A stretch of 64,000 nucleotides of DNA from Spirochaetales bacterium (GTDB lineage: Bacteria > Spirochaetota > Spirochaetia > Sphaerochaetales > Sphaerochaetaceae). The notes beneath the pieces are model-generated. The model had not been told where the DNA came from. It ran no database searches and saw only the letters and a program-made list of their open reading frames with translations. Both the position numbers and the translations under genes were made by a program. The stretch covers positions 1 to 64,000 of the forward strand of contig JAFUXI010000038.1 in the NCBI GenBank assembly GCA_017470995.1, in the 5' to 3' direction. The first letter of the stretch is position 1; every line of letters begins with the position of its first letter. This document shows, in pieces, positions 1-64,000 of this stretch.

Positions 1-78
1 GAGAAGTTTGAATTTGGTAGAAACTGCGGTGGGTCACCCTGAGTTTGGATGACACGTGCTGGATTGCTTTCCCTTTTT

Positions 79-1425
79 TCACTCGAGACCGTGGACCCAG
101 TCGGATCTGAGCATGTAGATCAGGAATATTATCGAGGAAATGGTCCAGGTAATGGGGTAGGCGGCAAAAACAAGCTCGACCGTGTGGGAGATGGACATGG
201 CTACGGTGATGTAAAGGACCCTGAATATGCACCAGACTCCAAGCATCACGAACATGGGGATCTTGGCCTTGCCGGCACCCCTCATGACTCCTGCAATGGA
301 ATGCGAAAGGGCCAGCAGGCAGTAGAACAATGACTCCACATGTATCTGCCTGACACCGTAGGCAATGACTTCGGGATCGCTGTTGAAAAGACCGATCAGA
401 TGTTTTGCGAAGATGAATTCAAGCAGTCCGATGGACTCGGCAAGGACCATGCATACGATTATCCCGAATCTTGCTCCCTGCTTTGCCCGCTGGTGTTCTC
501 CGGCTCCGAGGTTCTGTCCTATGCAAGTCGTGATTGCCGCTACGAAGGCATTGATGGGTATGAAGGCAAACCCTTCGATCTTCATATATGCACCGATGCC
601 TGCAACTGCGATGGAGGAGAACGTGTTGTAGTTGGACTGCACGAAGACATTTGCAATCGCTATGACCGAGTTCTGGATTCCGCTGGGAAGGCCGTAGCGT
701 ACTATCTCCTTCAAGAGTGGGATATCGAATCGGATTTCCCGGATATAGACCTTGTAGACCTCATTTGTCCTGATCAGGCGGAACATGCATAGCACGAAGG
801 ACAGTGCCTGTCCGATCGTGGTTGCGGCCGCGGCTCCTCCGACACCCCAATGAAGGACCTTGATGAAGAACAGATCAAGCACGATGTTCGTTGCCGATGA
901 AATCATGAGGTAGATCAGCGGGTGCCTGGAATCTCCTGTTGCGTTCATGATTCCCATGGTGATGTTGTACATGACGCAGAACAGGATTCCGAAGGAGTAT
1001 ATCCTGAAGTAGGTGACCGAGCCCTGCATTATGTCCGCAGGGGTTCTCATCCACCTCAGGATGCTGGGTGTCAAAAGAACCCCGAATACGGTCAGAAACA
1101 GGCCTGCCACAAGTCCGAATGCAAGGTCGGTGTGGATTGCCTTCTTTAGCCTCTCGTGGTTTCTGGCTCCGAAGTATTTGGAGATTACGACTCCTGCTCC
1201 GATTGCAAGGCCGTTGAAGAATCCGACCATAATGAAGATCAGGCTCCCGGAGGAGGCCACGCTTGCCAGGGCCTGCGGCCCGAGAGTGTTTCCGACAATC
1301 AGCGAGTCGGCAGCATTGTAGAGCTGCTGGAAAAGGTTTCCCAGAAAGAGAGGTACTGAGAATTTTATGATGTTTTTTCCGAGACTTCCCTGAGTGAAGT
1401 CAAGCGTGCTGGTCGTACTGCTCAC
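79..1425 (-). CDS. MATE family multidrug/metabolite exporter
   Basis: A 448-residue inner-membrane protein with about twelve hydrophobic segments in two similar halves, the normal size and layout of MATE (DinF/NorM-type) antiporters, which expel organic cations or metabolites using a Na+ or H+ gradient. The N-terminal half carries the family-like stretch PLFLGNLFQQLYNAADSLIV (residues about 25-44). The start is GTG; no Shine-Dalgarno sequence precedes it, and a weak -10-like GATACT lies six bases upstream, so the start is likely but not certain. It is divergent from rmuC. The substrate cannot be read from sequence. Bases 1-78, downstream of its stop, show nothing I can name. Confidence 0.9.
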   Translation of the reverse strand: MSSTTSTLDFTQGSLGKNIIKFSVPLFLGNLFQQLYNAADSLIVGNTLGPQALASVASSGSLIFIMVGFFNGLAIGAGVVISKYFGARNHERLKKAIHTDLAFGLVAGLFLTVFGVLLTPSILRWMRTPADIMQGSVTYFRIYSFGILFCVMYNITMGIMNATGDSRHPLIYLMISSATNIVLDLFFIKVLHWGVGGAAAATTIGQALSFVLCMFRLIRTNEVYKVYIREIRFDIPLLKEIVRYGLPSGIQNSVIAIANVFVQSNYNTFSSIAVAGIGAYMKIEGFAFIPINAFVAAITTCIGQNLGAGEHQRAKQGARFGIIVCMVLAESIGLLEFIFAKHLIGLFNSDPEVIAYGVRQIHVESLFYCLLALSHSIAGVMRGAGKAKIPMFVMLGVWCIFRVLYITVAMSISHTVELVFAAYPITWTISSIIFLIYMLRSDWVHGLE

Positions 1426-1565
1426 GCAAAGAGTATCTCACAACGGCACGGCTTTGGGAACATATGAAGCGATAATGTGATTGAATGGCCACATATCGGA
1501 GAATATACCTGAAACAAGGAGTTCCATATCTCGTTTTTTGACTGGAAAAATGGTAAGTTTTAGTT

Positions 1566-2795
1566 ATGCAGTATATCTTTCTTGGTTTGGGTCTGATTGT
1601 TCTGGTTCTGTTGGTTCTCGTCCTGTTAAAACTCTCGAAAAAGGGTGATTATTCCGAGCAGAAGGCTCAGCTTTCCGAGCTTTCAAAGGACATTGATTCT
1701 CTTTCGGAGGCCCTGAGAAGGGTTGAGCAGGCTCAGACCGTCACAAGCACCAGACTGGACGGGATGGATACCAGAAGCTCTCAGCTGAATGCTCTTGTGG
1801 ATACCCGTCTGGCCCAGTTTTCCTCTGACAACGACAAGCTGACAAAGACGGTCGAGGGCAAACTTTCCGAAATCCGTACCGACAACGAAAAGCGTCTGGA
1901 ACAGCTGAGGCAGACTGTCGAGGAAAAGCTTCAAAGTACTCTGGAGAACCGCCTGTCATCATCGTTCAAGCAGGTCGGGGATCAGCTTGAGAGCGTGTAT
2001 AAGCAACTCGGTGAGATGCAGACTCTTGCCCAGGGTGTCGGAAACCTGGAAAAGGTACTGACCAACGTCAAGGCCCGCGGAATGTGGGGAGAGCTTCAGG
2101 CCGAGCGAATCCTGCAGGAGATCCTCCTTCCCGAACAATACCTTAAGAACGTAGTCACCAAGCGCACCAGCAGGGATCCCGTTGAATTTGCAGTCAGGCT
2201 TCCGGGGTCATCCGAAGGCGAGCACGTTCTGCTTCCGATAGACTCCAAGTTCCCTCGTGAGGATTACGAGAGACTCTGCGATGCTACCCAGAACAGCGAT
2301 GTGGAACTTGTCAGGACCTTGCGAAAGGCTCTTGAGAGAAGAATCCTTGATGAGGCGAAAGACATCAGGGAGAAATATATCGATGTTCCGTATACCACGG
2401 ACTTTGCAATTCTCTTTTTGCCCATAGAAGGCCTTTATGCCGAGATTCTCTCGATTCCCGGACTGCAGGAGCGCATACAGCATGAGTTCCATGTCATGAT
2501 TTCAGGCCCTGCAACTCTGGCAAGCCTTCTCAACAGCCTGCAGATGGGATTCAGAACTCTGGCAATCGAGAAGAAGAGCTCCGAGGTCTGGCGTGTGCTT
2601 GGTGAGGTTAAGACCGAGTACGGCAAGTTCGGCAGCGTACTGGAAGCGGTCAAGAAGAAGCTTCAGTATGCAACAACGGAAATAGACAACGTATTCACCA
2701 GACACCGTGCAATGGGCAGGAAGCTCAGGGACGTGGAAGCCGTTGAATCGGATGTTGAAGATATTCCTCTGATTGAAGGTGATGAGCAGGTCTGA
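1566..2795 (+). CDS. rmuC: DNA recombination protein RmuC
   Basis: 409 residues. One N-terminal membrane segment (about 2-22, very Leu/Val rich) is followed by a long charged coiled coil (about 30-150) and then the RmuC nuclease-like domain. Recognisable family stretches are NVKARGMWGELQAERILQEI, LPIDSKFPREDYERL and ISGPATLASLLNSLQMGFRT. RmuC limits recombination at inverted repeats and is predicted to be a membrane-anchored PD-(D/E)XK-type nuclease; its biochemical activity is poorly known. The gene is convergent with the DisA_N-like gene, 12 bases apart. No strong ribosome-binding site precedes the ATG, but the membrane segment begins right after it, which supports this start. Confidence 0.93.
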   Translation: MQYIFLGLGLIVLVLLVLVLLKLSKKGDYSEQKAQLSELSKDIDSLSEALRRVEQAQTVTSTRLDGMDTRSSQLNALVDTRLAQFSSDNDKLTKTVEGKLSEIRTDNEKRLEQLRQTVEEKLQSTLENRLSSSFKQVGDQLESVYKQLGEMQTLAQGVGNLEKVLTNVKARGMWGELQAERILQEILLPEQYLKNVVTKRTSRDPVEFAVRLPGSSEGEHVLLPIDSKFPREDYERLCDATQNSDVELVRTLRKALERRILDEAKDIREKYIDVPYTTDFAILFLPIEGLYAEILSIPGLQERIQHEFHVMISGPATLASLLNSLQMGFRTLAIEKKSSEVWRVLGEVKTEYGKFGSVLEAVKKKLQYATTEIDNVFTRHRAMGRKLRDVEAVESDVEDIPLIEGDEQV

Positions 2796-2807
2796 CTTTT
2801 ACGGACC

Positions 2808-3935
2808 TCAAACCACGATATTGCTGTAGACTACGACCGCTCCGTCCTGCTTTGTGCAAGCTCTGATGGTACCGTCCTGAGAACAGATAATGGCCACCGA
2901 GTCCTTTATGCAGTTGCAAAGCCTGTAGCCCGATCTGTGCCTTGTTCCGTTGTCATCGAATCGTTTTGTGGAATCTTCCGTGTTGTCCTGCTTCAGAAAG
3001 CGCATCTTCGGTGTTCGTCTTTCCATCCTGTCAGTGAGGATTTCTGCACCGAACCCGTAAAGATTCAGATTCTTGTCCAGAACGACGGCACCGTCGACGT
3101 TGGTGAGCTTTGCCACGAAATCGGAATATGAGACAAGTTCCTTCTCGCGGGCGGTTTTCGACATGTCCACCAGGCTCTTCTCTTCATTGAATAGGAATCT
3201 GCTGTTGATCCGGTATTTTATGTCCAGATACTTGGATTCGTCATAACCGACCGGGAGTATCAGCAATGCACCGCCATGCCGGAAATGTGATACTTTCAAA
3301 AGGGCGCGGGACAAGAACTGAAGCCTTTCCTTGTCGGACACTTCGGATCCGGCTCTCAGGACATCCGCCACAAGGGAATCCACGAACACATCGGAACGGG
3401 AAATCTGGGTCTTCCCGAATGCGTAGCTGACGATGACACGTTCACCGATGCAGGCATCTATCTCTCCCGGTCCCTTGCAGAGGAAATTGGGAATCAGCGG
3501 CATTGCGGAACCGGAGGACAGTTCTCCGGTACGCACCTTTTCCCAGCTGGAGAAGGATACAATGATATCGGTCACCATGTATGGAACGGAGGAAAGGTCG
3601 AGGGCCAGATAGCTCATGGACGGGTTTGTCGCCGGAACAAGCTTCCGCAGACCGGACACCGTAAACGGAATCGGTTTTTCCAGTTTCAGGCGATGGGAAT
3701 ACAGATAGGCATCGAGGATATCGGATTTTTCCTTGAGAAAGCACACCCTGAAAGATGAAAAAAAGCCTTCTTCGCGGATGCAGCTTGCATTAAGGAGGGT
3801 TGAGCAGATTTCATTCATGATTTCCAGTGACGGAAGATTCTGCTCTTCTTCCTTTGCATGGCCGCCCTGATTATAGAGGTCGTTGAAGGTGTTTATGAAA
3901 GTCCTGATTTCATCCACTATCGGTTCCTGCGACAA
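2808..3935 (-). CDS. DisA_N-like (diadenylate-cyclase-like) domain protein
   Basis: 375 residues. The first about 250 residues are not recognised. The C-terminal third has the two signatures of diadenylate cyclase (DAC/DisA_N) domains: a DGAVVLD motif (D281-G282-A283) and GTRHR (R332-H333-R334), followed by VAIICSQDGTIRA, which resembles the DAC strand after RHR. In ordinary DAC proteins DGA and RHR lie about 33 residues apart; here they are about 50 apart because of a charged insertion. The protein could make c-di-AMP or be a degenerate sensor of the DACN-type families. Its TTG start directly follows the TGA stop of the TetR gene, so the two are cotranscribed and probably translationally coupled. 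Family assignment is from motif memory only. Confidence 0.6.
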   Translation of the reverse strand: MSQEPIVDEIRTFINTFNDLYNQGGHAKEEEQNLPSLEIMNEICSTLLNASCIREEGFFSSFRVCFLKEKSDILDAYLYSHRLKLEKPIPFTVSGLRKLVPATNPSMSYLALDLSSVPYMVTDIIVSFSSWEKVRTGELSSGSAMPLIPNFLCKGPGEIDACIGERVIVSYAFGKTQISRSDVFVDSLVADVLRAGSEVSDKERLQFLSRALLKVSHFRHGGALLILPVGYDESKYLDIKYRINSRFLFNEEKSLVDMSKTAREKELVSYSDFVAKLTNVDGAVVLDKNLNLYGFGAEILTDRMERRTPKMRFLKQDNTEDSTKRFDDNGTRHRSGYRLCNCIKDSVAIICSQDGTIRACTKQDGAVVVYSNIVV

Positions 3936-4511
3936 TCAGATTACATTGACCTGAATAAGGTCGTGGATGATTTCCCTTATCTTGGTTTTGTTTTGGGGGA
4001 AGAGGACCATCTGGAAGAGATATGTTTCCAGCATGATTGTCAGCTTGTCGGCAACATCCTGGGCGCTGCACTTTTTCATTCGGTTTTCTTTGATAGCCTG
4101 ACGGATGAGTCTTGCAAAGTAAAGATTCAACTTGGCTGTTCTGCGGGCTACCGTATCCTGGAGGTCTTCGAATTTGTCGATCATTTTCAGGAAGTTGTTC
4201 ACCTGCTTCTCGTAGGTATCGGCCTTGTTGAGGATGTCATCGGAGATGCGTGTTATTTTCTCTACCGGGTCGGTGATTTGAGCCCATTTCTCGGAGGTGT
4301 ACTGGGAGAAGGCCAGATCGGTGGTGTACTTGACTGCATACTGGTAGAGTTGGGACTCGTCCTTGAAGTACTGATAGACCGTTGTGCGGGAAAGCCCGCA
4401 CTTTGCTGCTATGAGACTGAGGTTGGCGTTCTTGCCTTCCTGTGCGTATACCTCAAGGGCTGCGGACATGATTTCGACTTTGCGTTGTTCGTGGTCTATC
4501 TTTTTTGGCAC
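3936..4511 (-). CDS. TetR/AcrR family transcriptional regulator
   Basis: 191 residues. The N-terminal helix-turn-helix of TetR proteins is clear (IMSAALEVYAQEG, then LIAAKCGLSRTTVYQYFKDE, about residues 14-52); the rest is an all-helical ligand-binding domain without a recognisable ligand signature. It starts with GTG, which lies exactly six bases after a consensus TATAAT, so the transcript is probably leaderless. It is the first gene of an operon with the DisA_N-like gene, suggesting that it controls this gene, itself or the divergent clpB. Back-to-back promoters with clpB lie within about 145 bases. Confidence 0.88.
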   Translation of the reverse strand: MPKKIDHEQRKVEIMSAALEVYAQEGKNANLSLIAAKCGLSRTTVYQYFKDESQLYQYAVKYTTDLAFSQYTSEKWAQITDPVEKITRISDDILNKADTYEKQVNNFLKMIDKFEDLQDTVARRTAKLNLYFARLIRQAIKENRMKKCSAQDVADKLTIMLETYLFQMVLFPQNKTKIREIIHDLIQVNVI

Positions 4512-4546
4512 GTTGACATTATACGTCTGAATGTCGAAATCGTAAA
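4512..4546 (-). promoter_or_regulatory. Promoter of the TetR operon, probably leaderless
   Basis: On the minus strand TTTACG, 17 bases, then TATAAT (4518-4523), six bases (GTCAAC) and the GTG start codon. Transcription from this promoter would begin at or next to the start codon. No Shine-Dalgarno sequence is present. Confidence 0.6.
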
Positions 4547-4562
4547 GGTTTGTTTGTATCGG

Positions 4563-4656
4563 TTGCCGATTGCATTGCGTTTTTGTATTTTAGTGTCGTG
4601 AAAAGTGTAAAACAGGGTTTTGCAAGCCCTGAAGACACTAGTTTCAGAGGAAAAAG
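4563..4656 (+). promoter_or_regulatory. clpB promoter and structured leader
   Basis: A candidate promoter TTGCCG-17-TATTTT (4563-4591) precedes clpB. The leader holds a hairpin of 8 bp, CAGGGTTT / AAGCCCTG, with a three-base loop (4613-4631), itself inside an outer 7-bp inverted repeat TAGTGTC (4591-4597) / GACACTA (4634-4640). A CIRCE operator (TTAGCACTC-N9-GAGTGCTAA) is not present. The ribosome-binding site GAGGA lies just downstream of the structure. Confidence 0.45.
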
Positions 4657-7239
4657 ATGAACATTGACAAGTTTACGATAAAAATGAAAGAAGCGCTCCA
4701 GGGAGCCGAGAATCTTGCCACAAGGTACAACAATGCGGAAATAGGATGTGAACACATCTTCCTTTCCATGCTCCAGCAGCCGGAAGGGATTGCCGAACCG
4801 CTTTTCGCCAAGGTGGGCGTTGATTTCCAGGGTCTTCTGAATGAAACGAAGGGCATTGTGGACAGACTGCCCAAGGCATACGGAACAGCTGTAAATGTCG
4901 GCATTTCCTCAAGTCTCTATCAGATCCTCACTGCCGCCCAGACGGAGGCGGACAAATTCAAGGACGATTACGTCTCGACCGAGCATGTCATCCTTGCGCT
5001 TTTGGACGATGCCGGCCAGATCGGCCGTCTTCTCAAGCGCTACGGCATTACCCGGGATGCCCTCATGCAGGCTCTGCAGAGTATCCGCGGAAGCCAGCGT
5101 GTGACCGACCAGGACGCCGAAAGCAAGTACCAGGCTCTTCAGAAGTACTGCCGCGACATGACTGCCCTTGCAAGACAGGGCAAGATGGATCCCGTCATAG
5201 GCCGTGATGAGGAAATCAGACGTGTCATGCAGGTGCTTTCGAGAAAGACCAAGAACAATCCTGTCCTGATAGGAGAGCCGGGTGTCGGAAAGACTGCCAT
5301 AGTCGAAGGTCTTGCACAGAGAATCGTCAGCGGCGATGTGCCTGATTCGCTGAAGGACAAGAGTCTTCTGTCTCTTGATGTCGGTGCCCTTGTTGCCGGA
5401 GCCAAGTTCCGCGGAGAGTTCGAGGAACGTCTGAAGGCTGTTGTCAACGAAATCACCCGCAGCGAAGGCAAGATAATCCTCTTCATTGATGAACTCCATA
5501 CCATCGTGGGAGCAGGAGCCGCGGAGGGATCGACCGATGCCTCCAACCTCATCAAGCCCGCGCTTGCTCGTGGAGAGCTTCATGCCATCGGTGCCACCAC
5601 GCTGGACGAGTACCGCAAATACATCGAGAAAGACAAGGCCCTCGAAAGAAGATTCCAGCCTGTTTATGCCTCCGAACCTTCTGTTGAGGACACCATTTCC
5701 ATTCTTCGTGGAATCAAGGACCGCTATGAGGTGCATCACGGCGTGCGTATCAAGGACGATGCCCTTGTTGCCGCTGCGGTTCTTTCGAACCGTTACATCA
5801 CCAACAGGTTCCTGCCTGATAAGGCCATCGACCTCATCGATGAGGCTGCAAGCCAGCTGAAGATTGAGATCGAGAGTCAGCCTGAGGAGCTGGACAAGAT
5901 CGAGCGTAAGCTCATGCAGCTTAAGATCGAGCAGCAGGCTCTGTCAAAGGAAGACGATGAGTCCTCGAAGGCTCGTCTGGAGAAGATCAACGGCGAGTAT
6001 GCCGATCTGAAGAACACCCGCGATTCCATGCATCTGCGCTGGGAAAACGAGAGAAGTGCAATCGAGGCCATCCGTGAGAAGAAGGCAAAGCTCGAAGAGC
6101 TCAGGACTCAGGAAAGCATCGCCGAGAGGAACGGAGATTTCGCAAAAGCGGCAGAGATTGTCCATGGCATGATTCCTCAGCTCCAGAAGGAGATAGAGGA
6201 GGACAGCGGGAAGCTCAAGGCAGTTCAGGGTGAGAACAAGCTGCTCAGGGAGGAAGTGGACGAGGATGATATCGCCCGCATCGTATCTTCCTGGACCGGA
6301 GTTCCTGTTGCCAAGATGCAGGGCTCCGAGATGCAGAAGTACCTGAATCTCGAGAAGACACTGTCGGAGAGGGTCATCGGTCAGGACGAGGCAATTGCGG
6401 CCGTGGCAAATGCCATCAGACGTAACAAGACCGGAATCGGAGACGAACACAGGCCTCTGGGATCGTTCCTCTTCGCAGGTCCCACCGGCGTTGGAAAGAC
6501 CGAGCTTGCCAAGGTTCTTGCCTCCATGCTCTTCGATGACGAGAAGGCCCTGACAAGAATCGATATGTCCGAGTACATGGAGAAGTTCAGCGTATCGCGT
6601 CTGATCGGAGCGCCGCCGGGATATGTGGGTTACGATGAGGGCGGACAGCTTACCGAAGTCGTCAGAAGGCGGCCTTACTCCGTCGTACTCTTCGATGAGA
6701 TAGAGAAGGCTCACCCGGATGTCTTCAATGTGCTTCTGCAGATTCTTGATGACGGAAGGCTTACCGACGGACAGGGAAGGCTGGTGGACTTCACGAACAC
6801 CATCATCATAATGACCAGCAACCTCGGTAGCCGTCAGCTGATGGATGCCCCTGATGTCAGGACCGGGCATGAAGCCGTGATGGAGGTGATCCGTGCATCC
6901 TTCAAGCCCGAGTTCATCAACAGAATCGATGAGATAATCATCTTCAACCAGCTCGGAAAGGCCCAGATTTCGGCAATAGTGTCACTGCAGCTCAGAAAGC
7001 TTGCGGACAGACTTTCCAACAGGAATCTGCACCTGAAGTGGGATGACAGCGTGGTTGACCTGGTCAGTGAGGCGGGCTTCGACCCGGACTACGGAGCACG
7101 TCCCATCAAGAGGGCAATCCAGACTATGGTAGAGAACCCGCTTGCAGTTGAAATGCTTCACGGACGCTTCAGCGACGGAGATACGGTGTCTCTGAGCGCT
7201 GTGCACGGACAGCTTCAGATCGATAGAGTCAGCCTCTGA
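4657..7239 (+). CDS. clpB: ATP-dependent disaggregase ClpB (Hsp100)
   Basis: 860 residues, the usual ClpB length. In order: Clp-N domain (about 1-150), first AAA+ module with Walker A GEPGVGKT and Walker B FIDELH, an inserted coiled-coil middle domain (about 405-525, rich in Glu/Lys/Arg) that separates ClpB from ClpA/ClpC, a second AAA+ module with GPTGVGKT and LFDEIEKAH, and the C-terminal small domain. With DnaK/DnaJ/GrpE it pulls proteins out of aggregates in the cytoplasm. The start follows a GAGGA ribosome-binding site. Its 3' end overlaps the convergent MobA-like gene by 11 bases. Confidence 0.98.
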
Positions 7240-7864
7240 GATTCTGATAGTCCTGCGGGAGATCGATGTCCTGTGACCAGGAAGGATCGTCAAACAATGG
7301 CTCAGATACATCATACGATTTGAGAATCTTGCTGACAGTCCAATTATCAGGATATTGAATTATCTTTTCTTTAAGATTGAAGGAATGAAGGACAGGGTGC
7401 CCCGGCACTCTGTCCTCATTGTTTTTAATGAATGGTCTGACTGCATCATGCCCCTGCAGCATCGGGACAAGTTTCGCATAGTGTTCTGCGCTTATCAGGG
7501 GCATATCTGCAAGGGAGATGAAGAATGACGAGCCCTCCGCAACCTCTTTTACTCCGACCTTGGTCGACGTGAACTGTCCGTTTCTGTAGTTCGGATTGTT
7601 CACTATGAGCATGCGGATCGGGGCATCCGTGTCTTCCACAAAGAGCTTGCACGGCGCCAAAGCCTTTTCAACCGATCTGCGCCTATAACCGGTGACTACA
7701 ATAAGGGTGCCGGTTTCGTTGTTTGATAAGGAGAAGTCGGCGAGAAACTGCAGGGCCTGAAGACAGCAGTGCGTGACCAGGGGCACTTTGTCGTATTCAA
7801 GGAGCATCTTGTTTTCCCTGCCCATTCTGGAGGAGGTTCCGGCTGCAAGCATGATGATATCCAT
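7229..7864 (-). CDS. MobA/MocA-like nucleotidyltransferase
   Basis: 211 residues. It opens with the nucleotide-binding signature LAAGTSSRMGRENKMLL (residues 6-22) of the MobA-like NTP transferase superfamily, followed by the metal-binding ADMPLIS motif (about residue 117). This subfamily includes molybdenum cofactor cytidylyltransferase (MocA) and related sugar or cofactor nucleotidyltransferases; no molybdopterin genes lie nearby, so the acceptor is unknown. The start codon lies six bases after a perfect TATAAT, with no Shine-Dalgarno sequence, so a leaderless message is likely. The 3' end overlaps the end of clpB. Confidence 0.82.
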   Translation of the reverse strand: MDIIMLAAGTSSRMGRENKMLLEYDKVPLVTHCCLQALQFLADFSLSNNETGTLIVVTGYRRRSVEKALAPCKLFVEDTDAPIRMLIVNNPNYRNGQFTSTKVGVKEVAEGSSFFISLADMPLISAEHYAKLVPMLQGHDAVRPFIKNNEDRVPGHPVLHSFNLKEKIIQYPDNWTVSKILKSYDVSEPLFDDPSWSQDIDLPQDYQNLRG

Positions 7865-7931
7865 ACGCCGATTATATCATTATCTTTGCCTAATCTTTAC
7901 CAAGAACAGTCATTTTCCTTATTATTGAGCC
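7865..7931. promoter_or_regulatory. Bidirectional promoter region, both genes probably leaderless
   Basis: This 67-base divergent region has, on the minus strand, an extended -10 element TGATATAAT (core 7871-7876) ending six bases before the MobA-like ATG. On the plus strand TATTAT (7920-7925) ends six bases before the DUF554 ATG, with a -35 candidate TTTACC 18 bases upstream. Neither start has a Shine-Dalgarno sequence. Confidence 0.55.
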
Positions 7932-8624
7932 ATGCTGGCTGTCTTCATAAACTGCGCAACGGTAATAGTGGGTTCCCTTATAGGCCTTCTTGTGGGCAAA
8001 CACGTCAAGGAAAGTTTCAAGGAGGTTGTGTTCGCATGCTGCGGACTGATCACCATAGTGATGGGAGTCCAGATGTCGATTGCCACATCCAATGCGCTTG
8101 TCCTTCTGATTGCCCTGCTTCTCGGAGGAGCCCTGGGTTATCTTCTGAAGATCGAGGACAGGGTGCTTTCCCTGGGGGACAGACTCGGAAAAGCCACTCA
8201 CAGCGATAATCAGAACGGAAACTTCGCACAGGGCTTTCTGACGGCATCGGTACTGTTCTGTTCCGGTGCCATGAGTGTCGTCGGTTCGATTCAGGCCGGA
8301 ACAACGGGGGAGATGACCACAATCCTCATCAAATCCGTGATGGACGGCTGCATGGCAGTGGTATTCGCATCCGTCTACGGAATCGGGGTTCTGTTCTCCT
8401 TCCTGTTCATCCTTGTCTATCAGGGATTCTTCACCCTGGCAGGAGGTTGGCTTCAGCCGCTTCTGGGAGAAGTGGGGATCAACGAGCTTTCTGCAGAGGG
8501 CGGGGTGCTTCTGCTTATGATAGGATTCGGTCTTCTGAACATAAGAAAATTCAAGACCGGAAATTTCATCCCGGCCTTGATATTCGCCCCTGTTCTGGGG
8601 ATTCTTGTAGATAAGATTCTTTGA
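7932..8624 (+). CDS. DUF554 family membrane protein
   Basis: 230 residues with about six or seven hydrophobic segments and the glycine-rich start typical of DUF554 (NCATVIVGSLIGLLVGKHV, residues 6-24). Family stretches such as LFCSGAMSVVGSIQAG (about 103-118) are present. DUF554 proteins (for example YdfK of Bacillus) are integral membrane proteins of unknown function, sometimes proposed as transporters. The start has no ribosome-binding site but lies six bases after TATTAT. The gene ends four bases before the convergent glycogen phosphorylase. Confidence 0.85.
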   Translation: MLAVFINCATVIVGSLIGLLVGKHVKESFKEVVFACCGLITIVMGVQMSIATSNALVLLIALLLGGALGYLLKIEDRVLSLGDRLGKATHSDNQNGNFAQGFLTASVLFCSGAMSVVGSIQAGTTGEMTTILIKSVMDGCMAVVFASVYGIGVLFSFLFILVYQGFFTLAGGWLQPLLGEVGINELSAEGGVLLLMIGFGLLNIRKFKTGNFIPALIFAPVLGILVDKIL

Positions 8625-8627
8625 ATC

Positions 8628-11153
8628 TCAGTGTCTTCTTGCATCCTCGAGAGATGTGTCGATGTCCGGATTGAGTGGAACCGGGCAGCTGCCTGTGTTC
8701 CAGATCTGGCTTGCATACTCGCGGATCGTGCGGTCTGAAGAGAACTTGCCGCTACTGGCCACGTTGATGATTGCCTTGCGGTTGAAGGTCTTGAAATCAT
8801 CCCTGTACAGATCAAGTGCTTCCTGGTGGCGGTCTGCATACATGCGCAGGTCGGCGAAGATGAAGTAGCGGTCTCCGCGGTCGAAGATGTCTCCGAACAG
8901 CTGGTCGAAGGGATGAGGCTCACCGATGTTGAAGAAGTTGGATCTGATGAGGTCGACCGCAGCACGGACTTCATTATCTGCATTGATGAAGTCATACGGA
9001 TTGTATGAACCCTTCATTGCGGAAATCTGGTCCTCGGTATGTCCGAAGATGAAGCAGTTCTCGTTTCCGGCTTCCTGTGCGATCTCCACGTTTGCTCCGT
9101 CAAGGGTTCCGATTGTCAGGGCTCCGTTGAGCATGAACTTCATGTTGCCGGTTCCGGAAGCCTCGAGGCCTGCAGTGGAGATCTGTTCGCTGAGGTTTGT
9201 TGCAGGGATGATGTTCTCGGCCATCGTGACGCGGTAGTTGGGCATGAAGAACACCTTGAGCTTCCTGTTGACCGATTTGTCTGAATTGACCATGGCAGAG
9301 AGGCAATTGATGAACTTGATCGACAGCTTTGCATTCACATAGCCCGGAGCACTCTTTCCGCCGAACAGGAATGTCGTAGGCGGGAAGGAATCATAGAACG
9401 AGCGATCGTTCTTGAGCTTCTGATAGATCATGACGATGTCGAATGCGTTCAGGAGCTGACGCTTGTATTCATGGATTCTCTTTACCTGAACATCTAAAAC
9501 AGTATTCGGATCGATGATGATTCCGCAGTCCTTCTTGAGGAATTCAGCAGCCCTGTCCTTGTTGTCTGCCTTGATCTTGGCGAACTTTTCTGCGAATGCT
9601 GCATCCTCTGCAAACGGCTTGAGCTTTGCCAGTTTGTCTGCGTTTGTGATCCATTCATCTCCGATGGCATCGGTAATGAGCTTTGCCAGCCTGGGGTTGG
9701 ATGCCAGAAGCCAGCGTCTGGGAGTGATTCCGTTGGTCTTGTTCTGGAATTTCTCCGGGTAGATCCTGTCGAATTCCGGAAACATTGAGTTTTTCAGAAG
9801 TTCGGTATGCAGCTCTGCAACACCGTTGACGGCATGGCTTCCGATGATTGCCAGGTTGGCCATGCGGACGTTCTTGGGATTGGATTCCTCGATGATGCTG
9901 ACCTTGGAGATGGCCTTGTTGTCCATCGGGAAGAAGGTCATGGCATAGGGGATGAAGCGTGCATTGATCTCGTAGATGATCTGCATGTGTCTGGGCAGAA
10001 TCTCCTGCATCATCGGTACAGGCCACTTCTCCAGAGCTTCAGGCATGAGGGTGTGGTTGGTGTAACCCATGCACTGCTTTGTGATTTCCCATGCGAAATC
10101 CCAGTCCATGTTCTCCTGGTCGATGAGGATTCTCATGAGTTCTGCGATTGCAATCGAGGGATGTGTGTCGTTCAACTGGATGGCTGCATATTTGGGCAAC
10201 TCTCTCCAGTCGTTGCTGGATCTCTTGAAACGCCTGACGATATCTGCAAGCGAGCATGCCACGAAGAAGTACTGCTGCTTGAGCCTGAGAACCTTTCCGA
10301 GATACTGGGTGTCGTTGGGGTAGAGTACCTGACTGATGTTCTCTGCCTGGACCTTATGGCGCACTGCCTTATGGTAATCTCCTCCGTTGAACTCCTCGAA
10401 GCTGAATTCCTCAAGGGCCTTGGCGCTCCAGAGTCTGAGTGTGTTGACGGTCTTTCCGCCGTAACCGATGATCGGCATGTCATAGGCCATGCCCTGGATC
10501 TTGTCGGTATCGACCCATTTGTAGTTGTCGCGTCCGTTTTCGTGGATCATCTCCACGCGGCCGCCGAAATTGACCGTGTATCTGAGGTCGGGTCTGGCAA
10601 TCTCCCACGGGTTTCCGTCACGGAGCCAGTTGTCGGGCTGCTCGAACTGATAGCCGTTTCTGATTTCCTGGCGGAAAATTCCGTAGTTGTATCTGATTCC
10701 GTAGCCGAAAGAGGGGATTTCAAGGGTTGCCATCGAGTCCAGAAAGCATGCTGCAAGTCTTCCGAGACCGCCGTTTCCCAGTCCCGCATCCGGCTCGACG
10801 TCCGCCAGCTCCTCGTAGGAGTATCCGAGATCCTTCAGAGCCTCGGTGACCTCGTTCTGAAGACCCATGTTGGTGATGTTGTTGGTCATGGCTCTGCCCA
10901 TGAGGAATTCCAGGGAGAGGTAGTAGACTCTCTTGGCCTGTGCGGCCTGCTGGGTCTTTCTGGAGATATCCCACTGGTGGATGATCCTGTCGCGAATTGC
11001 GTAGGCAAGAGCGTCGTAACGTCCCTGCATGGTTGTATGGAATACATCGGCATCCTGAGTGTACTTCAGATGCTCTGCGAAATCTTTCTCGATTGCGCTT
11101 GCCGTATATGAGATTCTGGTGTTCTCAACTTTCTTCTCTTTGCTCTGGGCCAT
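8628..11153 (-). CDS. glgP: Glycogen/maltodextrin phosphorylase
   Basis: 841 residues, full length for a GT35 phosphorylase, which releases glucose-1-phosphate from alpha-1,4-glucans in the cytoplasm. Seen: the N-terminal active-site region AACFLDSMATLEIPSFGYGI, the phosphate-site region VKRIHEYKRQLLN, and the pyridoxal-phosphate site EASGTGNMKFMLNGALTIG, where the Lys of GNMKF carries the cofactor. An AAGGA ribosome-binding site precedes the ATG. It is monocistronic, convergent with DUF554 and divergent from the outer-membrane protein cluster. No other glycogen genes are nearby. Confidence 0.97.
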   Translation of the reverse strand: MAQSKEKKVENTRISYTASAIEKDFAEHLKYTQDADVFHTTMQGRYDALAYAIRDRIIHQWDISRKTQQAAQAKRVYYLSLEFLMGRAMTNNITNMGLQNEVTEALKDLGYSYEELADVEPDAGLGNGGLGRLAACFLDSMATLEIPSFGYGIRYNYGIFRQEIRNGYQFEQPDNWLRDGNPWEIARPDLRYTVNFGGRVEMIHENGRDNYKWVDTDKIQGMAYDMPIIGYGGKTVNTLRLWSAKALEEFSFEEFNGGDYHKAVRHKVQAENISQVLYPNDTQYLGKVLRLKQQYFFVACSLADIVRRFKRSSNDWRELPKYAAIQLNDTHPSIAIAELMRILIDQENMDWDFAWEITKQCMGYTNHTLMPEALEKWPVPMMQEILPRHMQIIYEINARFIPYAMTFFPMDNKAISKVSIIEESNPKNVRMANLAIIGSHAVNGVAELHTELLKNSMFPEFDRIYPEKFQNKTNGITPRRWLLASNPRLAKLITDAIGDEWITNADKLAKLKPFAEDAAFAEKFAKIKADNKDRAAEFLKKDCGIIIDPNTVLDVQVKRIHEYKRQLLNAFDIVMIYQKLKNDRSFYDSFPPTTFLFGGKSAPGYVNAKLSIKFINCLSAMVNSDKSVNRKLKVFFMPNYRVTMAENIIPATNLSEQISTAGLEASGTGNMKFMLNGALTIGTLDGANVEIAQEAGNENCFIFGHTEDQISAMKGSYNPYDFINADNEVRAAVDLIRSNFFNIGEPHPFDQLFGDIFDRGDRYFIFADLRMYADRHQEALDLYRDDFKTFNRKAIINVASSGKFSSDRTIREYASQIWNTGSCPVPLNPDIDTSLEDARRH

Positions 11154-11324
11154 TGGTTAGTCCTTGTTTTCAAAAAAATCGGCATCAGGTTAATTCAAAA
11201 AATAAAAGAAATTAAAGATGCTGATGGTGAGTATATCAGAAAAAAAGGATGCATATCAATTGTTTTACTCACCGTAGCAATAAGTGATTGATTGTTTGGT
11301 TTATTTATTTATACTTGAGTGAGT

Positions 11325-13031
11325 ATGAAGAAAACAGCCCTTGTCCTTCTGTCGTTGCTGACATTGATTTTTCCGCTGTTCTCGTTGTCTAATTCACAGA
11401 AAATCTATTCCGTAGACGATCCCGTATACGGCTATATCCGCGACCTATATCTTCTCGAAGGACTCTCGACGCCATCCACAACCGGTCCGTGGAGCGGAAG
11501 CGAGCTTGAAAAAATGCTGTCAATTCTCGACAGGGCCTCGCTCTCCGAGGTTTCCGCAGGGCTTTATGACAGGGCTTTCGAAATAATCAAGGCCGATTCC
11601 TCCGAGCCCGTCTTTTCCCTGGGTCTTGACGTGCATGAGGAGTTGTTCATTCATACGAATCCGTCGGACGAGCATTTCCGGGGTAGGGAGAACTGGTGGC
11701 GAGGATGGGAGAACGAGAACCAGTTCCTGAGCATAGTTACGGAAGGCCGTTTCGGCAGCTCCCTCTACGGTATCTTCAATCTCTCGTTCGGCGTTGCAAG
11801 GGACTGGAGAAAGAGCAGCGGCGAGAATCCGACCTACAGGAGCTTCGCTGACCGTGTCCTTTGGACCAATACTCCGTTTGTCGGACCCAATGACATAGAT
11901 CAGTTCAACATGAACTTCCCATACAGAACCTTCGTTGCGGCCGGCTCTGATTACTGGTCCCTTCAGTTCGGACGCGACAGGCTAAACTGGGGAAACGGAA
12001 CGACAGGAAACTTCGTGATCGATTCACACCTCAAGTTCCATAACATGATCCGTTTCTCCGCTTTCGGCGGGACCTTCAAGTATACTTTTCTGATATCGTC
12101 TTTTCCGCATCCGATGAACTACTATTACGACGACGGAAGCGGGAACATGATCTATGACGCAATGGGCCTGAAGCGTGACGATGGCTCATATTACGGTCAG
12201 TCGCAGATAATAAATGGAATCAGAGCATTTATAGGGCATCGTCTTGAGTGGAGAATAGTGCCGAGCCTCTCGTTCTATCTGACTGAGGCGGTGATGTACA
12301 TGAGCACGGAGAACAGGGTTGACCTGGTGGATTTCATGCCGTCTTATCTGTACCACAACCTCTACAACCGCAGCAACGCAAACTCGATTCTGTCCCTCGA
12401 GGCGGACTGGAGTTTTGCAAAGGGATGGAACATCTACGGACAGTTCGTACTGGACGACCTTTATCTGAGCGGGGAATCCCCGACAAATGACGGAAACATA
12501 GAACCCAATGCGCTCGGTTTCCTTGCTGGAATCACCTATGCTGCGGGTCTTGGAAACGGGGTGCTGAAATTCAATCTGGAGGGAGCCCTGACACAACCGT
12601 ACCTCTATCTCAGAGACGGCGATGAGCAGGACTATGATCTGAATTTCGTGGTTGCCCTCAGGGAAATGTCAGGAGCTGCGGCTACCCAGAACTACAACCT
12701 CGAGTACCTGGGATACAAGTACGGCGGAGATGCTCTTGTAGGAAACCTGAACGCAAGCTTTTCGGTTCCGGGTTCATGGAGCATCGGGGCAAACCTGCTG
12801 TACATGCTTCATGGTTCTCTGAGCAAGACCTCGCACTGGAGCAGGGTTCCTGCGGACAAGAAGCAGATTCCTCCCACCGATCCGTCGACAACGACAATAG
12901 TCGCAGGACTTTGTGCGCAATGTCCCCTGTCATATGGATTCTCGATCGGTGCACAGGCGGACTATGTTATAATGAAGAATCCCGATATTTCGGATTGCCA
13001 GATTACGCTTTGCATTTCATATGCAATCTAA
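11325..13031 (+). CDS. Exported beta-barrel protein, Wzi/porin-like, paralogue 1
   Basis: 568 residues from the ATG at 11325; an in-frame GTG at 11319 is less likely. It has a signal peptide (residues 1 to about 20, MKKTALVLLSLLTLIFPLFS), then the conserved block IYSVDDPVYGYIRDLYLLEG and GPWSGSEL shared with the next gene, and a long run of alternating aromatic/polar strands ending in ITLCISYAI, as in outer-membrane barrels. It resembles proteins annotated 'capsule assembly Wzi family' in spirochaetes, but that match is from memory and the function is unproven. A -10-like TATACT (11310-11315) with TTGATT 16 bases upstream sits so close that the leader would be only a few bases. Confidence 0.7.
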   Translation: MKKTALVLLSLLTLIFPLFSLSNSQKIYSVDDPVYGYIRDLYLLEGLSTPSTTGPWSGSELEKMLSILDRASLSEVSAGLYDRAFEIIKADSSEPVFSLGLDVHEELFIHTNPSDEHFRGRENWWRGWENENQFLSIVTEGRFGSSLYGIFNLSFGVARDWRKSSGENPTYRSFADRVLWTNTPFVGPNDIDQFNMNFPYRTFVAAGSDYWSLQFGRDRLNWGNGTTGNFVIDSHLKFHNMIRFSAFGGTFKYTFLISSFPHPMNYYYDDGSGNMIYDAMGLKRDDGSYYGQSQIINGIRAFIGHRLEWRIVPSLSFYLTEAVMYMSTENRVDLVDFMPSYLYHNLYNRSNANSILSLEADWSFAKGWNIYGQFVLDDLYLSGESPTNDGNIEPNALGFLAGITYAAGLGNGVLKFNLEGALTQPYLYLRDGDEQDYDLNFVVALREMSGAAATQNYNLEYLGYKYGGDALVGNLNASFSVPGSWSIGANLLYMLHGSLSKTSHWSRVPADKKQIPPTDPSTTTIVAGLCAQCPLSYGFSIGAQADYVIMKNPDISDCQITLCISYAI

Positions 13032-13053
13032 AACATATCTTAGGAAGGGAAAA

Positions 13054-14883
13054 ATGAGAAAATTCTTTATTTTGATTCTTTCGGTTCTGATGCTTTGCCC
13101 GGCGGTATTCGCAGCAACGGGTGAGAGCGACAACTATCAGAAAATCTATTCGGTATCTGATCCGGTGTTCGGATATATCTGTGATCTCTATATTCTCGAA
13201 GGTCAGGCGCTTCCTTCTGCAACAGGTCCGTGGAGCGGCAGCGAGCTTGCCCTCATGCTCAGCGTCTTCGAGGACAAGAATCTGGAAGGGACCTCGAAGA
13301 ACCTCTATGAGGCCGTATCTCAGATTCTGGATTCCGATGCCGCAAAGCCTTCCTTCAAGGCCGGTCTTGAGATCGACGAAGAGCTTTTTCTGAATACAAA
13401 CAGTTCCAGCCCGTTTTTCCTGGACCGCGACAACTGGGTGCGCGGATGGGCAAATGAGAAGCCGTTTCTGAACTTCATCACCGAGGAACATATCGGAGAG
13501 AACTTCTACGGCTACTTCGATCTTTCGCTCGGAGTTGCCAAGGACTGGAAGAGCGGAAGCAGCACTGACCGCAGATTCGGAGACAGCCTCCTGTGGTCAA
13601 ACACTCCGTTTTTGTTTGCCAATGACATGAAGCAGCTTGATTTCAACATGCCGCTCAGGGCCTTCGTTGCCGCAGGCGGAAAGAACTGGTCCCTGCAGAT
13701 CGGTCGTGACAGACTGTCCTGGGGTTCGGGAATGACCGGAAACCTGGTGATAGGGGACCACATCAAGTATCACAACATGGCCCGTTTCACAACCTATGAC
13801 AGCAAGTTCAAGTACACGTTCCTCATTTCCGCTTTCCCGCACCCGCAGATGTACTACAAGGTCACGGATGAAGCAACCAACACCATGCAGTATTCAATCA
13901 ACGGCGCAAACGAGGTAGGGCACGGACAGAGCCAGTACATGAACGGTATTGCTGCCTTCATAGGTCACCGCCTTGAGTGGCGCATCGCCTCAAGGCTGAG
14001 CCTGACTCTCTCAGAGGGCGTCATGTACATGAGCAAGGACAACAAGATCGACCTCATTGCCTTTGCTCCTGCCTTCCTCTACCACAACAACTATACCAGG
14101 AGCAACACGAACTCCATCCTTGCCTTCGAGGCCGACTGGACCTTTGCCAAGGGCTGGAACCTCTACGGCCAGATGGTCGTGGACGAGTTCATCCTTCCCG
14201 GAGAACAGAATCCGAAGACTGCAACCGAGGACCATAAGGCCGAGCCCAACGGACTGGGCTATCTTGCCGGCCTGACATTTGTCACGGGAATGGGCAACGG
14301 AGTATTCAGGGCCAACGTCGAAGGCGCGCTTACTGCTCCGTACCTCTACCTGCGTGACGGCGATGCCCAGGCGGGTGAGAGCGGCAGGGAACAGACCCAC
14401 GGCCGTTACGGAATCAACTACGTGGTTGCCCTCCGCGAGATGTCGGACTGCGGCGGAACCCAGAACTACAACCTCGATTTCCTCGGCTATAAATACGGTG
14501 GTGATGCCCTGGTCGGCAACTTCAACGTTCAGTACGAAGTGCCGCAGAAGTGGGCCCTCGGCGCGAATCTCTTCTTCATGAAGCACGGAACCCATGACAA
14601 GTACACGGCATGGACCAAAATCGACAACGTGACCTACAAGAACCAGAACACGCCCACCACAACCCACCAGACTGCCAACTACAACGATGCCGATGCCGCA
14701 GACCGTGATGCCGCAAGCACTACCTTCGTGGCAGGGCTCTTCGGTTCCTACAATCTGCCTTGGGGCTTCACTGCAGGATGTCAGATTGATTTCGTGAACA
14801 TCAAGAATCCTGGCAACAAGTCGGCCAACGGCTCAGTTTCCGATTTCCAGATCACCCTGATGCTTTCCTACAACCTCGACTGA
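13054..14883 (+). CDS. Exported beta-barrel protein, Wzi/porin-like, paralogue 2
   Basis: 609 residues. I prefer the ATG at 13054 over one 33 bases upstream because it follows AGGAAGGG and begins a good signal peptide (MRKFFILILSVLMLCPAVFA). It is clearly paralogous to the preceding gene: IYSVSDPVFGYICDLYILEG, GPWSGSEL, the NWSLQIGRDRLSWGSG block and QNYNLDFLGYKYGGDALVGN all recur. The C-terminus FQITLMLSYNLD fits a last barrel strand. It lies 22 bases after paralogue 1 and 8 bases before paralogue 3, so the three form one operon. A porin or surface-anchoring role is inference. Confidence 0.7.
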   Translation: MRKFFILILSVLMLCPAVFAATGESDNYQKIYSVSDPVFGYICDLYILEGQALPSATGPWSGSELALMLSVFEDKNLEGTSKNLYEAVSQILDSDAAKPSFKAGLEIDEELFLNTNSSSPFFLDRDNWVRGWANEKPFLNFITEEHIGENFYGYFDLSLGVAKDWKSGSSTDRRFGDSLLWSNTPFLFANDMKQLDFNMPLRAFVAAGGKNWSLQIGRDRLSWGSGMTGNLVIGDHIKYHNMARFTTYDSKFKYTFLISAFPHPQMYYKVTDEATNTMQYSINGANEVGHGQSQYMNGIAAFIGHRLEWRIASRLSLTLSEGVMYMSKDNKIDLIAFAPAFLYHNNYTRSNTNSILAFEADWTFAKGWNLYGQMVVDEFILPGEQNPKTATEDHKAEPNGLGYLAGLTFVTGMGNGVFRANVEGALTAPYLYLRDGDAQAGESGREQTHGRYGINYVVALREMSDCGGTQNYNLDFLGYKYGGDALVGNFNVQYEVPQKWALGANLFFMKHGTHDKYTAWTKIDNVTYKNQNTPTTTHQTANYNDADAADRDAASTTFVAGLFGSYNLPWGFTAGCQIDFVNIKNPGNKSANGSVSDFQITLMLSYNLD

Positions 14884-14891
14884 TATAGACT

Positions 14892-16595
14892 ATGAAGCGT
14901 TTTACTTCGGTTGTCCTGATTCTTGTCCTGAGTCTCTTCCTTGCGTCCGCCCAAGCCGCGGACGGCAAGGTTTATCCGATAGGGGATGAAATCTACAGCC
15001 TGTTCGACTCGCTTTTCGTGTCGGCAGGCTATGTTCAGCCTTCAACGTCCAGACCGTGGACCGCTTCCGAAGCCAGGAACGAACTGTCCAAACTGGATCC
15101 GGGCCGTCTGGACGAGAACCAGACCGCGCTGTACAACCGCCTGGCGGATATGATTGCAGAGCCGGAGAAAGCGGAACATATCGGAGTGAACGTCGAGCTT
15201 TCTCCCGAGGCCTATTTCCATACCAACGCAGATTACGCCACGGACCAGGTCTGGGCTTATTCCTTCAATGAGAGAAAACCCTTTGCAACGCTTTCCATTA
15301 ATGCCTCGCTTGGGAGTTTCTACACGTACTGCGAGCTCGGCTATGGATGGGGACGGACTACGAACAAGGACGAATCGATGTCCTTAAAGAATCTTGCCAT
15401 TGAAGAAAACGGTGTATGGTATGGGTTGGGGGCCATCGTTCCGATGGAAAACGGAGATACCCTTGTAGTCACGCGCTCCGATGTCTATTCCAGATCCTTT
15501 CTGTTCAACTTCCCGGCAATCACGCAGATTGAGATAGATGTTCCCAGAAGAACGAACATCGTCTTCGCGTGGGCGCACGCGAGTGTGGGCGTATATAAAG
15601 ATAGAAAGGTGTGGGGCAGCTCCAGAATCGGAAACTTCATCTTCGATTCCCACGTCAGTGCCTACAACTATGCATCTCTCAAGATATTCGGACAGAGTTT
15701 TGCCTTCGACTATACGCTCATGATTCCTGCTCAGACCTACTCGAACAGCCAGGGTGCTGAAAAACCTGCCGAATTCAGGAGAGTGTTTGCTGCGCACAGG
15801 CTGGACTGGTATGCCCTGAGGAATCTGTCCTTTGCAATGAGCGAGAACATCATGTACCGCTTCGATACTCCGGATCTGGACATTCTGAACCCTGCAGGCA
15901 TCTACCACAATCAGACCAATTCGATTCTCATCAATGCGATTGCTCATCTCGAGGCACAGTATGTTCCGTTCCCCGGGTTCAGGCTTTTCTTCCAGTACTC
16001 GCTGGATCAGGCGACCGCGCCTACGGAAGCCGATACCCAGGATTCCGCAATGGGGTACAGCGGAGGGCTGTCCTTCTCGAGGATATTGAAGAAGGGAATC
16101 CTGAATCTCGCCCTCGAGGGCGCATACACCGACAGCGCCTTCTACAGGCGCAACCATGTGGACTTCATTATCTGGACCAACAACAGCACCAACAAACCCT
16201 ATGTCAGATATCCGATATTCACATATATCGGCTTCAGGTACGGGGGCGATACCGCAGCGCTCCAGTTCGATGCGGACTATGACATGGCCGGCGGTATCGG
16301 TCTGTACGGGAATGCCAGCGTGATATGGCACGGATCTTTCGGGATGCTGGATTCGCACAACAAGGGCCATGACAATTCCAAGGAACCGAATCTGAGGCTG
16401 AAGGCTCCCTCGGGGGATGTGACGACCTCCGTGATCCTGCAGTGCGGGGTTACATATCGGACATCGGTCTTCGGACTTCCCGTGAAGGCGTTTGCGGATA
16501 TAGCGTGGATCATGGGTGAGACCTTCTGCGGAAGAGAGCTCGGGAACGATCTCCAGATAAGCGTCGGATTTAGTGTAAATACCGAATCCAATTGA
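14892..16595 (+). CDS. Exported beta-barrel protein, Wzi/porin-like, divergent paralogue 3
   Basis: 567 residues with a signal peptide (1 to about 21, ending ASAQA). It is a more diverged member of the same set: VYPIGDEIYSLFDSLFVSAG matches the first conserved block, RPWTASEARNELSKLD matches GPWSGSEL, and FRYGGDTAALQFDADYDMAG matches the KYGGDALVGN region. The C-terminus LQISVGFSVNTESN is less typical of a terminal barrel strand. Last gene of the three-gene operon; a new promoter follows. Function unknown. Confidence 0.65.
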   Translation: MKRFTSVVLILVLSLFLASAQAADGKVYPIGDEIYSLFDSLFVSAGYVQPSTSRPWTASEARNELSKLDPGRLDENQTALYNRLADMIAEPEKAEHIGVNVELSPEAYFHTNADYATDQVWAYSFNERKPFATLSINASLGSFYTYCELGYGWGRTTNKDESMSLKNLAIEENGVWYGLGAIVPMENGDTLVVTRSDVYSRSFLFNFPAITQIEIDVPRRTNIVFAWAHASVGVYKDRKVWGSSRIGNFIFDSHVSAYNYASLKIFGQSFAFDYTLMIPAQTYSNSQGAEKPAEFRRVFAAHRLDWYALRNLSFAMSENIMYRFDTPDLDILNPAGIYHNQTNSILINAIAHLEAQYVPFPGFRLFFQYSLDQATAPTEADTQDSAMGYSGGLSFSRILKKGILNLALEGAYTDSAFYRRNHVDFIIWTNNSTNKPYVRYPIFTYIGFRYGGDTAALQFDADYDMAGGIGLYGNASVIWHGSFGMLDSHNKGHDNSKEPNLRLKAPSGDVTTSVILQCGVTYRTSVFGLPVKAFADIAWIMGETFCGRELGNDLQISVGFSVNTESN

Positions 16596-16623
16596 GTTTC
16601 CGATTGAAAACCATGGAAGGTTA

Positions 16624-16653
16624 TTGACAAACTTGTTGCGTTTTTGTTAAGTT
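16624..16653 (+). promoter_or_regulatory. Promoter of the tRNA-Thr/rpmG/tRNA-Trp/secE/nusG unit
   Basis: TTGACA (16624-16629), 18 bases, TAAGTT (16648-16653), about 30 bases upstream of the tRNA-Thr gene. The -35 is consensus and the -10 weak. The position fits a start point near 16660 and one transcript for the whole block. Confidence 0.5.
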
Positions 16654-16683
16654 ACATTCTGCACGTTTACACACTTGCACTAT

Positions 16684-16756
16684 GCCCTTGTAGCTCAGTC
16701 GGTAGAGCATCACCATGGTAAGGTGGGGGTCAGCGGTTCAAATCCGCTCGGGGGCT
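16684..16756 (+). tRNA. tRNA-Thr (GGT)
   Basis: A 73-nt cloverleaf: acceptor GCCCTTG/CGGGGGC, D stem GCTC/GAGC, anticodon stem TCACC/GGTGG with loop ATGGTAA (anticodon GGT), and T stem AGCGG/CCGCT with TTCAAAT loop. The acceptor includes two G-T pairs. CCA is not encoded. It lies directly upstream of rpmG, as in other bacteria where these tRNAs are interspersed with secE and nusG. Confidence 0.95.
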
Positions 16757-16796
16757 TTTTGAATTATATCGGCTTCGGCCGTAAGGAGATAAAGAT

Positions 16797-16973
16797 ATGG
16801 CAGACAAGAAAAAGAGTCCTGTTGAGAAGATTGCCCTCCAGTGCTCAGAGTGCAAGAGGAAGAACTACACAACAGAGAAGAACCGCCGTAACAATCCGAA
16901 CAAGCTCGAGCTCATGAAGTATTGTCCGTTCGAGCGCAAGCACACACTGCATCGCGAAACGAAGGTAAAGTAA
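16797..16973 (+). CDS. rpmG: 50S ribosomal protein L33
   Basis: 58 residues. The L33 core is clear: [17 protein letters not shown] (residues 16-32), [17 protein letters not shown] and a basic tail. L33 sits near the E site of the large subunit. It has the first zinc CxxC pair (C16, C19) and one Cys of the second (C43), but the fourth ligand position is Glu, so this is a degraded 'C+' form with three of four cysteines. AAGGAG lies nine bases upstream of the ATG. A small UUCG hairpin (16770-16781) separates it from tRNA-Thr. Confidence 0.95.
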
Positions 16974-17000
16974 GCCGCTGGCTTTCAGATAGAGGAATAT

Positions 17001-17074
17001 AGGCCAGTAGCTCCAACGGTTAGAGCACTGGTCTCCAAAACCGGGTGTTGGGGGTTCGAATCCCTCCTGGCCTG
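17001..17074 (+). tRNA. tRNA-Trp (CCA)
   Basis: A 74-nt cloverleaf: acceptor AGGCCAG/CTGGCCT with discriminator G, D stem GCTC/GAGC, anticodon stem CTGGT/ACCGG with loop CTCCAAA (anticodon CCA), and T stem GGGGG/CCCTC with TTCGAAT loop. CCA is not encoded. It lies between rpmG and secE, the conserved place of tRNA-Trp in many bacteria. Confidence 0.96.
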
Positions 17075-17099
17075 TAGAACCTCTGTTTAGGAGATTTTG

Positions 17100-17279
17100 A
17101 TGAAGAAGTTATTCAGATACTTTAAAGAATGCAGACTCGAGATGAAGAAGGTTGCATGGCCCAACAAGGCTACAATCCTTTCATCGACGAAGATTGTTCT
17201 TATTTCAACAATAATCTTTGCCGTTCTTCTCGGTCTTGTCGATTTCCTTCTCATGAGACTTGTCTACCTCATTTTCTAA
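17100..17279 (+). CDS. secE: Preprotein translocase subunit SecE
   Basis: 59 residues, the short single-span bacterial SecE. The amphipathic helix with the family motif EMKKVAWPNKATILSST (about 14-30) is followed by one membrane segment (about 33-56). SecE clamps SecY in the inner-membrane SecYEG channel. I chose the ATG at 17100 over the overlapping TTG at 17097; AGGAG lies upstream. It precedes nusG by 23 bases, the near-universal order. Confidence 0.96.
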   Translation: MKKLFRYFKECRLEMKKVAWPNKATILSSTKIVLISTIIFAVLLGLVDFLLMRLVYLIF

Positions 17280-17302
17280 GGTAGTTTTCAAGGAAGGCGC
17301 AA

Positions 17303-17863
17303 ATGGCAAGAGGCTGGTACACAGTTCACACTTATTCAGGCTATGAGCAGAAGATCGAGAAGCTCATCCGCAGAATGATGGAGACGGATTCGAACTTCGC
17401 CTCCGTGTGTCTTGACGTCAAGGTTCCGTTCGAGACGGTCATCGAGACCAAGGACGGAGTCAAGAAAGAAGTCAAGCACAAGGTTCTGCCGGGCTATATC
17501 CTCGTTGAGTTGGACATGCCTGAGGACGATTCCTGGAAGGGCTACTGCACACAGATCAAGCGCATCCAGGGTGTTACCGGCTTCCTTACAGCAACAAGAT
17601 CGGCAAAGCCCATCCCGCTTTCAAAGGATGAGATGAACAACATCCTCCAGAAGACAGGCGAGATCAAGGCTGAGAAGACATTCAGGCCTAAGCAGAGTTT
17701 CAATGTCGGAGAGGGCGTCAAGGTTATCGACGGTCCGTTCTCCGGCTTCTCCGGAGTCATCGAGGAGATCAACAGCGAGAAGGGAAGGATCAAGGTCTCG
17801 GTCGAGATCTTCGGCCGCCCGACTCCTGTCGAGATCGAGTTCTCCCAGGTCGAGAAGATCTGA
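17303..17863 (+). CDS. nusG: Transcription termination/antitermination protein NusG
   Basis: 186 residues. The NGN domain opens with RGWYTVHTYSGYEQKIEKLI (residues 3-22) and includes PGYILVELDM; the KOW domain at about 130-185 holds GEGVKVIDGPFSGFSGVIEE. NusG binds the RNA polymerase clamp and couples it to Rho or the ribosome. An AAGGAAGG sequence lies upstream of the ATG. It is followed by a 224-base leader before rplK. Confidence 0.97.
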   Translation: MARGWYTVHTYSGYEQKIEKLIRRMMETDSNFASVCLDVKVPFETVIETKDGVKKEVKHKVLPGYILVELDMPEDDSWKGYCTQIKRIQGVTGFLTATRSAKPIPLSKDEMNNILQKTGEIKAEKTFRPKQSFNVGEGVKVIDGPFSGFSGVIEEINSEKGRIKVSVEIFGRPTPVEIEFSQVEKI

Positions 17864-18087
17864 GAGAACCTCGGGATTTCCGCCGCACGGTACCGGACGT
17901 TGCCTGCGGATCGGATTTGACATACGTCCGTTTGTATATGAAAAACTCCTCTCCGTGAACGTGGATGCACGAAGCAGAGACAGAAGCGGAAAGGTGGGAG
18001 CCTGATCGTATGACAGGCGTTAATACCAGCGTGGAGGTCTGAACATTCCGCCAACCCAGGCAAGACCTACCATGTAAGGAGAGAAAT
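17864..18087 (+). promoter_or_regulatory. rplK-rplA leader, candidate L1 autoregulatory site
   Basis: This 224-base gap holds no gene. A TTGACA (about 17917) could be a -35 but has no good -10. Near the 3' end are two hairpins. In one, GGT (17993) pairs with ACC (18025) around an internal loop GGGAG and a helix CCTG/CAGG (18001-18017). The other is TGG-AGGTCT / AGACCT-A-CCA (18032-18071), just upstream of the rplK ribosome-binding site. In many bacteria L1 represses rplKA by binding such a leader; assigning it here is inference. Confidence 0.4.
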
Positions 18088-18519
18088 ATGGCAAAGAAAA
18101 AGGTTACTGCAATAATCAAGTTGCAGTGTCCGGCCCAGAAGGCTACACCGGCCCCACCGATTGGCCCGGCACTTGGCCCTCATGGTGTAAGCGCACCTCA
18201 GTTTGTCCAGCAGTTCAACGAGAAAACAAGACAGTTTGAAGCAGGCTTGACAATCCCAGTAGTCATCACAGTCTATGCTGACAGATCATTCTCTTTCATT
18301 CTGAAGACCCCGCCGGCAGCCGTTCTTATCAAGAAGGCCCTCGGTCTTGAGACTGCAAGTGGTGTTCCCAACAAGCAGAAGGTCGGTACTCTCACACAGG
18401 CTCAGCTTGAAGAGATTGCCAAGACCAAGATGCCTGATCTGAACGCAAACGACCTCGAAGCTGCAAAGCGCATCGTCGCCGGAACAGCAAGATCCATGGG
18501 CGTGGAGGTGGAGAAATGA
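18088..18519 (+). CDS. rplK: 50S ribosomal protein L11
   Basis: 143 residues, normal length. N-terminal block [20 protein letters not shown] (about 11-30) and [15 protein letters not shown] are diagnostic; the C-terminal rRNA-binding domain has [17 protein letters not shown]11 forms the GTPase-associated centre with the L10-L12 stalk. AAGGAG lies upstream. Its stop overlaps the rplA start (ATGA). Confidence 0.98.
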
Positions 18520-19196
18520 AGCGCGGCAAGAAATATCAGGAAGCTGTAAAGAAGTACGACAGAGCTAAGCTCTACACCGTTTCCGAAGCTGCCAGCCTGG
18601 TCAAAGAGCTTTCATTCGCAAAGTTCGATGAGACAGTTGAGCTTCACATCAAGCTTATGCTCAAGAAGAGCCAGAGCGTCAGAGACACGGTCGTCCTGCC
18701 GAACCAGTTCTCAGCAGAGAAGAAGATCCTCGTATTCGCAAAGGGTGACAAGGCTCAGGAAGCTTTGGATGCCGGAGCAGCATACGTCGGTGACAACGAT
18801 CTGATCGAGAAGATCCGCGGCGGTTGGATGGATTTCGATGTAGCAGTCGCAACACCTGACATGATGAAGGATGTCGGTCGTCTCGGTCCTATCCTTGGTA
18901 GAAGAGGCCTCATGCCGAACCCCAAGACACAGACCGTTACAATGGATATCAAGGGCGCCCTCGCTGAACTCCGCAAGGGAAGAACTGAGTTCCGTTCAGA
19001 TAAGACCGGTGTTGTTCACATGGCAATCGGAAAAGTTTCCATGGATGCCGAGAAGATAGCTGAGAACGCTAGCGTGGCAGTCAAGGAAATCTTGAGAAGA
19101 AAGCCTTCCGATGCAAAGGGAGACTTCGTCATCAGCACAGCCATTGCTTCCACCATGGGCCCCGGCGTCATGGTCGATTCAAAGGAACTGCAGTGA
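18516..19196 (+). CDS. rplA: 50S ribosomal protein L1
   Basis: 226 residues. L1 signatures are DIEKIRGG-type ending as [38 protein letters not shown] and [12 protein letters not shown]1 forms the mobile stalk at the ribosomal E site and represses its own operon. ATG overlaps the rplK stop by four bases (ATGA), implying translational coupling. Confidence 0.98.
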
Positions 19197-19210
19197 GCAG
19201 GAGGTGAAGA

Positions 19211-19747
19211 ATGGATTATCAGACAAAAGTGAACGCAACAAAGGAAGCCGCTGTCAAGCAGCTCAAGGATGAGTTCGGTCAGTATTCCGGTTTCATCTTC
19301 GCAGACTATCGTGGACTCACGGTCGCCCAGCTTTCCGATCTGCGCAAGCAGCTGAGAGCAAAGGACGCAGCATGCCGCATTGTCAAGAACCGCTATGCTA
19401 AGATCGCTATGCGTGAGCTCGGACACAACGGCGTTGAGGACGATCTTGTCGGACCCACCGCTGTCATCCTCGCAAGAGGCGATGAGCAGAGTGCTATTGC
19501 AAAGATTGTTATCGAAGCCCAGAAGGGAACAGAGAACAAGCTCAAGGTTCGTGGTGGATTCCTGGATGGAAGAGCATTCGATGCCGCACAGGTCGACGCT
19601 TTCTCGAAGCTCCCCGGCAGACTCGAACTCATCAGCCACTTGATGGCAACGATGATGGCTCCTGTCCAGAAAGTCGCAGCAACACTCCTTGCCTACCAGG
19701 AGAAGTTGGAAGGCAAAGCCCCTGCAGAAGAGGCCAAAGCAGAATAA
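19211..19747 (+). CDS. rplJ: 50S ribosomal protein L10
   Basis: 178 residues. The L10 N-terminal domain has FGQYSGFIFADYRGLTVAQL (about 22-41), then LRAKDAACRIVKNRYAKIA; the C-terminal helix that binds L7/L12 dimers is present. It lies 14 bases after rplA, so there is no room for a separate L10 leader upstream. AGGAGG precedes the ATG. Confidence 0.97.
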   Translation: MDYQTKVNATKEAAVKQLKDEFGQYSGFIFADYRGLTVAQLSDLRKQLRAKDAACRIVKNRYAKIAMRELGHNGVEDDLVGPTAVILARGDEQSAIAKIVIEAQKGTENKLKVRGGFLDGRAFDAAQVDAFSKLPGRLELISHLMATMMAPVQKVAATLLAYQEKLEGKAPAEEAKAE

Positions 19748-19748
19748 T

Positions 19749-19786
19749 AACAGCCTTAGTCTTCAATGTACCATGCTACGGCTGTT
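19749..19786 (+). promoter_or_regulatory. Hairpin between rplJ and rplL
   Basis: AACAGCC-T-TAG at 19749-19759 pairs with CTA-C-GGCTGTT at 19776-19786: ten pairs with one mismatch around a loop of about 16 bases. No U-run follows directly (GAAG comes first, then an A/T run). It may be a processing or stability element that raises L7/L12 output over L10. Confidence 0.4.
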
Positions 19787-19815
19787 GAAGAAAAATTTTT
19801 AAAGGAGAAGATAAT

Positions 19816-20193
19816 ATGGCTACAAGAGATGAGATTCTGGAATCAATCGCCAACATGACCGTGATGGAGGTCGCTGACCTGATCAAGGCTATGGAAGAGA
19901 AGTTCGGTGTTACAGCCGCTGCCGCAGCTGTCGCAGTCGCCGCAGGTCCTGCTGCACCCGCAGAGGAAGTTGAGGAGCAGACAGAGTTCGACGTCATCCT
20001 CAAGTCCTTCGATGCATCAAAGAAGATCGCCGCTATCAAGGCTGTCAGAGAAGTCAGCGCTGATCTCGGACTCAAGGAAGCCAAGGAGCTCGTTGAGGCT
20101 GGTGGAAAGGTCAAGGAGGGAATCTCCAAGGCTGATGCACAGGCTGTCAAGGAGAAGCTTGAGGCTGCCGGTTGTGTGGTAGAGGTTAAGTAA
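19816..20193 (+). CDS. rplL: 50S ribosomal protein L7/L12
   Basis: 125 residues. The N-terminal dimerisation domain has [19 protein letters not shown], then an Ala-rich hinge (about 35-53), then the C-terminal factor-binding domain with [11 protein letters not shown] and [10 protein letters not shown]. Multiple L12 copies on L10 recruit translation GTPases. AAGGAG precedes the ATG. It is followed by an attenuator-like hairpin before rpoB. Confidence 0.98.
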
Positions 20194-20210
20194 TCTACTT
20201 TAAAAATGAA

Positions 20211-20247
20211 CCTCCAGGGCCTGAAAATGGCCCATGGAGGGTTTTCT
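20211..20247 (+). terminator. Attenuator/partial terminator between rplL and rpoB
   Basis: CCTCCAGGGCC (20211-20221) pairs with GGCCC-A-TGGAGG (20229-20240, one bulged A) and is followed by GTTTTCT. This is the usual position of the rplL-rpoB attenuator, which lowers polymerase subunit expression relative to ribosomal proteins. A second T-run follows at about 20273-20280. Confidence 0.65.
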
Positions 20248-20312
20248 GTCTTAATCTGACAGTTTTACAGTTGTTTTTTTCGTTTGAATTTCAGTGATTT
20301 GGGGGGTACAAG

Positions 20313-23300
20313 ATGGTTGCCAAAGGCAAGCCCATAAACCGAACCTACATCGGAGCCGACTTCGAAGAAGTATGTGAGCTCCCAGACCTTATCGGAATCC
20401 AGAAGGACTCCTATGAGAACTTCCTCCAGAGCAACAAGCTCAAAGCCGGACTTCCGCTTGACGAGAAGTGCGGACTTGAAGAGGTGTTCAGATCAATTTT
20501 CCCGATAGACGGCCCCAACGGCGAGATGAGCCTCAGATATGAGAGCTACTCGCTGGATTTTGATAACATCAAGTATTCGGAGACAGAGTGCAAGAAGAAG
20601 GGACGCACCTACAGTGTGCCGCTTCGTGCTGTCATCAGCCTCGCACTTTCGGCCAACGACGAGCTCAGGGAGAAGGACATCTTCCTCGGAGACATCCCTC
20701 TGATGACAGATAGGGGAACCTTCATTGTCAACGGAGCAGAGCGTGTCGTAGTCAGCCAGATCCACAGATCCCCCGGAGTCATCTTCACCAACGAGAAGGG
20801 CGTTTACTCTTCCCGCATCATCCCGTACCGCGGCTCCTGGCTCGAGTTCGAGATCGATGAGAAGAAGAACGTCATCTGTGCGAAGATCGACAGAAAGAAG
20901 AGAATTCTCGGAACCCTCTTTCTGAGGGCAATCGGGTACGATACCCGCGAGAAGATCATCGATGCATTCTATGCCACCAAGAAGATGGCCCTCAGCGAGA
21001 AGACCAAGGAAGAGCTCGACGGAATGTACCCGGCAAAGGATATCTATGCCAAGGTCGACGGCGAGGACAGAAAGGTCTTCCAGGCAGGAACCGCCCTCAA
21101 TGCAAGCGATATCGAGAGCCTGATGGGTCTCGGCGTCACTTCGATCGAGGTCGTGGACATGGATGCAGACGAGTCGCTGCACAGCAAGATGGTCCTCAAC
21201 TGCTTCGGCATTGAGGAATCCAAATACACAAACAGCGGAACAAGTGACGAGCCGACCAAGGAAGAGGTCCTGAGCACCATCTACAGCGTCCTCATGCCCG
21301 GCGAGATGATCACTACTGAGCGTGGAGAGAGGGAGCTTCCCGAGATGTTCTTCTCCTCAAGACGCTACGACCTCGGAGCAGTCGGCCGCTACAAGCTCCA
21401 CAAGAGATTCCACGCAGGCGATGACGAGTCCGATTTCGACGAGAACCTCACCGTTCTTACTCCGCAGGACATCGTCAACACCATGGCTTTCCTCATCAGG
21501 GTCTTCATCCATGAGGAGAGCATCGACGATATCGACCATCTCGGAAACCGCCGTGTAAGGTGCGTCGGAGAGCTTCTCCAGCAGCAGCTCAAGGCCGCTC
21601 TCTCCAGGATGGAAAGAATCGCCAAGGATAGGATGAACACCAATCCCGAAGCCGCAAGGCCTCAGGATCTGATTTCCAACAAGCCGGTTGTGGCTGCCAT
21701 CAAGGAGTTCTTCGGTTCTTCGCAGTTCTCCCAGTTCATGGACCAGATCAACCCGCTTGCAGAGCTTACCCACAAGAGAAGACTCACAGCCCTCGGAAGC
21801 GGCGGACTCAACCGTGACCGTGCAGGATTCGAGGTCAGAGACGTCCACTACACCCATTACGGTCGTATGTGTCCGATCGAGACCCCTGAAGGTCCGAACA
21901 TCGGTCTTATCGTTTCTCTTGCAAACTACACCAGGATCAACAAGTACGGCTTCCTCGAGACTCCGTACAGGAAGGTCGTGGACGGAAAGGCAACAAAGGA
22001 CGTCAAGTTCCTCGATGCCTACGACGAGGAGAAGTACTTCATCGCACAGGCCAACGCCAAGCTGAAGAAGAACGGCACCTTCGTGGACAAGGACGTACCG
22101 GTCCGCAACAAGGGTGATTACTCCACACGCCATCCGAACGAGATCAAGTACATGGACGTTTCACCGAAGCAGGTCGTGTCCGTAGCAGCATCCCTGATTC
22201 CGTTCCTGGAGCATGACGATGCCAACCGTGCCCTCATGGGTTCCAACATGCAGCGTCAGGCAGTTCCTCTCCTGTTCCCGGAAGCTCCGAGAGTAGGTAC
22301 CGGAATGGAGACCAAGGCCGCCTATGACTCCGGCGTTCTCGTGAAGGCAAAGAGGGGCGGTAAGGTCACCTATGTCTCATCCACAAGAATCGACATCACG
22401 GTCGATCCGTCAGAGTGCGAGATCGAGGGAGAGGTCGATACCTACGAGATCCAGAAGTTCCAGAGAACCAACCAGGATACCTGCTTCACACAGGTTCCGA
22501 TAGTCTCAAACGGACAGATCGTGCAGAAAGGTACGGTCCTTGCTGACGGTCCGGCCACCGATAGAGGTGATCTGGCCCTCGGAAGAAACATCCTTGTCGG
22601 CTTTGTCCCATGGAACGGATACAACTACGAGGACGCAGTTCTCATCTCCGAGCGCGTGGTCAAGGAGGATATCTACACATCCATCCACATCCACGAGTTC
22701 ATCACGGACATCCGTGAGACCAAACTCGGTCCCGAGAAGCTCACACGCGATATTCCCAACACCAGCGAGAAGATGCTGGAGATGCTGGACGAGGAAGGAA
22801 TTGTCAAGATCGGAACAATGGTCCATCCGGGCAACATCCTTGTCGGGAAGGTCACTCCGAAGAGCGAAAGCGATACGACTCCCGAGTTCAAGCTTCTGAA
22901 CTCCATCTTCGGTGAGAAGGCCAAGGAAGTCAGAGACACATCCCTGAAGGTCCCACACGGAACCGAAGGTATCGTCATCGATGTCCAGAGACTCAAGAAG
23001 AGCGAGAGCGACGAGCTGCCGCCGGGAGTCGAGGAGACAATCAAGGTTCTGATCGCAACCAAGAGAAAGCTCCGCCAGGGAGACAAGATGGCCGGTCGCC
23101 ACGGAAACAAGGGTGTCGTTTCAAGAATTCTGCCGGAAGAGGATATGCCGTTCATGGAGGATGGAACTCCGTTGGATGTCTGTCTGAACCCTCTCGGAGT
23201 CCCGTCACGAATGAACATCGGACAGCTGATGGAAACCCAGCTCGGCTGGGCTGCAGTGAAGCTCGACGAATGGTACACATCACCTGTCTTCCAGAGCGCA

Positions 23301-23819
23301 AGCATGGAGCAGATCGAGTACAAGATGAAGGAAGCAGGACTGCCCGTCACATCGAAGACCACGCTCTACGATGGAAGAACAGGAGTTCCGTTCATCAATC
23401 CTGTATTCTGCGGATACATCTACTATCTGAAGCTGCACCACCTTGTCGATGACAAGATGCATGCAAGAAGTACAGGTCCTTACTCGCTGGTTACCCAGCA
23501 GCCTCTCGGAGGAAAGGCCCAGTTCGGTGGCCAGAGACTCGGAGAAATGGAGGTCTGGGCTCTCGAGGCCTACGGCGCTGCAAATACCCTGCAGGAGCTG
23601 TTGACCATCAAGAGTGATGACATGAACGGTCGTGTGAAGATCTACGAGAGCATCGTCAAGGGCGAGCCTTCTTCAAGCGCCGGCATGCCGGAAGCCTTCA
23701 ACGTTCTGGTCCAGGAGATCAGAGGTCTGGCTCTGGATATGAGTGTCTATGATTCCAAGGGCAAGCAGGTTGCCCTCACGGAGCGCGATGATGAACTTAT
23801 CAACAAGAAAGGTGTTTGA
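20313..23819 (+). CDS. rpoB: DNA-directed RNA polymerase subunit beta
   Basis: 1168 residues, typical of spirochaetes. Conserved blocks seen: RSPGVIF near 150, the rifampicin region [19 protein letters not shown] and [46 protein letters not shown], and the C-terminal [20 protein letters not shown]. Together with beta' it forms the catalytic core. In the rifampicin pocket the residue matching E. coli Ser531 is Thr492, with other changes (Leu511 to Phe472, Asn518 to Ile479, Ser522 to Ala483). GGGGGG lies upstream of the ATG; rpoC follows after 15 bases. Confidence 0.99.
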
Positions 23820-23834
23820 TCAGGAGAGAAGCAG

Positions 23835-26800
23835 ATGAAAGACATACAAGATTTCGATAGTGTAATGATTAAGTTGGCTTCACCTGATCAGATCAAGGCC
23901 TGGTCATACGGTGAGGTTAAGAAACCTGAAACCATCAACTACAGAACCCTCAGACCCGAGAGGGAAGGTCTCTTCTGCGAGAAGATCTTCGGAACCACGA
24001 AGGAATGGGAGTGCTACTGCGGAAAGTTCAAGTCCATCCGTTACAAGGGCGTCGTCTGCGACCGCTGCGGAGTCGAGGTCACCAATACCAAGGTCCGCCG
24101 TGAGAGAATGGGACACATCACCCTTGCATCCCCGGTATCGCACATCTGGTATTACAGAAGCGTTCCCTCAAGGATGAGCCTGCTTCTCGACATCTCCAAG
24201 ACCGCTCTGCAGAGCATCCTCTACTATGAGAAGTACATCGTCATCAATCCCGGCGAGACAGATCTAAAGTACAAGCAACTGCTCTCCGAAGAAGAGTATA
24301 TCGAAGCCCGCAATCAGTACGGTGACTCATTCAATGCAATGATGGGTGCCGAGGCCATCAGGATCCTCCTTTCAGAGCTGGATCTCGAGGCCCTGAGCGT
24401 TGAGCTCGGAAAGCAGATGAAGGAGAAGGGTTCCAAGAGCGTCGACAAGCGCCTCCTCAAGAGAATCGAGGTTGTAGAGAACTTCAAGGACAGCGATAAC
24501 CGTCCCGAGTGGATGATCCTCACTGTCATCCCCGTCATCCCGCCGGATCTCAGACCTATGGTCCAGCTGGACGGCGGCCGCTTTGCAACCAGCGACCTCA
24601 ATGACCTCTACAGAAGAGTCATCAACAGAAACAACAGACTCCAGAGACTCATTGCTCTCCATGCTCCCGACATCATCGTCAGAAACGAGAAGAGAATGCT
24701 TCAGGAAGCCGTAGATGCACTTCTGGACAACTCCAAGCGCAAGCGCGGAGCGGTAAAGGGCGCCAACAGCAGACCTCTCAAGTCACTGTCAGACATGCTC
24801 AAGGGTAAGCAGGGTCGTTTCAGACAGAACCTGCTCGGAAAGCGTGTCGACTACAGCGGACGTTCTGTTATCGTCGTCGGTCCTGAGCTCAGGATGCACC
24901 AGTGCGGTGTTCCTTCAAAGATGGCTCTCGAGCTGTTCAAGCCGTTCCTGATCAAGAAGCTTGTCCAGGACAACCTGGCCAGCAACGTCAAGAAGGCCAA
25001 GACCCTCGTAGAGACAGAGACCAGCGAAGTCTGGTCAGTTCTGGACGAAGTCGTCAAGGAGCATCCGGTCATGCTCAACAGAGCTCCTACGCTCCACAGA
25101 CTCGGAATCCAGGCCTTCGAGCCCGTTCTTGTAGACGGAAAGGCCCTCAAACTCCATCCGCTCGTATGTCATGCCTTCAACGCTGACTTCGACGGAGACC
25201 AGATGGCAATCCACGTGCCCCTTACACAGGCCGCACAGCTGGAGTGCTGGACTCTCATGCTCAGCACCACGAACCTTCTGGACCCGGCAAACGGAAAGCC
25301 GATCGTCTATCCTTCACAGGATATGGTTCTCGGAATCAACTACCTCACCAGAGCCAAGAACGAGGACATCGGTGACGGACGTTATTTCGACAACATCGAC
25401 GAGCTGCAGATGGCCATCGAGGCCGGAAGCCTCTCATACAACGCAAAGATCGGCTACACTCTGCCCAACGGACACAGATACACCTATCCGAAGGATCCCG
25501 AGGACTACACCACAGCCGGAAGACTCATCTTCTTCGATTCACTGCCCAAGGTGAACGGAATTGAATTCGAGGACTGCAACAAGCTCTTCGGAGACAAGCA
25601 GCTCAAGCAGCTGATTTCCCTGGCAATGAAGAAGGACAAGAATTCCGTTGCAGTAAAGCTCTGTGACGCCATCAAGGACGTCGGATTCAAGTATGCAACA
25701 CTGTTCGGAGCCACCATCGGTCTTTCCGATATGATCGTACCTGAGTCAAAGAAGAAGCTCGTTGACGAAGCAAATGCAAAGCAGTCCGAGGTTCTGGATC
25801 AGTACCACAAGGGACAGATCACCCAGGGCGAGCGTTACAACAGAATGGTCGACATCTGGACACAGACAAACGACAAGCTGGCAGATGAGCTCATGGCAAA
25901 GCTCAAGGAGAGCCAGAACGGCTTCAACCCGCTGTTCCTGATGGCAGACTCCGGAGCCAGAGGATCCAAGACCCAGATCCGTCAGCTCGGCGGTATGCGT
26001 GGTCTCATGTCCAAGCCGAACGGCGACATCATCGAGTTCCCGATCAAGAGCAACTTCAAGGAAGGTCTCTCTATCATCGAGTTCTTCATCTCCACGAACG
26101 GAGCCAGAAAGGGTTTGTCCGATACAGCTCTCAAGACTGCTGAGGCCGGATACCTTACCAGAAGACTCGTCGATATCTCCCAGGACGTCGTCATCAACGA
26201 GGAAGACTGCGGAACCATCAACGGTATTGTCCGCACTGCAATCATCGACAAGGAGAAGGACATTGTCGTCCAGCCCCTGTCGGAGAGAATCACCGGTCTC
26301 TATACCCTTGAGAACGTAATCAATCCGAACACCGGAGAGATCATCGTTCCGATCGATCAGGAGATCACGGACGAGCAGGCAAAGGCCATCGAGGACGCCG
26401 GTATCGAAAGCGTTCTGGTCAGAACGGTCCTTACCTGTGAGGCCAAGCACGGAGTATGTAAGAAGTGCTACGGACGCAACCTTGCAACCAACAAGCCGGT
26501 TTCAGTCGGTGAGGCTGTCGGAATCATCGCCGCACAGTCAATCGGACAGCCCGGTACCCAGCTCACGATGAGAACCTTCCACGTTGGAGGAACCGCATCG
26601 ACGAGCACAGAGGACAACAAGGTCAAGTTCAAGCACCCGGTTCTGGTCACCAGGATTTCCGGCAACATCGTCAAGAACTCCGAGGGTGAGGATCTCTTCA
26701 CCAGAAAGAGCTACATCTTCTACAGACCGGCTCTGGACGAGTTCACCCTCACAAAGGGCGTCAAGCTTGCCGATGGCATCGCCGACGGCGTGAGAGTGGC

Positions 26801-28160
26801 AGGAAACTCAGTGATCTGCACCAACGGAAGCCAGAACATGGTCTGTTCCGTCAAGGGCGGAACGGTCAGGATCTTCGGCGACAAGGTTGCAGTTCTCGGT
26901 TCCGAGGACAGACAGGACGCCAAGAGCGGATCGATCCTCCACGTGAAGGAGAACCAGTACGTTGCAGAAGGTGATGCACTGATCACATTCGACCCGTTCT
27001 CCGAGCCGATCATCTCCGAAGTCAGCGGTATGGCAAGGTTTGCAGACCTGACCCTCGGCACCACTCTTATCAGAGAGGTCAACGAGGAAACCGGTACAGT
27101 CGGTTACAAGGTCACCGACCATGCCCTCGATGACGTCGAACCGAGGATCGAGATCCTCGGCGAGGACGGAAGCATCATCGCTTCCTACCTGCTGCCCGGT
27201 TCATCCTACCTGCAGATCGAAGACGGCCAGTTCGTCAACGAAGGTCAGGTCGTGGCAAGACTGCTGATGGCCAGCGTCAAGACAAAGGACATCACCGGTG
27301 GTCTTCCGAGAGTCGGAGAGCTGTTCGAGGCCCGCAAGCCCAGAAGCGTTGCAGTCCTGGCCCGCATCAGCGGAGTTGTCAGCTACGGCAAGATCGAGAA
27401 GGGCAAGAGAGTCATCTACGTCACCGATGACAACGGAAGACAGTACAAACACTCGATTCTGCTCGGAAAGCACATCCTTGTCAGAGAGGGTGACCACGTC
27501 GAGGCAGCCGAGCGTCTCTGCGACGGAAACATCGATCCGCATGACATCCTGAACATCTGCGGCGAGAACCAGCTCCAGCAGTTCCTGCTCAGCGAGGTCC
27601 AGGAAGTCTACAGAGTGCAGAGCGTTGATATCAACGACAAGCACCTCGGTATCGTTGTCCGCCAGATGCTCCGCAAGGTCGAGATCCTCAAGGTCGGTGA
27701 TACAAGGTTCATAATCGGTCAGAAAGTGGACAAGTTCCGCTTCCACGAGGAGAATGCAAGAGTCATCGCCGAAGGTGGTCAGCCGGCCATTGCAAGGCCC
27801 TGCCTGCTCGGTATCACAAATGCTTCCCTGTCAATCGATTCCTTCATCAGCGCTGCTTCGTTCCAGGAGACCACAAAGGTCTTGACAAACGCCGCAATTG
27901 CTGGTAGTAGAGATGAGTTGCGTGGTCTTAAGGAAAACGTCATCATCGGACACCTGATCCCGGCCGGAACCGGTATGAAGTGCTACCGTGATGTCAAGCT
28001 TCTCAGAGAGGACGCACAGGAGCTCAGCGACAGGGTCGAATCCGTCATGAGCGAGAGAGCTCAGGAGAGCATCGAAGAATTGGCAGACATGTCAACCGAA
28101 GATGATGAGGAGTACATCGTCGAGTCCGAGGACTACGGCGACGCCGAAGACGAGGAGTGA
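23835..28160 (+). CDS. rpoC: DNA-directed RNA polymerase subunit beta'
   Basis: 1441 residues. The N-terminal zinc site is [20 protein letters not shown], the catalytic Mg2+ loop is NADFDGDQM, and the bridge-helix/trigger-loop region includes [20 protein letters not shown]; the second zinc site has [17 protein letters not shown]. The C-terminus is acidic ([20 protein letters not shown]), longer in acid residues than in E. coli. Full length and in frame, cotranscribed with rpoB and followed by a 161-base leader before rpsL. Confidence 0.99.
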
Positions 28161-28321
28161 TCCGAGTCCGTCATAGCTGAATTCGGAAGGCTATAAAAGG
28201 CAGGGCGGGAATCCAAGAAAGGGTTTCCGCTTGCAAAAGCTGTCCGTATGGACAGTTGATTGCGTACCCGGCAGTTGTCATGCCCCAGTGCATGAGCGCA
28301 GAGTACGGTGAGGAGGCGAAA
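28161..28321 (+). promoter_or_regulatory. rpoC-rpsL intergenic leader with two hairpins
   Basis: No gene is seen in these 161 bases. Two stem-loops occur: GCGGGAATC / GGTTTCCGC (28205-28230) and CTGTCC-GTAT-GGACAG (28240-28255). Neither has a strong U-run, so they look more like leader or processing elements than terminators. No convincing promoter was found. Confidence 0.4.
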
Positions 28322-28696
28322 ATGCCTACAATTAACCAGTTGGTTAGAAAGGGACGCGAGAAGGCCACACACAAGACCAAGTCCCCAGCACTCGAGGGAT
28401 GCCCGCAGAAGCGTGGTGTCTGCACAAAGGTCATGACAGTGACCCCGAAGAAGCCTAACTCAGCTCTGAGAAAGGTCGCCCGTGTCCGTCTCTCAAACGG
28501 CATCGAGGTTACAGCTTACATTCCTGGTATCGGACACAACCTCCAGGAGCACTCAGTTGTCCTCATCCGTGGCGGAAGAGTAAAGGACCTTCCTGGTGTT
28601 CGTTACCACATCATCCGTGGTACCAAGGATACACAGGGTGTCACAGACAGAAAGAGAAGCCGCTCCAAGTACGGTACAAAGAAGCCTAAGGCTTGA
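28322..28696 (+). CDS. rpsL: 30S ribosomal protein S12
   Basis: 124 residues from the ATG at 28322, which follows GAGGAGG; an upstream in-frame ATG would add 22 unrelated residues. It begins [14 protein letters not shown] and has the decoding loop [17 protein letters not shown] and [13 protein letters not shown]. The lysines associated with streptomycin sensitivity (PKKPNS and RVKDLP) are the wild-type residues. S12 monitors codon-anticodon pairing. rpsG follows after 15 bases. Confidence 0.98.
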
Positions 28697-28711
28697 TGAG
28701 GAGGTATCTTT

Positions 28712-29182
28712 ATGTCAAGAAGAACAAACGCACCCGTTAGAGAAGTCCTTCCGGATTCAATTTACAACAGCACTGTCGTTGAGAAGTTCATCAACCGCAT
28801 GATGCTCGACGGAAAGAAGTCCGTCAGCACACGCATTCTCTATGATGCAATGACCATCATGGGAGAGAAGACAGGAGAGGCTCCTCTCGATGTCTTCACA
28901 AAGGCCCTTGAGAATGTCAAGCCTGTCGTCGAGGTCAAGTCACGCAGAGTCGGCGGAGCCACATATCAGGTTCCTACCGAGATCCGCGAGCCCAGACGTG
29001 AGGCTCTTGCAATGAGATGGATCATCGCAGCAGCCCGTGGCCGCAGCGGCAAGTCCATGAGCGAAAAGCTCGCAGCAGAGCTCCTGGATGCCTATGCAAA
29101 CACAGGATCAGCCTTCAAGAAGAAGGAAGATATGCACAGAATGGCAGAAGCCAACAAGGCTTTCAGCCACATCAGATTCTAA
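28712..29182 (+). CDS. rpsG: 30S ribosomal protein S7
   Basis: 156 residues, normal length. S7 signatures are [37 protein letters not shown] and RRKAL-type ending [16 protein letters not shown]7 nucleates the 30S head. AGGAGG precedes the ATG. It is the last gene of the block; a terminator follows and fusA is not here. Confidence 0.98.
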
Positions 29183-29206
29183 TCGGTTTTCCGAGAGGAA
29201 CAATGA

Positions 29207-29235
29207 AGTCCGGGTTCAGCTCCCGGGCTTTTTTT
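29207..29235 (+). terminator. Intrinsic terminator after rpsG
   Basis: AGTCCGGG / CCCGGGCT, eight pairs (one G-T), seven-base loop, followed by a run of seven T. This ends the ribosomal/RNA polymerase transcript. Confidence 0.92.
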
Positions 29236-29254
29236 GTTTGAGTAAGAGAGTAAA

Positions 29255-29336
29255 GTTAGTACAAACGCGCACTGTCCTTTCATTTATACTAACAAGTTAG
29301 TACAGAAACGCCCTTTCTTTCCGCCTGTACTAACAA
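29255..29336. repeat. Two tandem 41-bp units, each an inverted repeat
   Basis: Units 29255-29295 and 29296-29336 abut exactly. Each begins GTTAGTACA and ends TACTAACAA, so each could fold into a hairpin of about nine pairs; the second (GTTAGTACAG / CTGTACTAAC) is a perfect 10-bp inverted repeat. The middles share AAACGC and CTTTC but are diverged. The element lies between convergent rpsG and thyA. Confidence 0.7.
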
Positions 29337-29351
29337 AATGCTTAAGCACTG

Positions 29352-30182
29352 TCAGATTGCAACAGGGATGTCGTATTTCTTTTCGTTGCAGACGTAGTTC
29401 TCGAGCTTGATGTCCTTTGTCGTGAAGGCATAGAAGTCCTTGATATCCGGATTCAGCGTGAACTTGGGGGCAGGGAACTGAGGCTGGGCTATGATTTCCT
29501 TCACGATGGGGATGTGGCGGTCATAGATGTGGGCATCGGCGATGACATGCACCAGCTCTCCGGGCACCAGGCCGCTTACCTGGGCCAGCATATAGACAAG
29601 GATGGCATACTGAACCACGTTCCAGTTGTTTGCCGTCAGCATGTCCTGGGACCTCTGGTTCAGGATTGCGTTGAGGACGTTGCCGCTGACATTGAACGTC
29701 ATGCTGTAGGCGCAGGGGTAGAGGGCCATCTCGCTAAGGTCATGATGGTTGTAGATGTTTGTCATGATCCTGCGGCTCTGGGGGTTGTTCTTCAGGTCGT
29801 AGAGCACTCGGTCCACCTGGTCGAACAGGCCTTCCTTGTACTTGTGCTTTACTCCCAGCTGGTAACCGTAGGCTTTGCCGATGGAGCCGGTCTCGTCAGC
29901 CCAGCTGTCCCACACGTGGCTTTTCAGAAGATGGACATCGTTGCTCTTCTTCTGCCAGATCCAGAGAAGCTCGTCCATTGAGCTTTTGACATAGGTTCGC
30001 CTGATGGTCAGAACGGGGAATTCCTTGCTCAGATCATACCGGTTCACAATGCCGAACTTCTTGATGGTGTGTGCAGGCGTTCCGTCTTCCCAGTGCGGTC
30101 TGACGGAAAGGTTCTCATCCGAGAATCCGTTTTCCAGGATGTCCTTTATATTTTCAACGAATACCTTGTCTGCGTAGCTCAT
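29352..30182 (-). CDS. thyA: Thymidylate synthase (variant ThyA)
   Basis: 276 residues. It aligns with ThyA across its length: substrate-binding FGIVNRYDLSKEFPVLTIRR near 43-62, the catalytic Cys in MALYPCAYSMTF, then ILNQRSQDMLTANNWNVVQY and VIADAHIYDRHI. ThyA converts dUMP to dTMP with methylenetetrahydrofolate. Standard enzymes have PCH, YQRS and GDxH where this one has PCA, NQRS and ADAH; I recall the same pattern in clostridial ThyA proteins, so the gene may come from Firmicutes. No folA is adjacent. Weak ribosome-binding site AAGAGG. Confidence 0.88.
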   Translation of the reverse strand: MSYADKVFVENIKDILENGFSDENLSVRPHWEDGTPAHTIKKFGIVNRYDLSKEFPVLTIRRTYVKSSMDELLWIWQKKSNDVHLLKSHVWDSWADETGSIGKAYGYQLGVKHKYKEGLFDQVDRVLYDLKNNPQSRRIMTNIYNHHDLSEMALYPCAYSMTFNVSGNVLNAILNQRSQDMLTANNWNVVQYAILVYMLAQVSGLVPGELVHVIADAHIYDRHIPIVKEIIAQPQFPAPKFTLNPDIKDFYAFTTKDIKLENYVCNEKKYDIPVAI

Positions 30183-30224
30183 GGCGACCTCTTGTCATGT
30201 GTTGTGTACGTTTGGTTTTGAATG

Positions 30225-30233
30225 ATTATAGCA
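30225..30233 (-). promoter_or_regulatory. Extended -10 promoter of thyA
   Basis: On the minus strand TGC-TATAAT, a consensus -10 with the extended TGN element, about 43 bases upstream of the thyA ATG. The -35 (ATTACA at 16 bases) is weak, as is common for extended -10 promoters. Confidence 0.55.
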
Positions 30234-30299
30234 CAGATTCAGCGTCTGTAATTCATCCTATATGGTATTTCTCAGTGGAATCTGTCGCGGTTATGGATT

Positions 30300-33200
30300 A
30301 TGATTAGTTTACAAAAAAGAAAACAGAGGCAGTCAGTGCAGTACAGACTACAGAGCCAATACTACAGCGATTTCAATACCATAGATGTAGACAGACTTCC
30401 GGGAAGAAGCTATTTCATTCCGTATCCTTCCAGAACTGCTCAGGAGGGGATTCCTCTTCTTGAGAAGCGTTACCGATCGTCGCTTGTAAAGTGTCTGAAC
30501 GGGGATTGGGATTTCAATTACTACGACAATCCCAATGATCTTCCGTCGGAATTCGATTCCGACAGTCTGGAGTTCGGAAAGATAGATGTTCCTTCCGTCT
30601 GGCAGTACCGCGGATACTCTCATCCCATGTATCTGAACGTGCGCTATCCGTTTGCCTACAAGCCGCCGGTTATTCCCACCACAGAGCCCGTGAAGGGCTA
30701 TTTCAGCGCTCTGGACGGCTTCAAGAAGGCTCCTGCAGATGAAATGAATCATGTGGGGCTGTACAGAACGTTCTTCGAGATAACGGGGACAACGGAGCCT
30801 ACGGGGTCAACGAAGACAACCAGGTCAACGGAGACCACGGGGACAACCATCAACAACGAAATGCGATATGTCCTCTCTTTCCTGGGCGTCTGTAGCTGCA
30901 TCGAAGTGCATGTGAACGGACAGTTCGCAGGTTTCTCAGAGGAATCCCACAATACCGCGGAGTTCGACATAACCGCTTTCGTGAAAGAAGGGCGCAACGA
31001 GCTTGTCTGCGTGGTTCGCCGCTGGTGCAACGGAACATATCTGGAATGTCAGGACATGTTCCGCAACAATGGCATCTTCCGCGATGTACTTCTGAGGATT
31101 TCGGAGCAAAACGATATCTGGGACATCGATGTGAAGACCAGGGGAACGGAAGACGTGTTCAGTGCGGACATTACCGCATTCGTTGCCGACGGCGTGGAGG
31201 TATCCTTCACGGTCGAAGGAACCGACCATGACGGAAAACCTCTGCTGCAGACACTGCGGACCAAATCGGTCGAAGGGGAGGCCAAGGTAACGTTCGAGAA
31301 TCTGGAGGTCCTTCGCTGGAGCGCGGAGACTCCCGTTCTCTACGACCTCTACATAGAAAGCCCGTACAGCTGCATACATCAGCGCATAGGCTTCAAGACA
31401 ATAGAAGTTAAGGGCAACCTCTATACTCTTAACGGCAGCCGCATCAAGTTCAAGGGTGTCAACCACCACGATACAGACCCGAAGAACGGCTACTGCATGA
31501 CAGCGCAGCAGATAGAGCGTGACCTGAGACTCTGCAAGCAGTTCAACATCGACACGGTCAGGACCTCACATTATGCCCCGGATCCGCTTATGCTTGAGCT
31601 GGCGGCCGAAATGGGCATCTACATCGTCGATGAAGTGGATATCGAGACCCACGGGGTGCTTGTCGGAAAACTCCCGCCTTCTTACAACCGCCTGTCCAAC
31701 GACCCCTCATGGAAGAACCGCTACCTGAGCCGTACTGTGCATCACTATCAGAGGGACAAGGCCCTTGCCACCCCGATAGTCATGTGGAGCCTGGGTAACG
31801 AGAGCGGCGGCGGATGCAACACCGATGCCACCTATGACTACTTCAAGAGCGTCTCGGACATCCCGGTCCACTACGAGAGCGAAATCTACACCAAGCGCAA
31901 GGCCTACGACATTGCCTCACGCATGTATCCGCCTGCAAGCGAGCTCCATGACATAGGCGAGGGCGTCTGCAAGACAAAACAGTTCATGGACAGGCCTTAC
32001 TTCATGTGTGAGTATGCCCACGCCATGGGTGTGGGGCCGGGCAACATCGAGGGCTACTGGAAGGAAATCTACAGCTACGACGGTCTGATAGGCGGCTGCG
32101 TCTGGGAGATGAACGACCACGCGGTCGAGCACGAGGACGGAAGCTGGACCTATGGCGGAGACCACGGGGAATGGATCCATGACGGCAACTTCTGCTGTGA
32201 CGGCATCTTCTATCCCGACAGAAGGCCTTCCACCGGAGCCTGGATAGTCCGCCATGCCTACAGGCCTATCAGAATCACACGGACCGATACCTCCGAGTTC
32301 GAGATTTTCAATACCACGGCCTTCACTCCGGGAAGTGATTTCCTGATGAAGATCCGCATCTCCAATGGAAAGCAGTTCGAGTATGTCCCGACTGCCGGAC
32401 CTTTGTCCAGGGAGAAGGTCAGCTTCGATCTCGGAGAGATTTCCGGAGACTGCTTCCTGACTGCCGACACCTATGACAAGGCGGGAAACAATGTTTCGAC
32501 CGAGCAGATATGCCTCAGCGAGAGCATCCTGTCTGATGTTCGTAAGACGGAGACCCTTCCTTCCTGGTTCAGCATGGAGAAGGGAATGCCAAAAATCGCC
32601 ATCGGAGACAAAACGATGGCCCCAAGTGATATCTTTACCATAATTTTCAGGGCAGAGACCGATAATGACAGTATCAATTTCGTGGCCAAGCCCATGCGAA
32701 AGTGGTACAGGGAGAACATAACGCTCCTTGGATCCAAGCAGACCCAGGGCCGGGCAGTGTCCGAATGGGCGATCCGAGCAAGCAGGAAAACCTTCTTGTG
32801 TTCCGATCTGTATGAGGGTTGCATTCTTCCTGACGGCAGGGAAGGCGTGCTTGTCACAAGCCTTCTGCATCCGGTGCGCGGCAAGGGAAAGCTTCCGCGT
32901 TTCGGCAAGGCGTTCAGACTGGATGATTCATTCTCCGAAGTGAAGTACCTGGGCCGCAGCGGGGAGTCCTACGTTGACATGAAGGAGCAGTTCCCGGTCA
33001 GGGAGTGCGCATGTTCCGTGGATGACATGACCGAACCGAACGTCAAGCCGCAGGAGAGCGGAAACCGTTGCGATACGCGCTATGCGGAGCTGTCGGACGG
33101 GAAGTGCAAGGTTCGCTTCGATGCCGTGGACAAGAGCTTCGAACTCAACGTCAAACCGTACAGCGACAGCGAGCTTCTGAAGATGAAGCACCGCTGCGAT

Positions 33201-33353
33201 GAGAAAAAAACGGGAACATATGTTACAATCAATGCGTTCCAGCAGGGTATAGGCACAGGAAGCTGCGGCCCCTACACGCTGGATGAACATTGCTATGATG
33301 CATCCAAGGATTACATTCTGAGATTCATCATCTCAAGGGAGTTGTCAAAATGA
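30300..33353 (+). CDS. lacZ: GH2 beta-galactosidase (LacZ type)
   Basis: 1017 residues, the length of E. coli LacZ. An N-terminal jelly roll (HVNGQFAGFSEESHN) is followed by the TIM barrel with RTSHYAPDP, the acid/base Glu in MWSLGNESGGG and the nucleophile Glu in FMCEYAHAMGVGPGNIEGYW, then the C-terminal beta-gal small chain domain. It hydrolyses terminal beta-galactosides; with no signal peptide it is cytoplasmic. An in-frame 18-bp minisatellite inserts a Thr-rich stretch at residues 162-183. No obvious ribosome-binding site precedes the ATG. It overlaps the next gene by four bases. Confidence 0.95.
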   Translation: MISLQKRKQRQSVQYRLQSQYYSDFNTIDVDRLPGRSYFIPYPSRTAQEGIPLLEKRYRSSLVKCLNGDWDFNYYDNPNDLPSEFDSDSLEFGKIDVPSVWQYRGYSHPMYLNVRYPFAYKPPVIPTTEPVKGYFSALDGFKKAPADEMNHVGLYRTFFEITGTTEPTGSTKTTRSTETTGTTINNEMRYVLSFLGVCSCIEVHVNGQFAGFSEESHNTAEFDITAFVKEGRNELVCVVRRWCNGTYLECQDMFRNNGIFRDVLLRISEQNDIWDIDVKTRGTEDVFSADITAFVADGVEVSFTVEGTDHDGKPLLQTLRTKSVEGEAKVTFENLEVLRWSAETPVLYDLYIESPYSCIHQRIGFKTIEVKGNLYTLNGSRIKFKGVNHHDTDPKNGYCMTAQQIERDLRLCKQFNIDTVRTSHYAPDPLMLELAAEMGIYIVDEVDIETHGVLVGKLPPSYNRLSNDPSWKNRYLSRTVHHYQRDKALATPIVMWSLGNESGGGCNTDATYDYFKSVSDIPVHYESEIYTKRKAYDIASRMYPPASELHDIGEGVCKTKQFMDRPYFMCEYAHAMGVGPGNIEGYWKEIYSYDGLIGGCVWEMNDHAVEHEDGSWTYGGDHGEWIHDGNFCCDGIFYPDRRPSTGAWIVRHAYRPIRITRTDTSEFEIFNTTAFTPGSDFLMKIRISNGKQFEYVPTAGPLSREKVSFDLGEISGDCFLTADTYDKAGNNVSTEQICLSESILSDVRKTETLPSWFSMEKGMPKIAIGDKTMAPSDIFTIIFRAETDNDSINFVAKPMRKWYRENITLLGSKQTQGRAVSEWAIRASRKTFLCSDLYEGCILPDGREGVLVTSLLHPVRGKGKLPRFGKAFRLDDSFSEVKYLGRSGESYVDMKEQFPVRECACSVDDMTEPNVKPQESGNRCDTRYAELSDGKCKVRFDAVDKSFELNVKPYSDSELLKMKHRCDEKKTGTYVTINAFQQGIGTGSCGPYTLDEHCYDASKDYILRFIISRELSK
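30783..30848 (+). repeat. In-frame 18-bp minisatellite in the beta-galactosidase gene
   Basis: Units 30783-30800, 30801-30818, 30819-30836 and a partial 30837-30848 all follow the pattern ACGGGGACAACGGAGACC with two to four changes, encoding TGTTEP, TGSTKT, TRSTET and TGTT. It lies in a loop of the N-terminal jelly-roll domain. Confidence 0.9.
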
Positions 33354-34186
33354 TAGATCTGGAGAAGTTGGTAGAGCAGGTCAAGGACATCGTCCTGGCT
33401 TCGGCGAAATTGACAAAAGTAGATACCTTCTCTGTCGAGGAGAAGGAGGGCGAGTCCTGGAACATCGTCACATCAGCTGACGTTGCGGTTCAGGATTTCC
33501 TTCAGAAGGAGCTAATGGCTCTGCTTCCTGAAGCCGGATTCTACGGAGAGGAGGAGCATGAGCATGACTTCTCCAAACCGATCAGCTGGATAGTTGATCC
33601 GATTGACGGAACCACGAACTTCGCCCGCGGCATGCAGCAGTCCGGAATCTCGGTGGGTCTGCGCCAGGGCAAGGATCTTGTCCTCGGTGTTGTCTACAAC
33701 CCCGATCTGGACGATATGTTCTGGGCAGTGAAGGGCAAGGGAGCCTATCTGAACGGAAAGAGGCTCTCGGTTTCCAAGAAGGATTTCGCGCACTCGATTT
33801 TCTGCACGGCAATGAGCCTTTACCGCAAGAGCTATGCAAAGCTCTGTTCCGATGTCCTCTTCGAGGCCTACAACCAGTGTGCCGACTTCAGACGTTTCGG
33901 CGTTGCTTCGCTTGAGATGTGCTATCTTGCTGCAGGTAGGGTGGACACCTTCTTCGAGCTCAGGCTCTTCCCGTGGGATTTCGCAGCGGCAGCCGTTATC
34001 CTCAGCGAGGCCGGCGGCGTGATGAATACAATGGTCTGGAAAGACGGTCCGGCAAAGCTTTCAGGCGACCTGATTCTCGATGCACCCAGCCCGATGATCG
34101 CGGCCAACAGCGAGGAGAACCTGAAGAGGCTCGGAGAGATAATCCTGAGTCATATGAAGGACTTCAACGCTGAAGATTACAAATAA
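33350..34186 (+). CDS. Inositol monophosphatase family protein
   Basis: 278 residues. The Li+-sensitive phosphatase motifs are present: GEEEHEHD (about 63-70), WIVDPIDGTTNFARG (about 79-93) and PWDFAAAAVILSEAGG (about 207-222), which bind the catalytic metals. The family covers inositol-1-phosphatase, SuhB, fructose-1,6-bisphosphatase and PAP phosphatase; sequence alone does not decide. ATGA overlap with the beta-galactosidase implies translational coupling and possibly a sugar-phosphate substrate. Its end abuts the convergent hydrolase gene with no spacer. Confidence 0.92.
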   Translation: MIDLEKLVEQVKDIVLASAKLTKVDTFSVEEKEGESWNIVTSADVAVQDFLQKELMALLPEAGFYGEEEHEHDFSKPISWIVDPIDGTTNFARGMQQSGISVGLRQGKDLVLGVVYNPDLDDMFWAVKGKGAYLNGKRLSVSKKDFAHSIFCTAMSLYRKSYAKLCSDVLFEAYNQCADFRRFGVASLEMCYLAAGRVDTFFELRLFPWDFAAAAVILSEAGGVMNTMVWKDGPAKLSGDLILDAPSPMIAANSEENLKRLGEIILSHMKDFNAEDYK

Positions 34187-35119
34187 TCAGATCACTTCAT
34201 ATTTTGTGAGGAAATCCTTAAGCACCTGACGATACTCGTCGGTGTGGTCCCAGATGCTCTCGGCGTGTTCCGAGTTCTCGAAGACATGGATTTCCTTTTT
34301 GTCTTTCTTGGCCCCATAGACCTCATGGATCATCCGCGCAGGTACGAATGTATCGGCACTGCCCTGGCAGAAAAGCATTGGGGTATCGGTCTGCTTGAGA
34401 GCCTCCATTGCATTGATCTTGTCCATGTCGAGGTGATATCTGGTCTTGAGAATCAGGCTTCCGACATTGAGGATCGGGAAGTGGGGGAGTTTCTTGTTGT
34501 CCAGCGTGGCTGCCATCTGGCCGCGCATGCTGGAGAATCCGCAGTCTTCCACGATGAACGAGAGCCATTTGAGCTCGGGGGCTGCCTGCATGGCGGTTGC
34601 CGAACCCATGGATTCGCCCTGAACGCCCCATATCGTGTCCTCGGGGAACATGGTCCTCACATATGAGGCAAGTCCGATGAGGTCCCTGCTTTCGCACAGG
34701 CCCATGGTACAGTAGGTATTGTGCTCGCTCTTTCCGTGGTAACGATGGTCATAAGCCACGATATTGAAGCCTAATTCCTGGTACAACTTGCCGTAGGAGA
34801 GCATCGTTATGTGGTTGCTGGTCCAGCCGTGGCTGAGAATGACAGCTCTCTGGCGTCCGTCGGGAAACTGCTTGTCCGAGCGGATTATGCGTCCGTAGAG
34901 TTCATAGCCGTATTCCGATTTGTATTTGAATTCCTCGACCTTGTGATCCTCAAGCACCGAAAGCGGATCTATCGTGCAGTGCTTCATGACCTGTTCGCGG
35001 GAGTATTCGTAGGTGTGTACGTTCGGATGAACGACGATGTTGGCAAACATGTTGGCCATCAGATAGACTGCTATGCAGACCAGAAGAAGAATTGCGATTA
35101 CTATGATTGCGGCTACCAT
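34187..35119 (-). CDS. Membrane-anchored alpha/beta hydrolase
   Basis: 310 residues. One N-terminal membrane segment (about 2-27) precedes an alpha/beta-hydrolase fold with oxyanion-region LSHGWTSNH, the nucleophile elbow GVQGESMGSA (Ser of GESMG), an acid in CQGSADTFVP and the catalytic His near HAESIW. It resembles YqkD-type hydrolases of unknown substrate. AGGAG precedes the ATG. Monocistronic, and convergent with the phosphatase gene. Confidence 0.87.
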   Translation of the reverse strand: MVAAIIVIAILLLVCIAVYLMANMFANIVVHPNVHTYEYSREQVMKHCTIDPLSVLEDHKVEEFKYKSEYGYELYGRIIRSDKQFPDGRQRAVILSHGWTSNHITMLSYGKLYQELGFNIVAYDHRYHGKSEHNTYCTMGLCESRDLIGLASYVRTMFPEDTIWGVQGESMGSATAMQAAPELKWLSFIVEDCGFSSMRGQMAATLDNKKLPHFPILNVGSLILKTRYHLDMDKINAMEALKQTDTPMLFCQGSADTFVPARMIHEVYGAKKDKKEIHVFENSEHAESIWDHTDEYRQVLKDFLTKYEVI

Positions 35120-35217
35120 TATGGGCTCCTTTTTGCCATTCCATTCTACAAGGCGTAGTTTATTTAATCAAACATAATTATACTTACATCTTTTTTTTTG
35201 TCGGCGAATGTGTGAAA

Positions 35218-35265
35218 ATGGCACTTGAATATGACGCTTTGGCAAAAAGTGTCAACAGGGGATAG
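35218..35265 (+). other. Possible 15-codon leader ORF before the acyltransferase gene
   Basis: ATG at 35218 opens MALEYDALAKSVNRG and ends TAG one base before the preferred ATG of the next gene. It has no strong ribosome-binding site (GTGTGA upstream), so translation is uncertain. If translated, termination would place ribosomes at the downstream start. Confidence 0.3.
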
Positions 35266-35266
35266 A

Positions 35267-36457
35267 ATGCAGGGACGTTTTCCTACACTACTGAGGATTG
35301 CAAGAGCTACTTATGGAAGAATCCTTACTTCCAACGGGAAGGTCTCGCTCAAGAACGAATGCGGGGCTGATCTCAAGAACGGTCCCTATCTCTATCTGCT
35401 GAACCATGTCGGCATTCTGGATCCCGTCATGGTTTCCGCAGTTGTCCCGAGGCATATCCGCTGGGTGGCCGGCGCCTATCTCTTCAAGAACAAATTCCTG
35501 CACAAGGTCATAGGCGAATGGTGTACCGCCATTCCCAAACAGCAGGGCAGAAGCGATATCTCAATGGTCAAGAACATCCAGAAAGCCCTCAGGGAAGGCG
35601 ACAGCGTCGGTCTTTTCCCCGAAGGGACCAGAACCTGGGACGGAGAGATGATGCCCATCAGCTACAAGCCCCTGGCCAAGCTCCTCCGTTATTTCAAGAC
35701 ACCTGTGCTTTTCGTGCACCTCGAGGGTGGCTTTGCCCATCAGCCCAGATGGGCCGACTGCAAGCGCCGCGGAAAAGTGACCGTCAACGTCAAACACATG
35801 CTCAGCGCGGAGCAGATTGCCTCGATGGAGCTTGATGCGCTTCAGGATACCATCAGGGACTATATCCGCTTCTCCAACGACGAGTGGAAGCAGACGGTCA
35901 ACTACAGCTATGTTTCCGACAGGCGCGCAGAAGGAGCACAGCGCCTTCTATACATGTGCCCGAAGTGCAGAGCCGTAGATACGATCCGAACTTCCGGAAA
36001 CAGGATTACCTGCAGCGCATGCAACACAGCCGCTGTCCTCAACGATATGGACGACCTGACTTCGATAGATGTCCCGTTTACCAGGCTCAGCGAGTGGCAC
36101 AACTGGGAGGCCTCCGAGATCAGCGGTCTGGGCAGCCTTCCTCCGGAGAGGGGAGTTCTCTTCCAGAGAGGCGATGCCAACAACGAGGGAGAGCTTGAGA
36201 CCCTCTCCAAGGATATCACCGTCCGGATAGAGGATGATATTCTCAAGGTCGAGTGCAAGCAGCCGTTGGGGAAACCGGATTGCTACGACCTGCCCCTGTC
36301 GAAAGTCACATCGCTTATTCTCAATGCCAAGCAGACGATGGAGCTGTTCTGTGAGGATGTCCTCTACAGAATAAGACTGCTACCCGAGGCAAGCTCCCTC
36401 AAATACCATGAATACTATCTGGGCTTCCAGAAGAAGCATCAGGAGGAGACTGAATGA
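35267..36457 (+). CDS. Lysophospholipid acyltransferase (PlsC-like) with C-terminal zinc ribbon
   Basis: 396 residues from the ATG at 35267, preceded by AGGGG; in-frame TTG/ATG codons 36-42 bases upstream are less well placed. The acyltransferase motifs are NHVGILD (HX4D catalytic pair) and FPEGTRTWDG, about 80 residues apart, as in PlsC-type 1-acylglycerol-3-phosphate acyltransferases. After the catalytic domain comes CPKCRAVDTIRTSG with a second CSAC, a zinc-ribbon-like module rare in this family, then about 120 unrecognised residues. Cytoplasmic face of the inner membrane. Overlaps the next gene by four bases. Confidence 0.85.
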   Translation: MQGRFPTLLRIARATYGRILTSNGKVSLKNECGADLKNGPYLYLLNHVGILDPVMVSAVVPRHIRWVAGAYLFKNKFLHKVIGEWCTAIPKQQGRSDISMVKNIQKALREGDSVGLFPEGTRTWDGEMMPISYKPLAKLLRYFKTPVLFVHLEGGFAHQPRWADCKRRGKVTVNVKHMLSAEQIASMELDALQDTIRDYIRFSNDEWKQTVNYSYVSDRRAEGAQRLLYMCPKCRAVDTIRTSGNRITCSACNTAAVLNDMDDLTSIDVPFTRLSEWHNWEASEISGLGSLPPERGVLFQRGDANNEGELETLSKDITVRIEDDILKVECKQPLGKPDCYDLPLSKVTSLILNAKQTMELFCEDVLYRIRLLPEASSLKYHEYYLGFQKKHQEETE

Positions 36458-37893
36458 ATTACATCCACAGTGCACATGATTTCACCATCGTGATTCACCT
36501 ATGCATCATCTCGTGCGCCCTTCTGTTGGGATCGACTTTGAGATCAAAGGTTCACTTCCTTCAGAAATACCTTATCCCGGCTCCGATGATCGGCGGTCTT
36601 TTCCTGTTCATCTTCTACAACTACTTCTCTCCCTGGCTCAATCTCGAAACAGGAACCTTCTTCCTTGAAGAACTGATGTTCCATCTGCTGAACATCTCGT
36701 TCATAGCGATGCAGCTGAGAATTCCTGCAAAGAAGGAAAAGCAGCAGAGGAAGGGCACCCTGTGGGCCAATGTCACGGCTCTTCTTGCTGAATACGGCCT
36801 TCAGTGCACGTTCGGCCTTCTTGCCGCTGTCCTGCTTCTCAAGGCGATTCTCCCCGGATCGGCGGTCGCCCTCGGTCTTACCCTTTGTCTGGGCTTCGAG
36901 CTCGGACCCGGACAGGCAGAGTCGATGGCCAAGGTCTGGGAAGGAGCACCGTACAATGTCGCAAACGCAAGTGATGTCGGTCTTACCATGGCCGCAATCG
37001 GATTCGTCATCGGTTCGGTCGTCGGAGTTGTTCTGATCAACAGGGCAGCAAAGAAGGGCTGGCTGAGCGCAGAGTATGTCGAGAAGCTCCGCAACCGCAA
37101 GGTCGGCAACGGCTTCTTCACCAGAAAGGAAGACCGTGTTGCTTCCAGTTATCAGACAACTGCCAGCGAGTCCATGGACACATTCACGCTCCATATCGCA
37201 CTGATCCTGTTCACATACCTTCTCAGCTTCCTGATTCTGGCCGGAATCGAGTGGATTGTCGCCAGATTCATCGGCGGCAAGGTTCTCGAGGCTATCGTAG
37301 GCCTCTGGGGAATCAACTTCGTGGTCAGCATGCTGTGCGCAATCCTGGTGCGCAAGGTCCTCATCGCAGCCCACGCAGAGCACGTGATCGACAACCAGAC
37401 CTGCAACAGAATCGACGGAATCGCCGTTGATTTCACCGTTGCAGCCTGCCTGGGTGCCATCGAGGTCGCAGCAATCAGACAGTACTGGCCGGTGATTCTC
37501 GTTCTCACCGTCATCGGTATTGCAATCACCTGTTTCCTTACCCCGTGGTTCTGTTCCAGACTCTTCAAGGACTATTCCTTCATGAGATTCCTCATGATCT
37601 TCGGAACCGCCAACGGTACGCTCCCCACGGCTCTTTCGCTGCTTCGTGTCGTCGATCCTGATTTCGAGACCCCGGTTGCCCAGGAATATGCCAACTCCAC
37701 CGGTATCATGTTCATATTCGCCTTGCCGATTCTGGCTTTGGTCAATTGGCCGGCAAAGGGCAATGTATGGCCGTTCATAGCAATCACCGGAGCCTACGTG
37801 CTCATTTCATTCGTGCTCTATCTCAAGCTTGCTGGAAAGCGTGCCTTCGCCAAGGGCGGCTACTTCTACATGGAGAGCGAGGCCAAGAACTGA
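36454..37893 (+). CDS. GltS-type sodium/glutamate symporter family protein
   Basis: 479 residues, about twelve membrane segments in two inverted halves. The GltS signature GFELGPGQAESMAKVWE (about residue 150) and the C-terminal FGTANGTLPTALSLLRVVDP are family hallmarks. GltS imports glutamate with Na+; this protein is about 75 residues longer than E. coli GltS, with a longer cytoplasmic loop in the middle (about 200-240), so the substrate may differ. ATG overlaps the acyltransferase stop. Confidence 0.85.
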   Translation: MNYIHSAHDFTIVIHLCIISCALLLGSTLRSKVHFLQKYLIPAPMIGGLFLFIFYNYFSPWLNLETGTFFLEELMFHLLNISFIAMQLRIPAKKEKQQRKGTLWANVTALLAEYGLQCTFGLLAAVLLLKAILPGSAVALGLTLCLGFELGPGQAESMAKVWEGAPYNVANASDVGLTMAAIGFVIGSVVGVVLINRAAKKGWLSAEYVEKLRNRKVGNGFFTRKEDRVASSYQTTASESMDTFTLHIALILFTYLLSFLILAGIEWIVARFIGGKVLEAIVGLWGINFVVSMLCAILVRKVLIAAHAEHVIDNQTCNRIDGIAVDFTVAACLGAIEVAAIRQYWPVILVLTVIGIAITCFLTPWFCSRLFKDYSFMRFLMIFGTANGTLPTALSLLRVVDPDFETPVAQEYANSTGIMFIFALPILALVNWPAKGNVWPFIAITGAYVLISFVLYLKLAGKRAFAKGGYFYMESEAKN

Positions 37894-37904
37894 GGAACTG
37901 AACC

Positions 37905-38291
37905 GTGAAGAAGAAACTTCTCATCGGAATTCTGCTTGCAATCTGCCTGTCCTGTCTTGTGGGCTGCGTCAAATACGTTTCGCATTACAGCGCTCTGATG
38001 ATGGTCACTACGAACACCTCGAAGTCGGCTTCCATCAGTTTCTCGAGCCTCAGCGGAACCAGATCCTTCAAGTTGAAGTCCGCCGGACACCTGAACTATT
38101 CGGCCAAGCTGGGAGAGGGCAGTGCGACTGTTTTCTATGACAGCAACGGCACCAAGACCGAACTGTTCTCCATCAGTGGCGGGCAGGAAATCCAAAGTTC
38201 GACAATTGCCGTCAATCCGGGCACGGTCTACGTGATAGTACAGACCGACGGAAAGTGTAAGGAAGGCCGTTTCAGTTTCGATGTGAAATAG
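37905..38291 (+). CDS. Small predicted lipoprotein of unknown function
   Basis: 128 residues, GTG start. A signal peptide with lipobox LVGC (Cys21) predicts lipid attachment and location on a membrane surface. The mature part is Ser/Thr rich, with strands that suggest a small beta-sandwich; no family is recognised. It lies 11 bases after the GltS-like gene and 5 bases before the metallo-hydrolase gene, in the same operon. Confidence 0.72.
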   Translation: MKKKLLIGILLAICLSCLVGCVKYVSHYSALMMVTTNTSKSASISFSSLSGTRSFKLKSAGHLNYSAKLGEGSATVFYDSNGTKTELFSISGGQEIQSSTIAVNPGTVYVIVQTDGKCKEGRFSFDVK

Positions 38292-38296
38292 GAAAA

Positions 38297-38986
38297 ATGA
38301 AGAAACTTTTTGAGAACACATGGGCCCTTGAGGATCAGGGTGTCAGGATTTTTCTCCTGGTAGGCGAGAAAAGCGCACTTGTCATAGATACCGGCATGAC
38401 AGCGCCGGATATTCATGGACTGATAAGAGAAACCACAGTCTTGCCGTATGCTCTTCTGAACACCCATGCAGACAGGGACCATATCAGCGGCAACAGCCGG
38501 TTCAGCGAGTTCTACATGCATCCTTCCGAGGCTGCCTTCTATTACAATGTTCAGGGCGGAAGGGGAAAGATGATTCCTGTATTCGAAGGGGATGTGATTG
38601 ATCTGGGGAACAGGGAACTGGAAGTTATTCACCTTCCGGGACATACCCCGGGAAGCATTACCTTGCTGGACAGAAACAGCAGGTGCCTGATTGGCGGGGA
38701 TCCGATCCAGGAGGACGGCAACATCTACATGTTCGGTCCGCAGCGGGATTTCAGTGCCTACATAGCAAGTCTCGAGCGACTGGAAAAACGCGATGACTTC
38801 GATTTCATCTATCCGTCACATGCCAAGGAAAAGGTTGGCAGGGAAGCAATCCCGCAGCTGATCGATGGAGCAAGACGCATTCTTGCAGGTGAGGTTGAAG
38901 GCCATGAAATCGATCTCCACGGCCGCAAGGCTGTCTGCCGTGATGTGGGGATTGCCAGATTCCTATGTCCGATAGAGGAATCGTAA
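38297..38986 (+). CDS. Metallo-beta-lactamase fold hydrolase
   Basis: 229 residues. The metal-binding HxHxDH-type motif appears as THADRDHISG (about 55-64; the first His position is Thr-His-Ala-Asp), followed by HLPGHTPGSI, GGDPI and YPSHAK. This places it in the glyoxalase II-like group. The family covers thioesterases, lactonases and nucleases; the substrate is unknown. Last gene of the acyltransferase-transporter-lipoprotein operon. Confidence 0.85.
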   Translation: MKKLFENTWALEDQGVRIFLLVGEKSALVIDTGMTAPDIHGLIRETTVLPYALLNTHADRDHISGNSRFSEFYMHPSEAAFYYNVQGGRGKMIPVFEGDVIDLGNRELEVIHLPGHTPGSITLLDRNSRCLIGGDPIQEDGNIYMFGPQRDFSAYIASLERLEKRDDFDFIYPSHAKEKVGREAIPQLIDGARRILAGEVEGHEIDLHGRKAVCRDVGIARFLCPIEES

Positions 38987-39033
38987 CCTTACCATATAAA
39001 GTGGATTATTTTCAGAAATATCAAGAAAATAAC

Positions 39034-39062
39034 TTGCTTTCCTCTTTCAAACGACCTATATT
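39034..39062 (+). promoter_or_regulatory. Promoter of the antitoxin RNA repeats
   Basis: TTGCTT (39034-39039), 17 bases, TATATT (39057-39062). The predicted start point (about 39069) lies exactly at the beginning of the tandem repeats. Confidence 0.65.
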
Positions 39063-39070
39063 ATGAATAT

Positions 39071-39174
39071 GCAGAGAACCCTGCTGTGAGTGGGAACCAT
39101 AAAAGCAGTGAACCCTACTGTAAGTGGGAACTATTTAAAAGCAGTGAACCCTACTGTGAGTGGGAACCATATTA
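39071..39174 (+). ncRNA. Type III antitoxin RNA: three tandem repeats (ToxI/CptI-like)
   Basis: Three direct repeats of 34, 36 and 34 nt start at 39071, 39105 and 39141. Each follows the pattern GCAG-TGAACCCTACTGTGAGTGGGAACCAT-A/T tail; differences are few (GA/TG, CTG/CTA, GAG/AAG, ACC/ACT). They abut without spacers and lie directly upstream of a ToxN-family gene, the diagnostic layout of type III systems, where each repeat folds into a pseudoknot that is cut out and bound by the toxin. The A-rich joins (AAAA-GCAG) are plausible cleavage points. The assignment rests on layout and partner gene. Confidence 0.88.
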
Positions 39175-39197
39175 GGCTGCCTTGTGCAGCCTAACTT
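39172..39197 (+). terminator. Terminator between antitoxin repeats and toxin gene
   Basis: TTAGGCTGC-CTTGT-GCAGCCTAA, a perfect nine-pair hairpin, followed by CTTCTTCTTTG rather than a pure T-run. In type III systems such a leaky terminator keeps antitoxin RNA in excess over toxin message. Confidence 0.8.
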
Positions 39198-39241
39198 CTT
39201 CTTTGACCAATTCCACACAATTTGGCACGAGTGAGGAACCA

Positions 39242-39772
39242 ATGGGCAAGAAACAGTTGTCTTTGTACACAATCAACATGAAATACGTTAGGGATTTGCA
39301 TAAAGTCGATGACAAAGTTCAGTCAGTATCTCCTCAGATACACAAAAGCAACAGGCCTTTTGTCGGTGTTGTGATGATTGTGGAAAACAAACAGTACTGT
39401 ATTCCGCTCGATTCCCCAAAGGAAAAACACCTTGGAATGAAAAATGACATTGATTTCTCCAAGATTATTGTTGAAGGAAAAGTACTTGGTGTTCTCAATA
39501 TCAACAACATGATTCCCGTTGATTCAGATTTGATAACAAAGATTGATTTGCGTCCGAATCAATCGGACGGACCGAAAGAAGTCTTTTACAAGAATCTTTG
39601 CAGAAAAGAACTCGATTGGATTCAGAAACATGCGGTTCAAATAACAGCTAAAGCCAACAGACTCTATGGTATAATCACCTCTGGTAAAGCTACGAGGAAG
39701 CTTTCAGACAGATGTTTGGATTTTGGAAAACTTGAAGCTGTCTTGCTGAAATGGAAAGAGAAACAAAAATGA
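39242..39772 (+). CDS. toxN: Type III toxin, ToxN/AbiQ/CptN family endoribonuclease
   Basis: 176 residues from the ATG at 39242, which follows GTGAGGAA; a longer in-frame reading would begin inside the terminator. Family features are the N-terminal LYTINMKYVRDLHKVDDKV (residues 8-26), FVGVVMIVENKQYCIPL and the S-P-K motif (S58-P59-K60) in the nucleic-acid-cleaving loop, then LNINNMIPV. ToxN proteins cleave cellular RNA when the antitoxin RNA is lost and act in phage defence by abortive infection and in plasmid maintenance. Base composition is clearly AT-richer than neighbours, suggesting recent transfer. It ends inside the start of the DUF3795 gene. Confidence 0.9.
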   Translation: MGKKQLSLYTINMKYVRDLHKVDDKVQSVSPQIHKSNRPFVGVVMIVENKQYCIPLDSPKEKHLGMKNDIDFSKIIVEGKVLGVLNINNMIPVDSDLITKIDLRPNQSDGPKEVFYKNLCRKELDWIQKHAVQITAKANRLYGIITSGKATRKLSDRCLDFGKLEAVLLKWKEKQK

Positions 39773-40167
39773 TGGAAGAGAAAATCATTGCTTCCTGCGG
39801 AAATGACTGTTCGGCGTGTCCCAGATATGTGAAGCATCCCTATGAAAAGACTGCCTCTCAGCTGCGGCATACCGCAGAACTGTGGATGAAGATCGGCTAT
39901 CGGGACCATGTGGTTTCAAACGAAGAGATTTCATGTACGGGGTGCAAGGCGGAGAACTGGTGCAGATACAAGGTGGTGGAATGCTGCGGCAGCAGGGGAA
40001 TTGCAACCTGCGCAGAATGTGAAGAATATCCCTGCAGGAACATGAAGGAATGCTTTGAAGTGACCGCATCATTCGAACCGTGCAGGCAGGTCTGTACTGA
40101 AGATGAATACAACATGTTGAAGAAGGCGTTCTTCGAGAAAGAGGAGAATCTCAACGGACTCAGGTGA
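39769..40167 (+). CDS. DUF3795 family cysteine-rich protein
   Basis: 132 residues from the ATG at 39769; a second ATG follows at 39772, sharing its A with the toxN stop. DUF3795 features are the N-terminal ASCGNDCSACPRY and repeated Cys pairs (CTGCKAENWCRYK, CCGSRG, CAECEEYPC), about 13 cysteines in all, which suggests metal or iron-sulfur binding. Function unknown. Base composition returns to that of the host, so its overlap with the AT-rich toxN may be the accidental junction of the insertion. No clear ribosome-binding site. Confidence 0.8.
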   Translation: MMEEKIIASCGNDCSACPRYVKHPYEKTASQLRHTAELWMKIGYRDHVVSNEEISCTGCKAENWCRYKVVECCGSRGIATCAECEEYPCRNMKECFEVTASFEPCRQVCTEDEYNMLKKAFFEKEENLNGLR

Positions 40168-40205
40168 ACGGCACCTGTGATAAAATGACGGATAGGGGGA
40201 ACAAT

Positions 40206-40718
40206 ATGGAATTCAAGGAAGTAATCAAGAACCGTTATTCATGCAAGAAATATTCGGATAAGACGGTAGAAGAAGGAAAGCTTCAGGCTATCCTGGAAGC
40301 CGGGCGTCTTGCGCCGACTGCAAAGAATCTTCAGGAGCAGCGTGTCTATGTCCTGAAGTCGGAAGAAGCCCTTGCCAAGATCGACAAGGTAACGCCTTGC
40401 CGCTATGGTGCTCCCATGGTTCTGGTCGTTGCCTTCGACAAGACCAACGTCTACACATATCCGGGGGAGAAGAGAACTTCCGGAGTAGAGGATGCCACCA
40501 TCGTAGCCACCCACATGATTCTGGCTGCAGCCGATGAAGGGGTGGACAGCTGCTGGCTCAACCGCCTGGATCCGGATGAACTTGCCAGGGAACTCGGACT
40601 TCCGGAGAACGAGGAGATTCTGATGGTAATGGACCTCGGCTATGCCGCAGAGGGGGCCGGACCGCTTGCGAACCACTTCTCCCGAAAACCGCTGGCAGAG
40701 ACCGTATCTTATCTTTGA
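40206..40718 (+). CDS. Nitroreductase family protein
   Basis: 170 residues from the ATG at 40206 after AGGGGGAA; the 14 residues encoded upstream in frame look unrelated. It has the FMN-binding start RYSCKKYSDKTVEEGKLQAILEAG-like region (broken: RYSCKKYS then AGRLAPTAKN) and GLPENEEILMVMDLGY near the end. Nitroreductase-fold proteins are FMN-dependent NAD(P)H oxidoreductases, usually dimers. It ends before the palindrome upstream of the pectate-lyase-like gene. Confidence 0.88.
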   Translation: MEFKEVIKNRYSCKKYSDKTVEEGKLQAILEAGRLAPTAKNLQEQRVYVLKSEEALAKIDKVTPCRYGAPMVLVVAFDKTNVYTYPGEKRTSGVEDATIVATHMILAAADEGVDSCWLNRLDPDELARELGLPENEEILMVMDLGYAAEGAGPLANHFSRKPLAETVSYL

Positions 40719-40726
40719 TTTGGTTT

Positions 40727-40741
40727 AAAACTGGCAGTTTT
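40727..40741. promoter_or_regulatory. Perfect palindrome upstream of the pectate-lyase-like gene
   Basis: AAAACTG-G-CAGTTTT, seven bases each side of a central G, 65 bases upstream of the ATG and next to TATAAA (40744-40749). It is a plausible operator. A related TGTCAGTTTTT sequence recurs upstream of the ABC importer genes. Confidence 0.4.
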
Positions 40742-40805
40742 TGTATAAAAATGACAATTGTTCTCAGTGTTTCCGTGCCTCAGAATTGAAGGCAGGAGGA
40801 GCACA

Positions 40806-42110
40806 ATGAAAAAGATTGTCGCCATAGCACTTGCTTTGCTTATCGTTTCGTCTTTCGTTTTCGCAGAGGCGATTCATGAAGTTCACAAGCCGCCGATGGA
40901 GTTCTACGGATGGGGCGCCCAGTCCGTAGGAGGAGCCGGTGGAAGAATCATCAAGGTTACCAATCTCAATGCCAAGGGAGAGGGATCTTTCAGAGAAGCC
41001 CTTGAAGCCGAGGGTCCGAGAATCATCGTCTTCGAAGTCGGTGGAGTCATCGATCTCGAGAAGAAGCAGATCAAAGTCAAGAATCCGTATGTCACGATTG
41101 CCGGTCAGACAGCACCGAGTCCCGGAATCACGATTATCCGCGGAGGAATTACCTTCGATACCCATGACATCATCATGCAGCACATCTTCTTCAGGATGGG
41201 AGATGCCGGAGCCGAAATCGGCGAGGGCTATGAACCCGAAATCTCGACAAGCGCAAACGGAAACGCCTACAACATCATCGTAGACCACTGCTCGGTTGCA
41301 TGGGGTGTTGACGAGAACCTTTCCGTTTCCGGAAAGAGAGGCTACGGTCCCGAGTTCGGATCACGCAACATCACATTCAGTTACAACTTCATTGCCGAAG
41401 GCCTTGCCTGGTCGGTCCACACGAAGCAGACCATGAACCACTCCATGGGAACGCTGGTCATGGACGATTGCACGAACGTGGCGATCATAGGCAATTTCTA
41501 CGCCCATAACTACGAAAGGAACCCCTGGTTCAAGGGAAACTCATCGGGTGTAGTCATCAACAACCTGATCTATGATCCAGGCGCATGGTCAATCAGACTC
41601 TCCTGGATTCCCAAGGAGTGGAAAGACCTCGAAGAGAAGCCGGGTACACCGATTGTCTCCATCGTCGGAAACTATGAGAAGGAAGGACCTTCGACGGAGG
41701 TCGTGGCCATGGTCGGTTCCAACTATCCGGAGAACGACGAGCGCGGCTATCTCGAGGACAACATCATCGTCAAGGTCGACGGTGTAACGCCCGGAAAGAT
41801 CACCGATCCTTCAATTCCGATCACCGTTCTTGATGAGAAGCCCATCTGGATCGATGATTATGAACCCATTCCGGCTGCTGATGTTCCAGAATACATACTC
41901 AAGTATGCCGGTGCAAGACCTGCAGAGCGCGATGCCGTAGACCGCCGTCTGATTGAGGAGTTCTACAGCGGAACAGGTAAGATCATCAACAGTCAGGACG
42001 AGGTCGGTGGATATCCCGTTGTCGAGCCTACATACAGAGCTCTCGATGTTCCCGAGACCGGAATCGAGGAGTGGCTTGCAGGTTATACACGCGAGGTCAT
42101 GGGTCTTTGA
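40806..42110 (+). CDS. Exported pectate-lyase-like parallel beta-helix protein
   Basis: 434 residues from the ATG at 40806 after AGGAGG. A signal peptide (1-20, ending SSFVFA) targets it for export. The mature part begins GWGAQSVGGAGGRIIKVTNL and continues with GSFREALEAEGPRIIVFEVG and NPYVTIAGQTAPSPGITI, the usual opening of bacterial pectate lyases of the PL1-like superfamily; IIVDHCSVAWGVDENLS matches the calcium-site region. Cleavage of polygalacturonate by beta-elimination is the family activity, not shown here. Strong terminator downstream, so monocistronic. First gene of the carbohydrate locus. Confidence 0.82.
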   Translation: MKKIVAIALALLIVSSFVFAEAIHEVHKPPMEFYGWGAQSVGGAGGRIIKVTNLNAKGEGSFREALEAEGPRIIVFEVGGVIDLEKKQIKVKNPYVTIAGQTAPSPGITIIRGGITFDTHDIIMQHIFFRMGDAGAEIGEGYEPEISTSANGNAYNIIVDHCSVAWGVDENLSVSGKRGYGPEFGSRNITFSYNFIAEGLAWSVHTKQTMNHSMGTLVMDDCTNVAIIGNFYAHNYERNPWFKGNSSGVVINNLIYDPGAWSIRLSWIPKEWKDLEEKPGTPIVSIVGNYEKEGPSTEVVAMVGSNYPENDERGYLEDNIIVKVDGVTPGKITDPSIPITVLDEKPIWIDDYEPIPAADVPEYILKYAGARPAERDAVDRRLIEEFYSGTGKIINSQDEVGGYPVVEPTYRALDVPETGIEEWLAGYTREVMGL

Positions 42111-42140
42111 CTCTAAGGTTTGCATAAATCAATTATTGTT

Positions 42141-42167
42141 GAGGCTGACCTCGGTCGGCCTCTTTTC
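42141..42167 (+). terminator. Terminator after the pectate-lyase-like gene
   Basis: GAGGCTGACC / GGTCGGCCTC (42141-42162), eight to ten pairs with one G-T, followed by TTTTC. It separates this gene from the oxidoreductase operon. Confidence 0.8.
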
Positions 42168-42213
42168 TTGAAAGAAAATAGCTAGTAAAATCGGGCTATC
42201 AGGAGTATTTGGA

Positions 42214-43566
42214 ATGAGCGCACACGAGAGATTCAATTTTGAAACGCTTGCGGATATAAAAAACAAGGCTTCGGAACTGGGCCTTGGAATCGGATTCGAT
42301 GAGAATCTGGAGATCCTTGGAAAACCTGTGACAATCGGGCATCTTTCATGTGCCAACAGGTTTGCAGTCCTTCCTATGGAAGGCTGTGATTCCAATACCG
42401 ACGGTTCTCCGTCACCTCTCGTGCGTGAAAGGTATCTCAAGTATGCCGAAGGCGGTTTCGGCCTCATCTGGTTCGAGGCGAATGCCATAGTTCCCGAAGG
42501 AAGGGCGAATGAGCTTCAGATGATGCTCACGGCTTCCAATGTGAGCAAATTCAGGGACCTCGTCAGAGATGTTGATGAACTCTCAATGAAGAAACATGGC
42601 TTCAAGCCGATCAAGATTCTCCAGCTTACACATTCCGGGCGCTATTGCAGGCCGGAAGGACATCTTTCCCGTCCTCTGGTTCCGCAGCATGATCCTTTTT
42701 TGGACAAAGGCAATGAGGTGATTGTTTCCGATGAGTATCTGGACAGCCTCGTCGAGCGTTATGTAATCAGCGCCATGCTTGCCAGGGAAGCGGGCTTCGA
42801 CGGTGTCGACATCAAGGCCTGCCACAGATATCTGGTCAGCGAACTTCTTGCTTCCCATACCCGCGAAGGCAGGTACGGAGGTTCGTTCGAGAACCGTTCA
42901 AGGCTTCTTCTCTCTGCTATCAGGGCAGTGAAGAAGGCTCTGGAAGATGATTTCATCGTAGCAAGCAGATTCAATGTCTTCGATGCACATCCATACCCCT
43001 ACGGCTTCGGTTGCGACAAAGAAGATATGTGGAAGTTCGACCCCTCCGAGCCGGAGAGGCTGGTTCGCGAGATGGTTAACGCCGGCGTAGGTCTTCTTTC
43101 CAATTCCGGAGGAAATCCATATTACATCTATCCTCAGGTCACCCGTCCGTTCGACAAGTCCAGCTATGGTATCCCGGTGCCGGAGGAGCATCCGCTTGAA
43201 AGCGTAGACAGGCTGTTCCATCTGACAGAAGTCGTTCAGAAGGCTGCGGGCGATGTGCCTGTAATCGGAAACGGCTACAGCTGGCTGAGAAACTTCCTGC
43301 CCAATGCAGCAGCTGCAAACATCAGAGCCGGAAGATGTACCCTTGTGGGATTGGGGCGCGAGAGCTTCGCATACCCGAATGCCCCTGCAGATGTGCTTGA
43401 GAAAGGTGCTATGGATCCGAAGAAATGCTGTATCACCTGTTCGCTGTGCACCCAGATCATGCGTGATCATGGTACGACGGGCTGTGTAATCAGAAACAGT
43501 GGCGTATATATGCCATTATATAAGAAATTCAACGCTGAAGCTGTTGAAAGGGAACATCGAAAGTGA
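42214..43566 (+). CDS. NADH:flavin oxidoreductase (old yellow enzyme family)
   Basis: 450 residues, an FMN TIM barrel. Family motifs are LTHSGRYCRPEG, then DGVDIKACHRYLVSELLASH with HTREGRYGGSFENRSR, and near the C-terminus a Cys cluster CCITCSLCTQIM that resembles the iron-sulfur site of the 2,4-dienoyl-CoA reductase subgroup, but the FAD/NAD domain of that subgroup is absent. Likely an enoate/enone reductase that needs a partner reductase. AGGAG precedes the ATG. Overlaps the SDR gene by four bases. Confidence 0.88.
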   Translation: MSAHERFNFETLADIKNKASELGLGIGFDENLEILGKPVTIGHLSCANRFAVLPMEGCDSNTDGSPSPLVRERYLKYAEGGFGLIWFEANAIVPEGRANELQMMLTASNVSKFRDLVRDVDELSMKKHGFKPIKILQLTHSGRYCRPEGHLSRPLVPQHDPFLDKGNEVIVSDEYLDSLVERYVISAMLAREAGFDGVDIKACHRYLVSELLASHTREGRYGGSFENRSRLLLSAIRAVKKALEDDFIVASRFNVFDAHPYPYGFGCDKEDMWKFDPSEPERLVREMVNAGVGLLSNSGGNPYYIYPQVTRPFDKSSYGIPVPEEHPLESVDRLFHLTEVVQKAAGDVPVIGNGYSWLRNFLPNAAAANIRAGRCTLVGLGRESFAYPNAPADVLEKGAMDPKKCCITCSLCTQIMRDHGTTGCVIRNSGVYMPLYKKFNAEAVEREHRK

Positions 43567-44342
43567 AGAAAGAGATAAAAAAGACAGCCCTTGTCACCGG
43601 TGCCAGCAGGGGCATCGGACTGGCCATTGCAAGACAACTGGGCCTTGACGGATACAATGTCGTCATGGTAGCTACAGGCACCAGGGAAAAGAACTCTGCT
43701 GCAATTTCGGGGCTGGAGAATCTCGGAATTACTGTCAAATATGTTCAGGCGGATATCTCCAAAACCGAGGACAGACAGAGAGTTGTCCGAGAGGCAGTAG
43801 CGCTGTTCGGGCGTATCGATGTTCTTGTCAACAATGCCGGTGTGGCGCCGGCCCAGAGAGCTGACCTGCTCGACATGACCGAGGAATCCTTCGACAGGGT
43901 AATCGGGATAAATACAAAAGGGAATATGTTCCTGACCCAGGCGGTAGCCAAACAGATGATAAGCCAGGAGCCTATCGGAGAACGCCGCGGGGTAATCATC
44001 AACATCTCATCCTGTTCTTCAGTCGTTTCCTCTACCAACCGGGGTGAATACTGTGTTTCCAAGGCCGGAATTTCCATGCTAACCACACTGTATGCAGACA
44101 GACTTGCCCGTGAAGGGATTCTTGTCCATGAGGTAAGACCCGGGGTTATCGATACCGACATGACCAGCACGGTGCATGAGAAATACAACAAGCTCATAGA
44201 TGAGGGGGCATTTCCCATTGCCCGTTGGGGAAAGCCGGAGGATGTGGCAAATGCCGTGAGCGCACTGGCTTCGGATAAGTTCCTCTACACGACCGGTAAT
44301 TACATTGATGTTGACGGAGGATTCCACATCAAACGCCTATGA
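43563..44342 (+). CDS. Short-chain dehydrogenase/reductase (FabG-like)
   Basis: 259 residues, GTG start overlapping the previous stop. SDR motifs: TGASRGIG cofactor loop (about 13-20), NNAGVAP, catalytic Ser in NISSCSS and YCVSKAG for Tyr/Lys. The C-terminal GNYIDVDGGFHIKRL is usual for 3-oxoacyl reductase-like and sugar/polyol dehydrogenases. NAD(P)-dependent oxidation of a hydroxyl is inferred; the sugar-rich neighbourhood argues against fatty acid synthesis. Overlaps the flavoprotein gene by four bases. Confidence 0.92.
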   Translation: MKKEIKKTALVTGASRGIGLAIARQLGLDGYNVVMVATGTREKNSAAISGLENLGITVKYVQADISKTEDRQRVVREAVALFGRIDVLVNNAGVAPAQRADLLDMTEESFDRVIGINTKGNMFLTQAVAKQMISQEPIGERRGVIINISSCSSVVSSTNRGEYCVSKAGISMLTTLYADRLAREGILVHEVRPGVIDTDMTSTVHEKYNKLIDEGAFPIARWGKPEDVANAVSALASDKFLYTTGNYIDVDGGFHIKRL

Positions 44343-46258
44343 CCGAGATTCTCAAAGTCAATACATGCATAGTCGGAACAGGAGCTGCCGGATACAATGC
44401 AGCCTGCAGGCTCAAGGCTTTCGGAGTGGATGATATTCTTCTGATAAGCGAGAACCGCGTCGGAGGAACCAGCCGCAATACCGGAAGCGACAAGCAGACC
44501 TATTACAAGCTCTCTCTCAGCGGCAGTGAACCGGACAGCATCATGGAGATGGCAAGAACCCTTTTCGACGGAAAGGCCGTCGATGGCGACATTGCTCTTT
44601 GTGAAGCTGCCCTGAGTACCAGGAGCTTCATGCATCTTGTTGAATCAGGCCTGCCTTTTCCGACAAACAGATATGGCGAATATGTAGGATACAAGACCGA
44701 CCATGATCCGAGAAGCCGAGCCACTTCAATAGGTCCCTATACCTCGAAGGCAATGACTCAGGCCCTGGAGAAGGAATGTATGGACCTCAATGTTCCGTTC
44801 AGGGATCATCTTCAGGTCATCAGGATTCTTTCTGACGGCAAGCGCTGTGTAGGTCTTCTGTGCCTGGACAACTCCAGAACGGATGAAATTCATTTTGTTG
44901 CCGTCGAGGCTGCAAATGTAATCTTGGCAACCGGTGGTCCTGCCGGGATGTACGGTAGCTCCGTCTATCCTCAGAGTCAGCACGGTTCTTCCGGGTTGGC
45001 CTTCGAGGCCGGAGTGCGCGGGAGAAACCTCACCGAATGGCAGTTCGGACTTGCATCGGTAAAGCCTCGCTGGAATGTCAGCGGAACCTACATGCAGGTC
45101 CTTCCCAGATTTGTTTCGACCGATTCAGAGGGAAAAGATGAAAAGGAGTTTCTCCTTCAGTATTTCGATGCACCTGAAGAGATGCTCTCCAAGGTCTTCC
45201 TGAAGGGCTATCAGTGGCCGTTCGATGTACGTAAGGTTGAGAACGGAAGCTCGATAATCGATATTCTGGTCTATATGGAGCTTTCCGAAGGGCGAAGGGT
45301 ATTCCTTGATTTTACTAAGGATCCCGCAAACGGAGCATTCAGGTTCGATGCATTGGACCCTGAGGCTTTCAATTATCTGTCCAGAGCCGATGCTCTTCTG
45401 AAAACCCCGATCAGGCGACTGGAAAAGATGAACCAGCCTGCAATCGAATTCTATAGGGACAAGGGCGTGGATCTGGAAAAGGATATGCTTGAGATTGCAC
45501 TCTGTGCCCAACACAACAACGGAGGTCTTGATCTGGACCTCTGGTGGCAGAGCAATGTCAAAGGCCTTTTCGTTGCCGGAGAGGTTGCCGGAAGCCACGG
45601 GGTGTACCGTCCCGGCGGATCTGCACTGAATGCCGGTCAGGTCGGATCTCTCAGGGCTGCGACATACATTGCCCATAGAGGGAGAGACAGCAAGTCGGAC
45701 GGGAAAACCTTCGGAGAATTGCTTGATAAGGCCGTAGAGGAAATGACAGCCATTGCGGTTGAGGCAAAGGACAATCATTCCAATCTCGAGGAAACCGAGA
45801 AGCGGACTACTTCTCTGATGAGCAGTTTCTGCGGTCCTATCCGCGAAGAAAAGACAGTACGCGATTTCGTTGACCAGATTGACGGAATCCTTTCCGGGTT
45901 CTGCAGAAACGTGAAGTATTCCGATCCTTCAGAGCTCAAGAGGGTCTATAAGCTCCGGGACAATCTGATTGCCCAGAAGTGCTATGCCCTGAGCATGCTC
46001 GATTATATGGCCCAGGGCGGAAAGAGCAGGGGAAGCGCCCTCTATCACGATGACTGCGGGAACAAACCCTATGCCTTCCTCCCCGAAACATTCCGCTACA
46101 GTCTCGACGACGGCTCAAAGGACGGTCTGATTCAGGAAATGAGCTATACAGAGGGAAAGTGCGCATTCACTTGGAGACCGGTAAGACCTGTTCCCGATGA
46201 GGATGATTTCTTCGAGAATGTATGGAGGGAGTTCAGAAAGGACTCCAACGTCAGATAA
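44339..46258 (+). CDS. FAD-dependent fumarate-reductase-like oxidoreductase
   Basis: 639 residues. The FAD-binding Rossmann motif is GTGAAGYNAA (about 12-21); VILATGGPAGMYG and the FAD-contacting VAGEVAGSHGVYRPGGSALN are typical of the succinate dehydrogenase/fumarate reductase/aspartate oxidase family. No partner iron-sulfur or membrane-anchor subunit is adjacent, so it is a soluble family member, perhaps reducing a C=C bond or oxidising a sugar acid. Third gene of an overlapping trio with the OYE and SDR genes. Abuts the convergent GH43 gene without spacer. Confidence 0.88.
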   Translation: MTEILKVNTCIVGTGAAGYNAACRLKAFGVDDILLISENRVGGTSRNTGSDKQTYYKLSLSGSEPDSIMEMARTLFDGKAVDGDIALCEAALSTRSFMHLVESGLPFPTNRYGEYVGYKTDHDPRSRATSIGPYTSKAMTQALEKECMDLNVPFRDHLQVIRILSDGKRCVGLLCLDNSRTDEIHFVAVEAANVILATGGPAGMYGSSVYPQSQHGSSGLAFEAGVRGRNLTEWQFGLASVKPRWNVSGTYMQVLPRFVSTDSEGKDEKEFLLQYFDAPEEMLSKVFLKGYQWPFDVRKVENGSSIIDILVYMELSEGRRVFLDFTKDPANGAFRFDALDPEAFNYLSRADALLKTPIRRLEKMNQPAIEFYRDKGVDLEKDMLEIALCAQHNNGGLDLDLWWQSNVKGLFVAGEVAGSHGVYRPGGSALNAGQVGSLRAATYIAHRGRDSKSDGKTFGELLDKAVEEMTAIAVEAKDNHSNLEETEKRTTSLMSSFCGPIREEKTVRDFVDQIDGILSGFCRNVKYSDPSELKRVYKLRDNLIAQKCYALSMLDYMAQGGKSRGSALYHDDCGNKPYAFLPETFRYSLDDGSKDGLIQEMSYTEGKCAFTWRPVRPVPDEDDFFENVWREFRKDSNVR

Positions 46259-47758
46259 TCAGTTTTTCTCCAGGGTGATTCCTTCCAGGAACGTTGCTTT
46301 GCCATGCTCTGCATAGATTCCCAGAAGTGTACCGGTGAAACAGTTGCCCAACACGCATGAGGTGGTAAGACCGGCATAGGAACAGGTGTCTACGAGATTT
46401 CCGTTCACATGGAAACTGTAGGATTCGGGTCTGACCTCCATTGTCAGGGTGACTGACGAAGTTCCGTCTGCATCCAATTCAAGCTCGGCGGTTCTGGCCT
46501 CGAAGTCATGTACATGACGAACGAGGGTGCAGGACAGTTTGCCGTCGTTCTTCCTGATTCCAAGCCTGTAATGGTAGTCTGTTCTCAGCCATGCTGCTAT
46601 TCCGGCAGTACCTTCAAGGGTAGTGACATCAAGCTCGGTCTTGAATTTGCAGCTGAATGAATTCTGTCTCAGGGCAAGAAATGTAGGATGTCCCAATGGA
46701 GTATTGATATCCTCTTCTCCGACAAGTATAAGTTTTTTTTCATCATTGTGCAAAACAAAGCAATCGTTTTTTGGTGCCCTGACCTTTAAAAGAGGGAAGT
46801 CCGAGAGTCTTTTCCTGAAATCCACGAACAATGTTTTCTGGTCTTTCTGCTGAACCGGCAGAATGTCTTCCATCTCGATTTCGACCTTGCCGTCATTTCC
46901 GATGATCGGCCAGCCGTCTTCTGTCCATGTGACGGGAGCAAGGAAGGTTTCACGGCCCAATGTAGTTGCTGGAACCGTCGTGTTTCTTCTGGTTCCGAGG
47001 AAAACGGCAATCCATCTGCCGTCGGATAGTTCGAGTAAGTCGGCATGTCCGGTACACTGTATTTCATGGCCTTTTCTTTCGGCGTGGGAAAGAATCGGAT
47101 TGTAGGGGCATTTCTCATAAGGTCCGTGGATATCCCGGCTTCTGAGTACGCATACATGGTGGCCCATTCCTGTGCCGCCTTCGGCGATAATCAGGTAATA
47201 GTATCCGCCTCTGAAGTAGATGTGGGGGGCCTCCGTGGAGTGGCCTCCGCAGCTTTCAGCAATAGGACGGAATTCCTCAAGCATCTTTCCGGAGCTGGGG
47301 TCCATGAAGGCGCCGAAGATTCCTCGGGCCTTGGTGTATGGGTCTGTCTCGCCATTGGAGGTGTAGAAGCAACGACCGTCTTCAGTGAAGAAAAGGGATG
47401 GGTCTATTCCCGTTTTCCAGATGAACGCAGGAGCAGTCCACGGGCCGTGGATGCTTTCAGAAGATACAACGAAATTGAATTTCAGATATTTGTTTGTAGT
47501 AACTACATAGAAACGACCGTCATGGTGCCTGATTGTAGCTGCATACAGGCCCAGACTATCCGGGCTTTTGTCCAAATCCAGAGTCTCCGGGGTCTTGAGG
47601 ACGCTGTCGCAGTAGCTCCAGTTGACCAAATCCGTGCTTTCCCAGATGGTCACTCCCGGGAAATACTCGAAAGTTGAAGTAACGATGTAGTAATGCCCGT
47701 CAACATAACAGATTGACGGATCCGGATTGAAACCTGATATTATAGGATTTCTGTACAT
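46259..47758 (-). CDS. GH43 family glycoside hydrolase (beta-xylosidase/arabinosidase type)
   Basis: 499 residues, no signal peptide, so cytoplasmic. The five-bladed propeller opens NPIISGFNPDPSICYVDGHY (catalytic base Asp in NPDPS), continues with GIDPSLF (modulating Asp) and HSTEAPHIY (acid Glu); the last about 190 residues form the beta-sandwich seen in xylosidases of subfamilies with a C-terminal domain. Likely removes xylose or arabinose from imported oligosaccharides. The ATG lies six bases after TAATTT, with TTGACG 17 bases further up and no ribosome-binding site. Divergent from the ABC importer genes. Confidence 0.93.
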   Translation of the reverse strand: MYRNPIISGFNPDPSICYVDGHYYIVTSTFEYFPGVTIWESTDLVNWSYCDSVLKTPETLDLDKSPDSLGLYAATIRHHDGRFYVVTTNKYLKFNFVVSSESIHGPWTAPAFIWKTGIDPSLFFTEDGRCFYTSNGETDPYTKARGIFGAFMDPSSGKMLEEFRPIAESCGGHSTEAPHIYFRGGYYYLIIAEGGTGMGHHVCVLRSRDIHGPYEKCPYNPILSHAERKGHEIQCTGHADLLELSDGRWIAVFLGTRRNTTVPATTLGRETFLAPVTWTEDGWPIIGNDGKVEIEMEDILPVQQKDQKTLFVDFRKRLSDFPLLKVRAPKNDCFVLHNDEKKLILVGEEDINTPLGHPTFLALRQNSFSCKFKTELDVTTLEGTAGIAAWLRTDYHYRLGIRKNDGKLSCTLVRHVHDFEARTAELELDADGTSSVTLTMEVRPESYSFHVNGNLVDTCSYAGLTTSCVLGNCFTGTLLGIYAEHGKATFLEGITLEKN

Positions 47759-47793
47759 AGCATCAAATTAGATTGTTTTAAATGGTGCGTCAA
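47759..47793 (-). promoter_or_regulatory. Promoter of the GH43 gene, probably leaderless
   Basis: On the minus strand TTGACG (47788-47793), 17 bases, TAATTT (47765-47770), six bases, ATG. The start point falls on the start codon and there is no Shine-Dalgarno sequence. Confidence 0.6.
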
Positions 47794-47810
47794 TGCCAAA
47801 AGGAAAAATT

Positions 47811-47828
47811 TGACATGTCAGTTTTTAA
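47811..47828. promoter_or_regulatory. Palindrome and TGTCAGTTTTT element upstream of the ABC importer
   Basis: TGACATGTCA is a perfect palindrome flanked by AAA and TTT; it runs into TGTCAGTTTTT, then CTGTCAATT. A near match, TGGCAGTTTTT followed by ATGACAATT, stands upstream of the pectate-lyase-like gene. A shared operator is possible; no clear -35/-10 pair for the importer operon was found. Confidence 0.35.
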
Positions 47829-47892
47829 TCTGTCAATTTACAATTCAAAAAACCGATTGGACAATGAAATCACTATAAGGGAGAGTTTTCAG

Positions 47893-48849
47893 ATGAAAAA
47901 AGGTAAGTCTGGCGGGAACTCAGAGATTATGATCCGGGAACCTTTGACCAAGCGCATACGAAAAGACTGGAGCAAGAACAGAGGTCTGTATTTTCTGTTC
48001 ATTCCCGTGCTGGTGTACTACATCATATTCCACTACGGTCCTATGGCAGGACTGCTCATTTCTTTCCAGAACTACAAGCCCATCAAGGGTGTTTTCGGGA
48101 GCAAGTGGGTCGGCCTCAAGAATTATAAGGATTTCTTCAACAGCTACTATTTCTGGAGAGTTCTGAGAAACACCCTGAAGATAAGCGTAACGAACCTGAT
48201 CTTCAGCTTCCCGATGCCGATCATTCTGGCACTCATGATCAACGAGCTCAGGACAAAGCACTTCAAGAAAGCGGTTCAGACCATCACCTATCTGCCGCAC
48301 TTCATCTCCATTGTCGTCATAATGTCCATGCTTTCGGACCTGACCTCCAGAAACGGAGCCATCACTACATTCCTGAGTCACTTCGGATTCGAACCCGTGA
48401 CGATGCTTCAGGAGCCGCAGTACTTCCTTCCTCTTTATATTATTTCAGGTATCTGGCAAAACATCGGATGGAACTCGATCATCTACCTGTCGGCTATCAT
48501 CGGAATAGATGCACAGCTCTATGAGGCTGCAAAGATAGATGGAGCAGGCAAGCTTCGCCAGCTCTTCTCCGTCACTCTTCCGTGCCTCTTCCCGACAATC
48601 ATCATCATGTTCATCCTCCAGATGGGCAAGATGTTCAACGTCGGACACGAGAAGATACTTCTCATGTACAACCCGCTTACACTTGAGGTTGCAGATGTCA
48701 TCAACACATATGTCTACCGTGAAGGTCTGTTGAACATGAACTGGAGCTATTCCGCTGCGGTCGGAATGTTCAATTCGGTCGTAAGCTTCCTCCTCGTTTG
48801 GGGAACCAACAAGTTCAGCAAGAAGCTGAGCGGATCCGGTCTTTGGTGA
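47893..48849 (+). CDS. ABC transporter permease, LplB/YtcP-type sugar importer, subunit 1
   Basis: 318 residues from the ATG at 47893, which follows GGGAGAG; the 37 residues encoded upstream in frame look non-coding. Six membrane segments; the EAA loop is YEAAKIDGAGKLRQLFSVTL (about 215-234). This is the LplB group, which with YtcP-like and LplA-like partners imports oligosaccharides, often from pectin or other plant glycans. It starts the importer operon. No ATPase gene is in the window. Confidence 0.92.
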   Translation: MKKGKSGGNSEIMIREPLTKRIRKDWSKNRGLYFLFIPVLVYYIIFHYGPMAGLLISFQNYKPIKGVFGSKWVGLKNYKDFFNSYYFWRVLRNTLKISVTNLIFSFPMPIILALMINELRTKHFKKAVQTITYLPHFISIVVIMSMLSDLTSRNGAITTFLSHFGFEPVTMLQEPQYFLPLYIISGIWQNIGWNSIIYLSAIIGIDAQLYEAAKIDGAGKLRQLFSVTLPCLFPTIIIMFILQMGKMFNVGHEKILLMYNPLTLEVADVINTYVYREGLLNMNWSYSAAVGMFNSVVSFLLVWGTNKFSKKLSGSGLW

Positions 48850-48859
48850 GGAGGTGAGT

Positions 48860-49765
48860 ATGTCAGACAAACAGATTACAAAGCCCGTCAAGGCAATGAA
48901 GGTGAGATACACAAGGGGCGAGACGATTCTTCACATCGTAATCGTTATCATCTGTACGCTTCTTTCCCTTGCAATACTGCTTCCGATGCTCAACATCCTG
49001 TTCGGAGCTTTTTCCGATCCATATGATGTCATGAAGCATTCGGGACTGTTTCTTTATCCCATCAATCCGACGCTGTACAATTTCAGCCTGGTATTCAACA
49101 ATCCGAGCATCCTCACCGGTTATCTGAATACGATATTTGTCGTTGTGGTCGGAACCGGATTGAACGTACTTCTTTCCCTGATCGGAGCCTATGTGCTTTC
49201 CAGAAAGGGTGCAAGACTTGTCAAGTTCTTTACCTTGATGATTGTCTTCACGATGTACTTCCAGGGCGGAACAATCCCATCATACCTCGTCGTGGAATCC
49301 CTCGGACTGATCAACTCGCGGTGGTCGATGATCCTTCCCGGTGCCATCAGTACATTCAATATGATAGTCATGAGAACAGCAATGGCCCAGGTCCCCGACA
49401 GCCTGCCGGAATCTGCAATGATAGACGGTGCAAGCCATCCGCAGGTATTGTTCAGGATCATGACCCCGCTGTGCAAGGCGACTGTGGCTGTCATAGTCCT
49501 CTATTACGCCGTAGCGCACTGGAACTCATGGTTCTCCGCATTCCTGTATCTGCGTGACAAGACCAAGTTCCCCCTCCAGCTGATCCTCAGACAGATCCTG
49601 TTCCAGGAAGAGACGAACAGCATGGCTGCCGAGTCCCTGGCTCTGGACAGCGAAGCGGTCAAGTATGCAACCATCGTCGTTGCCACCGTTCCGATCCTCA
49701 TGGTTTATCCGTTCCTTCAGAGGTACTTCGTGAAGGGCGTCATGGTCGGAGCCGTCAAGGGCTGA
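48860..49765 (+). CDS. ABC transporter permease, LplC/YtcP-type sugar importer, subunit 2
   Basis: 301 residues from the ATG at 48860; GAGGAGG lies five bases upstream, so the in-frame GTG at 48854 is rejected. Six membrane segments with the EAA loop as ESAMIDGASHPQVLFRIMTP (about 185-205) and a C-terminal FVKGVMVGAVKG typical of this subunit. Pairs with subunit 1 to form the channel. 11 bases separate the two genes. Confidence 0.92.
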   Translation: MSDKQITKPVKAMKVRYTRGETILHIVIVIICTLLSLAILLPMLNILFGAFSDPYDVMKHSGLFLYPINPTLYNFSLVFNNPSILTGYLNTIFVVVVGTGLNVLLSLIGAYVLSRKGARLVKFFTLMIVFTMYFQGGTIPSYLVVESLGLINSRWSMILPGAISTFNMIVMRTAMAQVPDSLPESAMIDGASHPQVLFRIMTPLCKATVAVIVLYYAVAHWNSWFSAFLYLRDKTKFPLQLILRQILFQEETNSMAAESLALDSEAVKYATIVVATVPILMVYPFLQRYFVKGVMVGAVKG

Positions 49766-49781
49766 TGCAAAGGGTTTGAAG

Positions 49782-50540
49782 ATGATAAAGAGCGGACTGG
49801 TCAGCGCAACATTCAAGGGTCTCGAGGTGCAGCAGGTGCTTAGAATCGCACGGAATGTCGGATTGCAGGCCATCGAATGGAGTGAAAACCACCACATTCC
49901 CTGTGGGGATGAAGCCTTTGCCTCCACAGTCGGGAAGCTTACTGCCGATGCAGGCCTTGAAATAGCCGGTTACGGCTCATACTACCGTCTCGGCCAGGGA
50001 ATGGACATCCTGCCCAGTCTCAGGACCGCCAAGGCGATCGGAGCAAAACAGGTCCGCATCTGGGCCGGGACGAAGGCTTCCGCAGATGTCTGCGCCGAGG
50101 AGAGGAAAGCTCTGGTGAAGGAACTTGTGCAAGCCTGCAGGACAGCTTCCGATATGGGAATTGTCCTCAATCTGGAATGGCACAAGAATACTCTCACCGA
50201 TACCAACGAGTCGGGCCTTGCCCTGCTTCGGGAGACGGCCTGTGACAATCTGCACACGCTCTGGCAGCCTACGATGGCTCTGACCGAAGAGCAGAGGAAA
50301 GAAGGACTGGGGATGATTCTTCCGTATCTGTCCTATCTGCATGTCTATCATTGGGACCAGACCGGAAGAAGACCGCTGGAAGAGGGCAGAAGGCCGTGGG
50401 GTATCTACTTTGCGACCCTCGACCCCGAAAAAGACTATTATGCGCTTCTCGAGTTCGTCAAAGACGATTCCGAGCAGCAGTTTTACAAGGACGCAGACGT
50501 CCTGAAGGAGATGCTTGACTATGGCAGATCTGCACATTGA
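49782..50540 (+). CDS. Sugar phosphate isomerase/epimerase-like TIM barrel, first copy
   Basis: 252 residues from the ATG at 49782, after AGGG. Xylose-isomerase-like (AP endonuclease 2 superfamily) barrel with possible metal ligands in NLEWHKN (Glu), LWQPTM and YLHVYHWDQ (His). The family includes isomerases, epimerases, dehydratases and the TIM-barrel lyases that cleave 3-keto-glycosides; the member type is not decided. Last 20 bases overlap the next gene. Confidence 0.82.
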   Translation: MIKSGLVSATFKGLEVQQVLRIARNVGLQAIEWSENHHIPCGDEAFASTVGKLTADAGLEIAGYGSYYRLGQGMDILPSLRTAKAIGAKQVRIWAGTKASADVCAEERKALVKELVQACRTASDMGIVLNLEWHKNTLTDTNESGLALLRETACDNLHTLWQPTMALTEEQRKEGLGMILPYLSYLHVYHWDQTGRRPLEEGRRPWGIYFATLDPEKDYYALLEFVKDDSEQQFYKDADVLKEMLDYGRSAH

Positions 50541-51750
50541 CTGTTTTGACATGATCAATCCGTTCGTGATTGCCTCCAGCCCGGCTACGAGGGGCGCGGA
50601 CAATGTGATCAAGAGCTCGGCCTGCAAGCCGGGAGCAATCACCATGCGCAACTACGGCCACGGAATGGGTGGCGGCGGATTCTTCTATCCGTCCTTCGAT
50701 GCTGTACTCAAGGGCCAGCCGGCCTTCCATTCCCATGCAGTCGGAAAGCAGCTTCCCGATACGATGAGCTCTCTGGAGGAGTATTGTGAGGAAGTCAGGC
50801 GCGCACGCAGGGATATGTATCCCGAGACCAAGCTTTGGGCATCGGTAGGCCATTACCACGATATCGAGAAATATCCTGATTGGAAGGAAAGATGGGTCAA
50901 GGAAGCCAAGGAAGTGGTCGCAGCAGGTGCCGATGCCATCGAGCTTCACTTCAATACCCCGGGAGTCGCCACTGCTTCCGACAGACAGTTCAACTACTAC
51001 CAGCTGGTGGCAAACTGCACACGCATGATCAAGAAGGCTGTTCCGGGAACACCGGTGATGGTCAAGCTTGCCATAGAGGACTGTGATTGTCTTACAAGCA
51101 TCCGCGAGGCGGTTGCAGCAGGTGCCGATGCCGTAGGACCCACGGCAAGATGGAAAGCTTTCTACTTTGATCTTGACTGGAAGACAACACAGCCCAGACC
51201 GGGTTCGGGCTATGGCGGAACACAGGCTAATCCTCTTGTGTGTTTCGAAATCGCAGATGCAAGAAGCCGCGGAATAACAATTCCGATGTATGCAGGCGGC
51301 GGCGTGTTCTCATATGACCAGGCCCTGAGATACATCATGGCCGGTTCGGAAATGGTCCAGCTTGGAGCCATTGCATGCTCCGGAGGAATCAAGGTCTGCG
51401 AGAGAATCATCAGGCAGTGTTCGGAATGGCTGGATAAGAACGGCTATTCAAGCGTGAAGGAAATCAAGGGACAGGCCCTTCAGCTCTTCAATATGGACAA
51501 TGCCTTTGCCAAGCGCCGTCAGGACAAGCTCGGAGAAGCCTATAGACTCAGGGATGCAGATCCCGAGAAGTGCATAGGATGCGGACGTTGTACCGATGTG
51601 TGTTGGTATAAGGGAATCGAACTGGATGGAAAGAAGGCCCGCAAGACAGCCAACTGCATCGGTTGCGGTTATTGCTTCCAGGTCTGTCCGACCAAGGCCC
51701 TTGAGGTCGATGCCGCCGGTATTCTGAAGTCGGCATTCGAGGAGAAGTGA
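50521..51750 (+). CDS. PreA-like dihydropyrimidine/dihydroorotate dehydrogenase-type oxidoreductase with two 4Fe-4S clusters
   Basis: 409 residues from the ATG at 50521 after AAGGAG. An N-terminal FMN barrel resembles PreA/DHOD (INPFVIASSPATRGAD at about 12-27, AGADAIELHFNTPG, and GGGVFSYDQALRYIMAG for phosphate binding). The C-terminus has a two-cluster ferredoxin domain: CIGCGRCTDVC and CIGCGYCFQVCP (about 347-390). PreA normally works with PreT in pyrimidine breakdown, but PreT is absent and all neighbours are sugar genes, so the substrate is probably different. Electrons may pass to ferredoxin. Confidence 0.83.
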   Translation: MADLHIDCFDMINPFVIASSPATRGADNVIKSSACKPGAITMRNYGHGMGGGGFFYPSFDAVLKGQPAFHSHAVGKQLPDTMSSLEEYCEEVRRARRDMYPETKLWASVGHYHDIEKYPDWKERWVKEAKEVVAAGADAIELHFNTPGVATASDRQFNYYQLVANCTRMIKKAVPGTPVMVKLAIEDCDCLTSIREAVAAGADAVGPTARWKAFYFDLDWKTTQPRPGSGYGGTQANPLVCFEIADARSRGITIPMYAGGGVFSYDQALRYIMAGSEMVQLGAIACSGGIKVCERIIRQCSEWLDKNGYSSVKEIKGQALQLFNMDNAFAKRRQDKLGEAYRLRDADPEKCIGCGRCTDVCWYKGIELDGKKARKTANCIGCGYCFQVCPTKALEVDAAGILKSAFEEK

Positions 51751-51752
51751 CA

Positions 51753-52877
51753 ATGGGTGTGAAGGTCCTGCTCTGCGGCATGGGTGGTTACGGAGAGAAC
51801 TACGTCAGGGAATACCTGACGCGGGACGTCGTATCCTCATCCCTTGTTGCAATTGCAGATCCGTTTGCAGAGCGCAGTCCTCTGTATGAAGATGTCTGCA
51901 AGAGGGGAATTGAGATTTTCAATTCTCCCGCAGAATTCTATGAAAGCCATAGTGCCGACCTCTGCATAATATCATCCCCGATCCATACTCATTTTCCGTT
52001 TGTCATGACTGCTCTGGCGCACGGCAGCAATGTCCTTACGGAGAAGCCCGTCTGCTTCAGGAGCGAACAGTTCGAACAGATGCAGGCAAAGAGCCTCGAG
52101 ACCGGGCTGTTTGTCGCAGTCGGTTATCAGATGTGCTTTGCAAAGGACGTCCTTGCCCTCAAGGCCGACATCCTCAAGGGAATCTACGGTAAACCGGTCC
52201 GCATGAAGACCATCCGCCTGATGAGGAGAAACGACATCTACTACAACAGATCCTCCTGGGCAGGAGCTGTGTTCTGCAACGGTGAGCCCGTCTATGATTC
52301 ACCGTTCACAAATGCCTGTGCACATCAGTTCCAGACAATGGTATTCCTCCTCGGAAATGCAATGGATGAAAGTGAAACAGTGTCCTGCTGCAAGGGTTTG
52401 TTGGCAAGAATCAGGCCGAGTATCACAAACTGTGACACCGTTGAGTTAAAATTCACCACAAGGGGAAATGTAGATCTCTACTACTATGCCTCCCATGCGG
52501 TGGATGATGCAAAGATCGGCCCTCTGAGTGAATATGAATTCGAGAACGGCACCGTCTATGAGGATGGAAACGGATTCGTGGGCAAGCTCAATGACGGGAC
52601 GGTCATCGACTATATACATATGGATAAGGGTGAGCGCCTTGAAAAACTCTATGAGAGCGTAAGGTGCGTTCAGGAACACAGGAGCCCCGTCTGCACCCTC
52701 AAATGTGCAAGGACCCATACCGATGCCGTTCTGATGGCCCAGGACATGGGAGTCAGGGACTGCTCCGACAGGGCAGTGGGGAAAAAGGATGACAAGGGAA
52801 GCATCTATTACACCATAGATGGCCTGAGTCAGTTGTTACAGAATGCTTATGCGCAGTGGCGCATTGCAGAAATATGA
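51753..52877 (+). CDS. Gfo/Idh/MocA family oxidoreductase, first copy
   Basis: 374 residues from the ATG at 51753 (GAGGAG upstream; an overlapping GTG at 51747 is possible). N-terminal Rossmann domain GMGGYGENYVREYL (about 8-21) and the family motif TEKPVCF (near 97) bind NAD(P); the C-terminal alpha/beta domain shapes the sugar site. These enzymes oxidise or reduce sugars and sugar derivatives. It follows the PreA-like gene directly and precedes the binding-protein gene. Confidence 0.87.
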   Translation: MGVKVLLCGMGGYGENYVREYLTRDVVSSSLVAIADPFAERSPLYEDVCKRGIEIFNSPAEFYESHSADLCIISSPIHTHFPFVMTALAHGSNVLTEKPVCFRSEQFEQMQAKSLETGLFVAVGYQMCFAKDVLALKADILKGIYGKPVRMKTIRLMRRNDIYYNRSSWAGAVFCNGEPVYDSPFTNACAHQFQTMVFLLGNAMDESETVSCCKGLLARIRPSITNCDTVELKFTTRGNVDLYYYASHAVDDAKIGPLSEYEFENGTVYEDGNGFVGKLNDGTVIDYIHMDKGERLEKLYESVRCVQEHRSPVCTLKCARTHTDAVLMAQDMGVRDCSDRAVGKKDDKGSIYYTIDGLSQLLQNAYAQWRIAEI

Positions 52878-52916
52878 TCAAAAAGCGGTTCGTGAAACCG
52901 TAAAAAGGAGAAAAGA

Positions 52917-54494
52917 ATGAAGAAAGCATTACTAGTTCTGCTCGCAGTACTTCTGATTGCATGTCCTGTTTTCGCACAGGCCGCAACCGAAGCCAAGACA
53001 ACCAGCAACGCACCGGATGAGCTCACCTATTGGGCAACTCTGAACGCAGCCATCACTGCAAACAGCTTTGACGAGCTGCCGTACTGGCAGGAGCTTATGG
53101 CAAGGACAAACACAAAGGTTACATTCCAGCATGTTGCCGCCGGTAACAATGTTGCTGAGGCCTTCTCTGTCCTTACAGCATCACGCAGGTCCATGCCGGA
53201 CATCATCGAGTATCAGTGGATCAACTACGCCGGTGGCCCGCAGAAGGCAATCGACGACGGAGTCATCATCCCATTGAACGATTACCTTGACTATGCACCG
53301 AATTTCAAGAAGTTCCTTGAGACTCATCCCGACATTGCAAACATGGTCAAGACCGACCAGGGATATTACTACTGCTTCCCGTTCCTCAGAGGCGACAGCT
53401 ATGAGAACAACGCACTGCTCTACACAGAAGGTTGGGTCTACAGAACTGACCTCCTCGCAAAGGCCGGCGTAACAGCAATCCCCGAGACTCCGGATGAGCT
53501 CTATGATGCCCTTGTCAAGATCAAGGAAGCCGGAATCGTCGAGTGGCCGATTGCCATCAGAAGCGACCATATCAACAGAGTCTTCGGTCCCGGATTCGAT
53601 TCATGGGGAGAGAACGAAGGTATCTATGTCGACAACGGCGTTGTCAAGAGCGGTCTGATCGAGCCCGCCAGATATGAGTATCTGAAGTTCCTCAACAAGC
53701 TCTACACCGAGAAGCTTCTCTACAGCGATTATCTGACTCTCGACAAGAAGGGAATGGGAAACCTGATCCTCAACAGTACAACAGCCATCGGTTATGCTCC
53801 CGGCGGAAGCGGAATCGGAACATGGCTGCCCCAGATGCAGAAAGAAGACCCGACAGTCACCATGTCTTCCGCAAAGCCGCTCTCACCGGAGAAGGGCAGA
53901 CTCTCAATGTTCGCAAAGATGGATACCATCTATTCCAACGCCGGTGCTTCAGCAGCCATCACCACAAGCTGCAAGAACATCGAAGCAGCAATGAGACTTC
54001 TTGACTACCAGTTCAGCGAGGAAGGTCATCTTCTCGCCAACTACGGTATCGAAGGTGTTTCCTACAAGATGGAGAACGGCGAGCCTGTCTACCTTGAGGC
54101 TGTCCTCAATGCAGACGGAGTCCTTGATTCAACCAAGGCATGGCAGTACATGAGATTCACCATCAACGGACCGTTCGTACAGGAGCCGAAGGCACAGAAG
54201 TTCTACTATGCAGTTCCTGAGCTCCAGGAAGCTCTTACTCTCTGGGCACAGACAACTTATGGTGAGCATGACATGTCTCTGATCACAGTTTCTTCCGAGC
54301 ACGCCGATGAGTATGCAAAGATCGTCAACGACGTCAAGACATACGCAAAGGAGTGGGAGAACAAGTTCATCACAGGCGTTACTCCTCTCAACGAGCAGAC
54401 ATTCGCCGAGTACCAGGCCGGCCTCAAGGGTCTGAAACTCGAGCAGGCTGTCGCTTGGAGACAGGAAGCCTACGACGCTTACATCTCAAGATAA
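52917..54494 (+). CDS. Extracellular solute-binding protein, LplA-type
   Basis: 525 residues. The signal peptide MKKALLVLLAVLLIAC has a fair lipobox (LIAC, Cys16), so it may be a lipoprotein; cleavage after VFAQA is the alternative. The mature part is a large type 1/family 1 sugar-binding fold (DELTYWATLNAAITANSFDE, then a C-terminal EYQAGLKGLKLEQAVAWRQEAYDAY as in LplA proteins). It delivers oligosaccharide to the two permeases upstream. AAAAGGAG precedes the ATG. A strong hairpin follows its stop, as usual for binding proteins that must be made in excess. Confidence 0.9.
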   Translation: MKKALLVLLAVLLIACPVFAQAATEAKTTSNAPDELTYWATLNAAITANSFDELPYWQELMARTNTKVTFQHVAAGNNVAEAFSVLTASRRSMPDIIEYQWINYAGGPQKAIDDGVIIPLNDYLDYAPNFKKFLETHPDIANMVKTDQGYYYCFPFLRGDSYENNALLYTEGWVYRTDLLAKAGVTAIPETPDELYDALVKIKEAGIVEWPIAIRSDHINRVFGPGFDSWGENEGIYVDNGVVKSGLIEPARYEYLKFLNKLYTEKLLYSDYLTLDKKGMGNLILNSTTAIGYAPGGSGIGTWLPQMQKEDPTVTMSSAKPLSPEKGRLSMFAKMDTIYSNAGASAAITTSCKNIEAAMRLLDYQFSEEGHLLANYGIEGVSYKMENGEPVYLEAVLNADGVLDSTKAWQYMRFTINGPFVQEPKAQKFYYAVPELQEALTLWAQTTYGEHDMSLITVSSEHADEYAKIVNDVKTYAKEWENKFITGVTPLNEQTFAEYQAGLKGLKLEQAVAWRQEAYDAYISR

Positions 54495-54495
54495 T

Positions 54496-54554
54496 CAGAA
54501 CAACTGATTCAAAGCGCATTGGGGTGGCCTTCGGGCCACTCCAGTGCTGTTCTG
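54496..54554 (+). promoter_or_regulatory. Long UUCG-capped hairpin after the binding-protein gene
   Basis: GCATTGGGGTGGCC (54516-54529), loop TTCG, GGCCACTCCAGTGC (54534-54547): fourteen pairs (two G-T) closed by a stable UUCG loop. An outer stem CAGAACA (54496-54502) / TGTTCTG (54548-54554) encloses it. No U-run follows, so it looks like an mRNA-stabilising or attenuating element rather than a full terminator. Confidence 0.75.
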
Positions 54555-54585
54555 TCAATGGACGGTGAGAAAAGGAAGGTGGAAT

Positions 54586-56559
54586 ATGACGGAGTTTGAG
54601 AAGCTCAGGGATCTTCTTGAAGACGACTACAGCAGATTGAATGCAGGTGACCTGCTCAGACACTTTGCGCAGAGAGAAAAACCGGTCTATCTTTTCCGGG
54701 CTTCGGAGGCCGGGGAAATCAAGGACGACGGAATCATCGACGATGCAGAGAAGGTCATGCAGCATGATGTCTTCGGACACAAGTTCGACGGACCGATCGA
54801 CTGGATGTTCAATCCGACCACGGAGACCAGCAGGGACAACGAGTGGAGCTGGTCGCTTTTCCGCACCATCTATTGGCAGAGCCTTGCCAGGGCATACGCC
54901 ATCACCAAAGACGAGAAGTACACGAGGGAATTCCTTGCGCAGATGCACTCCTTCCGTGAGGCGTGGCCTGCAGACGAGTTCATCAAGGATACGACCTTCG
55001 TTCCCAAGCAGCCGTTCCCCGGAACCGCATGGAGAACCATCGAGACCGGAATAAGGATCTACACGACATGGCTTCCGGTTTTCGAAATCTTCCGCAGTTC
55101 GGAGGTATGGACAATCGAGGATCTCTCGAGCTTCCTTTTGGGAATCAGAGATCATGCATTGTTTCTGATGGGCCATTATTCAAATCACGACAGATCATCC
55201 AACTGGCTCAGTATGGAGACCAGCGCACTGCTTCAGATAGCCATCATGTTCCCTGAGTTCAAAGAGTCCAAGCAGTGGTTCGATACCGCCTACGGCCGCG
55301 TGATGCACGAGGTGCGCTACTGCTTCTCCGACAACGGGGTACACATGGAGAAAACACCCATCTACCACATGGTTGCCTCCATCGCCTTCGCTCAGGCAAT
55401 TGTCATGTGCGACAGAAACGGAATCTATGTGCCGGACTATGCCTGGGAAGTGATAAGAAGAAGTGCAAAATACATCTGCTCACTGGTCAAGCCTGACCTC
55501 TCCACCCCGATGATAGGGGATGCCGACAGGGACGATCTGACCACGAGACGTGCAGACACATCGATCTATGAAGGAATGAACCTGTCGTTCTTCCCGGATG
55601 ACCTCAATGAGCTTCGTGCATACATGAACTGGATGTACAGGCTGTTCGGAGACGAGCAGTTCCGCTATTTCGGAACCCTGAGAAAGGAAGGCGCCGCACC
55701 CGAGGATCTCGATTTCAAGTATTCGGAAGAAGGCGTCTATGTCATGCGCACCGGCTGGAATGCCGATGCCGATTACCTGTGCACCCATTCAAGCCAGCTT
55801 GAGAGAGGCGAGAGGTCAACTCACTCGCACAATGACAGCATGCATGCCGAAATCACGCTGGACGGTGAGGATGTCCTGGTTGACAGCGGAAGATACATCT
55901 ACAGATCCTCGATCTGGAAAGACTGGAGAGCATACTTCGTTTCCGCCCTTGCCCACAATACGCTCTATGTCGACGACCATGAGATGGGAGCGATTCCGAA
56001 TGTCGACAGGGTCCGCGGTGTACGCTGTCTCTGTCATTTCTTCGGAGAGAAGGACGGTCTCAAGATCATCGATCTGGAGCATAACGGATATGCTTATCTT
56101 CCGGATCCGGTCTTCCACAGGCGCAAGCTGATTCTTGCACCGCATTCGGTTGCTGTCCTTGTCGACTATGTGGACGGACCGGCAAGGGAAAACCACGATT
56201 TCAGATTGATGTACAACTTCAACACCAAGGATGTGAAGCTTAAGGACAAGCATGTGGATTACAGATCGAAGCACGGCAAAGCCTTTACCCTTGATTTCGT
56301 ATCCGATGCTGCATTCTCGGGCAGTCTTCTCTGCGGAAGCGAGGATCCTAAGGGCGGATGGATCAGCTACGGCTATCCCGTAAGGGAGCCCATAGGGCAG
56401 GTAACGATGGCCTATAACGGCAAGGCGCCATTTGTTTCAGCTACGATAGTCAAGGCAGAAGGTGCTGATGCTTCAATCAGACTTGATGGAGACAAGGCAG
56501 TTCTCCGCATAGGGAAAGAAACCTGGATAATCAGCAGAAAAGGAGTTGAAAAAGCATGA
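54586..56559 (+). CDS. Heparinase II/III family polysaccharide lyase-like protein
   Basis: 657 residues from the ATG at 54586 after AAGGAAGG. An N-terminal alpha/alpha-toroid domain (WFNPTTETSRDNEWSW-type region, MFNPTTETSRDNEWSWSLF at about 80) is followed by the beta-sandwich heparinase II/III domain with HSHNDSMHAEITLDGE and DSGRYIYRSS, then NTLYVDD. Relatives (PL12, PL15, PL17, PL21) cleave heparan sulfate, alginate oligomers and similar uronic polymers. No signal peptide, so it acts on imported oligosaccharides. ATGA overlap with the next gene. Confidence 0.85.
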   Translation: MTEFEKLRDLLEDDYSRLNAGDLLRHFAQREKPVYLFRASEAGEIKDDGIIDDAEKVMQHDVFGHKFDGPIDWMFNPTTETSRDNEWSWSLFRTIYWQSLARAYAITKDEKYTREFLAQMHSFREAWPADEFIKDTTFVPKQPFPGTAWRTIETGIRIYTTWLPVFEIFRSSEVWTIEDLSSFLLGIRDHALFLMGHYSNHDRSSNWLSMETSALLQIAIMFPEFKESKQWFDTAYGRVMHEVRYCFSDNGVHMEKTPIYHMVASIAFAQAIVMCDRNGIYVPDYAWEVIRRSAKYICSLVKPDLSTPMIGDADRDDLTTRRADTSIYEGMNLSFFPDDLNELRAYMNWMYRLFGDEQFRYFGTLRKEGAAPEDLDFKYSEEGVYVMRTGWNADADYLCTHSSQLERGERSTHSHNDSMHAEITLDGEDVLVDSGRYIYRSSIWKDWRAYFVSALAHNTLYVDDHEMGAIPNVDRVRGVRCLCHFFGEKDGLKIIDLEHNGYAYLPDPVFHRRKLILAPHSVAVLVDYVDGPARENHDFRLMYNFNTKDVKLKDKHVDYRSKHGKAFTLDFVSDAAFSGSLLCGSEDPKGGWISYGYPVREPIGQVTMAYNGKAPFVSATIVKAEGADASIRLDGDKAVLRIGKETWIISRKGVEKA

Positions 56560-57326
56560 GATTCGGTCTTTGTGCAGATATCAGAAATGTCATGGAGGTC
56601 CAGGAAGCCGGATACGACTTCATCGACGGAAAGCTCAACCAGATTGCTCTCTGGGAAGAGGAGGAGTTCAGATCCGTTTTGGAGGTCATGAAGAAAGCCT
56701 CCATCAGGATGGAACGCTGTGCCCTGCTGTTTCCCAAGAACATGATAGTGATCGGGGACAAGTACAACGAAGATGAGATGAGAGTCTATCTCGAGACCGC
56801 CTTTTCGCGCATGGATGCTCTCGGATGCAGACTTGTGGTTTTCGGCAGCGGAAAGAGCCGCTTCGTGCCGGAGGGTATGAGATGGCAGGATGCATACATT
56901 CAGCTGGTCAGTGTCACCCGCATTGTCGGAGAATTGGCCGCAAAGCACGGCATCGATGTGGCCATCGAGCCGCTGAACAGAGCCGAGACCAATCTGATCA
57001 ACAGCCTTGCTGAGGGTGCGGCCCTTCAGGCTGATGTAAACCTTCCGAATGTAGGGCTTCTTGCAGATGCCTATCATATGAGGCAGGAAGGCGAGGACAT
57101 GACAAGAATCCTGACCTGCGGACCGTTCATGCATACCCACATAGCACTCAAAGGCAGCAGGGCTTATCCTACGGAAAAGACCGAGGAAGTGATGGAATTC
57201 TTCCGTTTGCTGAAACAGGCCGGATATGACGGAACAGTATCCATTGAAGGCAAGAGCGGCGATTGGAAAGCGGATTCCGTTGTTGCGCTCAAAGTCATGA
57301 GGGAACTTGCACAGGAGGACAGATAA
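56556..57326 (+). CDS. Hydroxypyruvate isomerase/IolE-like TIM barrel, second copy
   Basis: 256 residues. Xylose-isomerase-like barrel with likely divalent-metal ligands in IEPLNRAETN (Glu), LADAYHM (Asp), MHTHIALKG (His) and VSIEGKSG (Glu), the complete set expected for an active member, clearer than in the first copy. Candidate activities are isomerase, epimerase or 3-keto-glycoside lyase. Start overlaps the heparinase stop (ATGA) and its stop overlaps the next ATG by one base (TAATG), so the genes are tightly coupled. Confidence 0.87.
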   Translation: MRFGLCADIRNVMEVQEAGYDFIDGKLNQIALWEEEEFRSVLEVMKKASIRMERCALLFPKNMIVIGDKYNEDEMRVYLETAFSRMDALGCRLVVFGSGKSRFVPEGMRWQDAYIQLVSVTRIVGELAAKHGIDVAIEPLNRAETNLINSLAEGAALQADVNLPNVGLLADAYHMRQEGEDMTRILTCGPFMHTHIALKGSRAYPTEKTEEVMEFFRLLKQAGYDGTVSIEGKSGDWKADSVVALKVMRELAQEDR

Positions 57327-58444
57327 TGGACAAAGTCAGAATCGGAATCATCGGGTTCGGTCACATGGGAAACCAGCACTCCACGGCTCTGCTTGCTGGA
57401 AAAGTGGACAACGCATGTCTTGCGGCAATTGCGGATATCAATCCTGCCAAACTTCAGAAGGCGAGGGCTCTTGCCGGGGATAAGGTTGCATATTTCAACA
57501 GTGCAGAGGAGCTGATGGACTCCGGCCTTGTCGATGCGGTGATTCCCACATGTCCGCATTACTATCATCCCGTATATGGAATCTATGCCCTCGAGCACGG
57601 TCTTAACTATCTGTGCGAGAAGCCTGCCGGAGTCTACACCAATGCAGTCAAGAAAATGAACGAGGTTGCGGCAAAATCCGACAAGGTCTTCGGAGTAATG
57701 TTCAACCAGAGGACCAATCCCCTCTATCAGAAGGCAAGGGACCTTGTCCAGAGCGGAGAGCTCGGAAGAATCCTGCACTGTCACTGGCTGATTTCTGCAT
57801 GGTTCAGACCCCAGTCCTACTATGACAATTCCGATTGGCGTGCCACTTGGAAAGGAGAGGGCGGCGGTCTTCTGATGAACCAGAATCCGCACAATCTGGA
57901 TCTCTGGCAGTGGATCTGCGGAATGCCTTCGCGTGTGAAGGCCACGGTCTACTACGGCAAGCACCGCAACATCGAGGTAGAGGACGATGTCTTTGCACTC
58001 ATGGAATACCCCGACGGTCACATCGGCACATACATCACCACGATAGCCGATGAACCCGGTACCAACAGACTTGAGATTTCGGGAACCAGGGGAAGGCTGG
58101 TGATCGAGAATGACAGCATTTCGTTCTCCAGATGCCGAGTCGATACCGACGAGTTCCAGAAGACATTCAAAGGGGAAATCGGACACCCTGAAATCTGGAA
58201 GTGCGAAGTTCCCGTCAAGGGTACCTACACATCTCATTGCGGTATTATCAAGAACTTCTGCGATGCCATCCAGAAGGGAACACCGCTGCTTGCCCCGGGA
58301 AGCGATGGAATAAAGAGCCTTGAGATAATCAACGCCATTCTGCTTTCCTCCTGGACGGGAGGGGACTGGGTATCGCTTCCGATCGATGCCGATCTCTATG
58401 AGAAGATGCTCAGAGAGAAGTGCGGCGGAAGTTTTGTTTGCTGA
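57326..58444 (+). CDS. Gfo/Idh/MocA family oxidoreductase, second copy
   Basis: 372 residues from the ATG at 57326, which shares its A with the previous stop; GGAGG lies upstream. Rossmann motif GFGHMGNQHS (about 10-19), NAD-contacting CEKPAGV (near 97) and the C-terminal KGEGGGLLMNQNPHNLDLWQ with the usual substrate-site His. A cytoplasmic NAD(P)-linked sugar oxidoreductase, operon partner of the second TIM barrel and the lyase. Confidence 0.9.
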   Translation: MDKVRIGIIGFGHMGNQHSTALLAGKVDNACLAAIADINPAKLQKARALAGDKVAYFNSAEELMDSGLVDAVIPTCPHYYHPVYGIYALEHGLNYLCEKPAGVYTNAVKKMNEVAAKSDKVFGVMFNQRTNPLYQKARDLVQSGELGRILHCHWLISAWFRPQSYYDNSDWRATWKGEGGGLLMNQNPHNLDLWQWICGMPSRVKATVYYGKHRNIEVEDDVFALMEYPDGHIGTYITTIADEPGTNRLEISGTRGRLVIENDSISFSRCRVDTDEFQKTFKGEIGHPEIWKCEVPVKGTYTSHCGIIKNFCDAIQKGTPLLAPGSDGIKSLEIINAILLSSWTGGDWVSLPIDADLYEKMLREKCGGSFVC

Positions 58445-58454
58445 AGAATTGTTG

Positions 58455-58466
58455 TAGAATGGCCTC
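58455..58466 (+). promoter_or_regulatory. -10 element of the AraC regulator gene, probably leaderless
   Basis: TAGAAT (58455-58460), six bases, ATG. No Shine-Dalgarno sequence lies upstream of the start; the -35 is weak (TTTTGT or TTTGTT at 16-17 bases). Confidence 0.45.
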
Positions 58467-60281
58467 ATGACGAAGACTGAAACTCAGAAGAAACTGATAA
58501 GAAGCTGGAGTTTGTCATACATCCTCGTATCGACTATCCTTCTGGTACTGTTTCTTGTTTTCGCCATGGCCGGAATCTACACAGTACGAAACTCGGTAGA
58601 CAAGGCAAACCGTGCTGCATTGGGAGCTCTCAGCAATGAGTTGAACTCCGCCTTTCTGGAGGTCGATGCCCTCTGTGAGGAGCTTATCCTCTCCGACACT
58701 TTCAAGGCTTTTTCCTCAAAAACCCTGGATGATTACGATGCCTATACTCTGTATCAGCGTACATTGGACCTGAGGCACATGGTCGACAGCCGTTCTCATC
58801 TGGAAGACTGTATTCTTTATTCCGTAAGCAACGACCTGTACATAACTGCCCAATACTACGGGAAACTGTCAAACATCAGCAGAAACGATGTACTTGTGAT
58901 TTCAAAATCGAAAGTGCTCGGAGAACTGATTTCGCAGAGTAGCCAGAACTATACCTATGTAATCGATGTTTCCGATGATGGAAACGGTTACAACCTTCTT
59001 GTGATAAGGCCTCTGAGCTTCGTGCGCTCTGCAACTATCGGGGATCTCTGTGTTGCGGTTCTCGTGGATGTGTCGGACATTATTCCCAGCATTGTTTCCC
59101 AGACATATGACATAGTCATGTACGATACAAACATCCGGAGGGAGCTCTTCCATTTCGGTTCCCATATGGACGGTCACTATGAATCTGAAAAACTGAGGAA
59201 TCTGGAGCAGACGGGCGGAAGGATAGGGCATGACAGGATTCTGGTTTCCGAGTCATCCATCAGAGGTGTCAATTATTATCTGATAGTGGATGAGAGCGAG
59301 TATTTTCGCGATCTCTTTTCGGTCATCTGGCTTGTGGGTATCATCCTGATCCTGGTAATCGCTCTTGCCCTTGTAGTGATCAGACGTATCGTTTTCAGAC
59401 ACTGGTACAGGTTCTCGGATGCCGTCGAGGCTTCCGGTGCGGATTTGAAGGAACTGGGAAAGGTAAGCAATCCATATGCTCCTTTTGTGTCCTCCGTGAC
59501 GAGGCTGAAGGAAGAAAACCGCTCCCACATCATATCGCGCCTTGTGCTGACCGAAGAATCTGCACAGTCTGCCGATGAACTCATTGATATGGGGATATTC
59601 TCCAAGGAAAGTGCCTACTGCATAGTACTTGCGATGCTTTCCGGCCAGAAATCGCAATCCGAACCGAAGACGGACATTACGGAAGACCTTTCCGAAAAGG
59701 GAATCAGATGCATTCCGTTTGACAGTGACTACGATGTGTCTCTCATAGCAGAAGCCAACACTGAGGATTTTGGCAAAATCCATACGGTTCTGGAAAATGC
59801 CACGGATATTTCGTATTTTGCCGTTTCCAAAACCGTCGACGATCCGGTCCAGATTCACAGGATGTACGTTCAGGCCTGCAACATCATGGAGTATCGAAAA
59901 ACCATGGTGATGTCGGATTCGGGAAGCGAGGGCTATGCAGTCTATCTCGCGGCGCTTTCCGAGATAGAGAACAACTACAACGATGTCCAGCTCAATGTCT
60001 CCCTGATTGCAGACAGGCTCGGAGTATCGATCGTTTATCTTTCAAAATGCTTCAAAAAGCACAAGGAAACCAATATTTCAGATTATCTGACTGATTTCAG
60101 GATAGCAAAGGCCAAGGAGATTCTCTGTGACAAGAAGTGCTGGAACCTCTCGATGAAGGATGTCTCCGAGCGATGCGGCTTCGGCAGCATAAGAACATTC
60201 ATGAGGGTTTTCAACAAAGCCGAGGGAGTTTCTCCCGGTCAGTTCAAGGCCGGTGCCCTGGGATTGGATAAGGAGGGCTGA
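58467..60281 (+). CDS. Membrane-anchored AraC-family transcriptional regulator
   Basis: 604 residues. Membrane segment about 15-38, an extracytoplasmic sensor domain about 40-275 (Cache-like by layout), a second segment about 280-305, a linker and a C-terminal AraC double helix-turn-helix (about 505-600: VSLIADRLGVSIVYLSKCFK and MKDVSERCGFGSIRTFMRVF). This one-piece sensor-regulator design is common next to Lpl/Ytc-type importers and probably senses the external sugar. It likely controls the surrounding locus. Start predicted leaderless. Confidence 0.9.
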   Translation: MTKTETQKKLIRSWSLSYILVSTILLVLFLVFAMAGIYTVRNSVDKANRAALGALSNELNSAFLEVDALCEELILSDTFKAFSSKTLDDYDAYTLYQRTLDLRHMVDSRSHLEDCILYSVSNDLYITAQYYGKLSNISRNDVLVISKSKVLGELISQSSQNYTYVIDVSDDGNGYNLLVIRPLSFVRSATIGDLCVAVLVDVSDIIPSIVSQTYDIVMYDTNIRRELFHFGSHMDGHYESEKLRNLEQTGGRIGHDRILVSESSIRGVNYYLIVDESEYFRDLFSVIWLVGIILILVIALALVVIRRIVFRHWYRFSDAVEASGADLKELGKVSNPYAPFVSSVTRLKEENRSHIISRLVLTEESAQSADELIDMGIFSKESAYCIVLAMLSGQKSQSEPKTDITEDLSEKGIRCIPFDSDYDVSLIAEANTEDFGKIHTVLENATDISYFAVSKTVDDPVQIHRMYVQACNIMEYRKTMVMSDSGSEGYAVYLAALSEIENNYNDVQLNVSLIADRLGVSIVYLSKCFKKHKETNISDYLTDFRIAKAKEILCDKKCWNLSMKDVSERCGFGSIRTFMRVFNKAEGVSPGQFKAGALGLDKEG

Positions 60282-60283
60282 GA

Positions 60284-61294
60284 ATGCTCAGAATTGCTGT
60301 AATAGGTTGCGGAGCAGTTTCACGCAACCATGGCAAAGCGCTCAAGAACAACCGGTATGCAACGCTTGAATACTGCGTTGACATAATTCCCGAAAGGGCG
60401 AAAGCCTTTTCGGAGACATACGGGGGAATTCCCCTGACAGACTATCGGGAACTCTTTGACAAGAATCTGGATGCCGTGCACGTCATAACACCGCACAATA
60501 CGCACCCTCAGATCGTAATGGACCTGCTTGACCACGGAATCAACGTCTTCTGCGAGAAACCCCTGGCCATTACGGTCAACGAGGCAAAGCAGATGATCAG
60601 AAAAAGCGAGGAAACGGGCAAGCTTCTGGGTGTCTGCTTCCAGAACAGGCTCAACAAGGCGACTCAGGAAGCCAAGGAAATACTCGAGAGCGGCAAGTAC
60701 GGGAGAATCGTCAGCGGAATGGTTCTGGTGACATGGGACAGAGGCGGCAAGTACTACTCGGAGTCCCCATGGCGCGGCAAGTACAGCGGTGAAGGCGGCG
60801 GATGCATAATCAATCAGAGCATCCATACCCTTGATATGCTGGATTACCTTTCCTCCTACTGCGGCGGGGTGGAGAGCCTCTCCGGCTTTGACGGGAAGCT
60901 CAGACAGACCGATGACTATGAGGTTGAGGATACGGGAATGGCTCTTATCAACCTCAGCTGCGGGGCTCAGGTAGTGGCTTTCTGCACCAACTGCTACAAG
61001 GGTTCAAAGGTCTGTGATCTGGAACTCAGGCTCGAGCACGCCGTGATTACGGTGAGACAGAGCGGACTGACGATCGTGGAGGAGGACGGGAACACCATTT
61101 TCCATCCTGCAACCGTACTTACGGGCGAGAAGTCGGAGTGGGGTGTAAGCCATGGACTTTTGATTGACCGCTTCTATGAAGCCCTGATTGACGGAACTCC
61201 GTTTGTAGGTGATTGCCATACCGCCTTGGCCGCAGTTTCCATCGTCAATGCCATCCAGCACAGCAAGGGCAGACTCATTAAAGTAGAACGATAG
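60284..61294 (+). CDS. Gfo/Idh/MocA family oxidoreductase, third copy
   Basis: 336 residues. Rossmann motif GCGAVSRNHGKAL (about 8-20), CEKPLAIT (near 93) and GEGGGCIINQSIHTLDMLDY with the conserved His in the substrate site. NAD(P)-dependent sugar oxidoreductase, closer in length to the second copy than the first. It lies three bases after the AraC gene, so part of its transcript may be read with the regulator. AGGAGG precedes the ATG. Confidence 0.9.
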   Translation: MLRIAVIGCGAVSRNHGKALKNNRYATLEYCVDIIPERAKAFSETYGGIPLTDYRELFDKNLDAVHVITPHNTHPQIVMDLLDHGINVFCEKPLAITVNEAKQMIRKSEETGKLLGVCFQNRLNKATQEAKEILESGKYGRIVSGMVLVTWDRGGKYYSESPWRGKYSGEGGGCIINQSIHTLDMLDYLSSYCGGVESLSGFDGKLRQTDDYEVEDTGMALINLSCGAQVVAFCTNCYKGSKVCDLELRLEHAVITVRQSGLTIVEEDGNTIFHPATVLTGEKSEWGVSHGLLIDRFYEALIDGTPFVGDCHTALAAVSIVNAIQHSKGRLIKVER

Positions 61295-61311
61295 CTTATA
61301 AGGAATATATC

Positions 61312-62361
61312 ATGGTAAAAATCAGCATTAAAGAAGCAAAAGAGAGAATCGTTGAGATCTTTATGAAGGCAGGCATGAATGAAGATGAAGCTGCCATTAT
61401 GGCACAGATGCTTGTCGAAGCCGACCAGCGCGGTGTGAACTCTCATGGAATTCTATGTACGGCCAGATACGTGCGTCTCATCAGGGAAGGGAAGATGAGA
61501 CCCAACATGGAGAAAAAGGTTCTCAGAGACAACGGGGTCGTCGCAGTGTGGGATGGAAACCGCTCGAGCGGACAGCTGTTGGGATACAGAGGAATGGAAG
61601 AAGCCATCGCCAAGGCCAAGAAGAACGGGGTAGGCATTGTGTGCATCAAAGGCACCAACCATTTCGGAGCATTGGCCTATTATTCACAGATGGCACAGAA
61701 GGAAGGTCTTATCGGTATCACCCTGGGTACCGGGGATTCCACCATGGCTCCGTTCGGCGGATGTGAGAAGGTCATCGGAAACAATCCCATTGCCGTTGCC
61801 GCGCCTGCAGACAAACAGGTCTCACCGGTTCTGGATATGGCCATGACGGTTGTCGCAAACGGCAAGCTCACGAATATGAGGCGTCAGGGTATCGAGGAGA
61901 TTCCGGAGGGCTGGGGTCTGGACCGCGACGGACTTCCTACAACTAAGATGAGCGAATACTACACGGTTCCGCCGCTTGCAGGATACAAGGGTTGGGGCAT
62001 GGCAGTCATGGTGGATATCCTTGCCGGAATCCTTTTCGGTGGCGGAACAGGGGACAGGGCAAAGGACGTTTCCGAAGGACCGAGCCTCTTTATCATGGCT
62101 TTGGACATCGATGCCTTCAACGACAAGGCCAAGTATCTGGAAGATATCGATTCCAGAATCAGCGAGCTCAAGAGCTCCAAGCCTGCAAAGAACAATACCC
62201 ACGGTATTTTGATGCCTGGTGAGATCGAGGCCGGTCGTTTCGAGGCTTCCGAGCAGTCGGGATATGTGGATGTGCTTCCGGAGAACCTGAAGATGGTAAA
62301 CGACCTTGCAGCCGAGATGGGTATCAGACAAATCGAAGTCAAAGAGACAAAAGATAATTGA
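61312..62361 (+). CDS. Ldh family (malate/L-lactate dehydrogenase-type) oxidoreductase
   Basis: 349 residues. The family hallmarks are SHGILCTARYVRLIREG (about 44-60), GTNHFGALAYYSQMAQ with the catalytic-region His, and GNNPIAVAAPA. This fold is distinct from common lactate dehydrogenases and includes diketogulonate and ureidoglycolate dehydrogenases and YjmC, found in uronate-catabolic operons of Bacillus. It reduces 2-keto acids with NAD(P)H. AAGGA lies upstream. It is the last gene of the locus. Confidence 0.9.
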   Translation: MVKISIKEAKERIVEIFMKAGMNEDEAAIMAQMLVEADQRGVNSHGILCTARYVRLIREGKMRPNMEKKVLRDNGVVAVWDGNRSSGQLLGYRGMEEAIAKAKKNGVGIVCIKGTNHFGALAYYSQMAQKEGLIGITLGTGDSTMAPFGGCEKVIGNNPIAVAAPADKQVSPVLDMAMTVVANGKLTNMRRQGIEEIPEGWGLDRDGLPTTKMSEYYTVPPLAGYKGWGMAVMVDILAGILFGGGTGDRAKDVSEGPSLFIMALDIDAFNDKAKYLEDIDSRISELKSSKPAKNNTHGILMPGEIEAGRFEASEQSGYVDVLPENLKMVNDLAAEMGIRQIEVKETKDN

Positions 62362-62427
62362 ACAGAAACCTTCCATTCATTAGTCTTTAATTGTACCTAA
62401 ATCATATTTACCTAGGAGTATAAAATC

Positions 62428-63261
62428 ATGGAAGAGACAACAACCTCAAAGACCGTCGAGATCATCGAAGCTCTTAGAAACTGGGCCATGACCACCGGAC
62501 TCAAGATCGTGGCAGCCATTCTCATCCTTCTGATCACATTCAGAATCGTCACCGTCATTTCCCGCAGAATCGAGAAGAAGCTCGAGAAGAGCGGAAAGTT
62601 CGACAAGACCCTCATCCGCACGCTTTCCTATGCAGGACGCATTGTTTTAAAGATCGTCATCGCAACCTGCCTTGTCGGCTGGCTGGGTGTCGATACCACC
62701 GGTATTGCTGCACTGATCGCATCTCTCGGAGTAGGCGTGGGACTTGCTGTCAACGGAGCTCTCTCCAACTTCGCAGGCGGAATCCTGCTGCTTGTCACAA
62801 GACCCTTCAAGGTCGGTGACTACATCGTAGCCCAGGGCGCAGAGGGTATCGTCGAGGATATCAGAATCATCTCCACAAAGATCGTCACCCTTGACAACAA
62901 GGTCGTACACCTTCCCAACGGAGCTCTCTCGAGCGGCAATATCACCAACTATTCCGAGAAGGAAGTCCGCAGAGTGGATCTGGACTTCTCCGTTGCCGGA
63001 AACGATCCCGAGCTCGTGAGATCCCTGATTCTCGGTGTCTGCGAGGCTGACGAGAAGGTTCTCAAGGAGCCCTCGACATTCGTGCGCGTCACGGACTACG
63101 GCGCAGGCAACGGCGTAAGGGTCACCATGAGGGCATGGTGCAAGACCGAGCAGTACTGGGATACCTATTTCGACCTGCTCAACGGAGTGCGCAAGGCATT
63201 CGAAGAGAACAAGATCGTCATCCCGTTCAACCAGCTTGACGTCCATATCAAGAACAACTAA
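62428..63261 (+). CDS. mscS: MscS-type mechanosensitive channel
   Basis: 277 residues, close to E. coli MscS (286). Three membrane segments; the pore helix is IASLGVGVGLAVNGALSNFA, rich in Gly/Ala as required for packing, followed by the beta domain with RPFKVGDYI and NGALSSGNITNYS. It releases solutes on hypo-osmotic shock. AGGAG lies upstream of the ATG. Separate from the sugar locus by 66 bases. Confidence 0.95.
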   Translation: MEETTTSKTVEIIEALRNWAMTTGLKIVAAILILLITFRIVTVISRRIEKKLEKSGKFDKTLIRTLSYAGRIVLKIVIATCLVGWLGVDTTGIAALIASLGVGVGLAVNGALSNFAGGILLLVTRPFKVGDYIVAQGAEGIVEDIRIISTKIVTLDNKVVHLPNGALSSGNITNYSEKEVRRVDLDFSVAGNDPELVRSLILGVCEADEKVLKEPSTFVRVTDYGAGNGVRVTMRAWCKTEQYWDTYFDLLNGVRKAFEENKIVIPFNQLDVHIKNN

Positions 63262-63269
63262 GAAAACAA

Positions 63270-64000
63270 ATGGGTTATTACAGCAAGGAAATAGAATGTG
63301 CTTCCCGCTCTGAGATAAGGCGACTGCAGGACAGCCGCCTTGTCGAGCAGGTCCGCTATGTATGGGACAATGTCCCTTATTATCGCCACAAGATGGAAGA
63401 GAAGGGTGTTAAACCCGAAGACATCAGATCCATCGACGATATCTGCAAGCTTCCGTTCCTCAAGAAGGATGACCTGCGCGATGCCTATCCGGACGGACTC
63501 CGCGGAGCACCGAAGAAAGACATCGTCAGAATCCACTCCACCAGCGGAACAACAGGCAAGCGCGTCGTGGCCTATTACACCCGCGAGGATCTGGAGCTGT
63601 GGGATACCTGCGTTGCCAGAGCTCTGTGTGCCGCCGACATCACGGACGAGGACATCGTCCAGGTCTGCTACGGCTACGGCCTCTTCACCGGCGGTCTGGG
63701 ACTTCACGGCGGAGCGGAGAAACTCGGATGCATGGTTCTTCCCATGTCTTCCGGAAGCACCGACAGACAGCTCCAGTTCATGGAGGACCTTCAGTCCACA
63801 GTATTGTGCTGCACGCCTTCCTATGCTGCATACCTTGCCGAAACAATCACGGAGAAGGGCCTCAGGGACCGCATCCACCTCAGACGCGGAATCTTCGGCG
63901 CCGAGGCCTGGAGCGAGGACATGAGGGCCTCGATAGAGGCTTCTCTGGGAATCAAGGCCCATGACATCTACGGTCTTACGGAGCTCAGCGGTCCCGGAGT
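63270..64000 (+). CDS. paaK: Phenylacetate-CoA ligase (partial, runs off the window)
   Basis: About 243 codons from the ATG at 63270 remain open to the end of the window, out of about 430 usual for the family. Adenylate-forming signatures HSTSGTTGKRVVAYYT (about 90-105) and DIYGLTELSGPG near the cut end mark PaaK, which makes phenylacetyl-CoA from phenylacetate, ATP and CoA. In anaerobes the gene often accompanies indolepyruvate ferredoxin oxidoreductase in amino acid fermentation; what follows here is outside the window. No strong ribosome-binding site; it lies eight bases after mscS. Confidence 0.9.
   Translation, partial: MGYYSKEIECASRSEIRRLQDSRLVEQVRYVWDNVPYYRHKMEEKGVKPEDIRSIDDICKLPFLKKDDLRDAYPDGLRGAPKKDIVRIHSTSGTTGKRVVAYYTREDLELWDTCVARALCAADITDEDIVQVCYGYGLFTGGLGLHGGAEKLGCMVLPMSSGSTDRQLQFMEDLQSTVLCCTPSYAAYLAETITEKGLRDRIHLRRGIFGAEAWSEDMRASIEASLGIKAHDIYGLTELSGPG

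Follow-up and report, generated by a model that had tools for sequence, protein, structure and literature searches.

A conserved gene run in a gut spirochaete probably encodes the import and the oxidoreductive, non-hydrolytic breakdown of glucuronic-acid-containing oligosaccharides, with activities, reaction order and substrate read from sequence. Oxidoreductive cleavage of glycosides has been recognised only recently as a broad alternative to hydrolysis, and human-gut modules of this type, including the P2B11 glucuronide-3-dehydrogenase, were reportedly described by the Withers group in Nature in 2024. We determined which genes are present, how far they are syntenic and co-inherited, and what active-site residues and folds their products have, and assigned activities by homology. 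The operon of about 13 genes, common to gut spirochaetes and Clostridia, ties a glucuronide-3-dehydrogenase-type enzyme to a polysaccharide-type lyase and putative flavin ene-reductases. If these activities are correct, polyuronates would come within reach of oxidoreductive cleavage, and unsaturated keto-sugars would seem to have a new fate. The "new route" proposed by the sequence-only reading is only partly right: the pathway class is already known, and what appears to be new is its combination with a PL12-like lyase and with flavoproteins resembling ene-reductases.

Gene content and conservation of the operon

The analysed window, a 64,000-nt stretch from the metagenome-assembled genome of a gut or rumen Sphaerochaetaceae bacterium, carries one operon-like plus-strand run at 47893-62361, with a divergent GH43 gene (Table 1). 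Open reading frames with Pfam and NCBIfam matches recovered every enzyme that the sequence-only reading had placed there, and its proposed start at 47893 is a genuine ATG preceded by GGAG. The genes overlap or almost abut, with ATGA at the HEP/TIM2 junction and TAATG at the TIM2/GIM2 junction. Promoters showed no enrichment over shuffles. The strong hairpin between the SBP and HEP genes may serve in expression attenuation or processing.

Table 1. Features of the operon, its upstream cassette and the divergent GH43 gene, in order of position
Feature	Description	Position	Strand	Basis
OYE	Old Yellow Enzyme family (Oxidored_FMN), candidate ene-reductase	42214..43566	+	Pfam 1e-28
SDR	short-chain dehydrogenase	43563..44342	+	domain match; cassette linkage
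FAD protein	FAD_binding_2 flavoprotein, fumarate-reductase/L-aspartate-oxidase superfamily	44339..46258	+	domain match; linkage to module
GH43	GH43 with GH43_C2 domain, divergent	46259..47758	-	Pfam 2e-83
PermA	ABC permease A, UgpA/LplB type	47893..48849	+	Pfam/NCBIfam; ATG with upstream GGAG
Permease B	ABC permease B	48854..49765	+	Pfam/NCBIfam
TIM1	AP_endonuc_2/xylose-isomerase-like TIM barrel, candidate 3-keto-glycoside eliminase	49776..50540	+	sequence, model
PreA-like	DHODH/dihydropyrimidine-dehydrogenase-like domain, two 4Fe-4S motifs, candidate flavin ene-reductase	50521..51750	+	Pfam/NCBIfam, motifs
GIM1	divergent Gfo/Idh/MocA oxidoreductase	51747..52877	+	Pfam Rossmann domain
SBP	solute-binding protein, signal-peptide-like N-terminus	52917..54494	+	PDB relatives
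Hairpin	strong RNA hairpin between SBP and HEP genes	54515..54550	+	fold z-score -3.5
HEP	heparinase II/III (PL12-like) lyase	54586 (start approximate)..56559	+	Pfam, residue alignment
TIM2	AP_endonuc_2, ketose-3-epimerase/YcjR-like TIM barrel	56556..57326	+	sequence, model
GIM2	glucuronide-3-dehydrogenase-type Gfo/Idh/MocA enzyme	57326..58444	+	8TDI match
AraC	AraC-family regulator, membrane-spanning	58467..60281	+	Pfam/NCBIfam
GIM3	Gfo/Idh/MocA oxidoreductase, candidate 3-keto reductase	60284..61294	+	PDB matches
LDH2	Ldh_2-family reductase	61312..62361	+	Pfam 5e-98

About 26 loci, drawn from the phyla Spirochaetota and Bacillota, carry the same genes in synteny, so the set is not a chance assembly. 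Among loci with both gene positions on the contig, HEP and TIM2 are adjacent in 24 of 24 and TIM2 and GIM2 in 23 of 23, making HEP-TIM2-GIM2 the tightest triad of the module; TIM1 adjoins the PreA-like gene in 21 of 22 (20 in the same order, one reversed). The PreA-like protein is the most conserved of the module (mean column identity 75%) and is co-inherited with the GIM2 orthologue (25 of 26 genomes versus 0 of 113); a search for a close plasmid copy of it found none. In loci lacking HEP, some of them on short contigs, an eliminase candidate lies near in only 6 of the 10 that have TIM2.

The conserved unit reaches further upstream than first delineated, to 42214, and the OYE-SDR-FAD cassette (42214-46258) belongs to it: the cassette is linked to the module in L138, L139, L143, L144 and L145, and OYE itself adjoins the module in L142, L145, L040 and L144. 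A PelZ-like pectate-lyase gene (40758-42110) was considered as a further part and rejected, as it does not adjoin the module in L144, the sole locus with a comparable upstream flank. GH43, which by eye has no signal peptide, adjoins PermA in 11 loci and a relocated SBP gene in one (L137).

Oxidoreductases and TIM barrels

Three observations make an oxidoreductive 3-keto route, as the sequence-only reading had proposed, the best reading of the operon: the relationship of GIM2 to a characterised glycoside-3-dehydrogenase, that of GIM3 to sugar dehydrogenases, and the eliminase-like sequence and fold of TIM1. GIM2 matches 8TDI, the P2B11 enzyme deposited in the PDB under the name glucuronide-3-dehydrogenase, with 48.3% identity across 362 positions (E 6.8e-95, 322 bits); every other PDB chain scores at most 114 bits, and the match far exceeds all those to inositol dehydrogenases. 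The last point bears on an inositol, inosose or hydroxypyruvate pathway, which the sequence-only reading had named as its counter-case and which weak matches to the IolG and hydroxypyruvate isomerase families of NCBIfam might suggest. Yet all scores lie far under the curated cut-offs (GIM2 to IolG, 105 of 355 bits; TIM2 to hydroxypyruvate isomerase, 53 of 353), no protein reaches the level of IolG, IolE or hydroxypyruvate isomerase, and GIM2 matches 8TDI three times better than IolG. We give such a pathway hardly any credence. The closest PDB relatives of GIM3 are 3q2k/3q2i, which are WlbA-type sugar dehydrogenases, and 8TDI, whereas PDB matches of GIM1 are weak throughout; both are present as candidate second oxidoreductases for 3-keto reduction. 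A YY-x2-[SA]-x-W motif common to GIM1-3 and 8TDI was dropped as a substrate-specific marker because its strict form occurs in only 13 of 80 relatives of GIM2.

TIM1 has the invariant residues E134-x-H136, Q164, H189 and E226. Its E-x-H, H, E pattern matches the metal-binding and catalytic residues of AtOGE and the C-glycoside eliminases, including a catalytic His placed two positions beyond the beta5 ligand, with the invariant Gln164 standing where eliminases carry a metal-binding Asp. The model (pLDDT 94.1) has AsbF and DgpB-C as top fold matches. Sequence and fold are those of a 3-keto-glycoside eliminase, and we regard TIM1 as a candidate for this activity. TIM2 has an invariant E/D/H/E metal site (E138, D171, H195, E231), and its model (pLDDT 94.7) best matches YcjR (TM 0.82/0.80) and ketose 3-epimerases. 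At 256 aa it is shorter than the known hydratases LgdB2 (~325 residues) and AtHYD (~340), a length that TIM1 does not reach either, and it could be an epimerase instead of a hydratase. Since TIM2 is epimerase/YcjR-like, the earlier proposal of an oxidase-eliminase pair at 56556-58444 is unlikely.

The same resemblance raises a different scheme: a glycoside oxidised at C3 by GIM2 would pass to TIM2, which would invert C4 of the resulting 3-keto sugar in the manner of E. coli YcjR, and GIM3 would reduce the product before the lyase or a hydrolase makes the cut, so that 3-keto chemistry does not break the glycosidic bond. E. coli YcjQRS is, by annotation, a real precedent that likewise combines an importer with dehydrogenases, and the tight HEP-TIM2-GIM2 triad fits such remodelling. 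However, the scheme gives no role to the PreA-like protein, to GIM1 or to TIM1, whose site and fold are of eliminase type; the operon holds no phosphorylase and no hydrolase besides GH43, which was not found in the clostridial loci seen. Moreover, the Ycj system lacks a lyase, a PreA-like protein and an eliminase-type barrel, and YcjQ aligns poorly with the Gfo/Idh/MocA proteins of the operon. Remodelling of this kind has a small chance of being correct.

Proposed uronate substrates and flavoproteins

HEP carries N- and C-terminal Hepar_II_III domains, and its N220, Y274, H427 and H471 (numbered from the 54544 ORF) align with the PL12 catalytic residues N240, Y294, H424 and H469 (PMC12088678). 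It resembles PL12 heparinase III in these respects but is cytoplasmic, lacking a signal peptide, and falls far short of the HepC equivalog in NCBIfam (130.6 bits against a cut-off of 700, and 114.6 against one of 600); the cluster contains no sulfatases. Ulvan dehydratase was set aside as a model of HEP as a terminal dehydratase, as the portion of its description consulted (PMC8511951) states no relation to the heparinase family. The relatives of the SBP are the alginate-binding AlgQ1/AlgQ2 and Smon0123 (PDB 5GUB/5GX6/5GX7/5XS8; PMC5717064), which binds unsaturated glycosaminoglycan disaccharides.

A PL12-like lyase with an AlgQ-like importer would also suit ordinary uronate use, with HEP releasing unsaturated uronate for conversion to 2-keto-3-deoxygluconate (KDG) and the oxidoreductases and barrels replacing KduI/KduD-type steps on free monosaccharides; DEH or diketo acids would be possible substrates for reduction by SDR and LDH2. 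Genome searches found GH88/105, a KduI-family protein and UxaC outside the cluster, so that the "missing" uronate catabolism of the sequence-only reading, true of the cluster alone, was discarded as evidence; with UxaC and GH88/105 present, the cell could also hydrolyse unsaturated uronides. On the other hand, such a pathway would have no use for an eliminase-type barrel, the module encodes neither a KDG kinase nor an aldolase, and the nearest solved relative of GIM2 works, by its deposited name, on glucuronides rather than free uronates. We consider this explanation unlikely. Flavonoid C-glycosides, another suggestion of the sequence-only reading, are unlikely substrates, because no DgpB-like subunit was seen in the operon, GIM2 is glucuronide-type and the importer is of the uronate-oligosaccharide type.

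The PreA-like protein combines a DHODH-like domain with two 4Fe-4S motifs and scores under the PreA equivalog cut-off (116.8 of 335 bits in NCBIfam); the operon has no PreT-like gene. The active-site Cys of mammalian DPD is absent, which carries no weight since E. coli PreA also lacks it. OYE shows weak NCBIfam kinship to NamA, BaiCD and bilirubin reductase, and LDH2 stays under all NCBIfam equivalog cut-offs. The PreA-like protein is kin to uracil-reducing dihydropyrimidine dehydrogenase, and the FAD protein is fumarate-reductase-like.

Proposed route and known systems

In the favoured oxidoreductive route, the SBP and permeases would take in uronate oligosaccharides, and cytoplasmic HEP would eliminate the C4 substituent of a uronate, so that the remaining uronide is either 4,5-unsaturated or trimmed. 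GIM2 with NAD would then oxidise C3 of the terminal uronide (D-gluco or unsaturated), and TIM1, using its metal and His136, would abstract the proton at C2, whereupon the aglycone leaves C1. The keto-sugar may next be hydrated or epimerised by TIM2. Reduction of the 3-keto group would fall to GIM3, perhaps also to GIM1 and SDR, that of the C=C bonds resulting from the eliminations to the PreA-like protein, OYE and the FAD protein, and that of a 2-keto acid to LDH2. Counting against this route are Gln164 in TIM1, the lack of a barrel of hydratase length, the possible epimerase role of TIM2, the GH88/105 and UxaC genes elsewhere in the genome, and the loci lacking HEP in which TIM2 has no eliminase candidate nearby. 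A more daring variant, which we think quite doubtful, places both eliminations on one uronide: C3 oxidation by GIM2 of the 4,5-unsaturated glucuronide made by HEP, followed by C1-C2 aglycone loss on TIM1, would yield the pyranone 5-hydroxy-4-oxo-pyran-2-carboxylate (comenate), whose ring the three flavoproteins would reduce so that it can be assimilated. On paper, aromatisation of the ring would drive cleavage of the glycosidic bond; if true, this would be an anaerobic sugar route via an aromatic-like intermediate.

The P2B11 gut modules share with the operon a clear GIM2 homologue (48% identity) and, on the proposed route, the modular sequence of C3 oxidation, elimination, hydration and reduction; the spirochaete operon adds a PL12-like lyase, the PreA-like flavoprotein of ferredoxin type, the OYE-SDR-FAD cassette and an AlgQ-like importer. 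For levoglucosan, oxidation, elimination, hydration and reduction by two Gfo/Idh/MocA and two TIM-barrel proteins have been proven (PMC7676230). The LgdA-LgdB1-LgdB2-LgdC system (PMC7676230, PMC10066097) likewise pairs Gfo/Idh/MocA enzymes with PF01261 barrels and an ABC importer; however, its substrate is non-uronic, the spirochaete operon has no barrel of LgdB2 length, and the NCBIfam score of GIM2 for levoglucosan dehydrogenase is just 66 of 650 bits. DgpA/DgpB-C and Agrobacterium AtOGE/AtHYD (PMC8563793, PMC10628242) differ in the small subunit and in the type of dehydrogenase, but share the TIM1 fold and the E/H-x-H catalytic pattern.

Enzymes of the operon

The genes and positions listed by the sequence-only reading were confirmed by ORF calling and profile searches, and form an operon running from the ATG at 47893 to 62361, in which genes overlap or almost touch (at 57326, the ATG of GIM2 overlaps the TAA stop of TIM2).

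Features of the operon and its surroundings
Feature	Position	Strand	Description
ToxN-type	39071-39772		toxin gene
PelZ-like	40758-42110		secreted pectate lyase
OYE-SDR-FAD	42214-46258	+	cassette
GH43	46259-47758	-
TIM1	49776-50540		xylose-isomerase-like TIM barrel
PreA-like	50521-51750		DHODH-fold flavoprotein
GIM1	51747-52877	+	Gfo/Idh/MocA oxidoreductase
SBP	52917-54494		solute-binding protein
Hairpin	54515-54550		between SBP and HEP genes
HEP	54586-56559		heparinase II/III lyase
TIM2	56556-57326		xylose-isomerase-like TIM barrel
GIM2	57326-58444	+	Gfo/Idh/MocA oxidoreductase
GIM3	60284-61294	+	Gfo/Idh/MocA oxidoreductase
LDH2	61312-62361

By sequence, GIM2 is clearly homologous to the solved P2B11 glucuronide-3-dehydrogenase (8TDI; 322 bits, other PDB chains at most 114 bits), with 48.3% identity over 362 positions of the 8TDI sequence as printed in the PDB match. 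The closest PDB chains of GIM3 were 3q2k/3q2i (WlbA, a UDP-GlcNAcA 3-dehydrogenase) and also 8TDI, while GIM1 is divergent. For inositol or hydroxypyruvate enzymes, the assignment that would have spoken against an oxidoreductive pathway, no equivalog model reached its cut-off.

C-glycoside eliminases use Glu as the β5 metal ligand, followed two residues on by the catalytic His; the AtOGE residues are His132/His134, Asp163, His189 and Glu233 (PMC10628242). TIM1 matches this eliminase/AtOGE pattern with E134-x-H136, Q164, H189 and E226, found without exception across 13 sequences, save for Gln where the eliminases have Asp. The closest folds to its AlphaFold model (pLDDT 94.1) were the dehydratase AsbF and DgpB-C, which cleaves 3-oxo-puerarin. 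TIM2, in contrast, has no E-x-H and carries E138, D171, H195 and E231; the best fold matches of its model are ketose 3-epimerases and YcjR. From this contrast in residues and modelled folds, we propose TIM1 as the candidate eliminase and TIM2 as a candidate hydratase or epimerase. This departs from the earlier pairing of TIM2 with GIM2 (56556-58444), which is probably not the oxidase-eliminase pair, TIM2 being epimerase/YcjR-like.

HEP carries both heparinase II/III domains in profile searches and matched only PL12 chains in the PDB. Its N220, Y274, H427 and H471, invariant across 17 homologues, align with PL12 N240, Y294, H424 and H469 (chain positions offset by 24 from the quoted PL12 numbering). 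Asn240, Tyr294 and His424 are listed in PMC12088678. Inspection of the HEP sequence revealed no signal peptide, which points to imported oligosaccharides as the predicted substrate. SBP relatives bind alginate and unsaturated chondroitin disaccharides, and the strong hairpin (z -3.5) behind the SBP gene is a frequent arrangement that may keep the binding protein in excess.

The PreA-like protein retains a DHODH-like domain and two 4Fe-4S motifs, and a mean column identity of 75% marks it as highly conserved. It scores well under the PreA equivalog cut-off and has no PreT neighbour.

Conservation and the flavoprotein cassette

The host genome is a 1.9 Mb MAG, whose near relatives are Sphaerochaetaceae/Spirochaetales of rumen, pig gut and horse gut (source animals of several taken from isolate names). 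Among 26 loci having the lyase or PreA-like gene, HEP and TIM2 were adjacent in 24/24 and TIM2 and GIM2 in 23/23, contig permitting, and TIM1 adjoined the PreA-like gene in 21 of 22, with the order reversed in one. Module loci occur in Sphaerochaetaceae and, with blocks rearranged, in Bacillota (Oscillospiraceae, Lachnospiraceae, Clostridiaceae, other Clostridia). In a 393-genome Spirochaetota sample, the PreA-like gene was confined to Sphaerochaetaceae. Within this family, of the 26 genomes carrying a GIM2 orthologue (identity of 55% or more), 25 had the PreA-like gene, versus 0 of 113 others (Fisher p ~1e-26, inflated by common ancestry); genomes with GIM2 relatives of only 36-49% lacked it.

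The OYE-SDR-FAD cassette is a member of the unit, though beyond the boundaries first proposed, since it lies directly downstream of GIM3 in six loci (L142, L143, L145, L138, L139, L040; some members missed by the ORF filter or cut at the stretch end); in L144 and in the window, its place is upstream of GH43. In a Bacillota MAG (L063:1314-7612), a TIM barrel, OYE, zinc alcohol dehydrogenase, SDR and FAD gene adjoin a GIM2-type gene; the cassette of flavoproteins thus moves together with glycoside dehydrogenases.

A second type of glucuronide-dehydrogenase cluster, which has no lyase gene (L056:1862-6703; also L052, L054, L058, L059, L065), comprises a GIM3-like gene, an H-x-H barrel (YHNH, the AtOGE pattern) and/or HEN barrel, GIM2 and TIM2. 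The TIM2-GIM2 pairing is therefore independent of the lyase.

Proposed route

Oxidoreductive glycoside cleavage is already known as a class, with oxidation-elimination-hydration-reduction as its proven template (PMC7676230). Mapped onto the operon, GIM2 would oxidise, TIM1 eliminate, TIM2 hydrate and GIM3 reduce. Beyond this template lie the uronate lyase, PreA-like protein, OYE, fumarate-reductase-like flavoprotein and LDH2, which, judging from their families, would all suit C=C and 2-keto acid chemistry. In the most novel but improbable reading, if lyase and eliminase acted on one residue, the sugar would on paper become 5-hydroxy-4-oxo-pyran-2-carboxylate (comenate); a search of open-licence literature listed no paper with the term comenic acid. 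Searches of the same literature found no description of this gene set.

Other genes

The PelZ-like protein, encoded just upstream of the cassette, had no Pfam match and scored 465 bits against NF041900 (cut-off 840). Directly 5' of the ToxN-type gene (Pfam 6e-44) lie 2.9 copies of a 36-nt repeat, for which no Rfam family was called; together they form the textbook layout of a type III toxin-antitoxin system. On contig 35 of the same genome (L151), a GH88/105 domain of 352 positions sits inside a longer open frame of ~830 residues, and similar long frames occur in most of the genus.
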